A DNA stretch of 64,000 nucleotides, taken from positions 62,001 through 126,000 of the forward strand of contig WLPJ01000003.1 of NCBI GenBank assembly GCA_009698815.1, written 5' to 3'. The DNA is from Actinomycetota bacterium. GTDB lineage: Bacteria; Actinomycetota; Actinomycetes; Nanopelagicales; Nanopelagicaceae. Positions 1-64,000 of this stretch are shown here, piece by piece. The notes beneath the pieces are model-generated. The model had not been told where the DNA came from, made no database searches, and saw only the letters and a list, made by a program, of their open reading frames with translations. Numbering within the stretch: the stretch's first letter is position 1; every line of letters begins with the position of its first letter. The position numbers and the translations under genes are program-made.

Positions 1-1533
1 ATGAAGTTCATCTTCCATGCGAAGCAAACGTGCAGTTTCTTCTTCGGTTAACTTAAAGACTGGAATACCAGTTGATGCAGAAAGCACCTGTGCAATAAGT
101 TCTTCGTCAACTTCTGTGACCTTATCTAGGTCAGTGGCTTTCCAATGCTTTTCAGCCTCTACCTTTTCAGCGATTAAAGTTTTTTCTTTATCGCGAAGTG
201 ATGCGGCGCCTTCAAAATCTTGGCCATCAATTGCTGACTCTTTCGCCTTACGAGCTTCGGCAATCTTGTCATCGAATTCACGAAGTTCGGCAGGTGCGGT
301 CATGCGCTTAATGCGCAGACGTGAACCAGCCTCATCGATTAGGTCGATAGCTTTATCTGGCAAGAAACGATCTGAAATATAGCGATCTGCCATATTTGCA
401 GCCGCTGCTAGTGCGCCATCTGTAATCGATACGCGGTGATGCGTTTCGTAGCGATCACGTAGACCTTTAAGAATTTCAATTGTGTGCGCAACAGAAGGCT
501 CTTTAACCTGAATGGGTTGGAAGCGACGTTCAAGTGCGGCATCTTTTTCAACATGCTTGCGATATTCATCAAGTGTTGTGGCACCGATTGTCTGTAATTC
601 GCCACGAGCCAACATTGGCTTAAGAATGCTTGCCGCATCAATTGCACCTTCGGCAGCGCCTGCGCCAACAAGTGTGTGGATTTCATCGATAAACAAAATA
701 ATATCGCCGCGAGTTTTGATCTCTTTCAAAACCTTCTTTAGGCGCTCTTCGAAATCTCCACGGTAGCGACTACCGGCCACAAGTGCACCGAGATCGAGTG
801 AGTAAACCTGCTTATCTTTTAGAGTTTCAGGGACGTCATTCTTGTAAATTGCTTGTGCTAAACCTTCTACAACTGCAGTCTTTCCTACACCTGGTTCGCC
901 AATTAGAACTGGGTTATTTTTTGTACGACGTGAAAGAACTTGCATGACACGTTCAATTTCAGTTTCGCGTCCGATTACTGGATCAAGTTTTCCTTCGCGT
1001 GCAGCCTGGGTCAGGTTACGACCAAATTGATCAAGTACTAATGAAGTAGATGGAGTGCCCTCAGCTGGGCCACTATTTGTTGCTGCTTCTTTTCCTTGGT
1101 AACCAGAGAGAAGTTGAATAACTTGTTGGCGTACACGATTTAAATCTGCGCCAAGTTTTACAAGTACCTGTGCAGCAACGCCTTCGCCTTCGCGGATAAG
1201 TCCGAGCAAAATATGTTCTGTGCCAATGTAGTTGTGGCCAAGTTGCAACGCTTCGCGAAGTGAAAGTTCTAGGACTTTCTTTGCGCGTGGAGTAAATGGA
1301 ATATGGCCGCTAGGAGCTTGTTGTCCTTGGCCAATAATTTCTTCAACTTGAGCGCGAACGCCTTCTAGTGAGATTCCGAGCGCTTCCAAGCCTTTGGCAG
1401 CGACGCCTTCACCTTCGTGGATTAGTCCAAGCAGAATGTGTTCAGTGCCGATGTAATTGTGATTGAGCATGCGTGCTTCTTCTTGAGCCAAGACAACTAC
1501 TCGTCGGGCTCGATCGGTAAAGCGCTCAAACAT
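1..1533 (-). CDS. clpC: ClpC-type AAA+ Clp protease unfoldase, C-terminal part beyond window
   Basis: Hexameric unfoldase that feeds proteins to ClpP in the cytoplasm. The 511 codons seen start at an ATG with a good AGGAG ribosome binding site 8-9 bases upstream. Two Clp N-domain repeats carry [10 protein letters not shown] (about residues 29-38 and 104-113), then comes the first AAA module with Walker A GEPGVGKT (212-219), Walker B ILFIDEI and a UVR-like middle region near 430. The second AAA module lies off the left edge; family members run about 820-850 residues. The gene stands 148 bases downstream of the argA-like gene, so it probably has its own promoter. I looked there for CIRCE, HAIR and ClgR-type boxes and saw no convincing match. 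Confidence 0.96.
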
Positions 1534-1681
1534 CGGCTATCTCCTCTTAATTTCATCTCTTGCTGGGTTACTTGAGATAAGCCTATAACCGAAGGCCTAG
1601 GAGGCGCGAGGTAATTGGCTAATGGTCAGTAGAACCCCAGATTTAGGGGCGATATTCCCGAAAAAATCTAGCGGTGGGGCC

Positions 1682-2176
1682 TTAAAGGGTAAGAAGCATC
1701 CGCGTGTTGCCAAGGGTATTGGGTTTGGCCGCTTCTAGATCCAAGAATTCGGCGACACCGGCATCGTATGAACGCAATAGTTGTTGGTAAACATCAGGTG
1801 CGACAGGAGTGCCTTCGATTTCGACAAAACCATGGCTTCCAAAAAAATCTGTTCGAAATGTTAAACAAAAAATTCGTTCTACACCAACTTCGCGGGCGCG
1901 CTCGATAATTCTTTCAAGGATTAAGTGTCCGATGCCTTTATTGTGCAAATTTTTTTCAACTGCAACTGTACGAACTTCTGCCAGGTCATCCCAAAGAACG
2001 TGTAACGCTCCACAACCAACAACTTTTCCATCAACTACAGCCACTGTAAATTCTTGAACACTTTCATAGAGCGTCACAGTCTCTTTGGTGAGCATCTGTC
2101 CAGGTGCTGCATAAGAATCCACTAGTTGGCGGATTGCCTTTACATCGCTGGTTCTAGCGGAGCGAATTACGGTCAT
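1682..2176 (-). CDS. argA: GNAT amino-acid N-acetyltransferase (N-acetylglutamate synthase, Rv2747-like)
   Basis: Single GNAT domain of 164 residues. It fits the short actinobacterial N-acetylglutamate synthases (type Rv2747), which start arginine synthesis by acetylating glutamate with acetyl-CoA. Visible are the acetyl-CoA loop around HNKGIGHLILE (about residues 82-92) and the C-terminal block HGFVEIEGTP ... VYQQLLRSYD ... KPNTLGNTRMLL, typical of this subgroup. There is no amino-acid-kinase domain, unlike classical ArgA. The ATG lies two bases after the lysS stop, so it is probably translated from the lysS message. Substrate is inferred from family resemblance; another amino acid is possible. 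Confidence 0.8.
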   Translation of the reverse strand: MTVIRSARTSDVKAIRQLVDSYAAPGQMLTKETVTLYESVQEFTVAVVDGKVVGCGALHVLWDDLAEVRTVAVEKNLHNKGIGHLILERIIERAREVGVERIFCLTFRTDFFGSHGFVEIEGTPVAPDVYQQLLRSYDAGVAEFLDLEAAKPNTLGNTRMLLTL

Positions 2177-2178
2177 AG

Positions 2179-3693
2179 TTATTCGATTTCAGGTTTTACC
2201 AGCGGGAACAAGATTGTTTCGCGGATTCCTAAACCGGTGAGCGCCATTAGTAAACGATCAACACCCATTCCCATTCCGCCCATTGGTGGCATGGCAAATT
2301 CCATTGCGCGTAAGAAATCTTCATCTACTTGCATAGCTTCTAGATCACCTTTTGAACCAAGTGTTGCTTGTTCGATTAAACGCTCACGCTGAATAACTGG
2401 ATCAATAAGTTCGGAGTATCCGGTTGCAAGTTCAAAACCATCAATATATAGATCCCATTTTTCGGCAACGCCAGGTAATTCGCGGTGCGCTCTTACCAAT
2501 GGCGACGTATCGACTGGGTAGCCCATCACGAATGTAGGCTCAATCAATTGATCTTTCGCTACATGCTCAAATATTTCTTCAGCAAGTTTGCCGGTAATCC
2601 ACTTCGGGTCAATCTTCATGCCTAACTTTGTGGCAATTTTCTTCAAATCTTCGATCGAAGTAAGTGCGGTTATGGTCTCTCCCACACCTTTTGAAATCAC
2701 TTCATACAACGAAATCTCTTTCCATGATCCGCCCAAATCGGCTTGGCGACCATCATGATGGGTAACAACGTGTGAACCTGCAATCGCCATCGCTGCGTTC
2801 TGTACAAGTGAACGAGTTAAATCTGCAATCGAGCGCCAATCACCATAGGCCTGATAACACTCGATCATCGCAAACTCAGGTGAGTGTGAAGAATCAGCAC
2901 CCTCGTTGCGGAAGTTACGGTTGATTTCAAATACTCGTTCTATGCCGCCAACAACGCAACGCTTTAAGAATAATTCTGGTGCGATGCGCAGATAAAGATC
3001 CATATCGTAGGCATTACTAAAAGATTTGAAGGGGCGAGCTGTGGCGCCACCGTGCATAACTTGCAGCATTGGAGTTTCAACTTCAATAAAGTTTTCGGTG
3101 CTAAATGTCTCGCGCAGAGATTTCATTACAGCTGGACGCAAACGTGCATTGGAGCGCGCTTCGGGGCGGACAATGAGATCCACATAACGCATACGAACAC
3201 GAGTTTCCTCAGACATTGGTTTGTGATCATTTGGCAATGGGCGAAGTGACTTTGCAGCCATCGCATAACTATTTGCCAAGATTGATAGTTCGCCGCGCTT
3301 AGATGTAATGATTTCGCCAGTAACGCTAACTATGTCACCAAGGTCAATATCACTTTTCCAAGAATCAAGAACATCTTCTCCAACTTTGTCTAGCGAAAGC
3401 ATTGCTTGCAGTTCGGTGCCGTCACCTTCACGCAGTGTTGCAAAACAGAGTTTTCCAGTGTCGCGTTTAAAGATAACGCGACCTGTAAGGCTTTGGATAT
3501 CACCTGTTGCGGTATCGGTTTCAAGTGAAGCGTATTTGGTGCGAATTTCTAAAAGGGATGCGGTGCGTGCAACTGCAACTGGATAAGGCTCAATTCCACG
3601 CTCAATTAAACCGGCACGCTTTTCGCGGCGGATACGTAATTGTTCTGGCAGATCGTCTTCGACCGGCGCCGCGGGCTCTTTTTCGTTGCTCAT
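2179..3693 (-). CDS. lysS: Lysyl-tRNA synthetase, class II
   Basis: Charges tRNA-Lys with lysine. The protein has 504 residues, normal for bacterial class II LysRS. An N-terminal OB-fold (about 65-165) binds the anticodon. The catalytic core shows motif 2 with FRNEGADSSHSPEF and motif 3 with GMGMGVDRLLM near the C-terminus. The first about 20 residues are acidic and low-complexity. It follows coaX by 19 bases, the arrangement panC...coaX-lysS known from other actinobacteria. It is the only aminoacyl-tRNA synthetase in the window; a tRNA-Lys(UUU) gene lies far away at 27061. Confidence 0.97.
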   Translation of the reverse strand: MSNEKEPAAPVEDDLPEQLRIRREKRAGLIERGIEPYPVAVARTASLLEIRTKYASLETDTATGDIQSLTGRVIFKRDTGKLCFATLREGDGTELQAMLSLDKVGEDVLDSWKSDIDLGDIVSVTGEIITSKRGELSILANSYAMAAKSLRPLPNDHKPMSEETRVRMRYVDLIVRPEARSNARLRPAVMKSLRETFSTENFIEVETPMLQVMHGGATARPFKSFSNAYDMDLYLRIAPELFLKRCVVGGIERVFEINRNFRNEGADSSHSPEFAMIECYQAYGDWRSIADLTRSLVQNAAMAIAGSHVVTHHDGRQADLGGSWKEISLYEVISKGVGETITALTSIEDLKKIATKLGMKIDPKWITGKLAEEIFEHVAKDQLIEPTFVMGYPVDTSPLVRAHRELPGVAEKWDLYIDGFELATGYSELIDPVIQRERLIEQATLGSKGDLEAMQVDEDFLRAMEFAMPPMGGMGMGVDRLLMALTGLGIRETILFPLVKPEIE

Positions 3694-3712
3694 GATGACG
3701 AGAGTCTACCTA

Positions 3713-4477
3713 TTAGATATTTCGCTCGTGGATAAGACGCAGTCCAATCAGCGTGAGATCAGGCTCATGCTCATCAATAGTTTCAGCAACGCCAATAATT
3801 AGCGGAGCAAGTCCACCGGTTGCAATCACAGTAGGCGTGCCTTCATAACTCTGCGCTAATTCAGCCACGATGCGATCGACCAAGCCATCTACTTGTCCAG
3901 CAAAACCAAAGATTGTGCCAGATTGCAGCGCTTCAACAGTGTTCTTACCAATCACATTTTTAGGACGAATTAATTCAACTTTGCGAAGTTGCGCAGCACG
4001 TGCCGCCAGTGCATCAACTGAGATTTCAATTCCTGGTGCAAGAGCGCCACCTAAGAATTCGCCTTTAGGCGAGACAACATCTAGATTTGTGGAAGTTCCG
4101 AAGTCAACCACGATCGCTGGACCGCCATATAAAGTGTGAGCAGCCAAAGTGTTAACTATTCGATCTGCGCCAATTTCCTTGGGGTTATCAACTAATAGTG
4201 GAACACCTGTTTTTGTACCGGGTTCAACAATTGTCGTTGGAATATTAGAAAAATAAGTTGCGATTATGGTTCGTAATTCGCGCAACGTCGCCGGGACTGT
4301 GGAACAGATTGAAAGTCCAGTCACTTCATATCCCGTAACAAGTGCGTGATATTGCAGCCATAGCTCGTCGGCAGTCGTGCGGGGATCCGTCTTAACTCGC
4401 CAAGAACGAATTAACTCATTGCCCTCAAATATTCCTAATACCGTATTGGTATTTCCCACATCTATTGTCAGCAACAT
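3713..4477 (-). CDS. coaX: Type III pantothenate kinase
   Basis: Phosphorylates pantothenate, the first step of CoA synthesis. The 254 residues show the ASKHA fold of CoaX: the N-terminal phosphate loop DVGNTNTVLG (6-15), the central EIGADRIVN motif (about 104-112) and DFGTSTNLD (about 128-136). Type III kinases need a monovalent cation and are not feedback-inhibited by CoA (family knowledge). The ATG follows the nadC stop by two bases. It belongs to one run panC-nadB-nadC-coaX, so pantothenate and NAD precursor synthesis are co-transcribed. Confidence 0.96.
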   Translation of the reverse strand: MLLTIDVGNTNTVLGIFEGNELIRSWRVKTDPRTTADELWLQYHALVTGYEVTGLSICSTVPATLRELRTIIATYFSNIPTTIVEPGTKTGVPLLVDNPKEIGADRIVNTLAAHTLYGGPAIVVDFGTSTNLDVVSPKGEFLGGALAPGIEISVDALAARAAQLRKVELIRPKNVIGKNTVEALQSGTIFGFAGQVDGLVDRIVAELAQSYEGTPTVIATGGLAPLIIGVAETIDEHEPDLTLIGLRLIHERNI

Positions 4478-4479
4478 AA

Positions 4480-5304
4480 TTACTCCGTTCTCAGATCTAG
4501 GCCGATATCAAAGACTGGAGCCGAATGTGTCAGCGCTCCGATTGCGATGTAATCAACTCCCGCTTGTGCATAGGCGCGAGCATTGGTAATTGAAATTCCG
4601 CCCGATGCTTCAAGTTTGCACTTTCCATTTACTAGTGCGACTGCTTGTGTACAGATTTCTGGGCTCATATTGTCGAGCAAAATTAAATCTGGGTTCAGCG
4701 GCAAGACTTCTTTAAGTTGCTCCAAAGTATCTACTTCTATCTCAATTTCAGCCTCTGGATAAGTACTTCTAACTTTTGCGAAAGCGGCAACCACGCCACC
4801 TGCCGCAGCAATGTGATTATCTTTAATCAAGGCAGCGCTGCTCAAACTCATGCGGTGGTTTACTCCCCCACCCATGCGCACGGCATATTTCTCAATAACG
4901 CGCATACCCGGTGTTGTCTTACGGGTATCGCGCACCTGACATTTTGTGCCTGATACTTCCTTAACCCACTTACTGGTGAGGGTTGCTATTCCACTGAGAT
5001 GACCGAAAAAGTTAAGCGCGGTGCGCTCGGCGAGCAATATTGCTCGAGTATTCCCTCTTACACTAATTAAAATATCGCCAGCTTTTACAGATTCTCCATC
5101 TTTCTTTAGTTGCGTTACATCTGTAATACCAACTTCTGCCAAGACGGCATGAGCAATGTTTGAACCAGCGATCACTCCATCCATGCGTGCTACAAAATCC
5201 GCCAAAGAATTTGCATCAGCAGAAATGGTTGCCTCAGAAGTTATATCGGCGCCACCTGCTAGATCTTCAGCTAGCGCTGCTTTAATTAACTCATTTTCAT
5301 TCAT
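4480..5304 (-). CDS. nadC: Nicotinate-nucleotide pyrophosphorylase (carboxylating)
   Basis: Quinolinate phosphoribosyltransferase: makes nicotinate mononucleotide from quinolinate and PRPP with loss of CO2. Full length at 274 residues. Family landmarks are LLAERTALNFFGHLSGIAT (about 110-128), the arginine-rich DTRKTTPGMR (138-147), the RMGGGVNHR region and the C-terminal LEASGGISITNARAYAQAGV block of the barrel. The start overlaps the end of nadB by 4 bases, indicating translational coupling. The partner quinolinate synthase gene nadA is not in this window. Confidence 0.96.
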   Translation of the reverse strand: MNENELIKAALAEDLAGGADITSEATISADANSLADFVARMDGVIAGSNIAHAVLAEVGITDVTQLKKDGESVKAGDILISVRGNTRAILLAERTALNFFGHLSGIATLTSKWVKEVSGTKCQVRDTRKTTPGMRVIEKYAVRMGGGVNHRMSLSSAALIKDNHIAAAGGVVAAFAKVRSTYPEAEIEIEVDTLEQLKEVLPLNPDLILLDNMSPEICTQAVALVNGKCKLEASGGISITNARAYAQAGVDYIAIGALTHSAPVFDIGLDLRTE

Positions 5305-6914
5305 GGCGCACCAACCTCTTGGTAGGAAGTAATCCAGTTTCCTTTGCTATCTAATTGCTGCACAATTCGTTTGCGCCAATTGCTTTCAGCGCTAGGGAAA
5401 TCTTCCCGCCAATGTGAACCGCGTGTCTCCTGGCGAATTAACGCGGCTTTAAGGATCGCCTGCGCCAATTGAAAAAGATTCGTTGTCTCCCAGGCTTCAA
5501 CGCAAGGATTTGTGCTGGTTCGATCTTGAATACGTGTTAAATCAGCGCTGGTCTGCAGAAGTGAATCAGAAGAACGCAATACGCCCGCGCCACGGCTCAT
5601 ACTCAACTGTAATTCACGGCGAGTAAGTGGGTCCAACAAAACTGAACGTGAATCATCGGCAACCGGTTCAGATTGTTTCGGTAAATTTGCAGCAATATCT
5701 GCAGCAATTCTGGCGCTAAATACCAGACCCTCTAAGAGTGAATTTGATGCCAGACGATTGGCGCCATGCACTCCAGAGCAGGCAGTTTCGCCACATGCAT
5801 AAAGTCCAGTAACACTGGTACGGCCATTTAAATCAACACGCACGCCACCGGATGCGTAATGAGATGCTGGAGCGACCGGAATTAGATCTTTTGCTGGGTT
5901 AATACCGTGTGCGATACATGATGAATAAATTGTTGGAAAACGATTTTCGAAGCCCGTTAGGTGGCGAACATCTAGCCAAACATGATGTGCCCCAGTTTTA
6001 TTCATGTGGCGCATCGAGGCAATTGCAACGACATCGCGTGGTGCGAGCTCTGCTAATTGGTGTTCAGAGACCATAAAACGTGAGCCTTCATCGTCAACTA
6101 AATATGCGCCCTCACCGCGTACTGCTTCACTAATTAAGGGTTGCTGACCTTGCGTGTTATCGCCTAACCATAAAACTGTTGGGTGGAATTGAATGAATTC
6201 AACATCAGCCACTTTTGCGCCAGCGCGCAACGCGAGGGCAACGCCGTCACCAGTAGAAACGGAAGGATTTGTAGTTTGTGCAAATACTTGACCTAAACCA
6301 CCAGTTGCTAAGACCACGGCCCTGCCCAAAGCGCGACCTACTCCATCACGGCTACCAGCACCTATTACGTGCAAGGTAACTCCACACACAGCGCCGTTTA
6401 TATCTTTTATCGCATCTAATACAAGAGCATCTTCAACAACTTCAATTTCGGGGTCATCATGTACTGCAGCTAAAAGCGCGCGTGAGACTTCAGCACCAGT
6501 GGCATCTCCACCTGCGTGCAAAATTCTGTTGCGCAAGTGCCCGCCTTCGCGCGTTAGAGAAATTTCACCAGTCTCTTCTGTGTCAAAAATTGCACCGCGT
6601 TCGATTAATTTACGAACCGCAGCGGGTCCCTCAGTTACAAGTACGCGAACCGCTTCTGCATCGCATAAATTAGCGCCCGCAACCAAGGTATCTTTTAAAT
6701 GCTGGTCTGGTGTATCGCCCGGACCAAGTGCGGCAGCGATGCCACCCTGTGCCCATTTAGTAGAACCTTCATCGACTTTAGATTTGGTAACTATCAATAC
6801 TGATAAGCCATAAGTGCGCGCTTGCAGCGCAGTTGTTAAACCCGCGATTCCTGAACCAACCACAATTACATCAGCGGTTGCTGTCCATCCTGGGGCAGGC
6901 GCAAGTAGCTTCAT
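5301..6914 (-). CDS. nadB: L-aspartate oxidase
   Basis: FAD enzyme oxidising L-aspartate to iminoaspartate for NAD synthesis. The 537 residues start with the dinucleotide-binding motif VVGSGIAGLTTAL (about 19-31), followed by STKWAQGGIAAAL (about 52-64), the substrate-loop region EFIQFHPT, and HYASGGVRVDLNG. The C-terminal helical domain typical of the succinate dehydrogenase/fumarate reductase flavoprotein family is present. The gene overlaps both neighbours (nadC and panC) by 4 bases. The product needs NadA, which must be encoded elsewhere. Confidence 0.96.
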   Translation of the reverse strand: MKLLAPAPGWTATADVIVVGSGIAGLTTALQARTYGLSVLIVTKSKVDEGSTKWAQGGIAAALGPGDTPDQHLKDTLVAGANLCDAEAVRVLVTEGPAAVRKLIERGAIFDTEETGEISLTREGGHLRNRILHAGGDATGAEVSRALLAAVHDDPEIEVVEDALVLDAIKDINGAVCGVTLHVIGAGSRDGVGRALGRAVVLATGGLGQVFAQTTNPSVSTGDGVALALRAGAKVADVEFIQFHPTVLWLGDNTQGQQPLISEAVRGEGAYLVDDEGSRFMVSEHQLAELAPRDVVAIASMRHMNKTGAHHVWLDVRHLTGFENRFPTIYSSCIAHGINPAKDLIPVAPASHYASGGVRVDLNGRTSVTGLYACGETACSGVHGANRLASNSLLEGLVFSARIAADIAANLPKQSEPVADDSRSVLLDPLTRRELQLSMSRGAGVLRSSDSLLQTSADLTRIQDRTSTNPCVEAWETTNLFQLAQAILKAALIRQETRGSHWREDFPSAESNWRKRIVQQLDSKGNWITSYQEVGAP

Positions 6915-7708
6915 CGCAAGCCACCTGTCGTCATCTGCATATTGTCGATCAAACGCACCCCATTAAGCCAACCAGCGATAATCGCGCGCGAATTGAGCGT
7001 GGAATCTGTAGCGATCGAGAAATCTTGCTCATCAATAACTTCGGCATAATCTAAATTAAAGAGCGGTTGCGTGGCGCAGACTTTACGCATCTGACTACGC
7101 GCCTCTTGCAGATTACGCGAAATCTTTGCAGCGATTAGCGCTTGATAAATGACTGAAGCGGCAGATCGGCTTTCTTTATCTAGCCGCACATTGCGCGATG
7201 ACACGGCAAGCCCGTCTGCTTCACGCACAGTTGGGGCTGCGATTATTTTGACACCTTTTGCAATTTCTTTGATCAAAGTTAGCTGCTGAAAATCTTTCTC
7301 TCCGAATATTGCAGATTCTGGCTTAAGCAATTCGAATAACCGAGAAACAACTGTAACAACGCCATCAAAATGACCAGAACGGTTTGCGCCTTCATAAATA
7401 TTTCCTAATTGACCAGCGCTAATTTTTGTAATTTTTGATGGATATATTTCTTCTTCTTTAGGCAGCCATAAGTGTGTGACTCCAGAATCCGCAGCGATTT
7501 CAATATCGCGATCTGGCGTGCGTGGATAATTTGCAAGATCCTGCGCATCATCGAATTGCAGAGGATTTACAAAAATACTTGCAACGACAAAGTCGCTCTT
7601 GGCTTTGGCTAATTTAAATAGCGATGCATGTCCAGCGTGAAGTGCGCCCATAGTTGGTACAAAAGTGCAGCCGCCATCGATTTCTGATGCGCTGGTAACA
7701 ATCTTCAT
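6911..7708 (-). CDS. panC: Pantothenate synthetase (pantoate-beta-alanine ligase)
   Basis: Joins pantoate and beta-alanine using ATP. The 265 residues carry the nucleotidyltransferase motif FVPTMGALHAGH (16-27), EGANRSGHFDGVVTVV, FGEKDFQQL and the KMSKS-like SSRNVRLD. It has a Shine-Dalgarno-like AGGACTGGAG before the ATG and appears to head the panC-nadB-nadC-coaX run. There is no panD gene next to it, which in Mycobacterium sits between panC and coaX; beta-alanine supply must come from elsewhere. Confidence 0.95.
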   Translation of the reverse strand: MKIVTSASEIDGGCTFVPTMGALHAGHASLFKLAKAKSDFVVASIFVNPLQFDDAQDLANYPRTPDRDIEIAADSGVTHLWLPKEEEIYPSKITKISAGQLGNIYEGANRSGHFDGVVTVVSRLFELLKPESAIFGEKDFQQLTLIKEIAKGVKIIAAPTVREADGLAVSSRNVRLDKESRSAASVIYQALIAAKISRNLQEARSQMRKVCATQPLFNLDYAEVIDEQDFSIATDSTLNSRAIIAGWLNGVRLIDNMQMTTGGLR

Positions 7709-7762
7709 ATCTGGCTCCAGTCCTTTCAGGTACCGGGCGGTGATGAATATAAGTTTAGAGCC

Positions 7763-8209
7763 TTAAGGCATTTGCTCCAAAAGATCAGATATTTTGCCGT
7801 GAGTAAGCAAAATCGCTTCAGGATCTATGGAATGCCATGGCTCAATCACAAATCGGCGCTCATGTGCGCGTGGGTGCGGCAGGGTTAATTCAGCTGCTGA
7901 ACTTAAGAGAGTTCCGTATTGAATCAAATCTAAATCAATTGTGCGCGGGCCCCATTTTTCATTGCGCTCTCGTCCCAAAGTTTTTTCAATTCCATGCAAC
8001 AGCGCCAGCAGATCAATTGCGGGTAGCTCACTTTCCACGATACAGACTGCATTTAAGTAATCCGGCTGCGGGATATCGCTGACGGGCTTTGTGGAAATGT
8101 AATTTGAAACTGCTTTGAAATCAGTGGCTTCGCGCAGCATTGCTACCGCTAAATCCATCTGTTCTTTAGGGTTACCAATATTGGCACCGAGTGCGATTAT
8201 CGCTCTCAT
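7763..8209 (-). CDS. folK: 6-hydroxymethyl-7,8-dihydropterin pyrophosphokinase
   Basis: Pyrophosphorylates hydroxymethyl-dihydropterin in folate synthesis. 148 residues, typical for a single-domain HPPK. The N-terminus ALGANIGNPKEQMDLA and the signature GPRTIDLDLIQYG (about 107-119) with LPHPRAHERRFV are diagnostic. The ATG shares bases with the folB TGA stop. Last gene of the ftsH-folE-folP-folB-folK run; a 54-base gap separates it from panC. Confidence 0.95.
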   Translation of the reverse strand: MRAIIALGANIGNPKEQMDLAVAMLREATDFKAVSNYISTKPVSDIPQPDYLNAVCIVESELPAIDLLALLHGIEKTLGRERNEKWGPRTIDLDLIQYGTLLSSAAELTLPHPRAHERRFVIEPWHSIDPEAILLTHGKISDLLEQMP

Positions 8210-8562
8210 CGATTTATAGTTACCGATATATCTTTGACTTGAGCGTTGACCGGCGCTTGTGGCTTGTGAACCGTTATGGAAACGGTGGCAGCTTGCGGAT
8301 AAGCAGCCTTGATTTGATCTGCAATATTTCCAGCAAGTTTTTCAATCAAAGAAACTGGGTCGCCGGTAATCTCTCTAACAACTAAATCTGTAACTTCTGC
8401 ATAATTAATTGTGTCAGCAACATCATCTGAGACACTGGCGCGAGATAGGTCAACTTCCAGAACAACATCTACATAGAAATCTTGGCCAGTGACCCTTTCG
8501 GTTTCTAAGACGCCGTGGTATCCAAATGATTTAATACCTTTGATTTCGATTAAATCAGCCAT
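8206..8562 (-). CDS. folB: Dihydroneopterin aldolase
   Basis: Cleaves 7,8-dihydroneopterin to hydroxymethyl-dihydropterin and glycolaldehyde. 118 residues from the ATG at 8562; an in-frame TTG two codons earlier is less likely. Landmarks are IEIKGIKSFGYHGVLETER at the N-terminus, the central INYAEVTDLV and LIEKLAGNIA with the conserved lysine, and SITVHKPQAPV near the C-terminus. The start lies inside the last codons of folP, consistent with coupled translation. Confidence 0.94.
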   Translation of the reverse strand: MADLIEIKGIKSFGYHGVLETERVTGQDFYVDVVLEVDLSRASVSDDVADTINYAEVTDLVVREITGDPVSLIEKLAGNIADQIKAAYPQAATVSITVHKPQAPVNAQVKDISVTINR

Positions 8563-9316
8563 TCGCAATTACCAATTTCTTATGTGGAGCCACGCTATGA
8601 ACTCTAACTGCCCAAATCTTTTTAGCAAGGAGTGAACTAGTCAAATCTATTGTTGCAGCTTCGCGTTCGTCAGGGCTTTGACCACCCAGAAAACGTTTGC
8701 GGGAACCGCCAATTAATACTGGATATCCCAAATCAGTGACCTCTTCGATACGGCGCAATATCTCCCAGTTATGTTCGGCTTCTTTTGCAAAGCCCAAGCC
8801 TGGATCAATTATCAAATTATTTCGGGCAATTCCGCTGCTTAGAGCTTTATCAATTTGAAGTTCAATTTCTGCGATCACTTCTTGCACCACATCTTTATAT
8901 ACAGCGCGTGAATTCATATCAAATGAATGTCCACGCCAATGCATCAAGATGTAAGGGCAGCCAAGTTCGGCAACTCTTTCGTGCATCTCTTCATCTGCTA
9001 ATCCGCCGCTAACGTCGTTAACGATGCTGGCTCCTGCTGCGACGGCCTTATCTGCCGTTTCTGCACGCATAGTGTCGATGCTGATTGGAATTCCAGTTTG
9101 TGACAACTTTTCAATTACTGGAATCACACGAGCTTGTTCTTCTTTGGCACTTACTCGCTCGGCACCGGGACGCGTAGATTCGCCACCAATATCGATTATG
9201 TCTACGCCTTCAGAGATCATTTCTAAGCCGCGAGCGACCGCCTTTTCATAGGTATCGTGTCGCCCACCATCTGCAAATGAATCTGGTGTGACATTTAGAA
9301 TCCCCATAATTTTCAT
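8555..9316 (-). CDS. folP: Dihydropteroate synthase
   Basis: Condenses hydroxymethyl-dihydropterin diphosphate with p-aminobenzoate; the target of sulfonamides. TIM-barrel protein of 253 residues if started at ATG 9316 (MKIMGILNVTPDSF); an in-frame TTG at 9331 would add five residues. Signatures: GILNVTPDSFADGG at the N-terminus, DIGGESTRPGAERVS, SIDTMRAETADKAV, NDVSGG and IDPGLGFAKEAEHN, with the C-terminal VRVH motif. It lies between folE (upstream) and folB (downstream). Confidence 0.95.
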   Translation of the reverse strand: MKIMGILNVTPDSFADGGRHDTYEKAVARGLEMISEGVDIIDIGGESTRPGAERVSAKEEQARVIPVIEKLSQTGIPISIDTMRAETADKAVAAGASIVNDVSGGLADEEMHERVAELGCPYILMHWRGHSFDMNSRAVYKDVVQEVIAEIELQIDKALSSGIARNNLIIDPGLGFAKEAEHNWEILRRIEEVTDLGYPVLIGGSRKRFLGGQSPDEREAATIDLTSSLLAKKIWAVRVHSVAPHKKLVIANG

Positions 9317-9336
9317 AGGTGAGCCAGACAATTTAA

Positions 9337-9948
9337 CTAGCCCTTGGTAATTAGGCTAATTGCTTCAGCGCGAGTTGCCGGATCTCGCAGCGCACCACGA
9401 ACCGCACTTGTAGTAGTTCTGGCATGTGATTTTCGAACTCCACGCATTGACATGCAAAGGTGTTCGCAATCAATAATTACGATTACACCCATTGGATTAA
9501 GGATTTGCACCATAGCATCTGCAATTTGTGTGGTCAGTCGCTCTTGCACTTGTGGGCGGCGCGCAAATAGATCGACTAAGCGGGCGACTTTGGAAAGTCC
9601 AGTTATTTTTCCACTTGGGATATATCCGACGTGAGCAACTCCGTGAAATGGAGTTAAGTGATGTTCGCAATGTGAAAAAACTTCGATATCGCGAATGATG
9701 ACTAATTCTTCGTGCCCAATATCAAATGTTGTTGTGAGAACATCTTGAGGTGATTTCCATAGCCCTTCAAAATTCTCTTTGAAGGCACGTGCCACCCGTG
9801 CTGGAGTCTCTTTTAGCCCATCACGATCTGGATCTTCACCTAACGCCAATAACAATTCGCGCACCGCAGCAGTCGCACGCGCTTCATCGTATGGATGCAA
9901 TGCGCGACCATCGTCTGGCCCCATTGATACTGGCGTTATTTCATTCAC
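9337..9948 (-). CDS. folE: GTP cyclohydrolase I, type IA
   Basis: Converts GTP to dihydroneopterin triphosphate, the entry into folate synthesis. 203 residues. The zinc and catalytic motifs [18 protein letters not shown] (about 92-109), [20 protein letters not shown] and [11 protein letters not shown] are all present, so this is the zinc-dependent IA type and not FolE2. ATG overlaps the ftsH TGA by four bases. Gene order hpt-ftsH-folE-folP-folB-folK is conserved across many actinobacteria. Confidence 0.96.
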
Positions 9949-12026
9949 TCGTCAGAGCCATCTTTCTTCAAACTTTTCTTAACGCGCGATGGCTTCTTTG
10001 TAATTGCTGGTTCCACGACAATTCTCTTCGGAACGGCAACTGGAGGTTGCTGTGATGGGATGCGAGTGTCCGAACCTGTCCATGCCGGACGCTTTGGCCA
10101 AGAATTTACCTTGGTGAAGATCGCTGAAATTTCCTCTTTATTTAAAGTCTCTCTCTCGAGTAATTGCAGAACCATCGCATCGAGCGTCTCGCGGTTATCA
10201 ACCAAAATATCGAAAGCCTCTTGATGTGCATTTTCAATTAAATTACGGATTTCAGCATCAACTTTCGCGGCAACACTTTCCGAGAAATCGCGTTGATGTC
10301 CGTAATCGCGCCCCATAAATGGTTCTGAAGCATCTGTTCCCAACTTAATTGCACCAATTGCTTCAGTCATTCCATATTGCGTGACCATTGCGCGGGCCAG
10401 CGCGGTGGCCTTTTCAATATCATTTGATGCACCAGTTGATGGATCATGGAAAATTAATTCTTCCGCTGCACGACCGCCAAGTGAATATGCCAGCTGATCA
10501 AGTAATTGATTGCGAGTTGTCGAATATCTGTCGTCATCTGGCAGAACCATTGTGTAACCAAGTGCGCGACCGCGCGGCATGATCGTAATTTTATGAACTG
10601 GATCTGTGTGCGGAAGCGCATGCGCAACAAGAGCGTGTCCGGCCTCATGATAGGCAGTGACGCGACGTTCATCATCGGACATGATCCGAGATTTGCGTTG
10701 CGGCCCAGCCATTACGCGATCAATAGCTTCATCAATTTGCAGATTAGAAATAACTTTTTTACCTTCGCGGGCCGCAAGAAGGGCTGCTTCATTTAGAACA
10801 TTTGCTAAATCTGCGCCTGTAAATCCGGGTGTTCGACGGGCATAGCTAAGCAATTCAACTTCATCTGAAAGTGGCTTTGTCTTGGCGTGAACTTTAAGAA
10901 TCTCTTCACGGCCCTTTAGATCGGGGCGATCCACTGCGATCTGGCGATCAAAACGACCTGGTCGCAATAGCGCAGGATCTAAAACATCTGGTCGATTAGT
11001 TGCGGCGATCAAAATAACTTGTCCACCTGATTCAAAACCATCCATCTCAACAAGTAACTGGTTAAGAGTTTGTTCGCGCTCGTCGTGACCGCCACCCATA
11101 CCTGCACCGCGTTGGCGACCGACTGCATCTATTTCGTCCACGAAAACAATTGCTGGAGCATTGGCTTTTGCTTGCGCAAAGAGATCGCGTACGCGAGCAG
11201 CACCGACGCCAACAAACATTTCGACAAAGTCAGAACCAGAGATTGAATAGAAAGGTACTTGCGCTTCACCGGCAACGGCGCGCGCTAATAAAGTTTTACC
11301 TGTTCCGGGAGGACCGTAAAGCAGAACTCCCTTTGGAATCTTGGCACCTAGCAGTGCGTACTTAGGTGGATTAGCTAAGAAATCTTTGATCTCTTCAAGT
11401 TCGGCGATCGCTTCATCAGCGCCTGCGACATCAGCAAAAGTATTTTGCGGAACATCGTTATCTTGCAATTTGGCACGTGATTTTCCAAAAGAAAAGACTT
11501 TATTTCCGCCTTGGGCATTGCTCATCAGGAAGAAGAATAAGAATCCAATTAACAGAATTGGCGCGATTGAGAATAAGAAGGATACAAAGAGCGATTGCTT
11601 CGGAACATCGACATTCCAACCCTTTACAGGTGGATTGCCAGTGAGTGCATCAACAATTGTTGGCTCTTGGCGAATTACATAAGATGCTTCCACTTTGCTA
11701 GAGCCGTTGATCAGGCTGCCTGGCTTAAGAATTAACTGTAATTTTTGAGATTTATCAATTAGCAAAGCTGATTCCACTTTTGATTGCGCAATTGCATCCA
11801 GAGCCTGAGAAGTGCCAATTTCGGTGTAACGATTTCCAGCACTTGTAATTTGTCCAAAGATACTTACGCCAAGGATTGCAACAATTATCCAGAGAAGCGG
11901 TCCACGCATAATCCGTCCGGCGCGAGTTGTTGGCGCTTTCTTGGCAGGTTTTTTTCCACCAGAGTTTTTTGCCGCTGGCTTTTTCTTGAAAAAGTTCTTC
12001 TTATCCATTTTATTCGCCACACCCAT
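9945..12026 (-). CDS. ftsH: ATP-dependent membrane zinc protease FtsH
   Basis: Membrane-anchored AAA+ metalloprotease for quality control of membrane and regulatory proteins. 693 residues. A lysine/alanine-rich cytoplasmic head is followed by one membrane helix (about 42-60), a periplasmic-side domain, a second helix (about 150-168), Walker A GPPGTGKT, Walker [12 protein letters not shown], the second region of homology with [10 protein letters not shown], and the zinc site [10 protein letters not shown]. The first ATG (12026) forms a TAATG overlap with the hpt stop, which supports it over the internal ATG at 12008. Confidence 0.97.
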
Positions 12027-12577
12027 TATGAATACATGTGCTTAGCCAGCACACCTACGAAGGAAAGGTTACGATATTTTTCATTGAAATCGAGGCCGTA
12101 GCCAACTACGAAATCAGCTGGGATATCAAAGCCAACATATTTGCATTCCACTTCAACTTTTGCCGCTTCTGGTTTGCGAAGAATTGCTAAAATCTCAACA
12201 GATTCGGCACCTCGTGACATTAAATTTGCACGAAGCCATGACAACGTTAAGCCTGAGTCAACGATATCTTCGACAATTAGAATATTGCGGCCAGTAATAT
12301 CGCGATCTAAATCTTTAAGGATGCGAACAACTCCACTGGATTTTGTTCCGGAACCGTAAGATGAAACCGCCATCCAATCCATATCAATATGACGTTGCAT
12401 GGCGCGCGTTAAATCTGCCATCGCCATAATTGCACCTTTAAGAACTCCAACTAAAAGAAGATCGCGATCTTTGTAATCAACATCAATGCGCGCTGCTAGT
12501 TCTGCAACCTTTGATCGCAATTGTTCTTCAGTAACAATCACGCGTTCTACATCTGTGCCGACAGCAGCTAGATCCAC
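12026..12577 (-). CDS. hpt: Hypoxanthine phosphoribosyltransferase
   Basis: Purine salvage enzyme making IMP/GMP from hypoxanthine/guanine and PRPP. 183 residues from a GTG start with AGGAG eight bases upstream. The PRPP-binding signature is ILIVEDIVDSGLTLSWL (about 99-115), and the flexible loop region shows SSYGSGTKSSG. It lies between tilS and ftsH, the usual bacterial order. It complements the de novo purine genes at 51-62 kb. Confidence 0.95.
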   Translation of the reverse strand: MDLAAVGTDVERVIVTEEQLRSKVAELAARIDVDYKDRDLLLVGVLKGAIMAMADLTRAMQRHIDMDWMAVSSYGSGTKSSGVVRILKDLDRDITGRNILIVEDIVDSGLTLSWLRANLMSRGAESVEILAILRKPEAAKVEVECKYVGFDIPADFVVGYGLDFNEKYRNLSFVGVLAKHMYS

Positions 12578-12614
12578 TTAGGGACTCCTTTTAAGTTCAA
12601 ATCTCGAGGGAGAT

Positions 12615-13577
12615 TTAGGGACGGGCTAAGAGCGAAAGTCTGCCCGAAATTCGGGCAACCTTCACACCACCTGGCAGGCTCGCCTCGCCTTGGCCGTGCC
12701 AAGAAGTGACCAGCGACTCAACGGCCGACAAGTGATCTGCGCTCAATGAGCCGCCAGGAGCGCCTGCTGAATAGATAGCGGCCCTTAAAACACGAGAACG
12801 GATTGCTCGCGGTAGTTCAGCCAACGCTGCGCAATCAAGATCTTTTAGGTCAACTCGCGAGATAACTGCCTGCGCCATCTCATCTAGGGCGTCGGCATCA
12901 TCGCGCAAAATTGCAGCACTGCGTGCCAGAGCTGCTGCGATACCGGGACCGATCTCGGATTCCATAACTGGCAACACAGAGTTTCTTACACGGACACGTG
13001 AAAATTTGGCATTTTCATTATGCGGATCGTTCCAAGGTTTTAGACCCACTTCATTGCATGCGGCAACGATTTGTTCGCGAGTTAATTGCAGAAATGGTCG
13101 TGCATATTTTCCATTTAGCACTGCCATGCCAGATAGGGATCGAGTTCCAGAACCACGCGCTAGCCCCAACAGAACAGTCTCTGCTTGATCATCACGTGTG
13201 TGCCCTAAAAAAATTTGTGTAGCGCCATACGCCTTTGCAATCGCATCGAGGGCTGCATATCTGGCCGCGCGCGCATCTGCTTCTAGTCCAGACTCTTCTT
13301 TAACACTAACTTTTTCAATAATAACTTCTTGATATCCCATCGCCTTTAATTCGACTTGAACTTTCGCTGCTTGATCTGCTGAGCCACTTTGTAGTTGATG
13401 ATCAACAGTTACGGCAATTAAATTAATTGCTAAATCCGGTGCTTCTTTAATTAACGCATATGCCAGCGCAAGCGAATCAGCACCTCCTGAAACTGCAACT
13501 ATTGCACAATCTCCGGCAGACAAATTTTCGAGAAAAGGGCGCACCGCATTGCGAAGTTCAAGCAGAGCGCTGGACAT
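12615..13577 (-). CDS. tilS: tRNA(Ile)-lysidine synthetase
   Basis: Modifies C34 of the tRNA-Ile CAU anticodon to lysidine so that it reads AUA. The N-terminal PP-loop motif VSGGADSLALAYAL (about 29-42) and LGHTRDDQAETVLLGLARGSG (about 124-144) define the family. At 320 residues it is the short form common in actinobacteria, with a reduced C-terminal domain. There is no ribosome binding site; a TAGAGT box ends six bases before the ATG, suggesting a leaderless message that starts the tilS-hpt-ftsH-fol operon. Confidence 0.95.
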   Translation of the reverse strand: MSSALLELRNAVRPFLENLSAGDCAIVAVSGGADSLALAYALIKEAPDLAINLIAVTVDHQLQSGSADQAAKVQVELKAMGYQEVIIEKVSVKEESGLEADARAARYAALDAIAKAYGATQIFLGHTRDDQAETVLLGLARGSGTRSLSGMAVLNGKYARPFLQLTREQIVAACNEVGLKPWNDPHNENAKFSRVRVRNSVLPVMESEIGPGIAAALARSAAILRDDADALDEMAQAVISRVDLKDLDCAALAELPRAIRSRVLRAAIYSAGAPGGSLSADHLSAVESLVTSWHGQGEASLPGGVKVARISGRLSLLARP

Positions 13578-13583
13578 GCGCTA

Positions 13584-13589
13584 ACTCTA
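13584..13589 (-). promoter_or_regulatory. Predicted -10 box for leaderless tilS transcript
   Basis: TAGAGT on the minus strand, followed by six bases (TAGCGC) and the tilS ATG. No Shine-Dalgarno and no clear -35 are seen. The spacing places the transcript start at or next to the A of the start codon. Confidence 0.5.
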
Positions 13590-13612
13590 GACCCGAGTTG
13601 GCTTAGGTGTCG

Positions 13613-14416
13613 CTAGTTGGCTACATCTCGTCTTGTAAATAGGACCGTTGCAATTATCAGGGAGACGCCAACATAGAGTCCTGAAAGAGAAAGTGCGTGC
13701 GTGTAACTGATGGTTTCAGTTCCGCCTACTGCAATCGTTCCCAATTGATTTCCGGGTAGCCATTGGAGGGTACTGGATTTAACTGCTCCAACAATATTTT
13801 CCACGATTAGCAGCCAGAGGACTCCCAAAGAAATTGAACTAATTGGCGAACGCAAGAGAATGCCAAGCACCATTCCAATAATTCCAAAACCAAGAATTGA
13901 AATAAAGACGTTAAGTAAAGTCTTGGCAATTTCCAGGCGGCCATCAGAGGTAAACCAAAGAGTGGTACTTACATCTTTACCGCCGGCTAGCGCATAAGAA
14001 ACTCCGATTGAGATCACGGCGCTGACCAAAGTCATAGCCATTGCAAAGACCTTCATTGAGGCCAACTTGCCTACCAGTAAACGGATCCGACCTGATTGGC
14101 GAACTAATAAATTGCGCAGTGTTCCCAGTGAATACTCTTGAGCAGTCTGGGCCGCAAATACACAGAGCGCAATAATGCCAAGTAAATTACCAATACTTGA
14201 AAAAGAATAAGTTGCTCCACTTGGTAAGGAGAGCATTTCTCTACTTATGCGAATTCCACGATCACCATTGCCGTTTGGTGAATCAATCATTAAGAAAAGC
14301 AGTGACGAAACCAGAACGCTAAAAAAGGCAACTGCGCCAAGGGTTCCGAGTAGCAGCGTTGGTCTGCGCAATTTTCGCCATTCTGCAAAGAAGATTCGTG
14401 CAATGCTGCGGATCAT
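13613..14416 (-). CDS. ABC-2 type transporter permease
   Basis: Integral membrane subunit of an ABC exporter. The 267 residues show six hydrophobic segments: about 20-42, 75-95, 115-140, 165-190, 195-215 and 240-258. Between the first two is the QTAQEYSLGTLRNLLVRQ coupling-helix motif of ABC-2 permeases (about 89-106). It overlaps the upstream ATPase gene by ATGA, so the two form one exporter. Substrate is not deducible: such pairs handle lipids, peptides, antibiotics or cell-wall precursors. Confidence 0.85.
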   Translation of the reverse strand: MIRSIARIFFAEWRKLRRPTLLLGTLGAVAFFSVLVSSLLFLMIDSPNGNGDRGIRISREMLSLPSGATYSFSSIGNLLGIIALCVFAAQTAQEYSLGTLRNLLVRQSGRIRLLVGKLASMKVFAMAMTLVSAVISIGVSYALAGGKDVSTTLWFTSDGRLEIAKTLLNVFISILGFGIIGMVLGILLRSPISSISLGVLWLLIVENIVGAVKSSTLQWLPGNQLGTIAVGGTETISYTHALSLSGLYVGVSLIIATVLFTRRDVAN

Positions 14417-15321
14417 TTCTGTTCGCCTGTCATTTCAAAGAATGTCTCTTCAAGGTTTGGTAATTGTGGAGAAAGTTGAGTCAAGAGAATTCCTACCTCG
14501 AATGCTAATTTGTTTAATGTTCCAGCCCATTCAGCAGGACCTTCAATATGCGCTGCACCATCTCGAATATGAGCGTGATGACCTGCGCTTTGCGCTATCG
14601 CCATAATTTTCTCTAGGTCACCAATATTTTCTGTTTTTACAATCATGTAAGGCTGTTGTTGATCAAATAATTCTTGGATTGGTCCGGCAAATACAACTTC
14701 ACCTTTACGCAACATAACAATGTACTCACTAATTATTTCGAGTTCGGATAGTAAATGTGAAGAGACAAATACTGTTGTGCCTTTATCTGCAAGTGAGCGA
14801 AGCAGTTGGCGAATCTCTTGAATACCTTCTGGATCAAGTCCGTTGGTAGGTTCATCGAGAATTAATATCTTTGGATCTGGAAGTAGCGCCGCAGCAATAC
14901 CTAAACGTTGCTTCATACCAAGTGAATAAGTTTTGTATTTAGAGTTGCCACGATCGGCTAATCCAACTTGTTTCAGTAGTTGATCAACTCGTTCTTGTGG
15001 GAAACCACCCAAGGTTGCTAGCACTCGCAAATTTTCAGCACCTGATAGCGCCGGATAAAAAGCGGGGCCCTCAATCATCGCTCCGACTTGTGGCAAATAA
15101 TTTTCTGGAGATGTAATTGGTTCCCCCAAGATTTGACCGGTGCCTCCGGTTGGAGTAATCAGGCCAAGCAACATACGAATAGTTGTTGTCTTGCCTGCTC
15201 CATTTGGGCCAACGAATCCGCAAATAGTCCCGAGCGGAACCTGGAAATTTGTATGTGAGACGGCAAGGGCAGCACCGTATTTCTTGCTCAGATCAGTTAC
15301 TGAGATAGCGAGATTAGACAT
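14413..15321 (-). CDS. ABC transporter ATP-binding subunit (CcmA/DrrA type)
   Basis: ATPase partner of the downstream permease. The chosen ATG (15321, protein begins MSNLAISVTDL) gives 302 residues. A longer frame from 15366 would run across the divergent promoter region and add 15 atypical residues. Motifs are Walker A GPNGAGKTTTIRMLLG, signature YSLGMKQRLGIAAALLP and Walker B KILILDEPTNGLDPEGI. The C-terminal about 90 residues form the accessory domain seen in drug/antibiotic ABC-2 exporters. No Shine-Dalgarno; a TATATT box six bases before the ATG suggests a leaderless mRNA. Confidence 0.9.
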   Translation of the reverse strand: MSNLAISVTDLSKKYGAALAVSHTNFQVPLGTICGFVGPNGAGKTTTIRMLLGLITPTGGTGQILGEPITSPENYLPQVGAMIEGPAFYPALSGAENLRVLATLGGFPQERVDQLLKQVGLADRGNSKYKTYSLGMKQRLGIAAALLPDPKILILDEPTNGLDPEGIQEIRQLLRSLADKGTTVFVSSHLLSELEIISEYIVMLRKGEVVFAGPIQELFDQQQPYMIVKTENIGDLEKIMAIAQSAGHHAHIRDGAAHIEGPAEWAGTLNKLAFEVGILLTQLSPQLPNLEETFFEMTGEQK

Positions 15322-15327
15322 GTATTG

Positions 15328-15333
15328 AATATA
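15328..15333 (-). promoter_or_regulatory. Predicted -10 box for leaderless ABC ATPase transcript
   Basis: TATATT on the minus strand, six bases before the ATG at 15321. It lies within a 37-base divergent intergenic space shared with the metZ promoter. Confidence 0.5.
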
Positions 15334-15345
15334 GCAATTGCACCT

Positions 15346-15351
15346 TAGAAT
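15346..15351 (+). promoter_or_regulatory. Predicted -10 box for leaderless metZ transcript
   Basis: TAGAAT, seven bases before the GTG at 15359. It supports the GTG as start rather than the in-frame TTG at 15338, which lies upstream of the box. Confidence 0.5.
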
Positions 15352-15358
15352 TGCCTGT

Positions 15359-16582
15359 GTGAGCAAAGAGACCTGGGGTTATCAACCACGCAACAATCGC
15401 CCTGCACCTGATTGGGATGTTAACCCACAGACTGATGCAGTTCGAGCCGGCCTAGCTCGTTCTGGTTTTGGCGAAACATCCGAAGCCCTTTATTTAACAA
15501 GTTCCTTTACTTATTCATCTGCGCAAGAAGCGCTTGATTCATTTACCGATGAAACAGATCATTTCTTATATAGCCGCTTCCACAATCCAACGGTCCAAAT
15601 GTTTGAAAAGCGTTTAGCTGCTATTGAAGGCGCTGAATATTGCGTTGCAACCGGTTCTGGCATGTCAGCTATGTTTGCATCGGTTGCGTGTTTGGTTGCA
15701 GCGGGTGATCACATCGTTGCATCTGCTGCCATGTTTAGTTCATGCCATGTTGTATTAACTGAAATTCTGCCAAAGTGGGGCGTAACTGTTGAACTTGTTA
15801 AAGGAAATGACCCTGCAGTTTGGGCAGCTGCTCTTAGCAAGCCAACCAAGGTTGTCTTTATCGAATCCCCCAGCAATCCGCTAATGGAGATTGTTGATAT
15901 TAAAATGGTTAGCGACTTGGCGCACAAAGTCGGTGCCACAGTTATCGTCGATAACGTAATGGCATCTCCGGTATTACAAAAGCCACTTAAGCTCGGTGCA
16001 GACGTTGTTATGTACTCAGCAACTAAACATATTGATGGACAAGGTCGCGTACTTGGCGGTGCGATACTTGGTTCCTTCTCCTATATAAACGAATATTTAA
16101 TTCCATTTACTCGTCACACCGGTCCTTCCTTAAGTCCATTTAGCGCATGGGTACTTCTAAAGTCACTTGAAACAATGGAAATGCGTGTTCGTCGTATGTG
16201 CGAAAACGCACAAGCGATTGCTGAATTCTTTGAAACTCGTAAAGAAATTAAATCGGTCAGATATCCAGGCCTAAAGTCACACCCTGATTTTGCAACATTC
16301 AAGAAGCAAATGACTGGCGGAGGAAGCACTATTGGAATTGAATTTGCTGGCCCGCAGAAGGCTGCATTTGCCTTTATGGATGCCCTACGAATAATTGATA
16401 TCTCTAATAATTTAGGTGACAGCAAATCACTTATTACTCACCCATCTTCAACAACCCATCGTCGCTTATCTCCTGAAGTTCAGGCTGAGATGGGTATTAC
16501 ACCTTCTGTTCTTCGTCTATCAGTTGGATTAGAGCACGTGGACGACTTGATTAAAGATTTAACTCAAGCCTTTAATAGCTGA
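15359..16582 (+). CDS. metZ: O-succinylhomoserine sulfhydrylase (Cys/Met PLP enzyme)
   Basis: PLP enzyme forming homocysteine directly from an activated homoserine and sulfide. 407 residues from GTG. Family features: N-terminal TDAVRAGLARSGFGETSEAL, SRFHNPTVQMFEKRLAAIEG, GSGMSAMFA, the IESPSNPLMEI block and the PLP lysine in YSATKHIDGQGRVLGG (typical of MetZ rather than cystathionine gamma-synthase). Preference for succinyl- versus acetyl-homoserine cannot be read from sequence alone. The 3' end overlaps the convergent ctaB by 19 bases. Confidence 0.9.
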   Translation: MSKETWGYQPRNNRPAPDWDVNPQTDAVRAGLARSGFGETSEALYLTSSFTYSSAQEALDSFTDETDHFLYSRFHNPTVQMFEKRLAAIEGAEYCVATGSGMSAMFASVACLVAAGDHIVASAAMFSSCHVVLTEILPKWGVTVELVKGNDPAVWAAALSKPTKVVFIESPSNPLMEIVDIKMVSDLAHKVGATVIVDNVMASPVLQKPLKLGADVVMYSATKHIDGQGRVLGGAILGSFSYINEYLIPFTRHTGPSLSPFSAWVLLKSLETMEMRVRRMCENAQAIAEFFETRKEIKSVRYPGLKSHPDFATFKKQMTGGGSTIGIEFAGPQKAAFAFMDALRIIDISNNLGDSKSLITHPSSTTHRRLSPEVQAEMGITPSVLRLSVGLEHVDDLIKDLTQAFNS

Positions 16583-17460
16583 GCCACAACCAGTAGGACT
16601 GAAAGTAAACTCAAATAAGTTATCGACCATTGAAATATCTTTCCCGCAGTCTTTTCATAGTTTTCAGATTTTTCATCTAAACCTCGAAGCTGCGCAGCAA
16701 ACACCAAACCTAAGGCAATAGTTATAGCCATTGCCCAGCTCTGCAATTTTGCATTAACAATTAGTGCAACTGACGATGCGATCATGGCAATTGTGTAAAC
16801 CCACATCTGTCGTAAGAGATGAGTTTTGCTGACAACAACTGGCAGCATTGGAATATGAGCGGCTGCATAATCATCTTTATATTTAATCGCTAGCGCCCAG
16901 AAATGTGGTGGAGTCCAGAAAAATATAACTAGGAAAAATGACCAAGCGGTAACAGAAAGAGAATTTGTAACTGCCGCCCAACCGATTAGCGCTGGCATAC
17001 ATCCAGCGGCACCGCCCCAGACAATATTTTGTGAGGTGCGCCTTTTTAGCAAAATTGTATAAACCCAAACATAAAAAACTATTGCTATCGCAGTCAAGAT
17101 AGTTGCTAAGTTGGTTGTATAAACTTGAAAAATAATTAGGGAAATAACACCAATTGCAGTTGCGAAAATAATTGCTTCGCTCTTAGTTAATAGGCCAGTT
17201 GCCAGTGGTCGTTTAGCGGTTCGCTTCATTAACTTATCTGATTCAGATTCGATCACCATGTTAAAAGCATTTGCACTACCAGCAGCTAACGTTCCACCAA
17301 TTAAAGTTGCGACGGTTAGTGAAAGTGAAGGTAGTCCGCCTTCAGCTAATACCATTGCCGGCAAAGTGGATACCAATAAGAGTTCGACAACGCGCAATTT
17401 CATCAGGTCTATATATCCGCGGACCTTTACGGAGACATTTACGGGTGAATTGGCAGGCAC
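16564..17460 (-). CDS. ctaB: Protoheme IX farnesyltransferase (heme O synthase)
   Basis: UbiA-family membrane prenyltransferase converting heme B to heme O for heme-copper oxidases. 298 residues from GTG with about nine membrane helices. The first aspartate-rich motif sits in NAFNMVIESESDKLMKRTAK with RPLATG (about 66-91), and the second in YKDDYAAAHIPMLPVV (about 193-208). Start choice: the GTG is preceded by TAATCT plus six bases with no Shine-Dalgarno, fitting a leaderless transcript. The gene stands alone; no ctaA or oxidase genes are in the window. Confidence 0.94.
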   Translation of the reverse strand: MPANSPVNVSVKVRGYIDLMKLRVVELLLVSTLPAMVLAEGGLPSLSLTVATLIGGTLAAGSANAFNMVIESESDKLMKRTAKRPLATGLLTKSEAIIFATAIGVISLIIFQVYTTNLATILTAIAIVFYVWVYTILLKRRTSQNIVWGGAAGCMPALIGWAAVTNSLSVTAWSFFLVIFFWTPPHFWALAIKYKDDYAAAHIPMLPVVVSKTHLLRQMWVYTIAMIASSVALIVNAKLQSWAMAITIALGLVFAAQLRGLDEKSENYEKTAGKIFQWSITYLSLLSVLLVVAQLLKA

Positions 17461-17466
17461 AGAGCA

Positions 17467-17472
17467 AGATTA
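17467..17472 (-). promoter_or_regulatory. Predicted -10 box for leaderless ctaB transcript
   Basis: TAATCT on the minus strand, six bases (TGCTCT) before the GTG start. No ribosome binding site lies in the gap. Confidence 0.5.
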
Positions 17473-17545
17473 CTCAGCATTAATGAGTTGCGTTCTCGTG
17501 CTCCTCTAAGGATGGCCACCCATCGTGCGTAGTAAAGAAGGAGAT

Positions 17546-17575
17546 ATGACAAATGACACCTCATTTCAAATGTAA
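17546..17575 (+). other. Possible nine-codon leader ORF before the beta-propeller gene
   Basis: AAGAAGGAG, the strongest ribosome-binding-like sequence between ctaB and the next gene, is followed closely by an ATG that opens only MTNDTSFQM before a TAA. It is out of frame with the signal-peptide gene that starts 11 bases after its stop. It could be a coupled leader peptide or chance; a TAAACT box eight bases before the main ATG offers a competing leaderless explanation. Confidence 0.25.
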
Positions 17576-17586
17576 ACTCACCCTCT

Positions 17587-18666
17587 ATGAAGTCCCAGAG
17601 AGTGATCTTGCTCTTTTCGGCTATTTTAATTCTGGCCAATATTTCTTATCCGGCAGGTGCTACCACTGATCAAACCAAGATGGTTCTTCTTAATAATATA
17701 AATGGTGCAATTCGTCCGAAATCTGTTTCAGCGTCGAATAGCGGTTTAGTTAGTGCACACAACATGATGTATCGCCATAGCGTCACAATTTACGATGCTC
17801 AAAGTATGGAGCTGCAAGCAACCGTTTCGGACTCGGTCCAACTCGCTGACTTTGGTTATACAGAATATTCAGGCAACTATAAAGGCGCTCCCGTCGAAGG
17901 TGCATTTTCACCTGATGGAAAATATCTTTATTTCACTAATTATGCGATGTATGGCAAAGGGTTTACCAAAGAAGGCCACGATACTTGCTCGCCGGCATCC
18001 GGTTATGACACCAGTTTTCTCTCGCGTATTAACTTAGAAGATAAGAAGATTGATGCAGTTTATCCAGTTGGATCTGTACCAAAAGTTGTAAAGGTTACGC
18101 CTGATAATAAATATATTTTGGTATCGAATTGGTGTTCTTATACCGTCACAATAATTTCAGTTGAGACACAGAAAACCGTTAAGTCGATCAAAATTGGCCG
18201 CTACCCGCGAGGCATTTCAATTTCCAGCGATAGCAAATTTGCTTACGTTGCCGAAATGGGTGGAAACCGAATTCATCGCATTGCACTAGAAGACTTCTCA
18301 GTTCAACATATTCCTATTGGATCTAACCCGCGCGCGATTGAACTTTCACCCGATAATACGAAACTTTATGCAACGCTAAATATTTCAGGCAAAGTAATCG
18401 CTTGGGATCTAGAAGCCAACAAGGCGATTAAAACGGTGGCGACCGGAAAATCTGCTCGCAGTCTGGCTATTTCATCAGATGGATCATCGTTATTTGTCGT
18501 TAACTTTCGTAGCGGGACTCTCTCAAAAGTTAGAACTTTAGATATGAAAGTGATTCAAAATATTAAGGTTTGTGTCGAGCCGATTGGAGTTACCTATGAC
18601 TCAGAGACCTCTCGAACATGGGTTGCTTGTTACGGCGGATCAATTAAGGTGTTTGCGAATCAGTAA
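17587..18666 (+). CDS. Secreted YVTN/YncE-type beta-propeller protein
   Basis: 359 residues with a Sec signal peptide (about 1-25, ending PAGA) and no lipobox. The body is a seven-bladed-propeller type repeat: blades carry recurring elements such as AFSPDGKYLYFTNY, VTPDNKYILVSNW, ISSDSKFAYVAEMG, LSPDNTKLYATLN and ISSDGSSLFVVNF about every 42 residues. Proteins of this group are extracytoplasmic and bind partners or ligands; no enzyme site is evident. It is monocistronic, and its 3' end overlaps the convergent carboxypeptidase gene by 23 bases. Confidence 0.8.
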   Translation: MKSQRVILLFSAILILANISYPAGATTDQTKMVLLNNINGAIRPKSVSASNSGLVSAHNMMYRHSVTIYDAQSMELQATVSDSVQLADFGYTEYSGNYKGAPVEGAFSPDGKYLYFTNYAMYGKGFTKEGHDTCSPASGYDTSFLSRINLEDKKIDAVYPVGSVPKVVKVTPDNKYILVSNWCSYTVTIISVETQKTVKSIKIGRYPRGISISSDSKFAYVAEMGGNRIHRIALEDFSVQHIPIGSNPRAIELSPDNTKLYATLNISGKVIAWDLEANKAIKTVATGKSARSLAISSDGSSLFVVNFRSGTLSKVRTLDMKVIQNIKVCVEPIGVTYDSETSRTWVACYGGSIKVFANQ

Positions 18667-19834
18667 CTACCGTCGCGGTATCAACTACTGGAGTTAAAAG
18701 CGGAGCTGCAATTTTCGCCAAATATCTATCCAACGTTTTGCGCGCCTGATCACTTGCAGAATTAGTTCGCCTGATTTTGTCCGCAATTACGACGAACGCG
18801 TATTCACGTTCACCTGATTGAACATAACCAGCCAAACTCACTGTTCCAGTAAGCGTTCCAGTCTTAGCTTTAACTAACCCAACTGCATCTGGTGCGGTCT
18901 CCACATAACGGCGTTGCAACGTGCCGCTTTCCCCACTTACTGGCAGCCCATCAATCAAGGTTGCAAGTAATGGATCTAAATGAACTTGGTAAAGAAGTTT
19001 AGCCATCACATTTGCCGTCACTCTATTTTCGCGAGAGAGACCACTAGCATCTTTAACAACTATTTTTGATGGATCAATTCCCATTTCAATCAATTGTGTT
19101 GCAAAGGTAATCGATACGCCTTTATCGTTGAATTCATTTCCAGATGCCTTAGCCGCCAAGCGAGCCATGCGCTCAGAAAGAACGTTATCGCTCCAGAGGA
19201 GAAACCAATTCATGATCTCTTTAACACTCGGAGAAACAGAAAAAACAACCTGTTCGCCAGAAAGGCTTATTGCTTTTTCCTCGCTTACTTTGATGAACGT
19301 TGCAGTGACACCACGTTTTTTATAGAAAGCCTTGAAAGTCGCAACTTCATTGGAATATAGATCGTTGTAGTAAACCTTTAATTTCTTAACTGACCCACCC
19401 GAGTTTTTCTTAGCCGCGCTCAAGCCATTAAATGCCAATCTAGGAAAAGACGTTCTCTTCATCTTGATCGCAGTCCGGTGATCCATAGAAATCCAAGGAT
19501 CATATTCTCCATTGATTACCAAGGAATCTGGCACCGTTCCGAGAGACACAGTTGTTGCAAAGACTTGGGATGGATTTAAATACTTCAGAGTCGCAACCGC
19601 GGATAAGATTTTCATAGTAGATGCTGGTTTGCGTTGTGAGTAAGCATTTGATTCAAAAACGATTTCGCCAGTGCTTAAGTCAAGAAGTGAGACTGATGGG
19701 TTTCCCATCTCTGGCTCTGCGGCAAGACGAGCAAATACATTGGCAGCCGAAACCGGATCAAAGGCGGAAGCACTTGGAATTGCCAACAAAGTTGCTGATA
19801 GCAAGAAGGCGCAAATACTAGATAACTTCTTCAT
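18644..19834 (-). CDS. dacB: D-alanyl-D-alanine carboxypeptidase/endopeptidase, PBP4 family S13
   Basis: Trims or cuts peptide cross-links in peptidoglycan outside the membrane. 396 residues with a signal peptide (about 1-24). All three penicillin-binding motifs are present: STMK (72-75), SDN in FLLWSDNVLSERMARLAAK and KTG in VKAKTGTLTGTVSLAGY. The insert between motifs one and two is shorter than in E. coli PBP4, as usual in actinobacteria. In Mycobacterium the homologue is close upstream of tilS-hpt-ftsH; here five unrelated genes lie between. Confidence 0.92.
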   Translation of the reverse strand: MKKLSSICAFLLSATLLAIPSASAFDPVSAANVFARLAAEPEMGNPSVSLLDLSTGEIVFESNAYSQRKPASTMKILSAVATLKYLNPSQVFATTVSLGTVPDSLVINGEYDPWISMDHRTAIKMKRTSFPRLAFNGLSAAKKNSGGSVKKLKVYYNDLYSNEVATFKAFYKKRGVTATFIKVSEEKAISLSGEQVVFSVSPSVKEIMNWFLLWSDNVLSERMARLAAKASGNEFNDKGVSITFATQLIEMGIDPSKIVVKDASGLSRENRVTANVMAKLLYQVHLDPLLATLIDGLPVSGESGTLQRRYVETAPDAVGLVKAKTGTLTGTVSLAGYVQSGEREYAFVVIADKIRRTNSASDQARKTLDRYLAKIAAPLLTPVVDTATVVTDSQTP

Positions 19835-19879
19835 AAATATAAGAATTCAGCCTTTCTAGCGTTTATGCGATCTTAAGTT

Positions 19880-19885
19880 TAGAGT
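19880..19885 (+). promoter_or_regulatory. Predicted -10 box for leaderless methyltransferase transcript
   Basis: TAGAGT followed by six bases (GCGCAC) and the ATG at 19892. No Shine-Dalgarno is seen. Confidence 0.5.
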
Positions 19886-19891
19886 GCGCAC

Positions 19892-20536
19892 ATGGAAATA
19901 AATACACCTGCCACGATCGGACCAGGAGAATTCTTTCCAGTTGTTGGTGTTGGGCCTCATGAAAAGCCTTGGCCAACCGGTGCGCAATATGACCCTGAAT
20001 TACTCGAAAACGGTGATCGCCGAAATGTTCTAGATCATTACAGATATTGGTCCGTTGAAGCAATTGTTGCCGACTTAAATACCAAGAGACATAAATTGCA
20101 GATCGCAATAGAGAATTGGCAGCATGATTTAAATATTGGTTCTGTTGTAAGAACTGCAAATGCCTTCAATGTTTCTGCGGTGCACATTGTTGGAAAACGC
20201 GATTGGAATAAACGCGGTGCGATGGTTACTGATAAATACTTAACCGTTATGCACCATCCCACAATTGCTGACTTTGCGACATGGTGTAAAGAAAACAATT
20301 TGCCAATTATTGGAATTGATAATGTGCCATCTTCTAAACAGCTAGAAGGTGCCGCACTTCCCGAATCTTGCGTTCTTCTCTTTGGCCAAGAGGGAGCTGG
20401 AATGTCTGATGAGGGAATCGCAGTTTGCGAAGTTTTATATGAAATTAATCAATACGGATCGACACGTTCTATGAACGCATCAGCAGCCGGCGCAATTGCG
20501 ATGTACCACTGGGCTCTTCAGCACCTTCCCAGATAA
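19892..20536 (+). CDS. SpoU/TrmH-family RNA 2'-O-methyltransferase
   Basis: SAM-dependent 2'-O-ribose methyltransferase with the knotted SPOUT fold. 214 residues. The three SpoU motifs are visible: NIGSVVRTANAFNV (about 87-100), LLFGQEGAGMS (about 165-175) and STRSMNASAAGAIAMY (about 191-206). About 65 N-terminal residues precede the domain and hold no recognisable L30e-type RNA-binding domain. Whether the target is tRNA or rRNA is not decided by the sequence. Monocistronic, divergent from dacB. Confidence 0.88.
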   Translation: MEINTPATIGPGEFFPVVGVGPHEKPWPTGAQYDPELLENGDRRNVLDHYRYWSVEAIVADLNTKRHKLQIAIENWQHDLNIGSVVRTANAFNVSAVHIVGKRDWNKRGAMVTDKYLTVMHHPTIADFATWCKENNLPIIGIDNVPSSKQLEGAALPESCVLLFGQEGAGMSDEGIAVCEVLYEINQYGSTRSMNASAAGAIAMYHWALQHLPR

Positions 20537-20546
20537 TGACGGCGGT

Positions 20547-21500
20547 TTAGTCACCTAAATCTTCTGAGACTGGCACATCTTCCATAGCTTCACGAACTGC
20601 AATAAGCCGACGATCAATCTCGTTGGCCTCATCCATACGACCTAAGCCGCGAAGCACTGTGGACATGCGGGTTTCGATATCGATTATTAATTCAAAGTCT
20701 TTTGGTTCGTCTTCAGAGATGTTTTGCAAGACGCCATCGAGAGTCAATAGGCCATCATCTAACTTGCCAAGAAGCACTTCTGCTTTCCCATATTCAAACA
20801 GCGCAAAAGTTTCACGGCGGTGATCATGTCCGGTTTCAAAGACATCTATCGCTTTACGCGCTGCCTCCATAGCTTTTTCACCATCTCCGAGCTCAACATA
20901 GCAAGAGGCGATTTTCTGATCGCAACGGGCAACGTGAATAACTTCTTTTTCAGATTTGAAAATTAGTCGCGCTTCCTTAAATGTCGTGATCGCTAATTCA
21001 AATTGCTTTAACTCGCGATAAGCACATCCAAGTAAATGAAGATCATTTGCGGCGCCAATTTGATTGCCGTCTACTAAATGCTCTTGTGCACACTCGTGCA
21101 TAATCTCAACAACTTTTTCAAAACTCTTAGATGCATACCACCACTCGCCCAGAGTGCAGGCGAGTTCTAAGGAAAGAGGTGATTTGCTTTCGCGCAAAAT
21201 TTCAACCGCCTTGCTCATGGCAGTTGCTGCTTCATCCATACGCTTGAGTTGGTTTAAGTTATAACCAATTGCAGAGTAAGCCTGCGCTAAGCCTTCGGTG
21301 GAATCTGTAGCACCAAGTTCTGAGAAAATATCTCGTGCCGTCTCGGCGAGCGCAAGCGCTTCGTCATATTGACCACGAGCAAAGATTCGGGCAGAGAGTT
21401 CGTAATAAGTATTAGCGCGATCGGCGCCATGTACTTCGGGAATTCGATCCCAGAGCATTTCCTCCGTTACGAGATCGTCTTGGCCATCATCTTCGCTCAT
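20547..21500 (-). CDS. Tetratricopeptide-repeat protein of unknown function
   Basis: 317 residues made of helical TPR-like units about 38-40 residues long. Examples are YYELSARIFARGQYDEALALAETA, AYSAIGYNLNQLKRMDEAATAM, LHLLGCAYRELKQFELAITTF and DQKIASCYVELGDGEKAMEAA. Soluble, acidic at both ends, no signal peptide or membrane segment. A GGGGG ribosome-binding-like run precedes the ATG. TPR folds are scaffolds for protein contacts; no partner is suggested by the neighbours. Confidence 0.75.
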   Translation of the reverse strand: MSEDDGQDDLVTEEMLWDRIPEVHGADRANTYYELSARIFARGQYDEALALAETARDIFSELGATDSTEGLAQAYSAIGYNLNQLKRMDEAATAMSKAVEILRESKSPLSLELACTLGEWWYASKSFEKVVEIMHECAQEHLVDGNQIGAANDLHLLGCAYRELKQFELAITTFKEARLIFKSEKEVIHVARCDQKIASCYVELGDGEKAMEAARKAIDVFETGHDHRRETFALFEYGKAEVLLGKLDDGLLTLDGVLQNISEDEPKDFELIIDIETRMSTVLRGLGRMDEANEIDRRLIAVREAMEDVPVSEDLGD

Positions 21501-21572
21501 CGATACCCCCGTTGATTTAGTAGTTCAACTAGCCACCTTGCGGTGAGTGACCGTGACATTACTCCGAAAGCA

Positions 21573-22922
21573 TTAAGAAGGCGCGTTATTTTGTGTAAAC
21601 GCCGTGCGCCAATTTCCCAGCGGCCCGCGCGGCATCTCTCTCAAAACGTTCTCGGTGACACGGCGAATCTGCTTCTGTGTCACTTGGTCAAAGCGATGCC
21701 CCCATGGGCATTTATTTTCCATGGCGCATACCCAGCCATTTGTGGCCATATTCAGAATTCCGGCTCCAGAATCACGCGTGTAATAAGTGGACATAGCGGG
21801 AACTGACTTTTCCGTCGGGAGTATGGCTGACCGAGCAATCGTTTCAACAGGTGGGCCGTTGAAGGTGATTGGGGTATCGACCTCATAGCCAAAGATGCCC
21901 TTAATTAACGAATTTTGAGGCAAGTTATTAAATGGCCATTGCTGTGTTTCGATCACCATATCTCGCTGGAATTTTAAGGAAAAGAATTGTGATCCAAGTA
22001 GATCGATTTCTGGTCTGCCAAGTGTGCGCCACTCGCTGATATTTGATATTTCAAAACCTGTTATATCAATACGATTAAATGCGGTATTTCCACCGAAAAC
22101 AATTAAGTTAACTCCACGACCGACGGCACTTTCTACCGCATCACGCATATTTGTTGTCCAATATTCGCTATGGCCGCCGAGCACAATTGCTTTGGTATTT
22201 GATAATAAATCAACTTTGGAATCTAAATCAAAATCAGTGGCATAATTAATCGATAAACCCAATTTCTCAGCTGCCTTAATTATTGGAAATTCCATGTATT
22301 GAAATTGCCCAGATCCGTCACCGTCATACGGTCTGAAGAATGAAACTTCCATTGCGCGCGTTTCACGTGTTCCATCTGGACCTTTGTAAAGTGAAGAACC
22401 GCCCCACTGGTTATAGGACTGCCAAGTAAGAACTGAAGATATAAAGGTGATATCACTTGGGGCGCTTGGATCACTAATTACAAGAGGAATAAATGTCGAG
22501 GCGCGATTAAACACCTTTAACTTAAAAAGATATTGCCCTGGTAAATATTTGTTACTCGCCTTAAATTCCCAACCGCTTGTTATTTTCTTTTTTTCAACCA
22601 GGCGAGCGCCTAAACCTTTGTAATAACCCATGCGATAAATTTCAACTGAGGCTTGGTCTGCTCCAACTAAATTAATTTGGGTACTTTCACCACAGCGAAG
22701 TGACGTTAGATCAAAATATCCTTCAATGCGGTCAATATTTTTACGCCGTGAATAGTCTGCGCTAAAGCGCATAGGGATTCCCGAACTCCACTCCTTGCTA
22801 CCAAGCTTGGAGTTTTCTTGCGCTACCCAGTCATTTGTAAGTGGCGGGCAGGCCTGCCCTTGTGCCGAAGTCGAGTTAATTAACCCCAGAGCCAGTGCAA
22901 AAACCAGAACAATTTGAACCAT
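21573..22922 (-). CDS. Secreted protein related to N,N-dimethylformamidase large subunit
   Basis: 449 residues with a signal peptide (about 1-20). After an N-terminal beta-rich part (SVEIYRMGYYKGLGARLV, about 91-108) comes the domain known from the N,N-dimethylformamidase large (beta) subunit: ISSVLTWQSYNQWGGSSLY, SFFRPYDGDGSGQFQYMEFP, NYATDFDLDS, LGGHSEYWT and LIVFGGNTAFNR, a glutamine-amidotransferase-like fold. True dimethylformamidase is cytoplasmic; this one is predicted to be exported, so its substrate is probably different. No small subunit gene is adjacent. Many actinobacteria carry similar unassigned exported proteins. Confidence 0.7.
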   Translation of the reverse strand: MVQIVLVFALALGLINSTSAQGQACPPLTNDWVAQENSKLGSKEWSSGIPMRFSADYSRRKNIDRIEGYFDLTSLRCGESTQINLVGADQASVEIYRMGYYKGLGARLVEKKKITSGWEFKASNKYLPGQYLFKLKVFNRASTFIPLVISDPSAPSDITFISSVLTWQSYNQWGGSSLYKGPDGTRETRAMEVSFFRPYDGDGSGQFQYMEFPIIKAAEKLGLSINYATDFDLDSKVDLLSNTKAIVLGGHSEYWTTNMRDAVESAVGRGVNLIVFGGNTAFNRIDITGFEISNISEWRTLGRPEIDLLGSQFFSLKFQRDMVIETQQWPFNNLPQNSLIKGIFGYEVDTPITFNGPPVETIARSAILPTEKSVPAMSTYYTRDSGAGILNMATNGWVCAMENKCPWGHRFDQVTQKQIRRVTENVLREMPRGPLGNWRTAFTQNNAPS

Positions 22923-22991
22923 GATGGCCCCAAGAATAGGGCGCTAATTTCGCGTGGACAGGCTCAACTGACCTCGGTTACCCTTGGCTTC

Positions 22992-23008
22992 TTGCAAGTC
23001 ATTTGCAT
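22992..23008 (+). promoter_or_regulatory. Nur-box-like nickel operator before the NiCoT gene
   Basis: TTGCAA-GTCAT-TTGCAT, a near-perfect inverted repeat matching the published Streptomyces coelicolor Nur box tTGCaa-N5-ttGCAA. It ends 27 bases before the permease ATG and could overlap the -35 of a promoter whose -10 would be TATATC at about 23014. Nur is a Fur-family repressor that uses nickel as co-repressor. Confidence 0.6.
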
Positions 23009-23035
23009 CTAGATATATCCCCCGTTTGGAGCTCC

Positions 23036-24223
23036 ATGAACAAGATCGTTATCGATGCGCCGCGTATTCCCCTGCGCGAACGTCTAACGCGCGATGAGTG
23101 GCGCCGTATGGCTGCCATGTTCGGCTTCATCCTTTTCTTACACGTTGCCGGTGTCTTGTTAATGTGGCAAGCAACAAGTGGAAGATATGAATTATCTGAT
23201 GGCACACTCTTTGGCTGGGGTACAGCAGTGCTCGCATACACCTTAGGTATGCGCCATGCCTTCGATGCTGATCACATCAGCGCAATCGATAATACAACTC
23301 GTAAATTAATGTCAGAGGGTCAACGCCCACTAGCAGTTGGATTCTTCTTCTCACTGGGCCACTCATCAGTGGTAGCTGCTTTAGCAATTCTTCTCAACTT
23401 TGGAATTAAAGCACTTGGTTCTCAACTTAAAGATGAAGATTCAGATCTGCATCATTACACAAGTTTGATCGGGTTAACGGTTTCCGGAACTTTCTTGATG
23501 TTAATTGCAATCTTAAACTTAATTATTTTGGTATCAATAGTTGGCGTTTTCTTGCAGATGCGCAAAGGTACATATAACGAGGAAGAGTTAGAGAAGCACC
23601 TTAACTCTCGCGGATTGTTGATGCGTTTCTTCGGTCCAATTGCTCGTCGCATTGATAAGAGTTGGAAGATGTATCCGCTTGGAATTCTCTTTGGTTTAGG
23701 CTTTGATACCGCAACTGAAATTGGATTGCTTGTACTTGCTGGTTCATCAGTTATTGCCGGACTTCCATGGTGGGCAGTTCTTTCATTGCCATTCTTCTTT
23801 GCAGCCGGAATGAGCTTGTTAGACACTATCGATGGTTCTTTCATGAACTTTGCCTACGGCTGGGCTTTTTCTAAACCAGTTCGCAAGGTTTATTACAACA
23901 TCATTATTACTGGCCTTTCTGTCGCTGTAGCGCTCTTTGTCGGTGGCCTAGAAATTTGCCAAGTAATCGCACAACAGCTGAATTTAACTGGTGGATTCTG
24001 GGATTACGCGCTGGAATTTAACTTAAATAGTGCGGGGTATTTCATCGTCGGCGCCTTCGTAGTGGTCTGGAGCGTTGGTTTACTACTCTGGAAATACGGC
24101 AAAGTCGAAGAACGTTGGCACAACAGCGCTCACGCCGCACAGATGGCACGTGGTGAAGTTAGCAACCATGCTGCAGCCGGTGTCGATCTAGGTCCGATTA
24201 ACTCTGGCTGGAAGATCGACTAA
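23036..24223 (+). CDS. NiCoT-family nickel/cobalt permease (HoxN/NixA type)
   Basis: Secondary high-affinity Ni2+/Co2+ importer of the cytoplasmic membrane. 395 residues from the ATG at 23036 (GGAG six to nine bases upstream); an in-frame TTG at 23003 lies inside the operator and is rejected. About eight membrane helices. The family signature in helix II is RHAFDADHISAIDNTTRK (73-90), whose histidines and aspartates bind the metal. Further motifs: FFSLGHSSVV (about 102-111) and GLGFDTATEIGLL (about 220-232). The upstream Nur-like box argues for nickel. No urease, hydrogenase or Ni-SOD gene is in the window. Confidence 0.93.
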   Translation: MNKIVIDAPRIPLRERLTRDEWRRMAAMFGFILFLHVAGVLLMWQATSGRYELSDGTLFGWGTAVLAYTLGMRHAFDADHISAIDNTTRKLMSEGQRPLAVGFFFSLGHSSVVAALAILLNFGIKALGSQLKDEDSDLHHYTSLIGLTVSGTFLMLIAILNLIILVSIVGVFLQMRKGTYNEEELEKHLNSRGLLMRFFGPIARRIDKSWKMYPLGILFGLGFDTATEIGLLVLAGSSVIAGLPWWAVLSLPFFFAAGMSLLDTIDGSFMNFAYGWAFSKPVRKVYYNIIITGLSVAVALFVGGLEICQVIAQQLNLTGGFWDYALEFNLNSAGYFIVGAFVVVWSVGLLLWKYGKVEERWHNSAHAAQMARGEVSNHAAAGVDLGPINSGWKID

Positions 24224-24230
24224 ATTAAAT

Positions 24231-26105
24231 TTATTTAACGGTAAAGGTGCGCGAGTAAATTAGTCGGCCACCTACAAAGACACTAACTTTATGTTTTCCT
24301 GGTGTCACAGTGTTCTTGCCGATTTTCACAATCTTGGCATCAATCATTGCAATTACGGAAGCGCTGCCTGTATTAACTGCGTAAATTGAAATAACTCTCT
24401 TGGATAAGGATGCGCTGGCCTTTGGGGCGGTGACTGCTGTTGGGTTGGCAGATGCACTTGGTGATGCACTTGGCGATGGTGTTGGCGATGGTGTTGGCGA
24501 TGGTGTTGGTATTACGGCAGGAGCCGCTTTTACAGTCACCGTTGTTTGTAAAGTATTTGATTGTCCATATTTTCCTGCTGGCTGTTGATAGACAGAAATT
24601 GTTGCAGAGCCAACTGCGACTCCTGTAATTACATTATCGATAACTGCGAAAACTTTAGGATCAGAAGATGAATAAATCCATTTTCCAGCAGAGTTAGATA
24701 GTGGCACCTTTGGAGTCGCTAGCTTTTCTCCAACAGATACTTCCAAAGGTGAGAATGTGCCAAGAGTTGGAGTAACCCCAAAAACTCGAACTGTAAATGT
24801 CACCGAAGAAGCCAACCAAGTCTCTGTGGCTTCTTGTGTCAAAGTAATTGTTGCACTTCCTGCATTTCCCAGTGCTATTGAGTTTGTAGTCACGGTTGCA
24901 ACTGATACATCGCTAGAAGTTGCCGTCCATTTACCTGTCGATTGCGAAGTCGGATACGCAATAACGATATTTGGATCACCCGCCAATTTTTCAACGCTAG
25001 CGGGTGCGGTAAGTGACTGTCTGCCTTTCACAATTACGGTTGAGATAATTGGTTTAGATGAACCAAATTTTGCAGCAGGGCCTTGCACTGCAGTTACAGT
25101 AATTTTGCCTGGTTTAAGCGCGGTAAGTGAGTTACCGCTTACAGAAGCAATCGTTGGATCCGATGACGTAAACGTCCAAGCTCCAGTTGAGTTTGAAGTA
25201 GGCGCTATTAAAGATATTTGTTCCGAGGTCCCGAACTTTATTTCAATAGTTCGATCAGTAAATCCGCCCGCGCTAACCACCGGATCCACAGCCAGAATGG
25301 TTACGTTTAGATACACAATTATTGAACGGAAGCCGCCGCTAGCTGCCTGCTTGGCAGAAATTTTTGTAGTGCCAGATCTAAGCGCGGTTACTGTTAATCC
25401 ATTTACTGATGCAACCGAAGGATCAGCGCTAGTTAAATTCCAGGATCCTTTAGATGTTGATGTAGGAAGAATGAGTTCCACTTTAGAGACGCTATCAATT
25501 GATAATGTAATATCGCTGAAAGTTCCAACTACAGGACTTGGCGCTGTAACAGTTAATTTCATAGTAGCTGAAGCGCTTAACCAGTTTGCATTTGGAGATT
25601 GTGAAGCGCGAATAGAGACTTCACCGCCGTCCAGCATTGTCACTTTATTGCCCGAAACAGTTGCAACACTTAAATCCAATGATGTATATGACCAAGAACC
25701 ATCTGATGGACTAGTTGGTGGTACCAATACAAAAGTACCTGCAGAAAGTGCCACGCTTTGATCTTTAAATTCACCTAGAGTGGGAATTCCAGGTGTAACT
25801 GTTAAGCGAGAAGATCTTGAAGCAGCGTTATATGCACCAGATGCTGCTTGCGCGAACCTAATGATTGAAGAGCCGGCTGATAAAAGAGTAAGGGTCAGAC
25901 CACTAGCTGTTGCAATCTTTGGGTTATCAATTTCAATTGACCAAGCGCCCGGTGAATTAGATTTCGGTGGCACCAACGTGATGGTCTTTTGAGTAAGTGT
26001 GACAGTAGTTGCAGTCGGGGTTGCGATGATGGTTACGGCGCCTACCGCCGATGCAGGGGTGAGTAATGTGGTTATTACTAGGGCTGCAAATACTTTTCTC
26101 ATCAT
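24231..26105 (-). CDS. Exported protein with six Ig-like (BIG-type) repeats
   Basis: 624 residues with a signal peptide (about 1-23). Six diverged repeats of about 80-88 residues follow (roughly 24-104, 108-186, 190-271, 274-360, 363-441, 445-526). Each contains a P-x-S-x-S-x-G-x-W block, then (S/A)DP-x-(I/V)A-x-V and an (A/S)-x-Q motif, as in bacterial Ig-like group 2 domains. A proline/serine/threonine-rich linker (about 533-556) leads to a 60-residue C-terminal domain ending KVSVFVGGRLIYSRTFTVK. There is no LPXTG or membrane anchor, so attachment is unclear. Probably a surface or secreted adhesin-like protein. A GATAAT box six bases before the ATG suggests a leaderless mRNA. Confidence 0.75.
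   Translation of the reverse strand: MMRKVFAALVITTLLTPASAVGAVTIIATPTATTVTLTQKTITLVPPKSNSPGAWSIEIDNPKIATASGLTLTLLSAGSSIIRFAQAASGAYNAASRSSRLTVTPGIPTLGEFKDQSVALSAGTFVLVPPTSPSDGSWSYTSLDLSVATVSGNKVTMLDGGEVSIRASQSPNANWLSASATMKLTVTAPSPVVGTFSDITLSIDSVSKVELILPTSTSKGSWNLTSADPSVASVNGLTVTALRSGTTKISAKQAASGGFRSIIVYLNVTILAVDPVVSAGGFTDRTIEIKFGTSEQISLIAPTSNSTGAWTFTSSDPTIASVSGNSLTALKPGKITVTAVQGPAAKFGSSKPIISTVIVKGRQSLTAPASVEKLAGDPNIVIAYPTSQSTGKWTATSSDVSVATVTTNSIALGNAGSATITLTQEATETWLASSVTFTVRVFGVTPTLGTFSPLEVSVGEKLATPKVPLSNSAGKWIYSSSDPKVFAVIDNVITGVAVGSATISVYQQPAGKYGQSNTLQTTVTVKAAPAVIPTPSPTPSPTPSPSASPSASANPTAVTAPKASASLSKRVISIYAVNTGSASVIAMIDAKIVKIGKNTVTPGKHKVSVFVGGRLIYSRTFTVK
24451..24510 (-). repeat. Five tandem 12-base repeats in the Pro/Ser/Thr linker
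   Basis: Five back-to-back 12-mers on the plus strand: GATGCACTTGG(T/C) twice, then GATGGTGTTGG(C/T) three times. They encode the PTPSPTPSP/SASPSASA linker on the minus strand. A repeat multiple of three can expand or contract without breaking the frame. Confidence 0.85.
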
Positions 26106-26111
26106 GTGCCA

Positions 26112-26117
26112 ATTATC
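26112..26117 (-). promoter_or_regulatory. Predicted -10 box for leaderless Ig-like protein transcript
   Basis: GATAAT on the minus strand, six bases (TGGCAC) before the ATG at 26105; no Shine-Dalgarno. Confidence 0.45.
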
Positions 26118-26153
26118 TTGAATTTAAAGATCCCTATCGGGTTGCGACACCGA

Positions 26154-27059
26154 TTACTTTCCTGAGAGTTTAATGCGATTCTGACCAATAGCCGCTCCAA
26201 GCAAAACAATCAGAGCACCGACAGGTTCATGCCAAAATAAATCCTCTTTCAAAAACATCATTCCAACGATAACTGCCACAACCGGTGTCAAGTAAGTCAC
26301 GCTGCTTGCAATAGCACTGCCTGCAATCGCCATGACTTGAAAGTTCCAGATGTAGGCAAATCCACTACCAAAGACACCTAGGGCAAGCATTGCTAGCACT
26401 GGGCCGGGTCGGTATTCATCTTTGGCTATTCCATCAAATAGAAAGAATGGCAGCAGCGTGAGCGCACCAGTTGTTACTTGAGCTGCAGCAATTGACTCAG
26501 AGGGCAACTTGTGAGGAATTATAAATCTTCGTGAGTACGGAAAAGAAAAGCCATAACAAGTAACGGCAAACAATAATATTAAAATTGCCCATAGCGGATT
26601 CTCGCCAAGGCCTTTCCACGCACCCAAAACAGTTAAGACTCCAATAAATCCAATTGCAATTCCAAGCACCTGATAAAACTTAGGCTTTTCTTCGCGGGTA
26701 ACAACCATGATTGCAAGAAGAGTCATGAGCGGCGTTACTGCATTAATGATTCCTGCCAGAATTGAAGTGACTTCGGTTTGGGCAAGAGCGAATAACACGC
26801 CAGGAACAACGTTAAGTAACATCGCGACAACCCAAAGGTGAGCCCATAAACGTTTTGATTTAGGAAGTGAGATTCCTTTAAATCTTGCCCAAGCCAACAA
26901 GGTCAGAGCGCCAAGTGCGCAGCGTCCGAAGGCGACGCCAAATGGAGTCAGAAATTCCAGGCCCATTTTTATGAAAATAAATGAGCATCCCCAGACGACA
27001 CCGAGGGCGAGATAGATTGGCAACCAAGATTGATTTTTGCTCTTGGCTATTTCTGACAC
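26154..27059 (-). CDS. EamA/DMT-family permease
   Basis: Drug/metabolite transporter superfamily member with ten predicted helices arranged as two EamA repeats (about 14-135 and 150-290 of 301 residues). Typical elements are GVVWGCSFIFIKMGLEFLTP at the first helix, FALAQTEVTSILAGIINAVTPL and the second-repeat equivalent ASSVTYLTPVVAVIVGMMFL. A longer frame from 27092 would run through tRNA-Lys, so I take the GTG at 27059, one base after the tRNA 3' end; a TTG 12 codons later is the other candidate. Exported or imported substrate unknown (amino acids or small metabolites in studied relatives). Confidence 0.82.
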   Translation of the reverse strand: MSEIAKSKNQSWLPIYLALGVVWGCSFIFIKMGLEFLTPFGVAFGRCALGALTLLAWARFKGISLPKSKRLWAHLWVVAMLLNVVPGVLFALAQTEVTSILAGIINAVTPLMTLLAIMVVTREEKPKFYQVLGIAIGFIGVLTVLGAWKGLGENPLWAILILLFAVTCYGFSFPYSRRFIIPHKLPSESIAAAQVTTGALTLLPFFLFDGIAKDEYRPGPVLAMLALGVFGSGFAYIWNFQVMAIAGSAIASSVTYLTPVVAVIVGMMFLKEDLFWHEPVGALIVLLGAAIGQNRIKLSGK

Positions 27060-27060
27060 G

Positions 27061-27133
27061 TGGGCCCTGTCGGGCTCGAACCGACGACCCACGGATTAAA
27101 AGTCCGTTGCTCTACCGACTGAGCTAAAGGCCC
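27061..27133 (-). tRNA. tRNA-Lys (UUU anticodon)
   Basis: 73 bases folding as a full cloverleaf. Acceptor GGGCCTT pairs with AGGGCCC (one G-U), D-stem GCTC/GAGC, anticodon stem ACGGA/TCCGT around CTTTTAA, and T-stem GTCGG/CCGAC with loop TTCGAGC. Discriminator A; CCA is not encoded. Its 3' end is one base from the GTG of the EamA gene on the same strand. Confidence 0.97.
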
Positions 27134-27306
27134 CACTGCACACTTCTTCAGGAGTAACTCTCTAGAGGATGCGTGCGAATATTAGCGGAGTTTCCGACTC
27201 TCGTAATGCCACGTATTGCTTGCGGCATCACCATTTCAACCTAGATTTGTGAAGTTCTCGAGAGGTTTTGCTAGTCTACTTAGAGTTCGCCGAAGAAGGG
27301 ATGGAT

Positions 27307-28425
27307 ATGAAATCACAGCTCCCTCTGGTGGGAATCAAAGTTTTGGATGCAACGTCAAATATCGCCGGACCCTGGGGTGGAACCGTTCTTGGCGATCTTG
27401 GCGCCGAAGTTCTCAAGATTGAGACTCCATCGGGGGATCCAGCAAGATTTATGGCGCCCAGTGATGGTGATCGTTCTGCATATTTTCATATCGTCAACCG
27501 GAATAAAGAAGTTCTTACCGTTGATTTAAAAACTTCTGAAGGCCTTGCAAAAATTCAAGAGTTGTTGGATGGATGCGATGTCTTTCTCACCAACTTTCTT
27601 CCAGCACAATTAGAGAAATTTGGCTTGCAACCAGCGCAGCTGATGAAGATGCGACCAAAACTCATCGTTGGAAATCTTTCCTCATACGGTTCGACTGGAC
27701 CTTCTGCGCAATGGCCTGGTTACGATGCAACGCTACAAGCTAGAACTGGAATTATGAATGTGACTGGGGAAGCTTCTGGATCACCCGTTCGCGCAGGTGT
27801 TTCGATATTGGATCTCGGTGCAGGCACGTGGCTTGCCATGGGAATTCTTGCTGCAATTATCAAGCGTGATCGAACGGGTATTGGTTCGTTAGTCGAAACC
27901 TCTCTCTTTGAAACCGGTGCAACATGGGTGAGTTACCACTTATCTGCATTTGAGTTAAGTGGAACTCCATCTATTCGATCAGGTAGTGGGCATCCCGCCT
28001 TTTCACCTTATGGAATCTTTGCAACTAAAGATGGTGACATCTGCATTGGAGTCGGCAACAGTGTGATCTTCGCAAAGCTCTGTGCGTCTATTGGCCGCAG
28101 TGACTTGATTGATGACGCGTTGTATGTAGAAAATGTGGATCGAGTGGCGAACACAAAATCCCTAAAGGTTGAGATTGAAAAGGGACTCTCTTCCAAAAGC
28201 GCAGTTGAGTGGGCAAGAATCTTGTGTGATGCAGGTGTTGCTGCAGAACAAGTCTTGCAACCAGAAGCGCTCCTAACTGACTTGCAGGCGCAGGCTATGG
28301 GCGTTCTACTCCCTTATCCTGATGAATCAACGCAGCTTCACTCTGTTCCGGGTCTGCCACTTAGGTTTGATGGTGTGCGACCTGGTATCACGAAGCCAGC
28401 CCCACATCGAGATATTAAAAACTAA
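27307..28425 (+). CDS. Family III (CaiB/BaiF) acyl-CoA transferase
   Basis: Moves CoA between carboxylic acids in the cytoplasm. 372 residues from ATG 27307, which has GAAGGG at six-base spacing; the ATG at 27301 directly abuts that sequence and is less likely. Family marks: PLVGIKVLDATSNIAGPWGG, DLGAEVLKIETPSGDPAR, RNKEVLTVDLKTSEGLAK, GNLSSYGSTGP and the helix LVETSLFETGATW holding the acidic residue in the region of the catalytic Asp. It converges on the CitE-like gene with stop codons overlapping. With methylaspartate ammonia-lyase nearby, mesaconate is an attractive substrate, but that is inference; oxalate, carnitine or succinate-type donors are possible. Confidence 0.85.
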   Translation: MKSQLPLVGIKVLDATSNIAGPWGGTVLGDLGAEVLKIETPSGDPARFMAPSDGDRSAYFHIVNRNKEVLTVDLKTSEGLAKIQELLDGCDVFLTNFLPAQLEKFGLQPAQLMKMRPKLIVGNLSSYGSTGPSAQWPGYDATLQARTGIMNVTGEASGSPVRAGVSILDLGAGTWLAMGILAAIIKRDRTGIGSLVETSLFETGATWVSYHLSAFELSGTPSIRSGSGHPAFSPYGIFATKDGDICIGVGNSVIFAKLCASIGRSDLIDDALYVENVDRVANTKSLKVEIEKGLSSKSAVEWARILCDAGVAAEQVLQPEALLTDLQAQAMGVLLPYPDESTQLHSVPGLPLRFDGVRPGITKPAPHRDIKN

Positions 28426-29303
28426 AGCAGCCCAAGTATTTGCTTGGCGCGTTTTACCATTGCTTCATCAACTAATGAGCCATCAACAAGAATCGCTCCT
28501 AATTTTTGATCTCGCTCGCTCCAACGTTCGATTACGCGAGCGGCCCAATCTTTCTCATCGACGTTTGCCTGAAAACTCTCTTCAACAATTGCGAGCTGAT
28601 CTGGATGGATACAAAGTTTTCCACCAAAACCCATCTTGTTAGCAAAGAGTGATCGATCTCGCAACCCTTGCAAATCAGCTACTGCAAAATGAGGTGAATC
28701 AATCGGTGCGCCTAATTGTGAATGCGCGCTTGCTAGCACCACTGCCGCCATTGCCAAATCTGTATTTGGACCAGTCGCTTGATAAGTAACACCAAGATCT
28801 GCATGTAAGTCGGCTGCTCCAAAGGCTAAACGTTTAACGCGATCAGGAATCACAGATGAGTTGAGCAAGTTTAATACACCGGATGTAGATTCGATTAAGC
28901 CGATAACAACCATCGGTGCTTTTACTTTATGTTCATTTTCCAACTTTGAAATTATTTGATCTGCTTCAACTGCGCTGGCACCAGGTGAAAATTTAGGTAA
29001 GACAACCGCATCAACTTGCAATTGCAGTGCTAGTTTAAAATCTTCTGTAAACTCGGCAGAAGTTACTTCGTTAGTTCTTATTAATACCAAAGGACCAGTT
29101 GCAGATCTATTTTCCATGACCGGGGCAACGATCGCTCCCCGAGCAGCCACCTTATTTTCTGGTCTAACAGCATCTTCAAGGTCAATAATCACCGCATCAG
29201 TCTTGGCATCTAAAGCTTTTACAATTCTCTCTGGTCGATCACCAGGAACAAATAGGAATGTACGCGCGCTGAGTAAAGGTGACTTACTCCCCGCCTTATC
29301 CAT
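28422..29303 (-). CDS. CitE-like acyl-CoA lyase (malyl-/citramalyl-CoA lyase type)
   Basis: HpcH/HpaI-CitE superfamily barrel of 293 residues. N-terminal RTFLFVPGDRPERIVKAL, IIDLEDAVRPENK (arginine/aspartate region), the magnesium ligands in GLIESTSGVLN (Glu) and AFGAADLHADLG (Asp), and the C-terminal FGGKLCIHPDQL are diagnostic. No citrate lyase alpha or gamma subunits are nearby, so it is a stand-alone lyase of (S)-malyl-CoA, citramalyl-CoA or beta-methylmalyl-CoA type. It is the last gene of the peptide/methylaspartate operon, one base overlapping the dipeptidase gene, and faces the CoA-transferase. That context favours citramalyl-CoA cleavage to acetyl-CoA and pyruvate (inference). Confidence 0.8.
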   Translation of the reverse strand: MDKAGSKSPLLSARTFLFVPGDRPERIVKALDAKTDAVIIDLEDAVRPENKVAARGAIVAPVMENRSATGPLVLIRTNEVTSAEFTEDFKLALQLQVDAVVLPKFSPGASAVEADQIISKLENEHKVKAPMVVIGLIESTSGVLNLLNSSVIPDRVKRLAFGAADLHADLGVTYQATGPNTDLAMAAVVLASAHSQLGAPIDSPHFAVADLQGLRDRSLFANKMGFGGKLCIHPDQLAIVEESFQANVDEKDWAARVIERWSERDQKLGAILVDGSLVDEAMVKRAKQILGLL

Positions 29304-30493
29304 TATTTAACCCAGATTCCTTCTAGTGCGCGCAAGATATTCCCGCCAAGTATCGCAGCGATATCTTTATCAGAGAAGCCATTTTTGACTAGCCAGCCAG
29401 CGATATTCCAGAAATTCTCGGTTGGATTTTCTAACCCATCGACATATTTAACCCTCTCAAATTTGGGGGCTTCGCTGAAAGCGGTGCTCAATAGGTGCGA
29501 GAAGACTGTATGGAGACCAACATGGTCGCCATACAAAGTGTCTGGGCCAAAAGCGACATGTTCGATCCCAACAAGGTCGATGCAGTACATCAAGTGATCC
29601 ATAACTGAATCTATTGAATGCTGTGGATGTGCTTTTGAAAGAGTTGTGTGAGGAGCCGCTGACATTCCGATAACTCCCCCGGTATCTGCAACAGCCTTTA
29701 AAACATCATCTGACTTCATTCGCTTGATCGGCCAAATAGCTTTTGCTCCAGCGTGAGTCATAAAGACTGGCTTCGTGCTTACTTTGCAGGCATCAATGCC
29801 GGTTTGATCGGATGAGTGCGAGATATCAACTGCCATTCCAAGTTGATTCATACGAGTGACACAGCGACGACCAAAATCGGTTAGCCCACCATCGACATCT
29901 TCATTTAAACCTGATCCAAGGGAATTTGAATCTGAGTAAGCGATACCTATCTGACGAATACCAAGTCCGTAAAGAACATCAAGGCGATCGATCTCGTTTT
30001 CAATTGGTGTTGATGCTTCAAGACCAAAGACAAATCCAACTTTGCCGGCTTTTTTGGCATAATGAATATCTTCTACGGTTCGAATAACAATTACGTCACC
30101 TTGGTGTGCGATATCTGCTTGGCGCATTCCGATATCTGTAATGATGTCGAGCCAGCGCCACGGTGCATTCCCTGTAACGCAGGCGGTTCCGTCCATCATA
30201 TTGTCGAATATCACCGTCATGCCAGATTCCTTTACGCCTGCAAAAGCAGTGTGCTGTCGACCTGTTCTGTTGTATTCAGGAGTCTGGCGCATGTCATTTG
30301 GAAAACGAACCGGGTGATCATGCAAACTTATTGTGATGTTATCTTGCATCAGTTTTTCAGCTCGGGTTTTTTCCTCTGGCTTTAATTCGCCTTTATACGC
30401 TGGAACACGACCAAATTCTGGGGCAAGTTCAATATCGGTGAAGTCTTGTCCTTCAGGCAAATAACTATAAGAAGTGTAAGGTTTTTTAGCCAT
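29303..30493 (-). CDS. M19 (renal-dipeptidase-type) membrane dipeptidase family protein
   Basis: Binuclear zinc dipeptidase family whose members often cleave dipeptides with a D-residue at the C-terminal side. 396 residues, no signal peptide or lipobox. Seen are bridging Glu in VFGLEAS, His in VDISHSS, His in VFMTHAGAKA, and GVIGMSAAP with FGPDTLYGDH near the end. The first metal motif reads SLHDHP (H58, H60), whereas most M19 enzymes have H-x-D, so the site may be atypical. About 50 extra N-terminal residues precede the barrel. Located between M20 and CitE-like genes in the operon. Confidence 0.82.
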   Translation of the reverse strand: MAKKPYTSYSYLPEGQDFTDIELAPEFGRVPAYKGELKPEEKTRAEKLMQDNITISLHDHPVRFPNDMRQTPEYNRTGRQHTAFAGVKESGMTVIFDNMMDGTACVTGNAPWRWLDIITDIGMRQADIAHQGDVIVIRTVEDIHYAKKAGKVGFVFGLEASTPIENEIDRLDVLYGLGIRQIGIAYSDSNSLGSGLNEDVDGGLTDFGRRCVTRMNQLGMAVDISHSSDQTGIDACKVSTKPVFMTHAGAKAIWPIKRMKSDDVLKAVADTGGVIGMSAAPHTTLSKAHPQHSIDSVMDHLMYCIDLVGIEHVAFGPDTLYGDHVGLHTVFSHLLSTAFSEAPKFERVKYVDGLENPTENFWNIAGWLVKNGFSDKDIAAILGGNILRALEGIWVK

Positions 30494-30494
30494 T

Positions 30495-31859
30495 TTACTT
30501 TCCTACAATCGCTAGTCGGTGTGGGCCATCTGCAAGCAAGCGCCAGAGAACTTCCCAGGCACGCATACCTTCTCGCAAACGGCGAATACGCATAAATTCA
30601 TTTGGTGCATGGTGCTTTTCATCTGCTGTTGCAAATGAGAAGAACATTGTTTTGATTCCAAGTGCTTCTTCAAAGAGCGCTGTTGCGGGAAGAGTTCCAC
30701 CAATGACTGCGAGTAGAACTTTCTCTCCTGGATAAACCGTCTCTAGCGCAACTGTCGCCGCGCGATTAGCAGGATGATCTGCCGGAATTGTGTAAGCCGG
30801 AACTCCACCATGATCTGCACGCATTGAAACTTGCACTCCATCTAACTTTATATTTTCTAGATGAGTTTTAATTGCACTAATAACTTGCGCTGGATCCTGT
30901 CCCGGGACCAAGCGGCAAGAGATATGTGCTGTCGCTACATGAGGGATAACGGTGTACTTACCGCCAGCCTTCAATCCATTAATCTCAAGAGTTGGGCGCT
31001 CCCATAAGCGTTCAATCGTGGTGTAACCACTTTCTCCAAAAAGTTCTTTAAGTCCGAGCGTTTTCATATATTCGGCATCGCTAAATTGCACTGCAGCAAT
31101 TTCTGCACGCCGTTCTGAAGTCATTTGTGGAATTCCATCGTAGAATCCAGCAACTGCAATTGATCCATCTGAATTATGTAATCCAGCAAGAATCTCCGAA
31201 AGTGCGTGAACGGGATTAGCCACAGTTCCACCGTAGCGACCTGAGTGAAGATCTTCTTTTGCTCCAGAGACTTCTAAATCAAAAGTAACCAAGCCTTTTG
31301 AGGCAATCGATAGCGAAGGTTCGGATGGACGCCACATTGCACCATCGGCTGAAATAACTAGATCTGCTGCAAGTTCTTGCGCATGAGCACGCACATATTC
31401 AGGAAGGTTTGGGCTTCCAATCTCTTCTTCACCTTCAAAGAGAAATTTAACATTGAGCGGAAGTTTTCCTTCTTGTTCAAGGAATGCTTGAGCAACTTTG
31501 AGAACAATAAGCACAGGCCCTTTGTCATCCGTAACTCCACGACCGCGAATAACGTCACCGTCACGAATTAACTTAAAGGGAGGCGTCTTCCATTCAGCAA
31601 GATCTCCAGTTGGTTGCACGTCATAGTGCCCATAAACCAAGATCGTTGGGGATCCTGGTGCTCCGAGCCATTCTCCCCGGACAACAGGGTGACCTGATGT
31701 TGGCAGAACTCGACCGTTTGCAAATTTGAGTTGATCAGCAAGCCACTGTGCCGCTTCCTGCATAGTCTCTGCTGACGCATCTCGACTGACAGATGGAATT
31801 TCAACATAAGTGGTTAGCTCATCAATGTAACGATCATCGCTTGCATCAAAGTTCAACAT
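30495..31859 (-). CDS. M20-family dipeptidase (CNDP/beta-Ala-Xaa type)
   Basis: Binuclear zinc exopeptidase, 454 residues from ATG 31859 (an in-frame TTG precedes it). Metal and catalytic residues in order: VYGHYDVQP (H78, D80), GRGVTDDKGP (D111), FEGEEEIGSPN (catalytic Glu144, ligand Glu145), ISADGAMW (Asp), and a C-terminal His in DEKHHAPNE. The lid domain is inserted from about 200 to 330. Relatives hydrolyse dipeptides including carnosine-type and Cys-Gly. Cytoplasmic. Gap of six bases to the methylaspartate ammonia-lyase gene and one base to the M19 gene. Confidence 0.88.
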   Translation of the reverse strand: MLNFDASDDRYIDELTTYVEIPSVSRDASAETMQEAAQWLADQLKFANGRVLPTSGHPVVRGEWLGAPGSPTILVYGHYDVQPTGDLAEWKTPPFKLIRDGDVIRGRGVTDDKGPVLIVLKVAQAFLEQEGKLPLNVKFLFEGEEEIGSPNLPEYVRAHAQELAADLVISADGAMWRPSEPSLSIASKGLVTFDLEVSGAKEDLHSGRYGGTVANPVHALSEILAGLHNSDGSIAVAGFYDGIPQMTSERRAEIAAVQFSDAEYMKTLGLKELFGESGYTTIERLWERPTLEINGLKAGGKYTVIPHVATAHISCRLVPGQDPAQVISAIKTHLENIKLDGVQVSMRADHGGVPAYTIPADHPANRAATVALETVYPGEKVLLAVIGGTLPATALFEEALGIKTMFFSFATADEKHHAPNEFMRIRRLREGMRAWEVLWRLLADGPHRLAIVGK

Positions 31860-31865
31860 CAACTT

Positions 31866-33107
31866 CTACTTTCTGTTAGCAATAAGTGCCGCAGTTCGCG
31901 ACATCTCATTTCCAACGATCATCATTCCTTCATCAACACCCATACCTGGTTTAGCTAAAATTTGGATCGTTCCGCACGCCATAGCAATATGTGCGCTAAC
32001 TTGCGCAGTTCTATCAGTTTCGTTACATGTTCCGCCACAGTAACCAGCAAGACCACTTTTACGAACAAGTAACAACGCCTCTATAGTGTTATTGATTCCG
32101 CCCAAATCCGGCATCTTTACGTGAATAATATCTGCAGCCTTTGCCTCAACAAAGAGTTGGATATCTTCTAGAGTGTTACACCACTCATCAACTGAGATCT
32201 CAACTTTCGAACCACGTGTGGCAAGTGCATCACGAAGTGCTTTAGAGACCTTTACTTGTCCTGCGACGCTTTCTCCATCGATTACATGTTCCACGCGCAG
32301 ACTAAATGGAGCCGCGATTTTGCTGACTTCGACTAAGTAATCGGCGCATTTATCGATATCGCCATCAAAGGCTTGTCCAATAGTTCCGTAAACATCAAAT
32401 TGCAGAACTGGGTTGTATGTAGATTTTTTTCGTATCTCTAAAATGCGATTGCGAACCCACAAGACATAATCTTTGAAAATTTGACCATCGAGGCCAAGTT
32501 TGGTCTCAAGGTTATTGATCAAGCCATGAGGCAAAACACCTGACTCTTTGAGAATCATCTTATCTACGTTGGAATATCGATCGTCACCTGACTGTGTGAA
32601 CATAGGCACTACTGAGATATCAATACCAGTCTGATACTCATCTTTAATAACTTCTGCCATCGTTATCGATTTCGACTTTGCTACCGCATCTAAGAGAGCC
32701 TGCGTTAGGCCATAACGTATGCCAGCTGAAATCCGCTTACCGCTAACTTCGAATTTATCGATTTCTAAAGCAATACTGCGGAAATCTTGTATCACTCTGC
32801 CAATTAAGATCGGAGTAATACTTGATTCGATAACTTTTTTCGCCTCGATTGCGTTGAAAATGGGATCACGACCACCGACGCCTGAATATTGAACAACTGC
32901 ACAATCGCCATGAGCGACTTCGCCGCTATCTAGAACCAATAAAACTGAGAGCGACTGCCCGGGTTCTCGAATTGATTTAAAGCCCGGAGTTATTGGCGTG
33001 CCAACATAATCAAAACCATCGTGCTCTGCGCCAGCTAAAATTGCCGCTTGGTCATCAACATAGAAACCTGTCAGCCCTGGAACACATAGAACATCGACAA
33101 TTTTCAT
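31866..33107 (-). CDS. mal: Methylaspartate ammonia-lyase
   Basis: Enolase-superfamily enzyme that deaminates L-threo-3-methylaspartate to mesaconate. 413 residues, the length I recall for clostridial enzymes, and alignable by eye from MKIVDVLC to the end without gaps. Every key residue falls at its classical number: His194 (VLPHGLINN), metal ligands Asp238 (LQFDVYGTIG), Glu273 (LRVEHV) and Asp307 (ISVDEWCNT), general base Lys331 (HVKMPDLGG) and Cys361 (GGTCNETDR). It sits in mid-operon between an SDR and an M20 dipeptidase. No glutamate mutase gene (usual source of 3-methylaspartate) is in the window. A function on 3-methylaspartate is therefore well supported; the origin of the substrate is open. 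Confidence 0.93.
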   Translation of the reverse strand: MKIVDVLCVPGLTGFYVDDQAAILAGAEHDGFDYVGTPITPGFKSIREPGQSLSVLLVLDSGEVAHGDCAVVQYSGVGGRDPIFNAIEAKKVIESSITPILIGRVIQDFRSIALEIDKFEVSGKRISAGIRYGLTQALLDAVAKSKSITMAEVIKDEYQTGIDISVVPMFTQSGDDRYSNVDKMILKESGVLPHGLINNLETKLGLDGQIFKDYVLWVRNRILEIRKKSTYNPVLQFDVYGTIGQAFDGDIDKCADYLVEVSKIAAPFSLRVEHVIDGESVAGQVKVSKALRDALATRGSKVEISVDEWCNTLEDIQLFVEAKAADIIHVKMPDLGGINNTIEALLLVRKSGLAGYCGGTCNETDRTAQVSAHIAMACGTIQILAKPGMGVDEGMMIVGNEMSRTAALIANRK

Positions 33108-33111
33108 TTAT

Positions 33112-33924
33112 TTAATTACTCGCCTCTCCATAATTAAAGGTAGTTACACATCCACCGTCAACGGTGACAATTGACCCAGTCATAAATGAGGCATTTGCAG
33201 AAGAGAGAAACACAGCAACATTTCCGACTTCAATTGGTTGGGCTTGGCGACCGAGCGGTTGCATTCCGGCTGCTTTTTCACGGCGAGCGGTGGCTTCTTT
33301 AAACTGCTCGTCTGTAAGCGTAGGTCCGCGGCGACCAAGACTTGTATCGATATAGCCTGGGCAAATGGCGTTGACGCGAATATTGTCTGGGCCATAATCA
33401 ACTGCCAGTTGGCGAGTCAGGTTAATAACTCCACCCTTTGTCGCGCAGTAAGCCGGAGCTTTTGGGGCGCCAATTAATCCGTAAGTTGAAGCGATATTAA
33501 CGATGCTTCCGCCACCGGCTTTAAGAAAGTGCGGGATTGTGTGCTTGGTCATGAAGAATGTTCCAAGCAGGTTCACATCTAGAACTCGTGAAAACTCCGC
33601 TGCTTCAACTTCATGTATTCGTTTTTGAGCACCACCGATACCGGCATTATTGATAAGAATATCAAGACCACCAAATGCTGAAATAGTGGCAGCGACAACT
33701 GCTTTTACCTGTTCTTCATTGGCAATATCTGCCTCAACAAATATCGCGCTTCCTCCTGCATCAGTAATTTCACTTACTGTACGAGCCCCATCAGCAGCGA
33801 TTGTGTCAGAGACGCATACCTTTGCTCCAGCTTGAGCAAGTGCTTTAGCTGTTGCGCGGCCGATTCCATTTCCAGACCCAGTTACTATCGCAACTTTTCC
33901 ATCTAGTGCAATTGATGTTGACAT
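33112..33924 (-). CDS. SDR-family oxidoreductase
   Basis: Classical short-chain dehydrogenase/reductase of 270 residues from the ATG at 33924, two bases after the preceding stop (an upstream GTG overlapping that gene is unlikely). Cofactor motif TGSGNGIG (about 15-22), aspartate after beta-2 (VSDT) suggesting NAD(H), NNAG, and the active site Ser...Tyr-x-x-x-Lys in IASTYGLIGAPKAPAYCATK. The C-terminal FMTGSIVTVDGG closes the Rossmann fold. Substrate unknown; its place between D-aminopeptidase and methylaspartate ammonia-lyase hints at a hydroxy- or oxo-acid from the same catabolic route. Confidence 0.85.
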   Translation of the reverse strand: MSTSIALDGKVAIVTGSGNGIGRATAKALAQAGAKVCVSDTIAADGARTVSEITDAGGSAIFVEADIANEEQVKAVVAATISAFGGLDILINNAGIGGAQKRIHEVEAAEFSRVLDVNLLGTFFMTKHTIPHFLKAGGGSIVNIASTYGLIGAPKAPAYCATKGGVINLTRQLAVDYGPDNIRVNAICPGYIDTSLGRRGPTLTDEQFKEATARREKAAGMQPLGRQAQPIEVGNVAVFLSSANASFMTGSIVTVDGGCVTTFNYGEASN

Positions 33925-33926
33925 TA

Positions 33927-34757
33927 TTAGCTCCACTCAACTATTGAACGAGTAAGAATTACTGTAGTTATAAAGCGTCGATATAAGGCAAGTGGATCGG
34001 CATCAGTGAGTGCCACCTTTTTTGTTGCAGTCTTTACATTTCCAGGTATCCAAGCAGCCATATCTGCGAAATCATTATTGTGAAATGTAATCTCTAAAGT
34101 TGCCGGCAGTTTAATCGAAGGCGCTGGAATTGATTTTAGATCTACAAGTGACTCCTTTGCCTTAGCAAAGATCAAATCGCATGCTTGAGTTGGGTGCATG
34201 CTGTCGGCAGCAAAGCGAGTAATACTCTTCTTTACAACAGCTGCTTTTACTTTTGGTGACCATTGCTGTGTCTCAACTTCAGTGGTCTCGTCTCCTGTCA
34301 CCAAGACAATTGGAACTCCGTAAGCCTGTGCGACAAGGGCGTTGATGCCGGCTTCAGAGACAACCTCACCATTTAGAGTGATGTCAGAAATTGCACGTGG
34401 GTTGTAAGTATGTGAAAGAACTGATGCTTCTGAACTCATCGAACCGTGATAAGAGATAAAGAAAATGGCATCAAATGAGTCATCAAGTCCTTGCATCATG
34501 TACATGGGCTTGTGCTTGCCAGATAAATAGCGAGCATTGCCTTCCAGCGTGTGCGGACGAAGGTTCTGCATAGAAGAATGTGAATCATTGACAAGGAATT
34601 CAGTTGCGCCAGCAGACATTGCACCCTTGATAGATGCATTGACTTCATTCTGAAGAAGTTCTCGGTAATACCCGTATTCTGGGTTACCCGGAATACATTG
34701 GCTCCAGTCAACAACTCCAGCGGTGCCTTCCATATCTGATGAAATAAAAATTTTCAT
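33927..34757 (-). CDS. dppA: D-aminopeptidase, DppA/M55 family
   Basis: Zinc peptidase that removes N-terminal D-residues such as D-Ala from short peptides; forms decamers in Bacillus subtilis. 276 residues with metal ligands at positions matching that enzyme: Asp8 and Glu10 (ISSDMEG), His60 (VNDSHSSM), His104 (ISYHGSM) and Glu131 or Glu135 (NGEVVSEAGINA). Position 115 is Ser, where I recall a Cys proposed as nucleophile in B. subtilis. As in the B. subtilis dpp operon it is co-transcribed with a dipeptide ABC importer. It overlaps the upstream asparaginase-like gene by four bases. Confidence 0.9.
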   Translation of the reverse strand: MKIFISSDMEGTAGVVDWSQCIPGNPEYGYYRELLQNEVNASIKGAMSAGATEFLVNDSHSSMQNLRPHTLEGNARYLSGKHKPMYMMQGLDDSFDAIFFISYHGSMSSEASVLSHTYNPRAISDITLNGEVVSEAGINALVAQAYGVPIVLVTGDETTEVETQQWSPKVKAAVVKKSITRFAADSMHPTQACDLIFAKAKESLVDLKSIPAPSIKLPATLEITFHNNDFADMAAWIPGNVKTATKKVALTDADPLALYRRFITTVILTRSIVEWS

Positions 34758-35713
34758 ATCGCTCTCCTTGGGTGAAATTCGGGAGCAGTTGAGTGCTCGG
34801 TCATTAGTGTGTATGTAGATCCTTCCATGCCTGCTGCTCCACCGTGTCGACCATCTTGGGTCAACGATAGGCAGCGCAGTTCGGCACGAAAATCATCGAG
34901 TAGCGAGCGCGCATCTAAGAGCGCATTAGCGCATGCGGTTTGAGGATCTTGTCCGGCACGCAAATTTTCAACAACACTTCGTGCGGTTCCTCCACGGATA
35001 GCAAGTTCTCCACGTCCAGTACAAGCGGCTGCGCCGTAACGAATATCTGCATAATTACCGGCGCCTGCGATTGCTGAATCTCCAACGCGGCCTGGGTGCT
35101 TATATGGATATCCACTTGTACTGACTCCACAAACGAGTTCGCCCGATTGATCTACGGCGATGATGTTGATTGTCCCCCAAGGCCCATCGTGTGGGGCCAT
35201 ACGCTTAAGCAGTTCTAACGTTGCTAAGCGATATCTTTCATCACCTGAAGTGGCTTTGGTGTTTTCGCCTTCGATAGATTCTGAGTTAACACTTTCCAGT
35301 TGTTTAAGCCAGAGCGCTTTAGATTCTGGTGTAATTAGATCTGCTGTTGGAAAACCAAGATACTTGGCAAAATCTTCTGCACCTTCTCCAACAAGTATTG
35401 AGTGTTGTGGAAGTTCTTCAAGAACTTTACGTGCGATTGAAATTGGGTTGGGATAATTTTTCACCGCTGCTACTGCGCCAAAAGCACGAGTAGAACCAAT
35501 CATGATTGACGCATCGAGCTCGACTATTCCGCGAGCATTTGGAAGTCCACTGGTACCGATGTAATGGTCTTCTAAATTATCTTCACAGAGCCTAAGTCCG
35601 CGTTCTACTGCATCTAGTGCACTTCCGCCTGCTCGGAGAATCTCCATCGCAGCAGGAATTCCTGCTTCACTTCGTTCGCTTCCAATAATTATTGGACTGA
35701 ACTTAACGGCCAC
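34754..35713 (-). CDS. Ntn-hydrolase of the isoaspartyl peptidase/glycosylasparaginase family
   Basis: Self-cleaving N-terminal nucleophile hydrolase acting on beta-aspartyl bonds or asparagine side chains. 319 residues from GTG. The predicted autocleavage site and nucleophile Thr181 lie in GPWGTINIIAVD, followed by VCGVSTSGYPYKHPGRVGDS, AGAGNYAD and GAAACTGRGE, the family's substrate-binding loops. The residue before the Thr is Gly instead of the usual Asp, so processing could differ. No signal peptide. Family members cleave beta-Asp dipeptides (for example from cyanophycin) or GlcNAc-Asn; the operon context favours a beta-aspartyl peptide. Confidence 0.8.
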   Translation of the reverse strand: MAVKFSPIIIGSERSEAGIPAAMEILRAGGSALDAVERGLRLCEDNLEDHYIGTSGLPNARGIVELDASIMIGSTRAFGAVAAVKNYPNPISIARKVLEELPQHSILVGEGAEDFAKYLGFPTADLITPESKALWLKQLESVNSESIEGENTKATSGDERYRLATLELLKRMAPHDGPWGTINIIAVDQSGELVCGVSTSGYPYKHPGRVGDSAIAGAGNYADIRYGAAACTGRGELAIRGGTARSVVENLRAGQDPQTACANALLDARSLLDDFRAELRCLSLTQDGRHGGAAGMEGSTYTLMTEHSTAPEFHPRRAI

Positions 35714-35737
35714 TTTGCCACACTTTCTTAAACGAAA

Positions 35738-36703
35738 TTAAACCAGGAGGCACGCTGCCTGATGGGTTCCTTTCACTAGCTTTAAATCTGGATCTGCGGT
35801 TGCACAAGCATCGATCGCCACTGGGCAACGTCCCCGGAAGCGACAGCCAACCAGCGCGCTTTTAATTGATTGGAGCTCACCAGATGGCGCAGATGAAATC
35901 TGCGATCCCGAAGTCATCTTTGGGACAGAACTCAAAAGTAGCTTTGTGTACGGGTGCGATGGATTATTGAATACTTGCTCTGTTGGACCAACTTCAACAA
36001 TTCTCCCAAGATACATAACTGCAATTCGGTCGCTGACTTGGCGCACAACTGCAATGTTGTGCGAGATAAATAGCATAGTCAGCCCAAGGTCGCGCTTTAG
36101 GTCCATAAGTAGATTAACGATTGAGGCTTGCACAGAAACATCGAGTGCAGATACAACTTCGTCTGCGATAAGAATCTTGGGTTCAAGCGCTAGGGCACGC
36201 GCAATGCCAATACGTTGACGTTGCCCTCCAGAGAATTGCCGTGGAAAAGAATTAAGTGAATCTTTAGGAAGTCCCACAATTGAAAGTAACTCTTGGCAAC
36301 GCTCTTCTACTTTGTCGGCAGGCACCAGTTTATGAAAATTTATAGCCTCTCGTAATACTTGGCCAACGGTCATACGTGGATTTAAAGATGAGAATGGATC
36401 TTGGAAGACCATCTGGACACTTCTGCGTTCTTCTAGAGTGCGCTCTTCACTAACAACTTTGCCATTTAACGCAATCGTTCCGGCGTTTATGTTGTAGAGA
36501 CCAACGAGAGTTCTTCCAAGTGTGGATTTACCACAACCTGATTCACCAACTAAGCCAAGTGTTTCACCCACTCTTAAATCAAGGCTTACTCCATCTACTG
36601 CAGGAACGCTAAAGGCTTCTTTTTTACGTAGGCGGTCAACAATAGATTGCCGCTTTGTAAAGTGCTTAACGACGTCTTCAGCGGCAATTACTGTTTGGTT
36701 CAT
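35738..36703 (-). CDS. dppF: Dipeptide/oligopeptide ABC importer ATPase (DppF type)
   Basis: One of two ATPases of the peptide importer. 321 residues from ATG 36703, which overlaps the TGA of the preceding ATPase gene (ATGA); a longer frame from 36739 is discounted. Walker A GESGCGKSTLGRTL, Q-loop VFQDPFSSLNPRMTVG, signature FSGGQRQRIGIARALALEP, Walker B ILIADEVVSALDVS. The C-terminal oligopeptide-ABC extension with four cysteines (CRFRGRCPVAIDACATADP) is present, as in DppF/OppF. Gap of 24 bases to the asparaginase-like gene. Confidence 0.93.
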   Translation of the reverse strand: MNQTVIAAEDVVKHFTKRQSIVDRLRKKEAFSVPAVDGVSLDLRVGETLGLVGESGCGKSTLGRTLVGLYNINAGTIALNGKVVSEERTLEERRSVQMVFQDPFSSLNPRMTVGQVLREAINFHKLVPADKVEERCQELLSIVGLPKDSLNSFPRQFSGGQRQRIGIARALALEPKILIADEVVSALDVSVQASIVNLLMDLKRDLGLTMLFISHNIAVVRQVSDRIAVMYLGRIVEVGPTEQVFNNPSHPYTKLLLSSVPKMTSGSQISSAPSGELQSIKSALVGCRFRGRCPVAIDACATADPDLKLVKGTHQAACLLV

Positions 36704-37710
36704 CGAGTTACACCATTCTTGGATTCTTCTGCTGCCCAATTAACATGTTCCGCAGAGTTAAAACATGCACTTTGAGAATTTGCGATAGGTAGAAGTTCAG
36801 GTTCAGATACTGAGCACTGATCTGTTGCGCTAAAGCATCTCGGAGTAAATGGGCAGCCAATAACTTCTTGAGTTAAGTTGGGAGCTTCACCTGAAATTGT
36901 AAAGAGACGATGCACAGATTGATCTGGATCTGGAGCTGCTTTAAGAAGTGAGAATGTATATGGATGAGTTGGTACGCTAAAAGTTTTCTTTACAGATCCT
37001 GATTCGACAAAGCGCCCGGCATACATCACCCGAATGTCATCGCAGAGTTCGTTCACGACGGCAAGGTCGTGGGTAACGAAAACTATTCCGAGGCCAGTAT
37101 TAGTACGAAGTTCACTGAGTAGTCGAAGCACTTGGGCTTGAATAGTTACGTCGAGGGCGGTCGTTGGTTCATCACAGAAAAGAATTTTTGGACTACCAGA
37201 GAGAGCAATTGAAATTGCTACGCGTTGACGTAATCCTCCTGAGAGTTGATGTGGGTAGAGTCCATATCGAGATTCACCGTCTGTAATTCCCACTTTCTCC
37301 ATCAATGAGAGGGCTATTGCTTTTGACTCCTCTTTACTTTTACCTAGACGGTAACGAGGTACTTCTGCGATCTGTTCACCAATTTTTATAACTGGATTAA
37401 GAGCTGCAATAGCATCTTGGAAAATCATCCCTGTGTTATGGGAAAGTAGCGCGCGACGACTTTTATTATCTAGAGTCGCAATATCTTTACCTGCTACAAA
37501 AATTTTACCGGAAGAGATACGCGCATTGTTGGGCAAAAGGCCGAGTATCGCTTTAAGGGTGATGGATTTACCGCTACCTGATTCGCCAACGATGCCAATT
37601 GAGTCGCCCGGATTGATATCAAGTGAGACACCACGAATTGCTTTTAGTAAGCCTCGATCGGTCTTTATTTCTACAGTTAAGTTTTCTACAGAAATTAGTG
37701 GAGTACTCAT
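36700..37710 (-). CDS. dppD: Dipeptide/oligopeptide ABC importer ATPase (DppD type)
   Basis: Second ATPase of the importer, 336 residues. Walker A GESGSGKSITLKAI, Q-loop IFQDAIAALNPVIKIG, signature LSGGLRQRVAISIALSGSP and Walker B ILFCDEPTTALDVT. The C-terminal peptide-importer extension holds the cysteine cluster CPFTPRCFSATDQC. Directly abuts the DppC gene (no spacer). Confidence 0.93.
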   Translation of the reverse strand: MSTPLISVENLTVEIKTDRGLLKAIRGVSLDINPGDSIGIVGESGSGKSITLKAILGLLPNNARISSGKIFVAGKDIATLDNKSRRALLSHNTGMIFQDAIAALNPVIKIGEQIAEVPRYRLGKSKEESKAIALSLMEKVGITDGESRYGLYPHQLSGGLRQRVAISIALSGSPKILFCDEPTTALDVTIQAQVLRLLSELRTNTGLGIVFVTHDLAVVNELCDDIRVMYAGRFVESGSVKKTFSVPTHPYTFSLLKAAPDPDQSVHRLFTISGEAPNLTQEVIGCPFTPRCFSATDQCSVSEPELLPIANSQSACFNSAEHVNWAAEESKNGVTR

Positions 37711-38508
37711 TTAGCGCTCCAAACGTGCAACTAGGCCGTCACCAATTAGTGAAAGAGAGAATCCAACATAGACAACCATCAAACCTGGAAGGGTCGCCAA
37801 CCACCATTGCTCGCTAATGTATCCCTGACCTTCTTGGATCATTGAACCCCATTCGGCTGTTGGTACTGGAACTCCGAGTCCGAGGTAACCAAGTGAAACT
37901 ATGGCCAAGATACTCAAGACAATATCGCTCATCGCAAAAACGATTGATTGTGAAATTACATTTGGCAACATATGGCGGCGAAGAATTCTCGAAGATGGAA
38001 GACCGGTCAGGCGCGCTGCATGAATGTAATCCTGTTCTTTTGCCACAAGCACATTTGCGCGGACGATACGACAGTAAGCCACCCATCCCACCAATGTGAT
38101 CGCAATGATGATGCTCTTGATTCCGGGTCCAAAAATAAACACAAGTGCGATTGCGAGAACATAAAAAGGAAAGGCAATGAAGGTATCGACAACTCGCATA
38201 ATGATGGAGTCTGTTTTGCCGCCACGCCAGCCAGTTAAAAGCCCAAGTGAAACACCGATAATGAATGGCAAAACAACTGCTAGAAGACCAATGGCCAGAT
38301 CTATCCGCGCACCATAGATCAGTCGAGTAAACACGTCGCGACCGAGTGGATCTGTTCCTAGCCAATGTTGTGATGTTGGACCAAGAAGGGTGTTTACATA
38401 ATCTGGTTCGTTTGGATCAAAGCTAGTGATCAGCGGCGCAAATATCGCTGCAAGTACCAGTGCACTAAGAAGTCCAACACCGACGTAAAGTGTTTTTGAG
38501 GATTTCAC
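37711..38508 (-). CDS. dppC: Peptide ABC importer permease (DppC type)
   Basis: Membrane subunit with an N-terminal helix (about 8-28) and a five-helix binding-protein-dependent transport core. 265 residues from GTG, overlapping the dppB stop (GTGA). Marks are LGTDPLGRDVFTRLIYGARIDL (about 49-70) and the EAA-like loop YIHAARLTGLPSSRILRRHMLPNV with the cytoplasmic ATPase-contact glycine. Confidence 0.92.
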   Translation of the reverse strand: MKSSKTLYVGVGLLSALVLAAIFAPLITSFDPNEPDYVNTLLGPTSQHWLGTDPLGRDVFTRLIYGARIDLAIGLLAVVLPFIIGVSLGLLTGWRGGKTDSIIMRVVDTFIAFPFYVLAIALVFIFGPGIKSIIIAITLVGWVAYCRIVRANVLVAKEQDYIHAARLTGLPSSRILRRHMLPNVISQSIVFAMSDIVLSILAIVSLGYLGLGVPVPTAEWGSMIQEGQGYISEQWWLATLPGLMVVYVGFSLSLIGDGLVARLER

Positions 38509-39446
38509 TTCATTACCACCCGTGGATCAAGTGCGGCATGTATCAAGTCAGTGATGAGGCTGACTAATACAACGATAAAAGCGAAATACAAAGTGACGCC
38601 CTGCACGATTGGGTAATCTCGCCGTGCGATTGAATCGATCATTAGTGAACCTGTTCCAGAAATTGCAAAGACACGTTCCACCACGACCATCGATCCAACA
38701 AGGTATGCAATATTGATACCAAGAACTGTGACAGAGGCAATAATTGCGTTACGAAGTACATGTACGCGCGTAATACGTGCTGTAGAAATACCCTTTGCTC
38801 GAGCAGTTAAAACGTAATCAGAATCTAAAATTTCCAGCATGCTGGCACGAAGGCTGCGAATCAATATTGGAGATAACAAGATTGCGATTGTAAGCGATGG
38901 TAAAAATATCGAATGAATTCGCTCAGGGAAGGTCTCGCCAAAACCACTTACTGGAAAGAGTGGGAAGCGCAGGCCAAGTAAAAGAATTAGCATTACGCCA
39001 ACCCATACTTGAGGCATTCCAAGCCCAACGATCGGGATTGCGCGCACGAGTTGATCGCGGAAGGCTCCACGCTTTGAAGCGGCCAAGATCGAAAGTGGCA
39101 GCGCGATCAATATTGAAAGAAGTACGCCACCGAACAAGAGCATTCCCGTTTCAGGTAAGCGTCCCAAGATTAAGCTGGTGACAGATTCGCGGTTGTAGAA
39201 ACTGGTGCCCAGCGAACCGTGAAGTAAATCCCAAATAAAAGCAAAGTACTGAACCAGTAGCGGACGATCAATTCCGAGTTTTTTATTAAGGATCTTTACT
39301 CTTGCATCGGTCGCATTTTGACCAAGTAAAACGTCCGCTGGATCACCCGGAATTAAGTGAACAATTGCGAATACTGCGATGGATATGCCAAAGAGAACGG
39401 GCAACATCTGAAGGAGTCTTTTACCTACATAGGTCAAATAACTCAC
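38505..39446 (-). CDS. dppB: Peptide ABC importer permease (DppB type)
   Basis: 313-residue permease starting at GTG. N-terminal helix with the DppB hallmark MLPVLFGISIAVFAIVHLIPGDPAD (split here as FGISIAVF and HLIPGDPAD), six helices in all, and the EAA-like loop YVLTARAKGISTARITRVHVLRN near 205-227. It follows the binding-protein gene after 89 bases that contain a strong hairpin. Confidence 0.92.
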   Translation of the reverse strand: MSYLTYVGKRLLQMLPVLFGISIAVFAIVHLIPGDPADVLLGQNATDARVKILNKKLGIDRPLLVQYFAFIWDLLHGSLGTSFYNRESVTSLILGRLPETGMLLFGGVLLSILIALPLSILAASKRGAFRDQLVRAIPIVGLGMPQVWVGVMLILLLGLRFPLFPVSGFGETFPERIHSIFLPSLTIAILLSPILIRSLRASMLEILDSDYVLTARAKGISTARITRVHVLRNAIIASVTVLGINIAYLVGSMVVVERVFAISGTGSLMIDSIARRDYPIVQGVTLYFAFIVVLVSLITDLIHAALDPRVVMK

Positions 39447-39481
39447 TTCGATATCACCCGTTCTCTTTTTTAAGCAATTGT

Positions 39482-39507
39482 GCTTACCAGCGTTACCGCT
39501 GGTTAGC
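39482..39507 (-). promoter_or_regulatory. Intercistronic hairpin between peptide-binding protein and permease genes
   Basis: ACCAGCG-TTAC-CGCTGGT, extended by GCT/AGC beyond a T-T mismatch. There is no U-tract directly after it on the minus-strand message, so it looks more like an RNA-stabilising or partial-attenuation hairpin than a full terminator. Such elements often keep the binding protein more abundant than the permease. Confidence 0.6.
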
Positions 39508-39535
39508 TATTTTCTGAAATTAGATAAGAAGTGAA

Positions 39536-41062
39536 TTAACCCTTCTTAACGTCTTCCATTTTGTAGCTGTAGAGAGGGTTCACGAAGAAACCGGTGATCT
39601 TATTGGTCCATGCGTATAGGTAAGGTGGGTTGATGGTGAATGCCATGAAGGCATCATCAGCAACTTGCTTCTGTACGAATGTATAAGCAGCGGCACGAAC
39701 CTTAGGATCAACGTTTGTCTGACCCTTCTTGATCGCTTCATTCACTTTCTTATTGTTGTAATTTGTGAAGTAAGCGCTGGTTCCACCTTCAGGTGTCAAA
39801 CCAAATGTCAATAACTGATCTGGGTCAACGATATCCATTGTCCAACCAGTAATTGTCATTTCATATTCCATCGCCTTTTGGGTTACGCGCTGAACTGATG
39901 GCTCCTGCGCTTTGATGGTCATTGTGATACCAATCTTCTTCAAAGAAGCTTGGAGGATTGAAGCAGTTGCTTCTTGTTTCTTGTCACCACCACGGATCAA
40001 AAGTTCTAATTTAAGACCCTTCTTGTACTTGCTCTTCGCAAGTTCAGCAGCTGCCTTCTTCAGATCGAACTGAACTCCTGGGGAGTTCTTGTCATAGTAG
40101 TTAACACCAGGTGGAAGGAATGAGTTTGATGGAGTTCCTAGACCTGAGTAAACAACTTTGTTGATCGCTGCGCGGTCAACTGCGTATGAAATCGCACGAC
40201 GTACGTTTACATCTGATAGCGCAGGAACCTTGTGGTTGAAGGCTAGGTAGTTTGATGCAGCAGCTGGGAAAATACCAACCTTGATATTTGGAGCGGCCTG
40301 CAGCGACTTGATATTAGTAGCTGGTGGCTCTTCATTGATATCTGCTTGTCCGCCCTTGAGCATGAACTCACGGGTGTTGTCATCTGCTACGTACTTCCAG
40401 GTTACAGAGTTTAGATAAGGCTTGCCTGGCTGCCAGTAACTCTTGTTGGCAACAAGCTTGATTTCAGTTCCTGGTGTCCATTTATCAAAGACAAATGCAC
40501 CGGTACCAATTGGGTCCTTAAAGAATTCAGCTGCAGTCTTGCCGCCGAAGTCTTTTGGCATTATTGAGTTGCTAAAGCAAGCCAAGTCCGCAAGCAATGG
40601 AGCCCATTGGAACTTTGTCTTGATTACAACTGTGTCTGTTGACGGGGCTTCAACGCTTCCAATTGCCTCGTTAATAAATCCCCAGCCTGTTCCAGCTGTT
40701 GCACGATCAAGTGAGAACTTAACGTCAGCGGCAGTCAATGGAGATCCATTGCTGAACTTAACGTCAGTACGAAGCTTGAATGTCCATGTGAGTCCATCTT
40801 TTGATGTTGTGTGGCTCTTAGCCAACCATGGCTCTACACCTTTACCGTCTTTCGTTCCACGGTATAGACCTTCAAAAACTTGCTGTTGAATAAACAGAGA
40901 GTCATTCTGTGCAAGGTCTGGATCGAATGTTGCAAAATCTTGAGAACGAACAAATATCAAATCACCAGTCGGTGACGCATTTGCTGATAGCGGAACTAGA
41001 ACCGTTGCTGCAACAGTTAGCGCTGCAAAAAAAGCACCTAGCGTTTTCTTTCTTGAAACCAT
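39536..41062 (-). CDS. Peptide ABC importer substrate-binding protein, family 5
   Basis: 508 residues. Sec signal peptide (about 1-29, cleavage after ANA) with no lipobox cysteine, which is unusual for an actinobacterial solute-binding protein normally tethered as a lipoprotein. SBP family 5 signature near RTDVKFSNGSPLTAADVKFSLDRA, and the C-terminal TGWTMDIVDPDQLLTF region. Binds di- or oligopeptides outside the membrane and delivers them to DppBCDF. First gene of the 12-gene operon; GGAG about ten bases before the ATG, and an inverted repeat lies further upstream. Confidence 0.92.
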   Translation of the reverse strand: MVSRKKTLGAFFAALTVAATVLVPLSANASPTGDLIFVRSQDFATFDPDLAQNDSLFIQQQVFEGLYRGTKDGKGVEPWLAKSHTTSKDGLTWTFKLRTDVKFSNGSPLTAADVKFSLDRATAGTGWGFINEAIGSVEAPSTDTVVIKTKFQWAPLLADLACFSNSIMPKDFGGKTAAEFFKDPIGTGAFVFDKWTPGTEIKLVANKSYWQPGKPYLNSVTWKYVADDNTREFMLKGGQADINEEPPATNIKSLQAAPNIKVGIFPAAASNYLAFNHKVPALSDVNVRRAISYAVDRAAINKVVYSGLGTPSNSFLPPGVNYYDKNSPGVQFDLKKAAAELAKSKYKKGLKLELLIRGGDKKQEATASILQASLKKIGITMTIKAQEPSVQRVTQKAMEYEMTITGWTMDIVDPDQLLTFGLTPEGGTSAYFTNYNNKKVNEAIKKGQTNVDPKVRAAAYTFVQKQVADDAFMAFTINPPYLYAWTNKITGFFVNPLYSYKMEDVKKG

Positions 41063-41093
41063 TTATGTTTCTCCATATCTCCATTGACATTAA

Positions 41094-41108
41094 AATCGTC
41101 AAACGATT
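41094..41108 (-). promoter_or_regulatory. Palindromic operator (TNGTNNNACNA type) before the peptide operon
   Basis: AATCGT-CAA-ACGATT, a perfect 6-3-6 inverted repeat ending 31 bases before the binding-protein ATG. Its core TCGTCAAACGA fits TNGTNNNACNA, the consensus of many FadR/FCD-subfamily GntR regulators (for example PdhR and LldR). No GntR gene is in this window. Confidence 0.5.
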
Positions 41109-41241
41109 AAAGCCAAAGTTCGACAGTTACCGCCTAGCGCTTTTGGGTGTGGCTAGGCTAGGGCAATACTGGCAAGTACGTAAAATCAATTTTCAATTTA
41201 TATGTCACGTTTTGGTTACGGCCGCAGGCTAGAAGATGGGG

Positions 41242-41934
41242 CTAGAAGAGGGAGTGCCCGCCATCTATTGATAAACACTGTCCAGTAACCCAGTCACTTT
41301 CCTGACTTGTGAAAAACGAAACGCCATTTGCAATATCTTCTGCCTTACCCAAACGCCTTGTTGCAATCCCCGCCTTCAATTTCTCTTGGCCTTCAGCGCC
41401 ATAACTTTCCCATTGGGCAATAGTTGAAGGATTTGAGAGAACAAATCCAGGCGCAATGCAGTTCACGGTAATTCCATACTGGCCAAGCTCATGAGCCATT
41501 TGTCTGGTGAAGCCGATTTGAGCAGCTTTTGCTGTCGCATATGCCTGAATCCCAGTCAGGCTCACGCTCCTACCAGCACCGGATGAGATATTGACGATTC
41601 GGCCCCAGCCGTTGCTTTTCATCCCTTTAATAACTGCGCGTGTGGATAGAAACGTTGTCTGCAAGTTCGCATCAAAAATCACTTTCCAGGCATCATCAGT
41701 GACTTCATCAAGTGGTTTATGCGTCTGTCCTACAACGCCACCTGCGCAATTAACCAGAATGTCCACTTGGCCGATTTTTTGAAAATACTCTTTTACAGCC
41801 TCAGGGTTAGAAAGATCGGCTTGATCGCGATCAACACCATGGACAGTATGTCCACTTTTGAGAAGGGACTCTGCTATCGCACTTCCCATACCGTGCGCTG
41901 TACCGGTGACTACTGCAACTCTTTTAATGTCCAT
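41242..41934 (-). CDS. SDR-family oxidoreductase (FabG-like)
   Basis: 230-residue classical SDR: TGTAHGMGSAIAESL (10-24), aspartate in GVDRD after beta-2, NCAGGVVG in place of NNAG, and the active-site Ser with Tyr-x-x-x-Lys in ISSGAGRSVSLTGIQAYATAK. C-terminal WVTGQCLSIDGGHS. It lies upstream of the peptide operon on the same strand, separated by 179 bases, and diverges from the fusion gene at 42054. Substrate unknown. Confidence 0.83.
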   Translation of the reverse strand: MDIKRVAVVTGTAHGMGSAIAESLLKSGHTVHGVDRDQADLSNPEAVKEYFQKIGQVDILVNCAGGVVGQTHKPLDEVTDDAWKVIFDANLQTTFLSTRAVIKGMKSNGWGRIVNISSGAGRSVSLTGIQAYATAKAAQIGFTRQMAHELGQYGITVNCIAPGFVLSNPSTIAQWESYGAEGQEKLKAGIATRRLGKAEDIANGVSFFTSQESDWVTGQCLSIDGGHSLF

Positions 41935-42053
41935 ACCTCAATGTAACCACTAATAATCTAAATGAGGAAGAGGGCTATGTATTTACAAAGTTAATCCCTA
42001 CTGTTGCCTTATCTCTGAACTTGCCATGAGGTAAAGATGAAAAGGTGAATTTG

Positions 42054-44183
42054 ATGCAATTAACAATTATTGGTGCAGGTGCAATCGGTGGCACCATCGG
42101 CGCTCACATGATTCGTGCTGGTCATGATGTTGTTTTTTGCGATGTCGATGCAGATCATGTGAAAGCAATCAATGAATTTGGGATTTCTATCGAAGGACCA
42201 GTAGAAAACTTCACTGTTAAAGCCAAGGCGATACTGCCTGCAGATCTACCTGCAAAACTCCACAATGTAGCTATCGCAGTTAAGAGTCACCACACTAAAA
42301 GTGCTGCGGAACTTCTTCGCGGTCGGCTTGCACCAGATGGATTTGTCGTGACCTTTCAAAATGGTCTAACTGCCAGTGATATCGCCAGCGTCGTAGGTGC
42401 CGAAAATATAATTGTTTCTTTTGTAAATTTTGGAGCAGATTACTTGGCTCCTGGAAAGATAATGCAGGGAAATATTGGGGCATTCCGCGTAGGTGAATTA
42501 GTTGGTAATGAAATTACCCCGCGCGTTAAAGAACTTGTGGCAGCGCTTCCTTACGCGCAAGCAACTGAAAATATACTCGGATTTCTTTGGGGCAAAGAAG
42601 CCTACGGAGCAATGCTTTATGCGGGTGCGACTTCCGACCTTTCAATTGCAGATCACCTCGAGGAACCAAAATATCGACCACTTATGTTGGCAATCGCTCG
42701 CGAAGTGCTGGCGCAAGCCCCAGTTAAGCCTGAAGGTTTCAATGGATTTGAACCAGATGACCTTGTCGCTTCACTTGATCGCCTCGTTGTATTTAATCGT
42801 GCATCAGCAAAGACGCATAGTGGTATTTATCGCGATTTAACGGTCCGCAAAAGAAAGACAGAAGTTAGCGACCTGCTTCGTGACCTAAAGGGGCCACTAA
42901 CTAATTATGTTGGAGAAATTATCTACGCGATAGAACGCGGAGAGCGCATATGTGAAACGGCAAATTTAGATCTACTTGCAACTTATGAACGCGCACTTCG
43001 CCTGGGAGTGCCTCTTAACGCAATCTCCTCAATTCTTTCTGCTCCAGCGCGCGCTTCGACTGGGCCACTGCACGGAATGGCAATAGCGGTCAAAGATATT
43101 ATTGATGTGAAGGGTCAACCTCGCGGCAATGGAAACCCTGCAGATATGAAATCAAAACCTGCAACTGAAGATGCACCAGTAATTAAATCACTTCGCGCAT
43201 TAGGTGCGGATATTTTTGCAACTACTTCACTATTGGAATATGCCGCAGGCGCGACCCATCCCGATGTACCTGAAGCAATGAATCCATACAATTCAAAACG
43301 AACTGCTGGTGGTTCAAGTGGAGGTTCGGCATCTCTTGTTGGAGCCGGAGTTTGTTCGGCAGCTCTTGGCACGGATACCGGAGGTTCCATCCGGATTCCT
43401 GCGCATTACTGCGCCGTCGTTGGATTTAAACCTAGTTACAACTCGATTTCATTAAACGGTGTTACTCCATTATCTCCAACCTTTGATCACGTCGGACTTC
43501 TGACAAAAGATGTGGCCACCACGACTAGAGTTTTTTCAGCGCTCATGGGTAAAGCTGAGGATCAAACACAAACTCAAATTTCTGGTTTGAAAATTGGCAT
43601 TATTGCATCGCACTTTGATTTACCAGAACTTGAAAAAGAGGTTGCGGATTCTGTCAAAGCCTCTTTGGAAAAACTGAAATCTCTTGGTGCATCGGTCGTT
43701 GAATTAGACGGTGCAGTCTTTTCTGAACTTGATAAAACTTTTGGAACAATGTTGCATTTTGAAGCCTGGCAAGTTCATGGTGCAAAAGTCACTTCAGACC
43801 CTGCTCATTTCGGGCCAGAAACTTTGAGACTGTTCCAAGCTGCAAAAGATATAACTAAGGAGCAATACAAGAGCGCATCTGATCGGTGCAATGAATTACT
43901 TCCATCTGCTGCAAAACTTTATGAATCTATTGATGTGCTAATTACTCCTGCTGCGCCATATGTTGCGCCAGCCACCACGCCTCCCATTGATACTCCGGCG
44001 GGAGCAGTGGAGGGCGTATACACAGGAATTTTTAATATCACTGGTGACCCTGCAATCGTGATTCCAAGTAGTTTAAATTCAGAAGGACTCCCTATTGGGA
44101 TTCAATTAGCGACCATTAAAGGTAGTGACTTCCGTTTGCTATCTATCGCGAGAGCGGTTGAATCTGTACTGGATTTCAAATAA
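42054..44183 (+). CDS. Fusion of ketopantoate-reductase-like and amidase-signature domains
   Basis: One frame of 709 residues (ATG 42054, AAAAGG about eight bases upstream; a GTG three codons earlier is possible). Residues 1 to about 318 form an ApbA/PanE-type dehydrogenase: Rossmann IIGAGAIGGTIGAHMIRAGHD near the start (given here in part), NGLTASD, and the reductase Lys181 in FLWGKEAYGAML, where the usual Asn four residues on is missing. Residues about 328-709 form an amidase with the full Ser-cisSer-Lys triad: Lys347 (AVKDIIDVKG), Ser421/422 (GGSSGGSA) and Ser445 (GTDTGGSIRIPA). There is no linker. Neither domain looks decayed. Function unknown; an amidase releasing an acid that the reductase then handles, or the reverse, is a guess. 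Confidence 0.85.
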   Translation: MQLTIIGAGAIGGTIGAHMIRAGHDVVFCDVDADHVKAINEFGISIEGPVENFTVKAKAILPADLPAKLHNVAIAVKSHHTKSAAELLRGRLAPDGFVVTFQNGLTASDIASVVGAENIIVSFVNFGADYLAPGKIMQGNIGAFRVGELVGNEITPRVKELVAALPYAQATENILGFLWGKEAYGAMLYAGATSDLSIADHLEEPKYRPLMLAIAREVLAQAPVKPEGFNGFEPDDLVASLDRLVVFNRASAKTHSGIYRDLTVRKRKTEVSDLLRDLKGPLTNYVGEIIYAIERGERICETANLDLLATYERALRLGVPLNAISSILSAPARASTGPLHGMAIAVKDIIDVKGQPRGNGNPADMKSKPATEDAPVIKSLRALGADIFATTSLLEYAAGATHPDVPEAMNPYNSKRTAGGSSGGSASLVGAGVCSAALGTDTGGSIRIPAHYCAVVGFKPSYNSISLNGVTPLSPTFDHVGLLTKDVATTTRVFSALMGKAEDQTQTQISGLKIGIIASHFDLPELEKEVADSVKASLEKLKSLGASVVELDGAVFSELDKTFGTMLHFEAWQVHGAKVTSDPAHFGPETLRLFQAAKDITKEQYKSASDRCNELLPSAAKLYESIDVLITPAAPYVAPATTPPIDTPAGAVEGVYTGIFNITGDPAIVIPSSLNSEGLPIGIQLATIKGSDFRLLSIARAVESVLDFK

Positions 44184-44188
44184 AAAAT

Positions 44189-44230
44189 GCCGATCCCTAA
44201 GCCGCAAAGCTTAGGAATCGGCAAATTTTT
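44189..44230. terminator. Bidirectional intrinsic terminator
   Basis: 14-base stem GCCGATCCCTAAGC / GCTTAGGAATCGGC with one mismatch and the loop CGCAAA. It is followed by AAATTTTT on the plus side and preceded by TAAAAAAT, giving a U-tract on the minus side as well. It serves the fusion gene (plus) and the hydrolase gene ending at 44247 (minus). Confidence 0.92.
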
Positions 44231-44246
44231 CCCTTAATTAATCTGC

Positions 44247-45101
44247 TTACTTTGCTACTAAATGTGGAAGGTAGTCAGCGATAAATTTACGCTGAACCTC
44301 TTGAAATAAGTCATACTCTTCAAATTGCGGAGAGTGACCTGACTTCTCGAAAATAACCAAGCGAGAGTTCGGAATTCCATCGGCAATTATTTGCGCAGAT
44401 GAAACCGGTGTAACCCAGTCAGTGCGGCCCACGGTCACCAGAGTTGGAGCCTGAATTTTGTGCAGTATCGGCTTCAAATCATAATTTGGTGAATTATGTG
44501 TAAAGCAATAGTTGTGAGCTTCATGGTGGTAGAAACCTGCTTCAACTCGGGCGGCTGATGTCACTGGATCGTATGTGAAATCGTAAAGTGGAATTAGTTC
44601 GGCCCAACAGGCTTTCAGATCTGCATCATCGCGAATTTGGCCTGTCCAATAACGATTGAAGTTATCCCAATTTATTTCTACGCGATCTTGATTTCGAGCA
44701 TTTTCTTCAAGAGTTTTGAAATTATCTGAGTCTGCAGAGGTGTCACGCAGAAGAACTGCCTCTGTGTGTTCTGGATAGCGAACTGCATACTCAAGTGAAA
44801 TAAATCCACCGTATGAACCGCCCGCAACAACAATCTTTTCAGCGCCAATCCATTTACGTAGACCATCAACATCTGCGGCCCATTGTTCGTGTGAATAAGG
44901 CCCAACGATTTCGCTATTGCCACAACCACGGGCATCAAAAGCGATTACTTGGAAAATATCTGCTAGCGGACCATATGTTGCTTTTGGCTCGGCAAGTGAA
45001 CCTATTCCTCCACCGCCATGATGAGAGATCAAAACAGGCTTTCCTTCACCTTTACCAATTACCTCGACGTTTAATTTAGCGCCATTTATTTCGACGATCA
45101 T
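44247..45101 (-). CDS. Alpha/beta hydrolase, proline-iminopeptidase-like
   Basis: 284 residues from ATG 45101 (GGGGAGAG eight to ten bases upstream); a frame reaching 45167 adds 22 unlikely residues. The oxyanion HHGGGGIG, AFDARGCGNSE, the nucleophile elbow GGSYGG (about 97-102), Asp in TVGRTDWVTP and His in EKSGHSPQFEE form the hydrolase set. DARGCGNS and the lid resemble proline iminopeptidases, which remove N-terminal proline from peptides, but haloalkane or ester hydrolases share these motifs. No signal peptide. Its leader may fold over the ribosome binding site. Confidence 0.8.
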   Translation of the reverse strand: MIVEINGAKLNVEVIGKGEGKPVLISHHGGGGIGSLAEPKATYGPLADIFQVIAFDARGCGNSEIVGPYSHEQWAADVDGLRKWIGAEKIVVAGGSYGGFISLEYAVRYPEHTEAVLLRDTSADSDNFKTLEENARNQDRVEINWDNFNRYWTGQIRDDADLKACWAELIPLYDFTYDPVTSAARVEAGFYHHEAHNYCFTHNSPNYDLKPILHKIQAPTLVTVGRTDWVTPVSSAQIIADGIPNSRLVIFEKSGHSPQFEEYDLFQEVQRKFIADYLPHLVAK

Positions 45102-45103
45102 CT

Positions 45104-45152
45104 TTACTCTCCCCTTAGTTTGCATACAAGAATTCTTATGTTCTTGGAGAGT
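45104..45152 (-). promoter_or_regulatory. Leader hairpin that can mask the hydrolase ribosome binding site
   Basis: On the minus-strand RNA, ACTCTCC (45152-45146) is complementary to GGAGAGT (45112-45106), which contains the Shine-Dalgarno. Between them lies a second palindrome, CAAGAA-N8-TTCTTG (45127-45146), one base overlapping. The arrangement could hide the ribosome site or act as an operator in DNA. Confidence 0.35.
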
Positions 45153-45180
45153 AACTTGTTTAATCAATAAATATAAGGGA

Positions 45181-46146
45181 CTACCGACCTTTAGATGCTC
45201 GCATTAAACGGTCACGGATCGCAAGCGCCAAGCCATCTCCTGTTGGCTCTGCAACAACAACTGAATTAAGACCTTTTGCATCAGCTTCGCGAAGTGCGGA
45301 ATAGATTAAGCGTGCAAACTCTTCAGTGTTCTTTGGCGATGCTAAACGAATAACGCTTTCAGGCGTTTGTATCTCTGCAAGTGCGATGAAACCCTCACCT
45401 GATTTAGGCGTGCGATTTAGAAAGACTGACGCTCGTGGTGCGTAATGATTCTCAAGTGAACCACTCACGCGGATATCCGTTTCTGCCTTAGAAACCTTTA
45501 AATGAGTAGATTCTTCAACCATTTGAATTGTGATTGCACCAGGACGCAAGATCCGTGGGGAATCTGATGTGCAGTCGATGATGGTCGATTCAACGCCGAC
45601 AGTAGACGGACCACCATCGAGAATCTGATCTTTCTCTTCTAGATATCCCCCAAGTTCCTCTTGAACCGCTTGGGCAGTTGTTGGCGAGACATGTCCAAAA
45701 CGGTTAGCGCTCGGCGCCGCTATTCCTTTACCGCCTATTTTTTCAAAGGCAGATAAAAGAGCTAGCGCAACCGCATGATCCGGAACGCGCAGCCCAACAG
45801 TTGGCTGTCCCCCAGTTACAAAATCTTCGGCCAATATCGATCTCTTTAATACCAAAGTCATTGGACCAGGCCAGAAATCGCGCGCCAATGAAATTGCGTA
45901 ACTTGGGACTTCGTCAGCCCAATCATTCAGTGATTGCATCGAATGAATATGAACGATTAGCGGATGATCGGCCGGGCGACCCTTAACTTTGTAAATGCGA
46001 GCAACTGCATCTGCATTTGTGGCATCTGCGCCAAGTCCATAAACCGTCTCGGTAGGCAGGGCAACTAAGCCACCGTCTTTAAGTAATTGGGCTGCCTGCG
46101 CCAGAGAATCAGCGGTGCAGTTAGATACGAATTCACCACTGCTCAT
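45181..46146 (-). CDS. Threonylcarbamoyl-AMP synthase, Sua5 type
   Basis: Makes threonylcarbamoyl-AMP for the t6A37 modification of ANN-decoding tRNAs. 321 residues from ATG 46146. The YrdC domain (about 10-200) shows GGLVALPTETVYGLGADATN, KGRPADHPLIVH, RVPDH and APSANRFGHVSPT; the C-terminal Sua5 domain begins around ENHYAPRA. In other actinobacteria it lies beside wecA; here the two are 2.6 kb apart. A GATAAT box seven bases before the ATG and no Shine-Dalgarno point to a leaderless mRNA. The family is known as Sua5/YwlC/YrdC. Confidence 0.92.
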   Translation of the reverse strand: MSSGEFVSNCTADSLAQAAQLLKDGGLVALPTETVYGLGADATNADAVARIYKVKGRPADHPLIVHIHSMQSLNDWADEVPSYAISLARDFWPGPMTLVLKRSILAEDFVTGGQPTVGLRVPDHAVALALLSAFEKIGGKGIAAPSANRFGHVSPTTAQAVQEELGGYLEEKDQILDGGPSTVGVESTIIDCTSDSPRILRPGAITIQMVEESTHLKVSKAETDIRVSGSLENHYAPRASVFLNRTPKSGEGFIALAEIQTPESVIRLASPKNTEEFARLIYSALREADAKGLNSVVVAEPTGDGLALAIRDRLMRASKGR

Positions 46147-46153
46147 GTGCGCA

Positions 46154-46159
46154 ATTATC
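46154..46159 (-). promoter_or_regulatory. Predicted -10 box for leaderless sua5-like transcript
   Basis: GATAAT on the minus strand, seven bases (TGCGCAC) before the ATG. It lies in the 39-base divergent gap with the glycosyltransferase gene. Confidence 0.45.
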
Positions 46160-46185
46160 GCGCCTTTTTGCGAGAAGATAACCAC

Positions 46186-47316
46186 ATGGCCGCGCAAGTA
46201 AAGGTAATGCAGATAATCGCCCGCATGAATGTGGGTGGTCCTGCTGTGATCGTGGCCGAACTGATGCGCGGCTTAGATAAATCAGCCTTCGAGCAAATTT
46301 TGGTCACTGGTTACTGTGATGAAAATGAAGCTGACTATTTAGATACCGTGGCAACTGATATCAAGGCAACGCGCATTGCAGGGTTGGGGCGCTCGGTTTC
46401 TTTATTCGCGGATCTAAAAGCGTTCTTTGGTTTGGTCTCACTTATACGTAAATACAAACCTGATGTAATTCATACTCACACCGCCAAGGCTGGCGTCTTG
46501 GGTCGCTTGGCTTCTCTTTTGGCCGGCCGCGGCGCGGTTCGCGTTCACACTTTCCATGGACATTTACTTCATGGATATTTCAGCACTGCACTTACTAAAT
46601 TAGTAATTTTGATTGAAAAATTCTTCGCCGCGCGAACCAGTGTTCTAATTGCAATTGGCACCAAGGTGCGAGATGACTTGATTGCTGCTGGCATCGGGCG
46701 TACTAATAAATATCGAGTTTTCTTTCCTGGACTTCCTGCGCCTAAAGCAATCGCGAAAGCTACTGCACAAAGTGCGCTGGGAATTAGTTCTGAGACCTTA
46801 TACATAACATTCGTCGGTCGCTTAACCCAAATTAAACGCCCCGATCGTTTATTAGATGTTGCTGCAGAATGTAAGGCACGTTGCTTAGATCTGCGTTTTC
46901 TAGTTGCTGGTGAGGGTGAGCTCTTCGAAAGTTCAAAGGCGCGCTGCCAACGTGAGCAGTTAAACGTTACTTTCTTCGGCTGGCGCAGCGATATTTCTCA
47001 GATCTTTGCTGCAAGTGATATTGCAATTCTGACTTCTGATAACGAAGGCATTCCACTGACTTTAATTCAGGCAGCCCAAGCAGGTTTGCCGATTGTGGCA
47101 ACCAACGTTGGATCCATTTCAGATATCGTCATAAATGAAAGTACTGGGTATTTGACTGAGGTTTCGGCACAGGCAATGGCTGATGCAATTGAAAAGTTAG
47201 TACGAGATGCCCAGTTGCGAAAGATGATGGGTGAGGCCGGAAAAGCTCGTGCAGCACAGTATTTCTCACTCGATCGCATGATTAAAGATCACTCCGATCT
47301 ATACCGTTCACTATAA
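46186..47316 (+). CDS. GT4-family glycosyltransferase
   Basis: 376 residues from ATG 46186 (GAGAAG upstream); the frame could extend to 46087 but that would cover the divergent gene's start. GT-B fold: N-terminal IIARMNVGGPAVIVAELMRG, HTHTAKAGVLGR, TFHGHLLHGYF, then the C-terminal TFVGRLTQIKRPDRLL and the nucleotide-sugar motif NEGIPLTLIQAAQAGLP. That motif has Gln where most members have the second Glu of E-x7-E. Cytoplasmic or membrane-associated; donor and acceptor unknown, probably a surface polysaccharide or glycolipid. Confidence 0.87.
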   Translation: MAAQVKVMQIIARMNVGGPAVIVAELMRGLDKSAFEQILVTGYCDENEADYLDTVATDIKATRIAGLGRSVSLFADLKAFFGLVSLIRKYKPDVIHTHTAKAGVLGRLASLLAGRGAVRVHTFHGHLLHGYFSTALTKLVILIEKFFAARTSVLIAIGTKVRDDLIAAGIGRTNKYRVFFPGLPAPKAIAKATAQSALGISSETLYITFVGRLTQIKRPDRLLDVAAECKARCLDLRFLVAGEGELFESSKARCQREQLNVTFFGWRSDISQIFAASDIAILTSDNEGIPLTLIQAAQAGLPIVATNVGSISDIVINESTGYLTEVSAQAMADAIEKLVRDAQLRKMMGEAGKARAAQYFSLDRMIKDHSDLYRSL

Positions 47317-47377
47317 ATCACATAGTTTTCACAGAACCATCACAGATGCCAATAACTAAATAGGAGATACTTAAGCC

Positions 47378-48103
47378 ATGGATACAACACGTTTTCGCAA
47401 GATCGCAGCCATCTCAGTCGCTTTCACTCTGGTGGGAGGTGCAGCACTAGCTCTTCCAGCCAACGCAGCAACGACTGCCACGCGTTATGTGACAGTTAAT
47501 TCTGAGGGAACTATCAAAGTAACCCCTGATGCGGTTCGCTTAAATGCCAACGTTTCAGTTGTTGCGGGGTCAAATAAAGATGCACTAGCAAAGACTTCAA
47601 CTGCGGCTGCGGCAGTTCGTGCGGCGCTTACTAAGGCGGGAATTTTAAAAGGCGATATCGCAACCCAGAGCATCTCGGTTTATCCCGAATATAACTACAC
47701 CCAAGATAAAGGTTCGGTTTTGATTGGTTACCGCGGATCACAAGGTTTCGTTGTAACAATTAAGAACGCTGAAAACGCGGGTGCAGTTGTCGATGCCGTT
47801 GTTGCCGCAGGCGGTGATGATCTGCAGATTCAAGGAGTTACTCCTTTCGTTCTTGATTCATCGGCTGCAACTGAATCTGCGCGCGCAAATGCAGTAAAGA
47901 ACGCTAAAGCGAAGGCAACTTCATATGCCAAATTGTTAGGTGCAAAACTTGGTCGCGTAAATTACTTAGTAGAAAATTCAAGTCCAATTAGTTATCCACC
48001 TGTTATGGCGATGGCAAAGGCTGCTGAATCGGATGCAACTGTTGTTGATCTTGGTCAGCAAGATGTCACTGTTTCAATAACTATTCAGTGGGCACTTCTC
48101 TAA
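47378..48103 (+). CDS. Exported SIMPL-domain (DUF541) protein
   Basis: 241 residues with a Sec signal peptide (about 1-30, ANA). The SIMPL/DUF541 domain starts at YVTVNSEGTIKVTPDAVRL and shows ISVYPEYNY, GYRGSQGFVVTIKN, and the alanine-rich AKNAKAKATSYAKLLGAKLG-like helix (about 172-190). Ends with VTVSITIQWALL. Strong AGGAG before the ATG. Family function is poorly known (oxidative stress and envelope phenotypes in E. coli YggE). Confidence 0.87.
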   Translation: MDTTRFRKIAAISVAFTLVGGAALALPANAATTATRYVTVNSEGTIKVTPDAVRLNANVSVVAGSNKDALAKTSTAAAAVRAALTKAGILKGDIATQSISVYPEYNYTQDKGSVLIGYRGSQGFVVTIKNAENAGAVVDAVVAAGGDDLQIQGVTPFVLDSSAATESARANAVKNAKAKATSYAKLLGAKLGRVNYLVENSSPISYPPVMAMAKAAESDATVVDLGQQDVTVSITIQWALL

Positions 48104-48147
48104 ATCACCTTACTTTCCGCCATTCCTGGGCAGGTAACTAACCGATT

Positions 48148-48176
48148 TTGGTTAGCACCCCTCTAGAAGGTACGAT
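48148..48176 (+). promoter_or_regulatory. Promoter for tRNA-Glu
   Basis: TTGGTT, 17 bases, TACGAT, then 15 bases to the tRNA. A small inverted repeat CTAACC-GATTTT-GGTTAG (48138-48155) overlaps the -35 and might end the SIMPL transcript or bind a regulator. Confidence 0.5.
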
Positions 48177-48191
48177 TTGCGAGCCTCAAAC

Positions 48192-48264
48192 GTCCCCATC
48201 GTCTAGGGGCCTAGGACATCGCCCTTTCACGGCGGTAACACGGGTTCGAATCCCGTTGGGGGCA
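48192..48264 (+). tRNA. tRNA-Glu (UUC anticodon)
   Basis: 73 bases. Acceptor GTCCCCA/TGGGGGC (one G-U pair), T-stem ACGGG/CCCGT with TTCGAAT, and anticodon loop CTTTCAC. Discriminator A; CCA not encoded. Confidence 0.97.
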
Positions 48265-48304
48265 CGCAAGACCAGAGCAATCTGGAAGTAACGGCTTTAA
48301 GGTG

Positions 48305-48323
48305 ACATAAGAGCCACTTATGT
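48305..48323 (+). terminator. Weak hairpin between tRNA-Glu and tRNA-Asp
   Basis: ACATAAG-AGCCA-CTTATGT, seven pairs, followed by TTTCATTCTTT. It may attenuate transcription or guide processing between the two tRNAs. Confidence 0.4.
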
Positions 48324-48336
48324 TTTCATTCTTTAA

Positions 48337-48410
48337 GGCCCGGTAGCGCAGTTGGTTAGCGCGCCGCCCTGTCACGGCGGAGGTCGCGGGTTCAAGTCCC
48401 GTCCGGGTCG
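48337..48410 (+). tRNA. tRNA-Asp (GUC anticodon)
   Basis: 74 bases. Acceptor GGCCCGG/CCGGGTC (one G-U pair), D-stem GCGC/GCGC, anticodon stem CCGCC/GGCGG around CTGTCAC, and T-stem GCGGG/CCCGT closed by a G-U pair. Discriminator G; CCA not encoded. Confidence 0.97.
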
Positions 48411-48411
48411 C

Positions 48412-48447
48412 AAAAAGAAGAGAGTGTCCACACACTCTCTTCTTTTT
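48412..48447. terminator. Strong bidirectional terminator after tRNA-Asp
   Basis: Perfect 16-base stem AAAAAGAAGAGAGTGT / ACACTCTCTTCTTTTT with loop CCAC. The T-run and A-run ends make it work on either strand. Confidence 0.92.
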
Positions 48448-48475
48448 AACTAAAATTTAGTAAAAATTTAATATT

Positions 48476-48549
48476 GGCTCGGTAGCTCAGTTGGTACGAG
48501 CGCGCGACTGAAAATCGTGAGGTCGACAGTTCGATCCTGTCCCGAGCCA
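48476..48549 (+). tRNA. tRNA-Phe (GAA anticodon)
   Basis: 74 bases. Acceptor GGCTCGG/CCGAGCC perfect, D-stem GCTC/GAGC, anticodon loop CTGAAAA, and T-stem GACAG/CTGTC with TTCGATC. Discriminator A; CCA not encoded. It follows the terminator, so it must have its own promoter in the A+T-rich 48448-48475. Confidence 0.97.
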
Positions 48550-48576
48550 CAATCTGAAATTAATTTAAATTAAAAA

Positions 48577-48765
48577 TTAACCGGCAGAACCTGAACCAGA
48601 AGGTCCTGCTTTACGTTGCACCTGAGGTGCTCCACCACTGCGTTGGCCGCCACGAATCTTGGAACCACCTTCTGCATGTGTCTGCGTTCCGGGTGCACCT
48701 TTTTTACCTTTTTTTGCTTCAAGCGCTGCGAGCATTCTCGCTTTTACATCATCGTTGTTAGCCAT
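48577..48765 (-). CDS. Small basic DUF5302-like protein
   Basis: 62 residues. An N-terminal helix with VKARMLAALEAKKGKKG is followed by a glycine/glutamine-rich basic tail (GGSKIRGGQRSGGAP, QRKAGPSGSGSAG). This pattern is that of the actinobacterial DUF5302 family as I remember it; no function is known. A TAGACT box six bases before the ATG and no Shine-Dalgarno indicate a leaderless mRNA, which supports it as a real gene. Confidence 0.65.
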   Translation of the reverse strand: MANNDDVKARMLAALEAKKGKKGAPGTQTHAEGGSKIRGGQRSGGAPQVQRKAGPSGSGSAG

Positions 48766-48771
48766 GTGATT

Positions 48772-48777
48772 AGTCTA
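48772..48777 (-). promoter_or_regulatory. Predicted -10 box for leaderless DUF5302 transcript
   Basis: TAGACT on the minus strand, six bases (AATCAC) before the ATG at 48765. It overlaps the last codons of the wecA-like gene. Confidence 0.45.
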
Positions 48778-49815
48778 CCCCTCAGATGGAATTCGTAAGA
48801 AGTAAACCAACTTCAACAACCAAGCAGCAGCGCCTATTGCCATCAATTGATATCCGGCGGAATCAGGCCAGGTATATATGGAAAGCGCCAGCGCGCCATA
48901 GAACGCGGCTAAACCCCACAAAGTAAATGCGGTTAAGCGACGAGTAAGGCCAGCTCGCATTAAGCGATGCGACAAGTGATCGGTACCGCCCTGGAAAGGC
49001 GATATTCCACGATAAAGACGTGATGTGACTGCAACCGTCGTATCGAGAATTGGAACCGCCATCAACGCCAATGGAATAGCAAATGATTTGATTTGTGGAA
49101 CAACGCCTGGGCTTAAACGAATTGTTAGTACAGAGATGATGATTCCTAGAAAGAGCGCACCAGCATCTCCCATATAAATCTTCGCTGGGGCGCGGTTCCA
49201 CATAAGGAATCCCGCTGTGGCACCTGCAGTAACAATGGCCAATGCGCTAACTAATATTTGTTGGCGATCATAGGCAATAAAGAATAAGAAAAAGGTAATA
49301 ACTGCAACCGTGCCAGCGGCGCCGCCATCTAAATTATCGAAGAAATTAATTGAGTTGCAGACACCAACAATCCATAAAACGGAGATCGCATAGTTTAAAT
49401 ATGTATTTCCGAAGGCAACACCCATCGTGTCGGTGGCGGTAAGGATCACAGCCACAATAACTCCGGTAAATGTCTGCGCAATTAAACGCGGCCATGGTTG
49501 CAAACCGCGTAAATCATCGACTAGCCCCATTGCTGAAATTGCCATCGCTGGAACTAAGACAAAACTTGCTAGCCGGAAAGTTTCCAGAGAAAAATCAACT
49601 GCTAAGAGTGAACCGTATGAAGCTCCGACAACGCCCAGTGCGATTGCGACTCCACCTAAATATGGCACCGGCGTCTTTTGAACTTTGCGCGCTAAATTTG
49701 GCGCATCGACTGCGCCAATATTCAAAGCCAATTTGCGCATAAGCGGCGTAATTGCACCAACAAAGATAAATGTGAGCGCGCCAAGAAGAAAGAATTGCAG
49801 TACTGAATATTCCAT
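48775..49815 (-). CDS. Undecaprenyl-phosphate GlcNAc-1-phosphate transferase (WecA/TagO type)
   Basis: Polytopic membrane enzyme of the MraY/WecA family that starts polysaccharide or arabinogalactan/teichoic-type linkage units on undecaprenyl phosphate. 347 residues from ATG 49815, about eleven helices; a frame from 49899 would run into the bldC-like gene. Motifs are VPYLGGVAIALG, the catalytic aspartates in MGLVDDLRGLQPWPR and NFFDNLDGGAAG, the MGDAGALFLG loop and a histidine-containing GGTDHLSHRLMRAG. Seven bases downstream of the bldC-like gene. Confidence 0.9.
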   Translation of the reverse strand: MEYSVLQFFLLGALTFIFVGAITPLMRKLALNIGAVDAPNLARKVQKTPVPYLGGVAIALGVVGASYGSLLAVDFSLETFRLASFVLVPAMAISAMGLVDDLRGLQPWPRLIAQTFTGVIVAVILTATDTMGVAFGNTYLNYAISVLWIVGVCNSINFFDNLDGGAAGTVAVITFFLFFIAYDRQQILVSALAIVTAGATAGFLMWNRAPAKIYMGDAGALFLGIIISVLTIRLSPGVVPQIKSFAIPLALMAVPILDTTVAVTSRLYRGISPFQGGTDHLSHRLMRAGLTRRLTAFTLWGLAAFYGALALSIYTWPDSAGYQLMAIGAAAWLLKLVYFLRIPSEG

Positions 49816-49822
49816 TAGTAAG

Positions 49823-50023
49823 TTACTTATTATCTGTCTTGAAATAATTGTTGCGCAGATCATCAATTTCAGATTTGCGGAAACGACGATGTCCACCAAG
49901 TGTGCGAATCGAAGTTAGCTTGCCGGCCTTGGCCCAGCGAGTAACCGTCTTCGGATCAACGCCAAAAAGATCGGCGACTTCTCGTGGAGTGAGCAAGATT
50001 TCTGCATCGGGCAGACGGTTCAT
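49823..50023 (-). CDS. bldC: BldC-family MerR-like DNA-binding protein
   Basis: 66 residues, a lone winged helix-turn-helix of the MerR type without effector domain: LTPREVADLFGVDPKTVTRW (recognition helix) followed by the wing TLGGHRRFRKSEIDDLR. This length and sequence match BldC of Streptomyces, a developmental regulator that binds direct repeats head to tail; in non-sporulating actinobacteria the role is unknown. Good AAGGTGAG ribosome site. An inverted repeat CAAATC-N8-GATTTG lies 31-50 bases upstream. Confidence 0.92.
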   Translation of the reverse strand: MNRLPDAEILLTPREVADLFGVDPKTVTRWAKAGKLTSIRTLGGHRRFRKSEIDDLRNNYFKTDNK

Positions 50024-50140
50024 GGCTCACCTTTTTCATCTATTTCAGTCGGGCAAATCAGATGTCCGATTTGTAACGAGTGTCGGAAGTATCCGCCAAA
50101 GTACGCGCAAATAGCAAGAGTTGCTCAGGGTTACGATGGA

Positions 50141-50956
50141 TCAAATCGCAGATTCAAAGCCCTGCACGATGCGCCAACGGCTAACCAGCCGCTCATAACC
50201 CTGACCAGCCATCTGGCCATCGCCGGCGGCTAGCCCTGAAAGTGAAAGTAGAACATCTTCGACAGATGTGTCAGCTTCGATTCCTTCTTCTCCTGCCAAA
50301 CGCAGTCCGTAATCTAAATAATTTGCCAAGCCGCCGTAATCCAACTCGACAAGTGATTTGTTATGGAACATATCTAGCCATTCGAGTAAGTGTTCGATTT
50401 CAGCTTCGACAGATCCTTCACCGAATGCGCTGCGCACTGTTTGATGTGCAACTTCGGTGCGTGCTTTGGCATCTGCGATGTTGGTGCGCAAGACACAAAA
50501 AAGTCCATCTTCATCTTCGCCACGGATGCGCTCTTGCGCCATAAAGAGTGAGAACCAGCGCGGTGGAATTACCCAATTTTCAGTCAATATATGTGGCACA
50601 CGATCTTCCATTAAATCAACGCCCGCGGTAATTACATCTTCTAGAGATTGCGGTAAGAAAAATGGAGTAACCGATGATGGAAGTGAATCTTTAAAATCAT
50701 CGAGGGCTGCCCAACAACGAGTTGCAGTCGACCAAGGAGAGATGTAACGAACCCCATCGATATCAAGAATGTGCGCGCCATCGGGACGACCTGCTGGTGG
50801 TTCGGGAAAGACTAAGCGGCGCAGCGCCAGTTCTTGTTCTTCACGTTTTGAATTTTCATTTGCGGCAACGCTCTGCCAACGCAAACGATCTGCCGGTTCA
50901 AATGCGGAAAGTGGTTCGTAGATACGAAGGGATGCAACGTACGGAGTTGGTCTCAC
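50141..50956 (-). CDS. Conserved actinobacterial protein of unknown function
   Basis: 271 residues from GTG, acidic, soluble, no signal peptide. Recognisable stretches are YVASLRIYEPLSAFEPADRL at the start, PEPPAGRPDGAHILDIDG, a PPRWFSLFMAQER block in the middle and a C-terminal SRWRIVQGFE. I do not recognise a domain with an assigned function. Its place between the DUF3073 gene and bldC, next to purM/purF, resembles a neighbourhood seen in Streptomyces, so it is a conserved lineage gene rather than an orphan. Confidence 0.75.
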   Translation of the reverse strand: MRPTPYVASLRIYEPLSAFEPADRLRWQSVAANENSKREEQELALRRLVFPEPPAGRPDGAHILDIDGVRYISPWSTATRCWAALDDFKDSLPSSVTPFFLPQSLEDVITAGVDLMEDRVPHILTENWVIPPRWFSLFMAQERIRGEDEDGLFCVLRTNIADAKARTEVAHQTVRSAFGEGSVEAEIEHLLEWLDMFHNKSLVELDYGGLANYLDYGLRLAGEEGIEADTSVEDVLLSLSGLAAGDGQMAGQGYERLVSRWRIVQGFESAI

Positions 50957-50985
50957 GATAATTTAAGCATTGTTAGGCGAAAAAT

Positions 50986-51162
50986 TTAGGCACGAGGGAT
51001 GTAATTTCCCTCTGCAAATGGATCTTCATCATCGCCTGACTTATTTGATGAATCTTCACCATGGAGTTCTTTGGCAAGACGATCAAGATCCATCTCCTGA
51101 GAGTTGTACTTGAGATCTCTTGCTACTTTTGTCTGTTTAGCTTTTGCACGGCCGCGACCCAT
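50986..51162 (-). CDS. Small DUF3073 protein
   Basis: 58 residues with a strong AGGAGG seven bases before the ATG. The N-terminus MGRGRAKAKQTKVARDLKY is highly basic, the middle helical (MDLDRLAKELHG) and the C-terminus acidic, ending DPFAEGNYIPRA. This matches the actinobacterial DUF3073 family found beside purM. Function unknown; the basic head suggests nucleic-acid or ribosome contact (guess). Confidence 0.88.
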   Translation of the reverse strand: MGRGRAKAKQTKVARDLKYNSQEMDLDRLAKELHGEDSSNKSGDDEDPFAEGNYIPRA

Positions 51163-51207
51163 TGGGCGACCTCCTTACTAATTGCTGTTTTCGTCAAGAC
51201 GCGTAGG

Positions 51208-52263
51208 TTATCGCGTCAGGTAGGTACCTTCCAAAGCAGCCGCTCCTGGGCCACTTTGAGCGTGAATTGAGCCTGCCACCCATGCCTTCATGCCGCGTGC
51301 CGCCAAGGATTTGATTGTCAGATCCGCAATCGATGGGTCAATTACCGCAACCATGCCGATGCCACAGTTCCAGGTTCGCTCCATGTCGTGTTGTGGAACG
51401 CCAGCAACTTCTGCCATAAATTTCATCTCGGCAGGTAGCGCCCAAGTTGTGCGGTCGTATTTGGCAATTAAGCCATCAGGAATTACTCGCGCAGTGTTAT
51501 CGGCTAATCCACCACCGGTTATGTGAGAGAAGGTACGGATATTTTCTTGCTGCGCTCTTATCAGCGCTAAACAATCAAGTGAGTAAATTTCAGTTGGGGT
51601 AAGAAGTATTTCACCCAAGGTTTTATCAAAGCCTTCATATATTTTATGTAGGTCTAACTTTTGGGTAGCCAAGATATGTCGAACAAGTGAGTATCCGTTT
51701 GCATGAAAGCCACTTGCTGGCATTGCAATGATCACATCATCGTTTTTTACGCGATGCGAGCCAAGTTGATTATCAGCATCCACAACACCAGTTGCTGCCC
51801 CTGCAATATCGAATTCATCTTCTTTAAGTAGTCCAGGATGTTCGGCAGTTTCTCCACCAATTAAAGCGGTATTTGCTTTTACACATCCACGAGCAATTCC
51901 TTTTACGATATCTGCAATGCGTTCTGGGATTACTTTGCCTACTGCAATGTAATCGGTCATAAATAGCGGTTCTGCTCCACATACAACCAGATCATCTACG
52001 ACCATGGCAACTAAGTCTTCACCGATGGTGTCGTAGATTCCCATCTGGCGAGCAATTTCAGTTTTAGTTCCAACCCCATCGGTGGAAGTTGCAAGTAAGG
52101 GTTTATTCATTTTCTTCAAAGCGCTGGCATCGAACAAGCCTGCAAAGCCACCGATGCCACCCATAACTTCTGGCCGCGTTGCCTTGGCGATTGAAGCCTT
52201 CATTAATTCGACGGCGCGATCTCCGGCATCGATATCAACGCCAGAATCTTTATATGTGCTCAT
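51208..52263 (-). CDS. purM: Phosphoribosylformylglycinamidine cyclo-ligase (AIR synthetase)
   Basis: Closes the imidazole ring to AIR with ATP, step five of purine synthesis. 351 residues. Characteristic are GGFAGLFDASALKKMNKPLL, STDGVGTKTEIA (about 57-68), VDDLVVCGAEPLFMTDYIAV, LIGGETAEHPG and the C-terminal HITGGGLADNTARV. The start lies 14 bases inside the purF gene, indicating coupling. Confidence 0.96.
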   Translation of the reverse strand: MSTYKDSGVDIDAGDRAVELMKASIAKATRPEVMGGIGGFAGLFDASALKKMNKPLLATSTDGVGTKTEIARQMGIYDTIGEDLVAMVVDDLVVCGAEPLFMTDYIAVGKVIPERIADIVKGIARGCVKANTALIGGETAEHPGLLKEDEFDIAGAATGVVDADNQLGSHRVKNDDVIIAMPASGFHANGYSLVRHILATQKLDLHKIYEGFDKTLGEILLTPTEIYSLDCLALIRAQQENIRTFSHITGGGLADNTARVIPDGLIAKYDRTTWALPAEMKFMAEVAGVPQHDMERTWNCGIGMVAVIDPSIADLTIKSLAARGMKAWVAGSIHAQSGPGAAALEGTYLTR

Positions 52264-53737
52264 GGCTTTTAGCCTTTTCGGTAATTTCTAAGCGCATCTT
52301 TCCTTCGGACATATCAGTTGGAACCGCAATGGGATAAGTGCCCGTAAAACAAGCGGTACAGAGCTTATCTTCGGCGATTGTGGTCGCTGCGATCAAGCCT
52401 TCCATCGAGACATAATTTAGTGAATCTGCGCCAATCGAGCGGCGGATTTCTTCAACCTCTAACCCGCTAGCAATTAATTCCGCGCGTGATGCAAAATCGA
52501 TTCCATAATAGCAAGGCCATTCAACTGGTGGACTAGAAATACGAACGTGAATCTCGCGTGCACCAGCTTCGCGCAACATACGAACAATTGCACGTTGAGT
52601 ATTTCCTCGGACAATCGAATCATCTACAACAATTATGCGCTTGCCCTCAATAATCTCGCGTAGCGGATTCAACTTTAAGCGAATGCCTAACTGACGGATA
52701 GTTTGTGAAGGCTGAATAAATGTTCGGCCAACGTATGAATTCTTGACTAAACCAAGCCCATAAGGAATTCCAGATTGTTGTGCATACCCAATTGCCGCTG
52801 GAGTTCCAGACTCTGGTACCGGAATGACAAGATCGGCTTCAACTGGTGCTTCAATCGCTAAACGCTTACCGATCCGTACCCGAGTTGCATGAACGCCTTG
52901 TCCGGCAATTGTCGTATCTGGTCGCGCTAAGTAAACATATTCAAAGATGCATCCCTTGGGATCAGGTTTTGCCCACATCTGTGATCGAATTCCATCTTCA
53001 TTAATTGCTAGGAATTCGCCAGGTTCAACTTCGCGCACGAACGCGGCACCGACAATATCGAGCGCCGCCGTCTCGGATGCCACAACCCATCCACGGTCGA
53101 GTTTTCCAATAACAAGCGGGCGCACGCCATGACGATCGCGCGCGGCATATAAAGTTTTTTCATCCATAAAGACCAACGAGAAAGCACCTTCAAGTTTGGG
53201 CAGTACTGCAATTGCACTAGCTTCCACGTTCTTCTCATCTTGCAGTCCAATTAAGGCGGTCATAATTTCGGTATCAGTAGTTGCACCGCGATCGTTCTTG
53301 GCAGTGTTGCCTTCAAGTTTTTGAACCATCTCGGCTAAATCGCCAGTATTAGTCAGATTTCCATTGTGAGCTAAGGCCAAAGTGCCGTATTTAGTGGGTC
53401 TTAGCGTTGGTTGGGCGTTAACCCAAGTGCTTGATCCAGTTGTGCTGTAACGGCAATGCCCAATTGCTAAATCGCCAGTCAAACCAGCAAGATCGGTTTC
53501 AGTGAAAACTTGTGAAACTAAACCCATATCTTTGTAAATCAAAATTCGCTCGCCATCACTGGCCGCAATCCCTGCTGATTCTTGTCCACGATGTTGCAAG
53601 GCGTAGAGTCCGTAGAAAGTTAACTTGGCAACTTCTTCTTGCGGTGCCCAAACTCCAAAGACTCCACAAGCATCTTGCGGTGCTTTATCGTCATCTAAGA
53701 CGTTGTGGTTTAGCAATCCATCAGGGCGGCGCGTCAT
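52250..53737 (-). CDS. purF: Amidophosphoribosyltransferase
   Basis: First committed step of purine synthesis: PRPP plus glutamine to phosphoribosylamine. 495 residues. The first 23 are a propeptide removed to expose the nucleophile Cys24 (DACGVFGVW). N-terminal Ntn glutaminase (HRGQESAGIA, GHCRYSTTGSSTWVNAQP), then the PRTase domain with VDDSIVRGNT (PRPP loop). The cysteines that could hold the iron-sulfur cluster of Bacillus-type enzymes include those in EWPCYYGIDF and DKLCTACFTGTYP. ATG overlaps the sterol-carrier-like gene stop. Confidence 0.96.
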   Translation of the reverse strand: MTRRPDGLLNHNVLDDDKAPQDACGVFGVWAPQEEVAKLTFYGLYALQHRGQESAGIAASDGERILIYKDMGLVSQVFTETDLAGLTGDLAIGHCRYSTTGSSTWVNAQPTLRPTKYGTLALAHNGNLTNTGDLAEMVQKLEGNTAKNDRGATTDTEIMTALIGLQDEKNVEASAIAVLPKLEGAFSLVFMDEKTLYAARDRHGVRPLVIGKLDRGWVVASETAALDIVGAAFVREVEPGEFLAINEDGIRSQMWAKPDPKGCIFEYVYLARPDTTIAGQGVHATRVRIGKRLAIEAPVEADLVIPVPESGTPAAIGYAQQSGIPYGLGLVKNSYVGRTFIQPSQTIRQLGIRLKLNPLREIIEGKRIIVVDDSIVRGNTQRAIVRMLREAGAREIHVRISSPPVEWPCYYGIDFASRAELIASGLEVEEIRRSIGADSLNYVSMEGLIAATTIAEDKLCTACFTGTYPIAVPTDMSEGKMRLEITEKAKSHEHI

Positions 53738-54030
53738 GGCTTAATCCTAATCGGTAGAAGTTCAGTTAAATCTGCACGGGCACCAGATGCGTTAATGAGT
53801 CCTAGCGACATCGCATCAGCCCAAGTGCGTTCTCCATTTGCTAGCGCCAGCCAAGTATCGGCATCCATCTCGATGACATTAGCCGGAGTACCGCGCGTAT
53901 GGGTTGGTCCGGCTCCACATTGCACAGCGGCATAAGGAGGAATACGAACTTCAATGGCGCGACCAGGCGAACGTTCCACAAGTACAGCCAGGGTCTGTTT
54001 CACCGCTTCTAATACTTTAGGATCGCGCAT
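53734..54030 (-). CDS. Small sterol-carrier-family protein
   Basis: 98 residues resembling the actinobacterial SCP2-like proteins regularly found between purL and purF: PGRAIEVRIPPYAAVQCGAG, then VIEMDADTWLALANGERTW (the SCP2 core motif) and a short C-terminus. Role in purine synthesis unknown; lipid binding is assumed only from the fold. It overlaps purF by four bases, so it is translated with the purine genes. Confidence 0.82.
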   Translation of the reverse strand: MRDPKVLEAVKQTLAVLVERSPGRAIEVRIPPYAAVQCGAGPTHTRGTPANVIEMDADTWLALANGERTWADAMSLGLINASGARADLTELLPIRIKP

Positions 54031-54033
54031 CTT

Positions 54034-56265
54034 TTATCCAAATAACTTCGGGAAAGTTTCGGTATGTGCGGTGCGTAATTCATTAAGTGGAATTACCGCG
54101 CCATTAATCACTAAATTATCGCCGCCAGTTGTACCAATTTTGACGATATCAATATCTTGTTTTTTAGCCAGCGCTAAGAGTTGTTCTAACTTTGCGGGGT
54201 CAATTGCGACAATTACACGTCCTGGTGATTCTGAAATCAGCGCAACTTCTATATTTGCGATTGTGATATCCGCACCAACGTTATGGCGAAGCACCATTTC
54301 AGTAAGGGATGCGCTAAGCCCACCTTGGCTTAGATCGTGTGCTGCTGTGAAAATCTGTGAAGTTCGGCCAGCCACAAGTAGTTCAATTAGGCGCATTTCA
54401 CGCTGTAAATCAGCCACTGGTGCGCATCCACCGCGTTGTCCATGCATGTATGCCCATTCGCTGCCCGCGATATCATCGGCCGTTTCACCAAGTAAATAAA
54501 GTTCAAGGCCGGCACGATCAAAACTCATTGGCGTTCTAGTGCGCACATCATCAATTACTCCAAGGACGCCGATTACAGGTGTCGGCAAAATCGCAATGGC
54601 TCCAGTTTGATTATAGAAAGAAACATTTCCACCAGTTACTGGCAAGCCCATCTCTAAACAGCCATCAGCCAAACCTCTGACTGATTCTGCAAACTGCCAC
54701 ATAACCCCCGGATCTTCAGGTGAACCAAAGTTTAGGCAATTGGTGACCGCTAAAGGTATAGCACCTGCAGTTGCAATATTGCGCGCTGCTTCGGCGAGTG
54801 CCAACTTAGCACCTTCGTATGGGTTTAAGTAGGACCAGTTTGCGTTGGCATCAGTTGCAATTGCCACACCCAAATGTGTTTTCTCATCAATGCGAACCAT
54901 TCCTGAATCATCAGGTTGCGATTGAATTGTATTTCCTTGAACATAACGATCGTATTGTGATGTAACCCAAGATTTATCCGCCAGGTTTGGAGTAGCGGCT
55001 AACTTAAGGACTGTAGATTTAATTTCACCTGCAGTGCTTGGCCGAGGAACAATTACTTTTTCGGCATTCACGCGATCTACATATTCGGGTTTAGCAAGTG
55101 GTCGGTTATAGACCGGTCCATCGTGTGCCACAGTGCGTGGCGGAACATCCACAATTAAATCTCCGTGCCAGGTAATCTCAAGTCGTTCGCCATCAGTTAC
55201 TTCACCAATAACAGTTACGGTGACATCCCATTTCTTACAGATTTCCAAGAAGCGGTCGATGTGTTTTGGCTCAACGATGGCGCACATACGCTCTTGCGAC
55301 TCAGACATCAAAATCTCTTCCGGCGACAAGGTGGCATCACGCAGCGGAACTCGGTCAAGTTCGACCTTCATGCCACCGCTTCCACCTGATGCAAGCTCGC
55401 TGGTTGCGCAAGATAAGCCTGCCCCGCCAAGGTCTTGGATGCCCACAACCAAATCTTCAGCAAAGATTTCTAGCGAACATTCGATCAAAACTTTTTCAAC
55501 AAATGGATCCCCCACTTGTACTGCTGGACGTTTAGCTGGACCAGTTGAATCAAATGTTTCAGATGCCAGTACAGAAACACCACCAATACCATCGCCGCCA
55601 GTTTTAGCACCGTATAAGACAACTAAATTGCCCGCACCAGCTGCTTTGGCAAGTTTGATATCGCTATGTTTCATAACGCCAACGCAGAGCGCGTTAACTA
55701 GTGGATTTCCAATATAAGTTTCATCAAATACAACTTCGCCACCAATATTTGGTAGTCCCAAACAGTTTCCGTATCCACCAACTCCGGCGATGATTCCAGG
55801 CAAAACACGTCGCGTGTCTGCAGCATCGGCTGGACCAAAGCGCAATGGATCCATAACTGCAATTGGACGAGCGCCCATTGTCAAAATATCGCGCACGATT
55901 CCGCCAACACCGGTAGCTGCACCCTGATACGGCTCAATAAATGATGGGTGGTTATGAGATTCAATTTTAAATGTAACCGCATATCCCTGACCGACATCAA
56001 CAACTCCGGCATTCTCACCAATACCAACTAGCAGCGCATCTGTTTTAACTGCCTTGTCGCCGAATTGCTTCAGGTGCACCTTCGATGATTTGTAAGAACA
56101 GTGTTCAGACCACATCACTGAGTACATTGCTAGTTCTGATGAAGTTGGGCGCCGTCCCAAAATTTCTTTGATGCGCGCATATTCATCGGGCTTTAGCCCA
56201 AGTTCGGCAAATGGCTGAACCGCATCTGGGTTTCTTTGGGCAATCGCAACAGTATCTAGCGCCAA
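54034..56265 (-). CDS. purL: Phosphoribosylformylglycinamidine synthase subunit II
   Basis: Catalytic subunit of FGAM synthase, small (743-residue) form that works with PurS and PurQ. Marks are [50 protein letters not shown], and later [17 protein letters not shown]. The only plausible start is a TTG immediately after the purQ TAA; the next ATG is 46 codons later, inside conserved sequence. A TTG start may lower its translation relative to PurQ. Confidence 0.96.
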
Positions 56266-56934
56266 TTACTTCACCAAAGCTTTCAAAACTGAAGTGAAGA
56301 ATCCCAAACCGTCAGCAGTCGGACCAGTTAAAGTATCAATCGCATGTTCTGGATGTGGCATTAAACCAACTACATTGCCGCGTGCATTTGTAATACCTGC
56401 AATTTTATTCCGTGATCCATTGGGATTTTTGCCTACATATCGCGCAATTATTCGCCCTTCCCCTTCAAGTGCAGCAAGAATGGCGTCATCACATTGAAAA
56501 GAGCCTTCGCCATTTTTTAGTGGAATAACAATTTCCTGACCAACTGAATAAGAAGAGGTCCAAGCCGTTTGGTTATTTGTGATCTCTAATTTTTGATCAC
56601 GGCATAAGAAATGGAGTTCGTGGTTGCGAGTTAGCGCCCCTGGCAGCAAGTGAGCTTCACATAAAACTTGGAAGCCATTGCAAATACCGAGCAGCGGCAT
56701 TCCTCCATTAGCAGCATCAATTATTTTTTCCATTACTGGTGCAAAACGTGAGATCGCACCACAGCGCAGATAATCACCATAGGAAAAGCCACCCGGCAAA
56801 ATAACTGCGTCAACACCTTTTAGATCTGCGTCGTTGTGCCAGAGCGAGATTGCCATCGTGCCCGCATGAGTTGCAGCACGCGCAGCATCGCGATCATCTA
56901 GCGTTCCTGGAAAAGTTACGACGCCAATTTTCAT
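56266..56934 (-). CDS. purQ: Phosphoribosylformylglycinamidine synthase subunit I (glutaminase)
   Basis: Class I glutamine amidotransferase supplying ammonia to PurL. 222 residues with [12 protein letters not shown] (about 46-57), nucleophile Cys in [11 protein letters not shown] and the His/Glu pair in [13 protein letters not shown] directly follows the purS stop. Stand-alone PurQ confirms the three-part PurLQS enzyme. Confidence 0.96.
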
Positions 56935-57180
56935 TTACTTCTCAACTCTTACTGTGAAGGTTTCGATAACTGGATTAGCAAGTAGCGTCTCTGCTGCCTT
57001 GGCAACTTCAGCTAACTGTGCAGGTGTTGGCTCACCATCAACTTCTATTTCAAAACGCTTACCTTGACGCACGCTCTTGGCGAAAGTAAATCCCAGACGA
57101 GGCAAGGCGGCAGAGACTGCTACTCCTTGTGGGTCGAGAATTTCGGGCTTTAACATCACATCAACCACGATCTTTGCCAT
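56935..57180 (-). CDS. purS: Phosphoribosylformylglycinamidine synthase subunit PurS
   Basis: 81-residue structural subunit that bridges PurL and PurQ and helps ammonia transfer. Typical sequence KIVDVMLKPEILDPQGVAV and IEVDG with VIETFTVRVEK at the end. Its start is 27 bases after purC, a slightly larger gap than others in the run. Confidence 0.95.
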   Translation of the reverse strand: MAKIVVDVMLKPEILDPQGVAVSAALPRLGFTFAKSVRQGKRFEIEVDGEPTPAQLAEVAKAAETLLANPVIETFTVRVEK

Positions 57181-57207
57181 TTGCTTCTCTCTCTACTTAT
57201 ATTCTTA

Positions 57208-58089
57208 CTAGAACTTCATACCTGTAATACGGAAATATGCTTCTTCATATCGCGCTGCAGTCTTTTCTACGATCTCTGCCGGCAATTCTGGTGGCGGGCT
57301 TTTCTTATCCCAGCCGCTATTCGTTAAGAAATCTCTAACGAATTGTTTATCAAATGAGCTTTGGGCGCTACCTGGTTGCCAGGTCGAGCTTTCCCAAAAC
57401 CTTGAAGAATCTGGGGTTAGCACTTCATCCCCCAGGGTTATGACGCCTTTGGCATCGCGGCCAAATTCGAATTTAGTATCAGCCAAGATGATGCCGCGAC
57501 TGCGGGCAAAATCAGCAGCCGTTTCATACAGGGAGAGCGTCAAATCGCGTAATTGCGCCGCATCATCGGCTCCCACGATTTTTATTGCCGACTCGAAATC
57601 AATATTTATATCGTGATCGCCAATTTTGGCCTTCGTTGCTGGCGTAAAGATGTTACCTGGCAACTGCGAGCCATCGACTAGACCAGATGGAAGTGAATTT
57701 CCACAGACTGCTTGATTTTCTTTGTATTCGTTAAGTCCACTGCCGGTCAAATAGCCACGTGCGACACATTCGATTTCAAACATATCTAGTGGCTTAACTA
57801 TTACGGCGCGATCAATTACCTGTGTTGGCACATCATCACTAATGATGTGGTTGGGCACGATATCTTCGAGAAGTTCAAACCAAAAAAGTGAGAGCTGAGT
57901 CAAAATCGCACCTTTATTTGGAATCGTGGTTGGCAGTACCCAATCAAATGCGGATATGCGATCCGATGCCACTAATAAAATTTCGCCAGCACCATTGGTG
58001 TAAAGGTCTCGAACTTTTCCGGTGCGCAAGTGTTGCCAACCAGCAACAGTTGGTGCTGGCGGAGCGCCAGCTACACCGAAGCCACTCAC
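57208..58089 (-). CDS. purC: SAICAR synthetase
   Basis: Adds aspartate to CAIR. 293 residues from GTG, which overlaps the purB TGA. Family blocks: HLRTGKVRDLYTNGAGEILLVASDRISAFD (seen as GKVRDLY and SDRISAFDW), PLDMFEIECVARGYLTGSG, ILADTKFEFG and DEVLTPDSSRFW. This is the longer form found in actinobacteria and yeast. Confidence 0.95.
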   Translation of the reverse strand: MSGFGVAGAPPAPTVAGWQHLRTGKVRDLYTNGAGEILLVASDRISAFDWVLPTTIPNKGAILTQLSLFWFELLEDIVPNHIISDDVPTQVIDRAVIVKPLDMFEIECVARGYLTGSGLNEYKENQAVCGNSLPSGLVDGSQLPGNIFTPATKAKIGDHDINIDFESAIKIVGADDAAQLRDLTLSLYETAADFARSRGIILADTKFEFGRDAKGVITLGDEVLTPDSSRFWESSTWQPGSAQSSFDKQFVRDFLTNSGWDKKSPPPELPAEIVEKTAARYEEAYFRITGMKF

Positions 58090-59507
58090 CTGATGGAATG
58101 AGGTTTGTACTGCGCTGCGGCAGGATGCGCGGATGTAATCGCGTCAATGCGATCTACAACTCGAGCAATTTGTTGGCGAGCATCGCCTGTAAATTCAATT
58201 GGTTGGCTAATTAACGCATCTAGCGCTTTGCGATCTAGCGGCAAACGATCATCCGCAGCGAGTGAATCAAGCAGAGTATTTGCTTTGCCTTCGCGCATTA
58301 GCAGCGCTGCTTTAACTGCGTGTTCTTTGATCACTTCATGGGCAACTTCGCGGCCAACGCCGCCCTTTATAGATGCCATCAAAATCTTTGTTGTCGCTAG
58401 GAAAGGCAGATAACGATCTAGTTCTGCGGCAATTACTGCAGGGAAAGCACCAAATTCGCTAAGTACGGTAAGTGTTGTTTCAAGCAGGCCATCTATGGCG
58501 TAGAAAGCATCTGGCAGAGCAACGCGACGAACCACGCTGCAAGAAACATCGCCTTCGTTCCATTGATCGCCAGCAAGTTCTGAAACCATCGAGGCATAAC
58601 CACGCAAGATCACGCTGAGGCCGTTAATACGTTCGCAGGAACGTGTATTCATCTTGTGAGGCATTGCAGATGAGCCAACTTGTCCGGCCTTAAAGCCTTC
58701 AGTTACAAGTTCGGCACCAGCCATTAAGCGAATTGAAGTCGCAAGTGATGACGGACTTGCTGCTAACTGAACCAGTGTTGTCACAACATCGTAATCAAAT
58801 GATCGTGGGTAAATCTGGCCAGTTGAATCTAGTACACGATTAAAGCCAAGTTCATTTGCGATTTCTAGTTCTAGGCTGTGATGCGCCTTTGATGAACCAA
58901 GTAAATCAATTGAATCTTGTGAAGTTCCAACTGGTCCTTTGATGCCGCGCATCGGATAGCGATCTTGTAGCGAAACTAAACGCTCATATGCAAAGAGCAG
59001 CTCTTCGGCTGCGGATGCAAAGCGTTTTCCAAGCGTTGTGATTTGCGCGGGCACGTTATGTGAACGGCCAGCGATCGCCTGGTCTGAATATTGTGCGGCT
59101 TTTTCGCCAAGTTGTGCCAAAACCGCAACAACTTTGTCGTGCACAATCGCTAGACCATTTTTTATCTGCAGAGCCTCGATATTTTCGGTTAAGTCACGGC
59201 TAGTCATGCCCGCGTGAATTAATTCATGTCCTGCCAGAGCGTTGAATTCTTCAATTCTGGCTTTCACATCATGGCGGGTTAATTTCTCGCGAGCATCGAT
59301 TGATGCCAGGTCAACTTTTTTAATTACCTTTTCGTAATCAGCAATTGCTGCATTTGAAATTGTGTGGCCAAATTTGTTCTGTGCACGGGCTACTGCCAGC
59401 CAGAGACGGCGTTCTGCAATTATTTTCTCTTCAGGTGCGAAGATGGCGCGCATTGCACTGGATGCATAACGATCAGCAAGGACGCTCACTGGCTTATTCT
59501 CCCCCAT
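58086..59507 (-). CDS. purB: Adenylosuccinate lyase
   Basis: Cleaves SAICAR and adenylosuccinate, releasing fumarate. 473 residues, all helical superfamily of fumarase/argininosuccinate lyase. The signature loop GSSAMPHKMNTRSCERI (about 276-292) and HAGMTSRDLTEN (about 98-109) with RSHNVPAQ are clear. ATG follows the purD stop without a gap. Confidence 0.95.
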   Translation of the reverse strand: MGENKPVSVLADRYASSAMRAIFAPEEKIIAERRLWLAVARAQNKFGHTISNAAIADYEKVIKKVDLASIDAREKLTRHDVKARIEEFNALAGHELIHAGMTSRDLTENIEALQIKNGLAIVHDKVVAVLAQLGEKAAQYSDQAIAGRSHNVPAQITTLGKRFASAAEELLFAYERLVSLQDRYPMRGIKGPVGTSQDSIDLLGSSKAHHSLELEIANELGFNRVLDSTGQIYPRSFDYDVVTTLVQLAASPSSLATSIRLMAGAELVTEGFKAGQVGSSAMPHKMNTRSCERINGLSVILRGYASMVSELAGDQWNEGDVSCSVVRRVALPDAFYAIDGLLETTLTVLSEFGAFPAVIAAELDRYLPFLATTKILMASIKGGVGREVAHEVIKEHAVKAALLMREGKANTLLDSLAADDRLPLDRKALDALISQPIEFTGDARQQIARVVDRIDAITSAHPAAAQYKPHSIR

Positions 59508-60752
59508 TTAATTGCCCTTCTCGGCGACCGACGCATTGAGCGCAATATCGCTGCGATAGAAAGATCCGGAAAGTTCAATCTGCGAGATCGCACGATAGGC
59601 ACGATCGCGCGCTTGGGTTAGATCCGAGCCAATTCCGGTAACTGTCATAACTCGGCCGCCAGTTGAAACCAAGTTTTCTCCACTTTGCGAAGTTCCAGCA
59701 TGGAAAATTTTAGTATCTGCGATCTTTGGAATGTTTGTTATTACCCCATTAACTTGTGGCGTATCTGGATAACCGGGAGCGGCCAATACAACAGTAACCG
59801 CACTGTCATCACGCCACTCGAGCACAGCATCATCTAAAGAGTCGGTTGCCGCTTTATATAAAAGCGTTGCTAGCGGAGTTTTAAGTCGAGGAATTAACAC
59901 TTGAGTTTCGGGATCACCAAAGCGCGCATTAAATTCGATTACGCGAATTCCGTGATCTGTCAGCGCAAGCCCCGCATATAAAAGTCCGACGAACGGTGTT
60001 CCACGAGCTGCCATTTCAGCGATCATCGGCGCTAATACTTTTTCATAAGTTTCATCGACGATGTCATCTGGCGCCCATGGAAGAGGTGAATATGCACCCA
60101 TGCCTCCAGTGTTGGGTCCCTTATCGAAATCGTAGGCGCGTTTAAAATCTTGCGCTGGTTCCATCGGCAAAATATTTCGTCCATCTGAAATTCCAAAGAG
60201 TGAAATCTCTGGACCGTTTAAGAATTCCTCTATTACAACTCGCTTACATGAGATGGCATGTTCTAAAGCAACTTGGCGATCATCTGTAACAACTACGCCT
60301 TTACCGGCCGCGAGTCCGTCGTCTTTTACAACATATGGGGCACCGAAAGAATCAAGTGCGTGTTCCATCTCAGATTGAGTTTGGCAAGTAAAACTTCGTG
60401 ATGTTGGAACACCCGCATCGCGCATTACACCTTTTGCAAAATCTTTTGATCCTTCAAGTTGGGCAGCGGCTTTAGATGGGCCAAATGTGGCAATTCCGGC
60501 GGCGCGAAGTATGTCTGCAACGCCATTTACTAGTGGTACTTCAGGACCTACGACAACTAAATCAATGCTTAATGATTTTGCTAGTGAAAGAACTGCTTCA
60601 TTATTGTTTACATCAAGTGCGTGATTGGTCGCTATTTGCGCGGTTCCGGGATTGCCGGGTGCACAATGCAATTCAGTACAAGCTGGATCTGCTTGGAGTC
60701 CTAGTGCAAGTGCGTGTTCACGACCGCCGCTTCCGACTAGGAGGATTTTCAT
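59508..60752 (-). CDS. purD: Phosphoribosylamine-glycine ligase (GAR synthetase)
   Basis: Joins phosphoribosylamine and glycine with ATP. ATP-grasp protein of 414 residues: N-terminal [58 protein letters not shown] and [18 protein letters not shown]. Three bases separate it from purA. Confidence 0.96.
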
Positions 60753-60755
60753 GGG

Positions 60756-62075
<1,320 letters not shown>

Positions 62076-63110
62076 TTACTTCTTTAGCGATGTGCCGGTT
62101 GAGCGAAGATCTTCGCAAGCATGTGCAACGCGAGCTGCCATTCCTGCTTCTGCAGCCTTGCCCCACGCACGTGGATCGTACGCTTTCTTATTTCCAACTT
62201 CGCCATCGATCTTTAGTACACCGTCGTAATTCTTAAACATGTGATCAACGATTGGGCGTGTAAATGCGTACTGAGTATCCGTATCGATATTCATCTTAAT
62301 TACGCCGTAATCAAGTGAGTCGCGGATCTCGGAAAGTAGTGAGCCAGAACCACCGTGGAATACCAAGTCCATTGGCTTACTGCCTGCAGCAAGACCCTTC
62401 TTAGCAATAACTGCATCCTGCAAAGTCTGCAAAATCTTTGGTTGCAAGACCACATTGCCTGGCTTGTAAACGCCGTGCACGTTGCCGAATGTTGCAGCAA
62501 CCATGTAACGACCGCGTTCTCCAAGGCCAAGAGTTTCAATTGTCATCAAAGCATCTTCAGGTGTTGAGTAAAGCTTGGCATCGTGTTTTGCTTCTACGCC
62601 ATCTTCTTCGCCACCGACAACACCGATTTCGATTTCCAAAATTGTGCGAGCTGCAACTGACTTTGTAAGAAGTTCGTCAGCGATCTTCATATTTTCATTC
62701 ATATCAACTGCTGAGCCATCCCACATATGTGAGTTAAAGAGAGGTGCTTGCCCGTTCTTAATGCGCTGAGCGCCAATTTCAAGAAGTGGACGCATGTAAC
62801 CATCTAGCTTTTCTGCTGGGCAGTGATCGGTGTGGATTGCAATATTTACGTTGTAGTTCTTAGCAACTACGTGTGCGAACTCGGCGAGCGCTACTGCGCC
62901 ATCGACCATGTTCTTAACAGTTGAACCGGATGCGTATTCCGCACCGCCCCAAGAAAATTGAATGATTCCATCTGATTCAGCTTCGGCGAAACCACGAATT
63001 GCTGCGATGATTGTGGAAGATGATGAAACGTTGATTGCGGGATATGCGAATGCGCCGGCTTTAGCGCGATCAAGCATTTCTGCATAAATTTCTGGGGTTG
63101 CAATGGCCAT
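62076..63110 (-). CDS. fba: Class II fructose-bisphosphate aldolase
   Basis: Zinc-dependent glycolytic/gluconeogenic aldolase. 344 residues, class IIA length. Metal and substrate motifs: AIHTDHCPAEKLDGY (about 95-109), EIEIGVVGGEEDGVE, FGNVHGVYKPGNV and FHGGSGSLLSEI, with MNIDTDTQYAFTRP near the C-terminus. A TTGGAG ribosome site precedes the ATG, with GATAAT just before it; the actual promoter was not located. It is the first gene of the fba-purA-purine run. Confidence 0.96.
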   Translation of the reverse strand: MAIATPEIYAEMLDRAKAGAFAYPAINVSSSSTIIAAIRGFAEAESDGIIQFSWGGAEYASGSTVKNMVDGAVALAEFAHVVAKNYNVNIAIHTDHCPAEKLDGYMRPLLEIGAQRIKNGQAPLFNSHMWDGSAVDMNENMKIADELLTKSVAARTILEIEIGVVGGEEDGVEAKHDAKLYSTPEDALMTIETLGLGERGRYMVAATFGNVHGVYKPGNVVLQPKILQTLQDAVIAKKGLAAGSKPMDLVFHGGSGSLLSEIRDSLDYGVIKMNIDTDTQYAFTRPIVDHMFKNYDGVLKIDGEVGNKKAYDPRAWGKAAEAGMAARVAHACEDLRSTGTSLKK

Positions 63111-63208
63111 GATGACTCCAAATTATCTCGGGTGTAATCCCTGACCGAGCGCTTCATTGGGCCGAATTCAGGCTTACGTCATATCCAACCACCTTCGCGG
63201 ACGGATGA

Positions 63209-63248
63209 AAAATCGCCATGCAGACTCGCGCACAGGCATGGCGATTTT
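63209..63248 (-). terminator. Intrinsic terminator after the 32-codon peptide gene
   Basis: Perfect 13-base stem AAAATCGCCATGC / GCATGGCGATTTT with a 14-base loop. On the minus strand it ends in TTTTT. It lies 27 bases beyond the small gene's stop and about 100 bases upstream of fba. Confidence 0.85.
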
Positions 63249-63275
63249 CACCGTTTTTGGGGCAGCTTTGGCCGA

Positions 63276-63374
63276 TTAGGGGTGGAGGGATTTCTGCAAG
63301 AAGGCGATCAAGGCAGCCAATAGAGCAGGGTTGGAGAGCAATTTGAGCAAGCCAGCGAGAAATGTGATGAGCAT
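63276..63374 (-). CDS. 32-residue hydrophobic peptide, unknown function
   Basis: Short ORF with a strong GAAAGGA ribosome site five to six bases before the ATG, ending in TAA. The peptide starts MLITFLAGLLKLLSNPALL and continues AALIAFLQKSLHP. Two leucine/alanine-rich helical halves are separated by SNP, net charge about +2, long enough to span or lie on a membrane. Its own terminator follows closely and no other gene shares the transcript, so it is an independent unit. A longer frame upstream (to 63587) runs into acs and is rejected. Type I toxin-like, modulin-like or membrane-protein-regulator roles are all possible; I recognise no family. Confidence 0.55.
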   Translation of the reverse strand: MLITFLAGLLKLLSNPALLAALIAFLQKSLHP

Positions 63375-63489
63375 AATTTCCTTTCGATAGTTAGTGGTCC
63401 ATATGAAGGCGGCGATCATCTCTCTTATCTGAGCCATCACAGTCAATAAACCTTCCCCCTGTTGATATTGACTAGTAATCTGCAGAGTT
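63375..63489. promoter_or_regulatory. Divergent intergenic region between small peptide gene and acs
   Basis: 115 bases that must hold promoters for both directions. A minus-strand TTGACT (in TTATTGACTGTGATGG) and a plus-strand TTGAT/TTGACT near 63461-63471 are candidate -35 boxes, but no convincing -10 partner is at standard spacing. No operator recognised. Together with 63111-63208, where I see only the fba upstream region, this accounts for the longest gene-poor stretch of the window. Confidence 0.3.
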
Positions 63490-64000
63490 ATGAGTGCAGA
63501 AAATATTGGCGATTCCATAGAAAACCTTTCGCGTGAGAGCCGGCAATTTCCGCCGAGCGCGCAGTTTGCAGGGCAAGCCAACGCCAAAGCTGATCTGTAT
63601 GCACATGCAGATAAAGATCGCTTAGCGTTCTGGGAAGAACAAGCTCGCGAATTAACTTGGGAAAAGCCATGGGACCGCGTCTTGGAATGGAGCCCCCCAT
63701 ATGCAAAATGGTTTATCGGCGGAAAAATAAATGCATCCGTTAACGCGCTAGATCGCCACGTTGCAGCAGGTCGTGGTGAACGCGTGGCATTTCATTTCGA
63801 AGGTGAACCAGGTGATACTCGCACGATTACTTATTCACAGATGTTGGATGATGTTTCGCAAGCCGCACATGCCTTGACTGAACTTGGAATTAAATCAGGT
63901 GATCGCGTTGCAATTTATCTGCCGATGATTCCTGAGGCTGCGGTTGCGATGTTGGCATGCGCGCGCATCGGAGCCGTGCATTCTGTTGTATTCGGTGGCT
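63490..64000 (+). CDS. acsA: Acetyl-CoA synthetase, N-terminal part
   Basis: AMP-forming acetate-CoA ligase cut by the right window edge after 170 codons. The start MSAENIGDSIENLSRESRQF precedes the recognisable ACS N-terminal domain: ELTWEKPWDRVLEWSPPYAKWF, GGKINASVNALDRHV, AFHFEGEPGDTRTITYSQM and GDRVAIYLPMIPEAAVAMLACARIGA (given in parts), ending at HSVVFGGF. Only a weak ribosome site (GCAGAG) precedes the ATG. It would recover acetate, or salvage acetate-derived carbon, as acetyl-CoA. Confidence 0.92.
   Translation, partial: MSAENIGDSIENLSRESRQFPPSAQFAGQANAKADLYAHADKDRLAFWEEQARELTWEKPWDRVLEWSPPYAKWFIGGKINASVNALDRHVAAGRGERVAFHFEGEPGDTRTITYSQMLDDVSQAAHALTELGIKSGDRVAIYLPMIPEAAVAMLACARIGAVHSVVFGG

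Follow-up and report, generated by a model that had tools for sequence, protein, structure and literature searches.

What does a bacterium do with a ketopantoate reductase (KPR)-like dehydrogenase and an amidase that are joined in a single polypeptide? The question is raised by an actinobacterial gene located on the plus strand at positions 42054-44183 of the window, the whole stretch of 64,000 nucleotides that was analysed. The gene represents a new architecture built from known families. As the preliminary description had stated, no characterised enzyme of this kind is known: searches of the accessible literature returned no description of a dehydrogenase-amidase architecture and nothing relevant on KPR with creatininase, on methylaspartate ammonia-lyase (MAL) with amidase, or on MAL with microcystin. 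Table 1 presents an overview of the gene and its surroundings.

Table 1. Features of the fusion gene and of the neighbouring cluster, in window coordinates.
Feature	Position	Strand	Basis or remark
Class III CoA-transferase, mesaconate/succinate type	27268-28425	+	Under cut-offs
HpcH/HpaI lyase	28422-29303	-	Closest to RipC citramalyl-CoA lyase, under RipC cut-off
M19 membrane-dipeptidase family	29303-30493	-	
M20 dipeptidase	30495-31862	-	
MAL, His variant at position 329	31866-33107	-	
SDR oxidoreductase SDR1	33112-33936	-	
M55 D-aminopeptidase family	33927-34757	-	
Type-2 asparaginase/isoaspartyl peptidase family	34754-35713	-	
Two dipeptide-type ABC ATPases (35738-36739, 36700-37710)	35738-37710	-	Sequence; syntenic in relatives
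Two ABC permeases (37711-38508, 38505-39446)	37711-39446	-	
Dipeptide-type ABC solute-binding protein (SBP_bac_5)	39536-41062	-	Pfam
SDR oxidoreductase SDR2, divergent neighbour	41242-41934	-	Ortholog adjoins stand-alone dehydrogenase in Deinococcus and Rhizobium
Shine-Dalgarno-like AAAGG	42041-42045	+	Sequence; 8 nt upstream of ATG 42054
KPR-like dehydrogenase domain, residues 1-305	42054-42968	+	GAGAIGG, Asp30/Asp32 after strand 2, Lys181, Ser256, Glu270; no Asn at +4/+8
Amidase-signature domain, residues 306-709	42969-44183	+	Lys347, Ser421, Ser445
Hairpin, 16 pairs and T tract	44188-44223	.	Between two convergent genes; scan scores minus strand
Alpha/beta hydrolase, convergent neighbour	44247-45167	-	Conserved in cluster

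Two enzyme families in one frame

From the ATG at 42054 to the TAA at 44181-44183, the frame encodes 709 amino acids without an internal stop and is preceded by its own ribosome site, both as first read from the DNA. The start position is common to the relatives of the gene. Pfam places ApbA at residues 4-149 (94.3 bits versus a cut-off of 22.2) and Amidase (PF01425) at residues 333-696 (246.6 bits versus a gathering cut-off of 27), in agreement with the initial assignment of an ApbA/PanE-like domain marked by GAGAIGG and a complete amidase with Lys347, Ser421/422 and Ser445. Stand-alone dehydrogenases stop near NLDLL (residues 304-308) and stand-alone amidases start near TYERA (310-314). Since the ends and starts of the stand-alone homologues meet at this point, the junction is free of a linker. 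AlphaFold2 gave models of too low quality to assess channelling, with a mean pLDDT of 43 for the whole fusion, using an alignment of three sequences only, and of 55 for the KPR domain alone.

Turning to the amidase half, the catalytic Lys347, the cis-Ser Ser421 and the nucleophile Ser445 are invariant in the alignments, and Ser422 is also kept. The Ser-cisSer-Lys site is as complete as in amidase-signature enzymes such as indoleacetamide hydrolase, GatA and malonamidase E2 (1ock), the last being among the closest solved enzymes at 143 bits. Unlike these enzymes, the fusion carries an N-terminal dehydrogenase and lies far under every NCBIfam equivalog cut-off. The named models (GatA, indoleacetamide hydrolase, AtzE and allophanate hydrolase) all score below threshold, and the best amidase model reaches 228.5 bits versus the 391 required.

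Downstream of the gene, the hairpin that had been described as a clean terminator is indeed present, but the genes on either side of it converge. Since its score in the scan is for the minus strand, it serves the convergent alpha/beta hydrolase gene at least equally. Upstream, an alignment of the divergent intergenic region gave no convincing conserved operator.

The peptide cluster and its ammonia-lyase

The fusion diverges, as had been noted, from a peptide operon region, with a dipeptide importer and peptidases on the minus strand. Its description as a separate regulated gene does not hold for its function, as the fusion behaves as the divergent member of the cluster. Its presence follows that of a MAL with an altered active site, and this link is a strong genomic clue to its function. 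Gene order is mostly kept across the other fused genomes. Most fused genomes of the home family also have an AstE/aspartoacylase-like gene between the fusion and the alpha/beta hydrolase (e.g. L025:12220-13140), which the window is without.

The MAL of the window scores 541.2 bits with TIGR01502, versus a cut-off of 286.15. Among 201 genomes of the home family, the fusion occurs in nine (the window genome and eight others), and a MAL above cut-off occurs in the identical nine; the Fisher p of 8e-16 for this association should not be read as a real probability, since the genomes share ancestry and the genes are linked. Within the class (296 genomes), all five fusion genomes have a MAL above 530 bits. 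The order of G332 holds the fusion in 14 of 200 genomes, 13 of which have a MAL above 530 bits roughly 6-9 kb away on the same contig. G890 has the fusion and no MAL match anywhere in its genome; there (L146), the fusion is accompanied by the transporter, SDR2, the isoaspartyl peptidase and the alpha/beta hydrolase. Four further genomes (G344, G416, G838 and G914) have a MAL of about 434-446 bits and no fusion.

Position 329 is occupied in known MAL by Gln, which is in contact with the C4 carboxylate and also stabilises the enolate (PMC7241714). In Clostridium numbering, and counting only the fusion-linked copies that are readable at this position, residue 329 is His in every fusion-linked MAL, that of the window included, and Gln in non-fusion MAL. 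By sequence, the fusion-linked enzymes are a distinct MAL subfamily. Some of them also have His at position 170 (loci: window 31866-33107, L061, L104 and L129-L140). In two other actinobacteria, a different MAL with Gln329, a class III CoA-transferase and a stand-alone amidase are encoded one after the other (L107:6871-10857 and L108:4999-9219). Next to them lie genes for a peptide ABC transporter and for an OSBS/racemase-like member of the enolase superfamily, and there is no dehydrogenase fusion.

The closest described system is the 3-methylaspartate ammonia-lyase pathway of Clostridium and Citrobacter and of the haloarchaeal methylaspartate cycle. The MAL of the window has 57% identity to this system and retains the catalytic Lys331, His194 and the metal ligands, and the cluster likewise encodes enzymes leading from mesaconate to CoA esters. 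Together the cluster genes are predicted to be able to run from 3-methylaspartate through mesaconate, mesaconyl-CoA and citramalyl-CoA to acetyl-CoA and pyruvate. The full set of MAL, CaiB, MaoC and HpcH is found in the cluster of G014 (L096), where the MaoC-type hydratase is closest to RipB and lies beside MAL and the CoA-transferase. The final steps to acetyl-CoA and pyruvate are the same as in itaconate degradation (PMC12290011). Unlike the described pathway, that of the window has His329 in its MAL, and peptide import and peptidases replace glutamate as the source. A search of this genome for the glutamate mutase E chain found none, so the MAL substrate is probably imported rather than made from glutamate. 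Two distant genomes have a run of glutamine-synthetase-like, amidohydrolase-like and SDR genes, as read from sequence, beside the MAL cluster (L097:2795-7603 and L095:6940-11100).

The genomic setting of importer, peptidases and MAL is well supported, and the fusion probably catalyses steps in a so far undescribed route by which unusual peptides are broken down. The chances are about even that it is a cytoplasmic bifunctional catabolic enzyme of this peptide-catabolism cluster, feeding the methylaspartase-mesaconate route from imported peptides. More tentatively, the route may be an undescribed one that degrades a beta-substituted aspartate imported within peptides or as acyl conjugates. The residue would be 3-methylaspartate or an analogue of it, of the kind present in certain peptides of cyanobacteria and actinobacteria. 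The fusion would make the substrate of the dedicated His329 methylaspartase, and the product would be burned via citramalyl-CoA to acetyl-CoA and pyruvate.

In such a route, imported peptides with a beta-substituted aspartate-type residue would be trimmed by the M55, M19, M20 and isoaspartyl-type peptidases, which suit D- or iso-linked residues. The amidase domain, through its Ser-cisSer-Lys site, may hydrolyse the amide of the small acid that remains. The KPR-like domain, with Lys181, Glu270 and an acidic NAD-type pocket, may oxidise or reduce C2 of the same acid, perhaps with the neighbouring SDR2. The acid altered at C2 would then be the substrate of the His329 MAL, which would release ammonia and mesaconate or an analogue for entry into central metabolism as CoA esters. 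It is plausible that the fusion performs two consecutive reactions; joining the halves would fix their ratio at 1:1 and may allow an unstable 2-oxo intermediate to be handed over. If this is true, freshwater and soil actinobacteria own a dedicated route for peptides that are poorly handled by ordinary peptidases, and MAL gains a role beyond the haloarchaeal methylaspartate cycle and the fermentation of glutamate. Because fusion and MAL are associated, the question of the substrate can be put to the test with purified proteins.

Relatives that carry one half

In four relatives (G022, G192, G071 and G045) the place of the fusion is taken by an amidase on its own, and neither the dehydrogenase nor MAL is found in the genome. 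SDR2, the alpha/beta hydrolase and the transporter are again its neighbours, and three of these contigs extend as far as the M55 and isoaspartyl genes. A tree of the amidases groups the fused copies together, with the four stand-alone copies as their sister group and other amidases apart. The occurrence of the amidase alone at this site indicates that it has no need of the dehydrogenase in that setting. In actinobacteria, the presence of the dehydrogenase tracks that of the His329 MAL, with the amidase step seemingly needed either way.

On plasmids of Deinococcus, Rhizobium and Sulfitobacter, the dehydrogenase is a separate gene. Its usual neighbours are a creatininase-family gene and an ortholog of SDR2, at about 50% in the measured cases, and M20 or M32 peptidases and a peptide importer accompany it. 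An operon of creatininase-family gene, KPR-like dehydrogenase and, usually, SDR is conserved on Deinococcus and alphaproteobacterial megaplasmids (L053, L054, L055, L058, L059, L060, L113 and L114). The encoded proteins, annotated as 'ketopantoate reductase family', share 42-45% identity with the fusion over nearly the whole domain and have in common with it the K-G-(Y/F) site, the KTHSGIWRDLAVRKRKTEVD motif and the neighbours SDR2, M20, AstE and transporter. They differ in being unfused, in being accompanied by creatininase, M32 and RraA, and in having no MAL annotated near them. A separate amidase gene accompanies the separate dehydrogenase in two Deinococcus plasmid clusters, and on two Rhizobium plasmids an amidase gene is found about 20 kb from the dehydrogenase, beside a second importer. 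The presence of both as separate genes in related clusters suggests that the two halves share one functional context and were fused in actinobacteria.

Since no MAL is annotated near the stand-alone dehydrogenase in the Deinococcus and alphaproteobacterial operons, MAL is not the sole context of this enzyme. These operons, the four amidase-only relatives and the MAL-free fusion genome G890 count against the methylaspartate reading, as does the inflation of the co-occurrence counts by shared ancestry and physical linkage.

One alternative is that the halves are functionally independent cluster enzymes that catalyse non-consecutive reactions and were fused only for co-expression or stoichiometry. 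It draws on the amidase that stands alone at the same locus, on the separate and non-adjacent genes of Deinococcus and Rhizobium, and on the unequal evolutionary rates of the two halves: relative to the window copy, dN is 0.11-0.27 for the KPR half versus 0.22-0.48 for the amidase half, with dS at or near saturation. This independence is rather unlikely, as the fusion is intact in 25 genomes, the fused amidases form one tree group against the stand-alone ones, and the junction has zero linker.

The dehydrogenase half and the spread of the fusion

The preliminary description had also pointed out that the dehydrogenase half keeps Lys181 and lacks the usual Asn four residues later. Both points are borne out, and the loss goes further: in the K-x3-N-x3-N motif, Gly185 and Tyr189 replace both Asn residues. 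No fused copy has Asn at Lys+4 or Lys+8, and the canonical row of the alignment (G761) has both. Could the KPR domain have lost catalysis and now serve the amidase by sensing NAD(H) or by forming oligomers? The missing Asn pair would fit such a loss, as would a C-terminal KPR segment that is about nine residues shorter in the fused copies than in stand-alone relatives. However, Lys181, Ser256, Glu270 and the nucleotide-binding glycine motif are invariant across the fused copies, and the KPR domain is better conserved than the amidase domain. The substitution rates indicate purifying selection on both halves. In addition, the Asn residues are missing from the stand-alone Deinococcus and alphaproteobacterial relatives, where there is no amidase in the same chain to regulate, which marks their absence as a trait of the clade rather than a defect. 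A purely regulatory domain is thus improbable.

A further alternative is that the KPR domain is the ketopantoate reductase of pantothenate synthesis and the amidase is incidental. Among the proteins of this genome, the fusion gives the top PanE-type match (114.7 bits), panB is present, and the protein shares with the PanE/ApbA family (PF02558, TIGR00745) the Rossmann motif, the catalytic Lys181 and Glu270. Its best solved relatives, 5ayv and 5hws, are annotated as 2-dehydropantoate 2-reductases. Unlike PanE, the fusion has no ApbA_C match and carries an attached amidase, and an acidic residue takes the place of the expected NADPH-binding Arg. Arg31 occupies the matching position in E. coli PanE, and Asp30 and Asp32 after the second strand suggest NAD over NADP for the fusion. 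The half scores 112.2 bits with the curated NCBIfam model TIGR00745, below the cut-off of 141.35, and since it also lacks both substrate-binding Asn residues, it is not considered to be PanE. The fusion is also absent from nearly all home-family genomes and tied to MAL, and in other actinobacteria IlvC can replace PanE. A role in pantothenate synthesis is very unlikely.

The fused frame is found in 25 actinobacterial genomes from at least three families. Full-length fused relatives in the home family and in L024, where the fusion also occurs, have 68-77% identity; G292 and the genomes in the order of G332 hold more distant copies. A phylum-wide sample of 346 genomes added no fusion, with G733 and G761 having stand-alone frames, and the related-locus search among genome contigs amounts to two relatives only. 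Separate frames in relatives, named at the outset as a sign of a sequencing or assembly joint, occur only where the dehydrogenase is wholly absent or in distant phyla. Such a joint is ruled out for practical purposes by 25 separate genomes, one of which (G825) carries the fusion on a single 8.8-Mb contig, and by the shared frame of both halves in all distant relatives, as checked; nothing was found in its favour, and the gene truly fuses two known enzyme families in one unbroken frame. In G033, a contig end cuts the fusion gene, and codons 1-52 are at one end of a different contig, with MAL next to them (L027 and L090).
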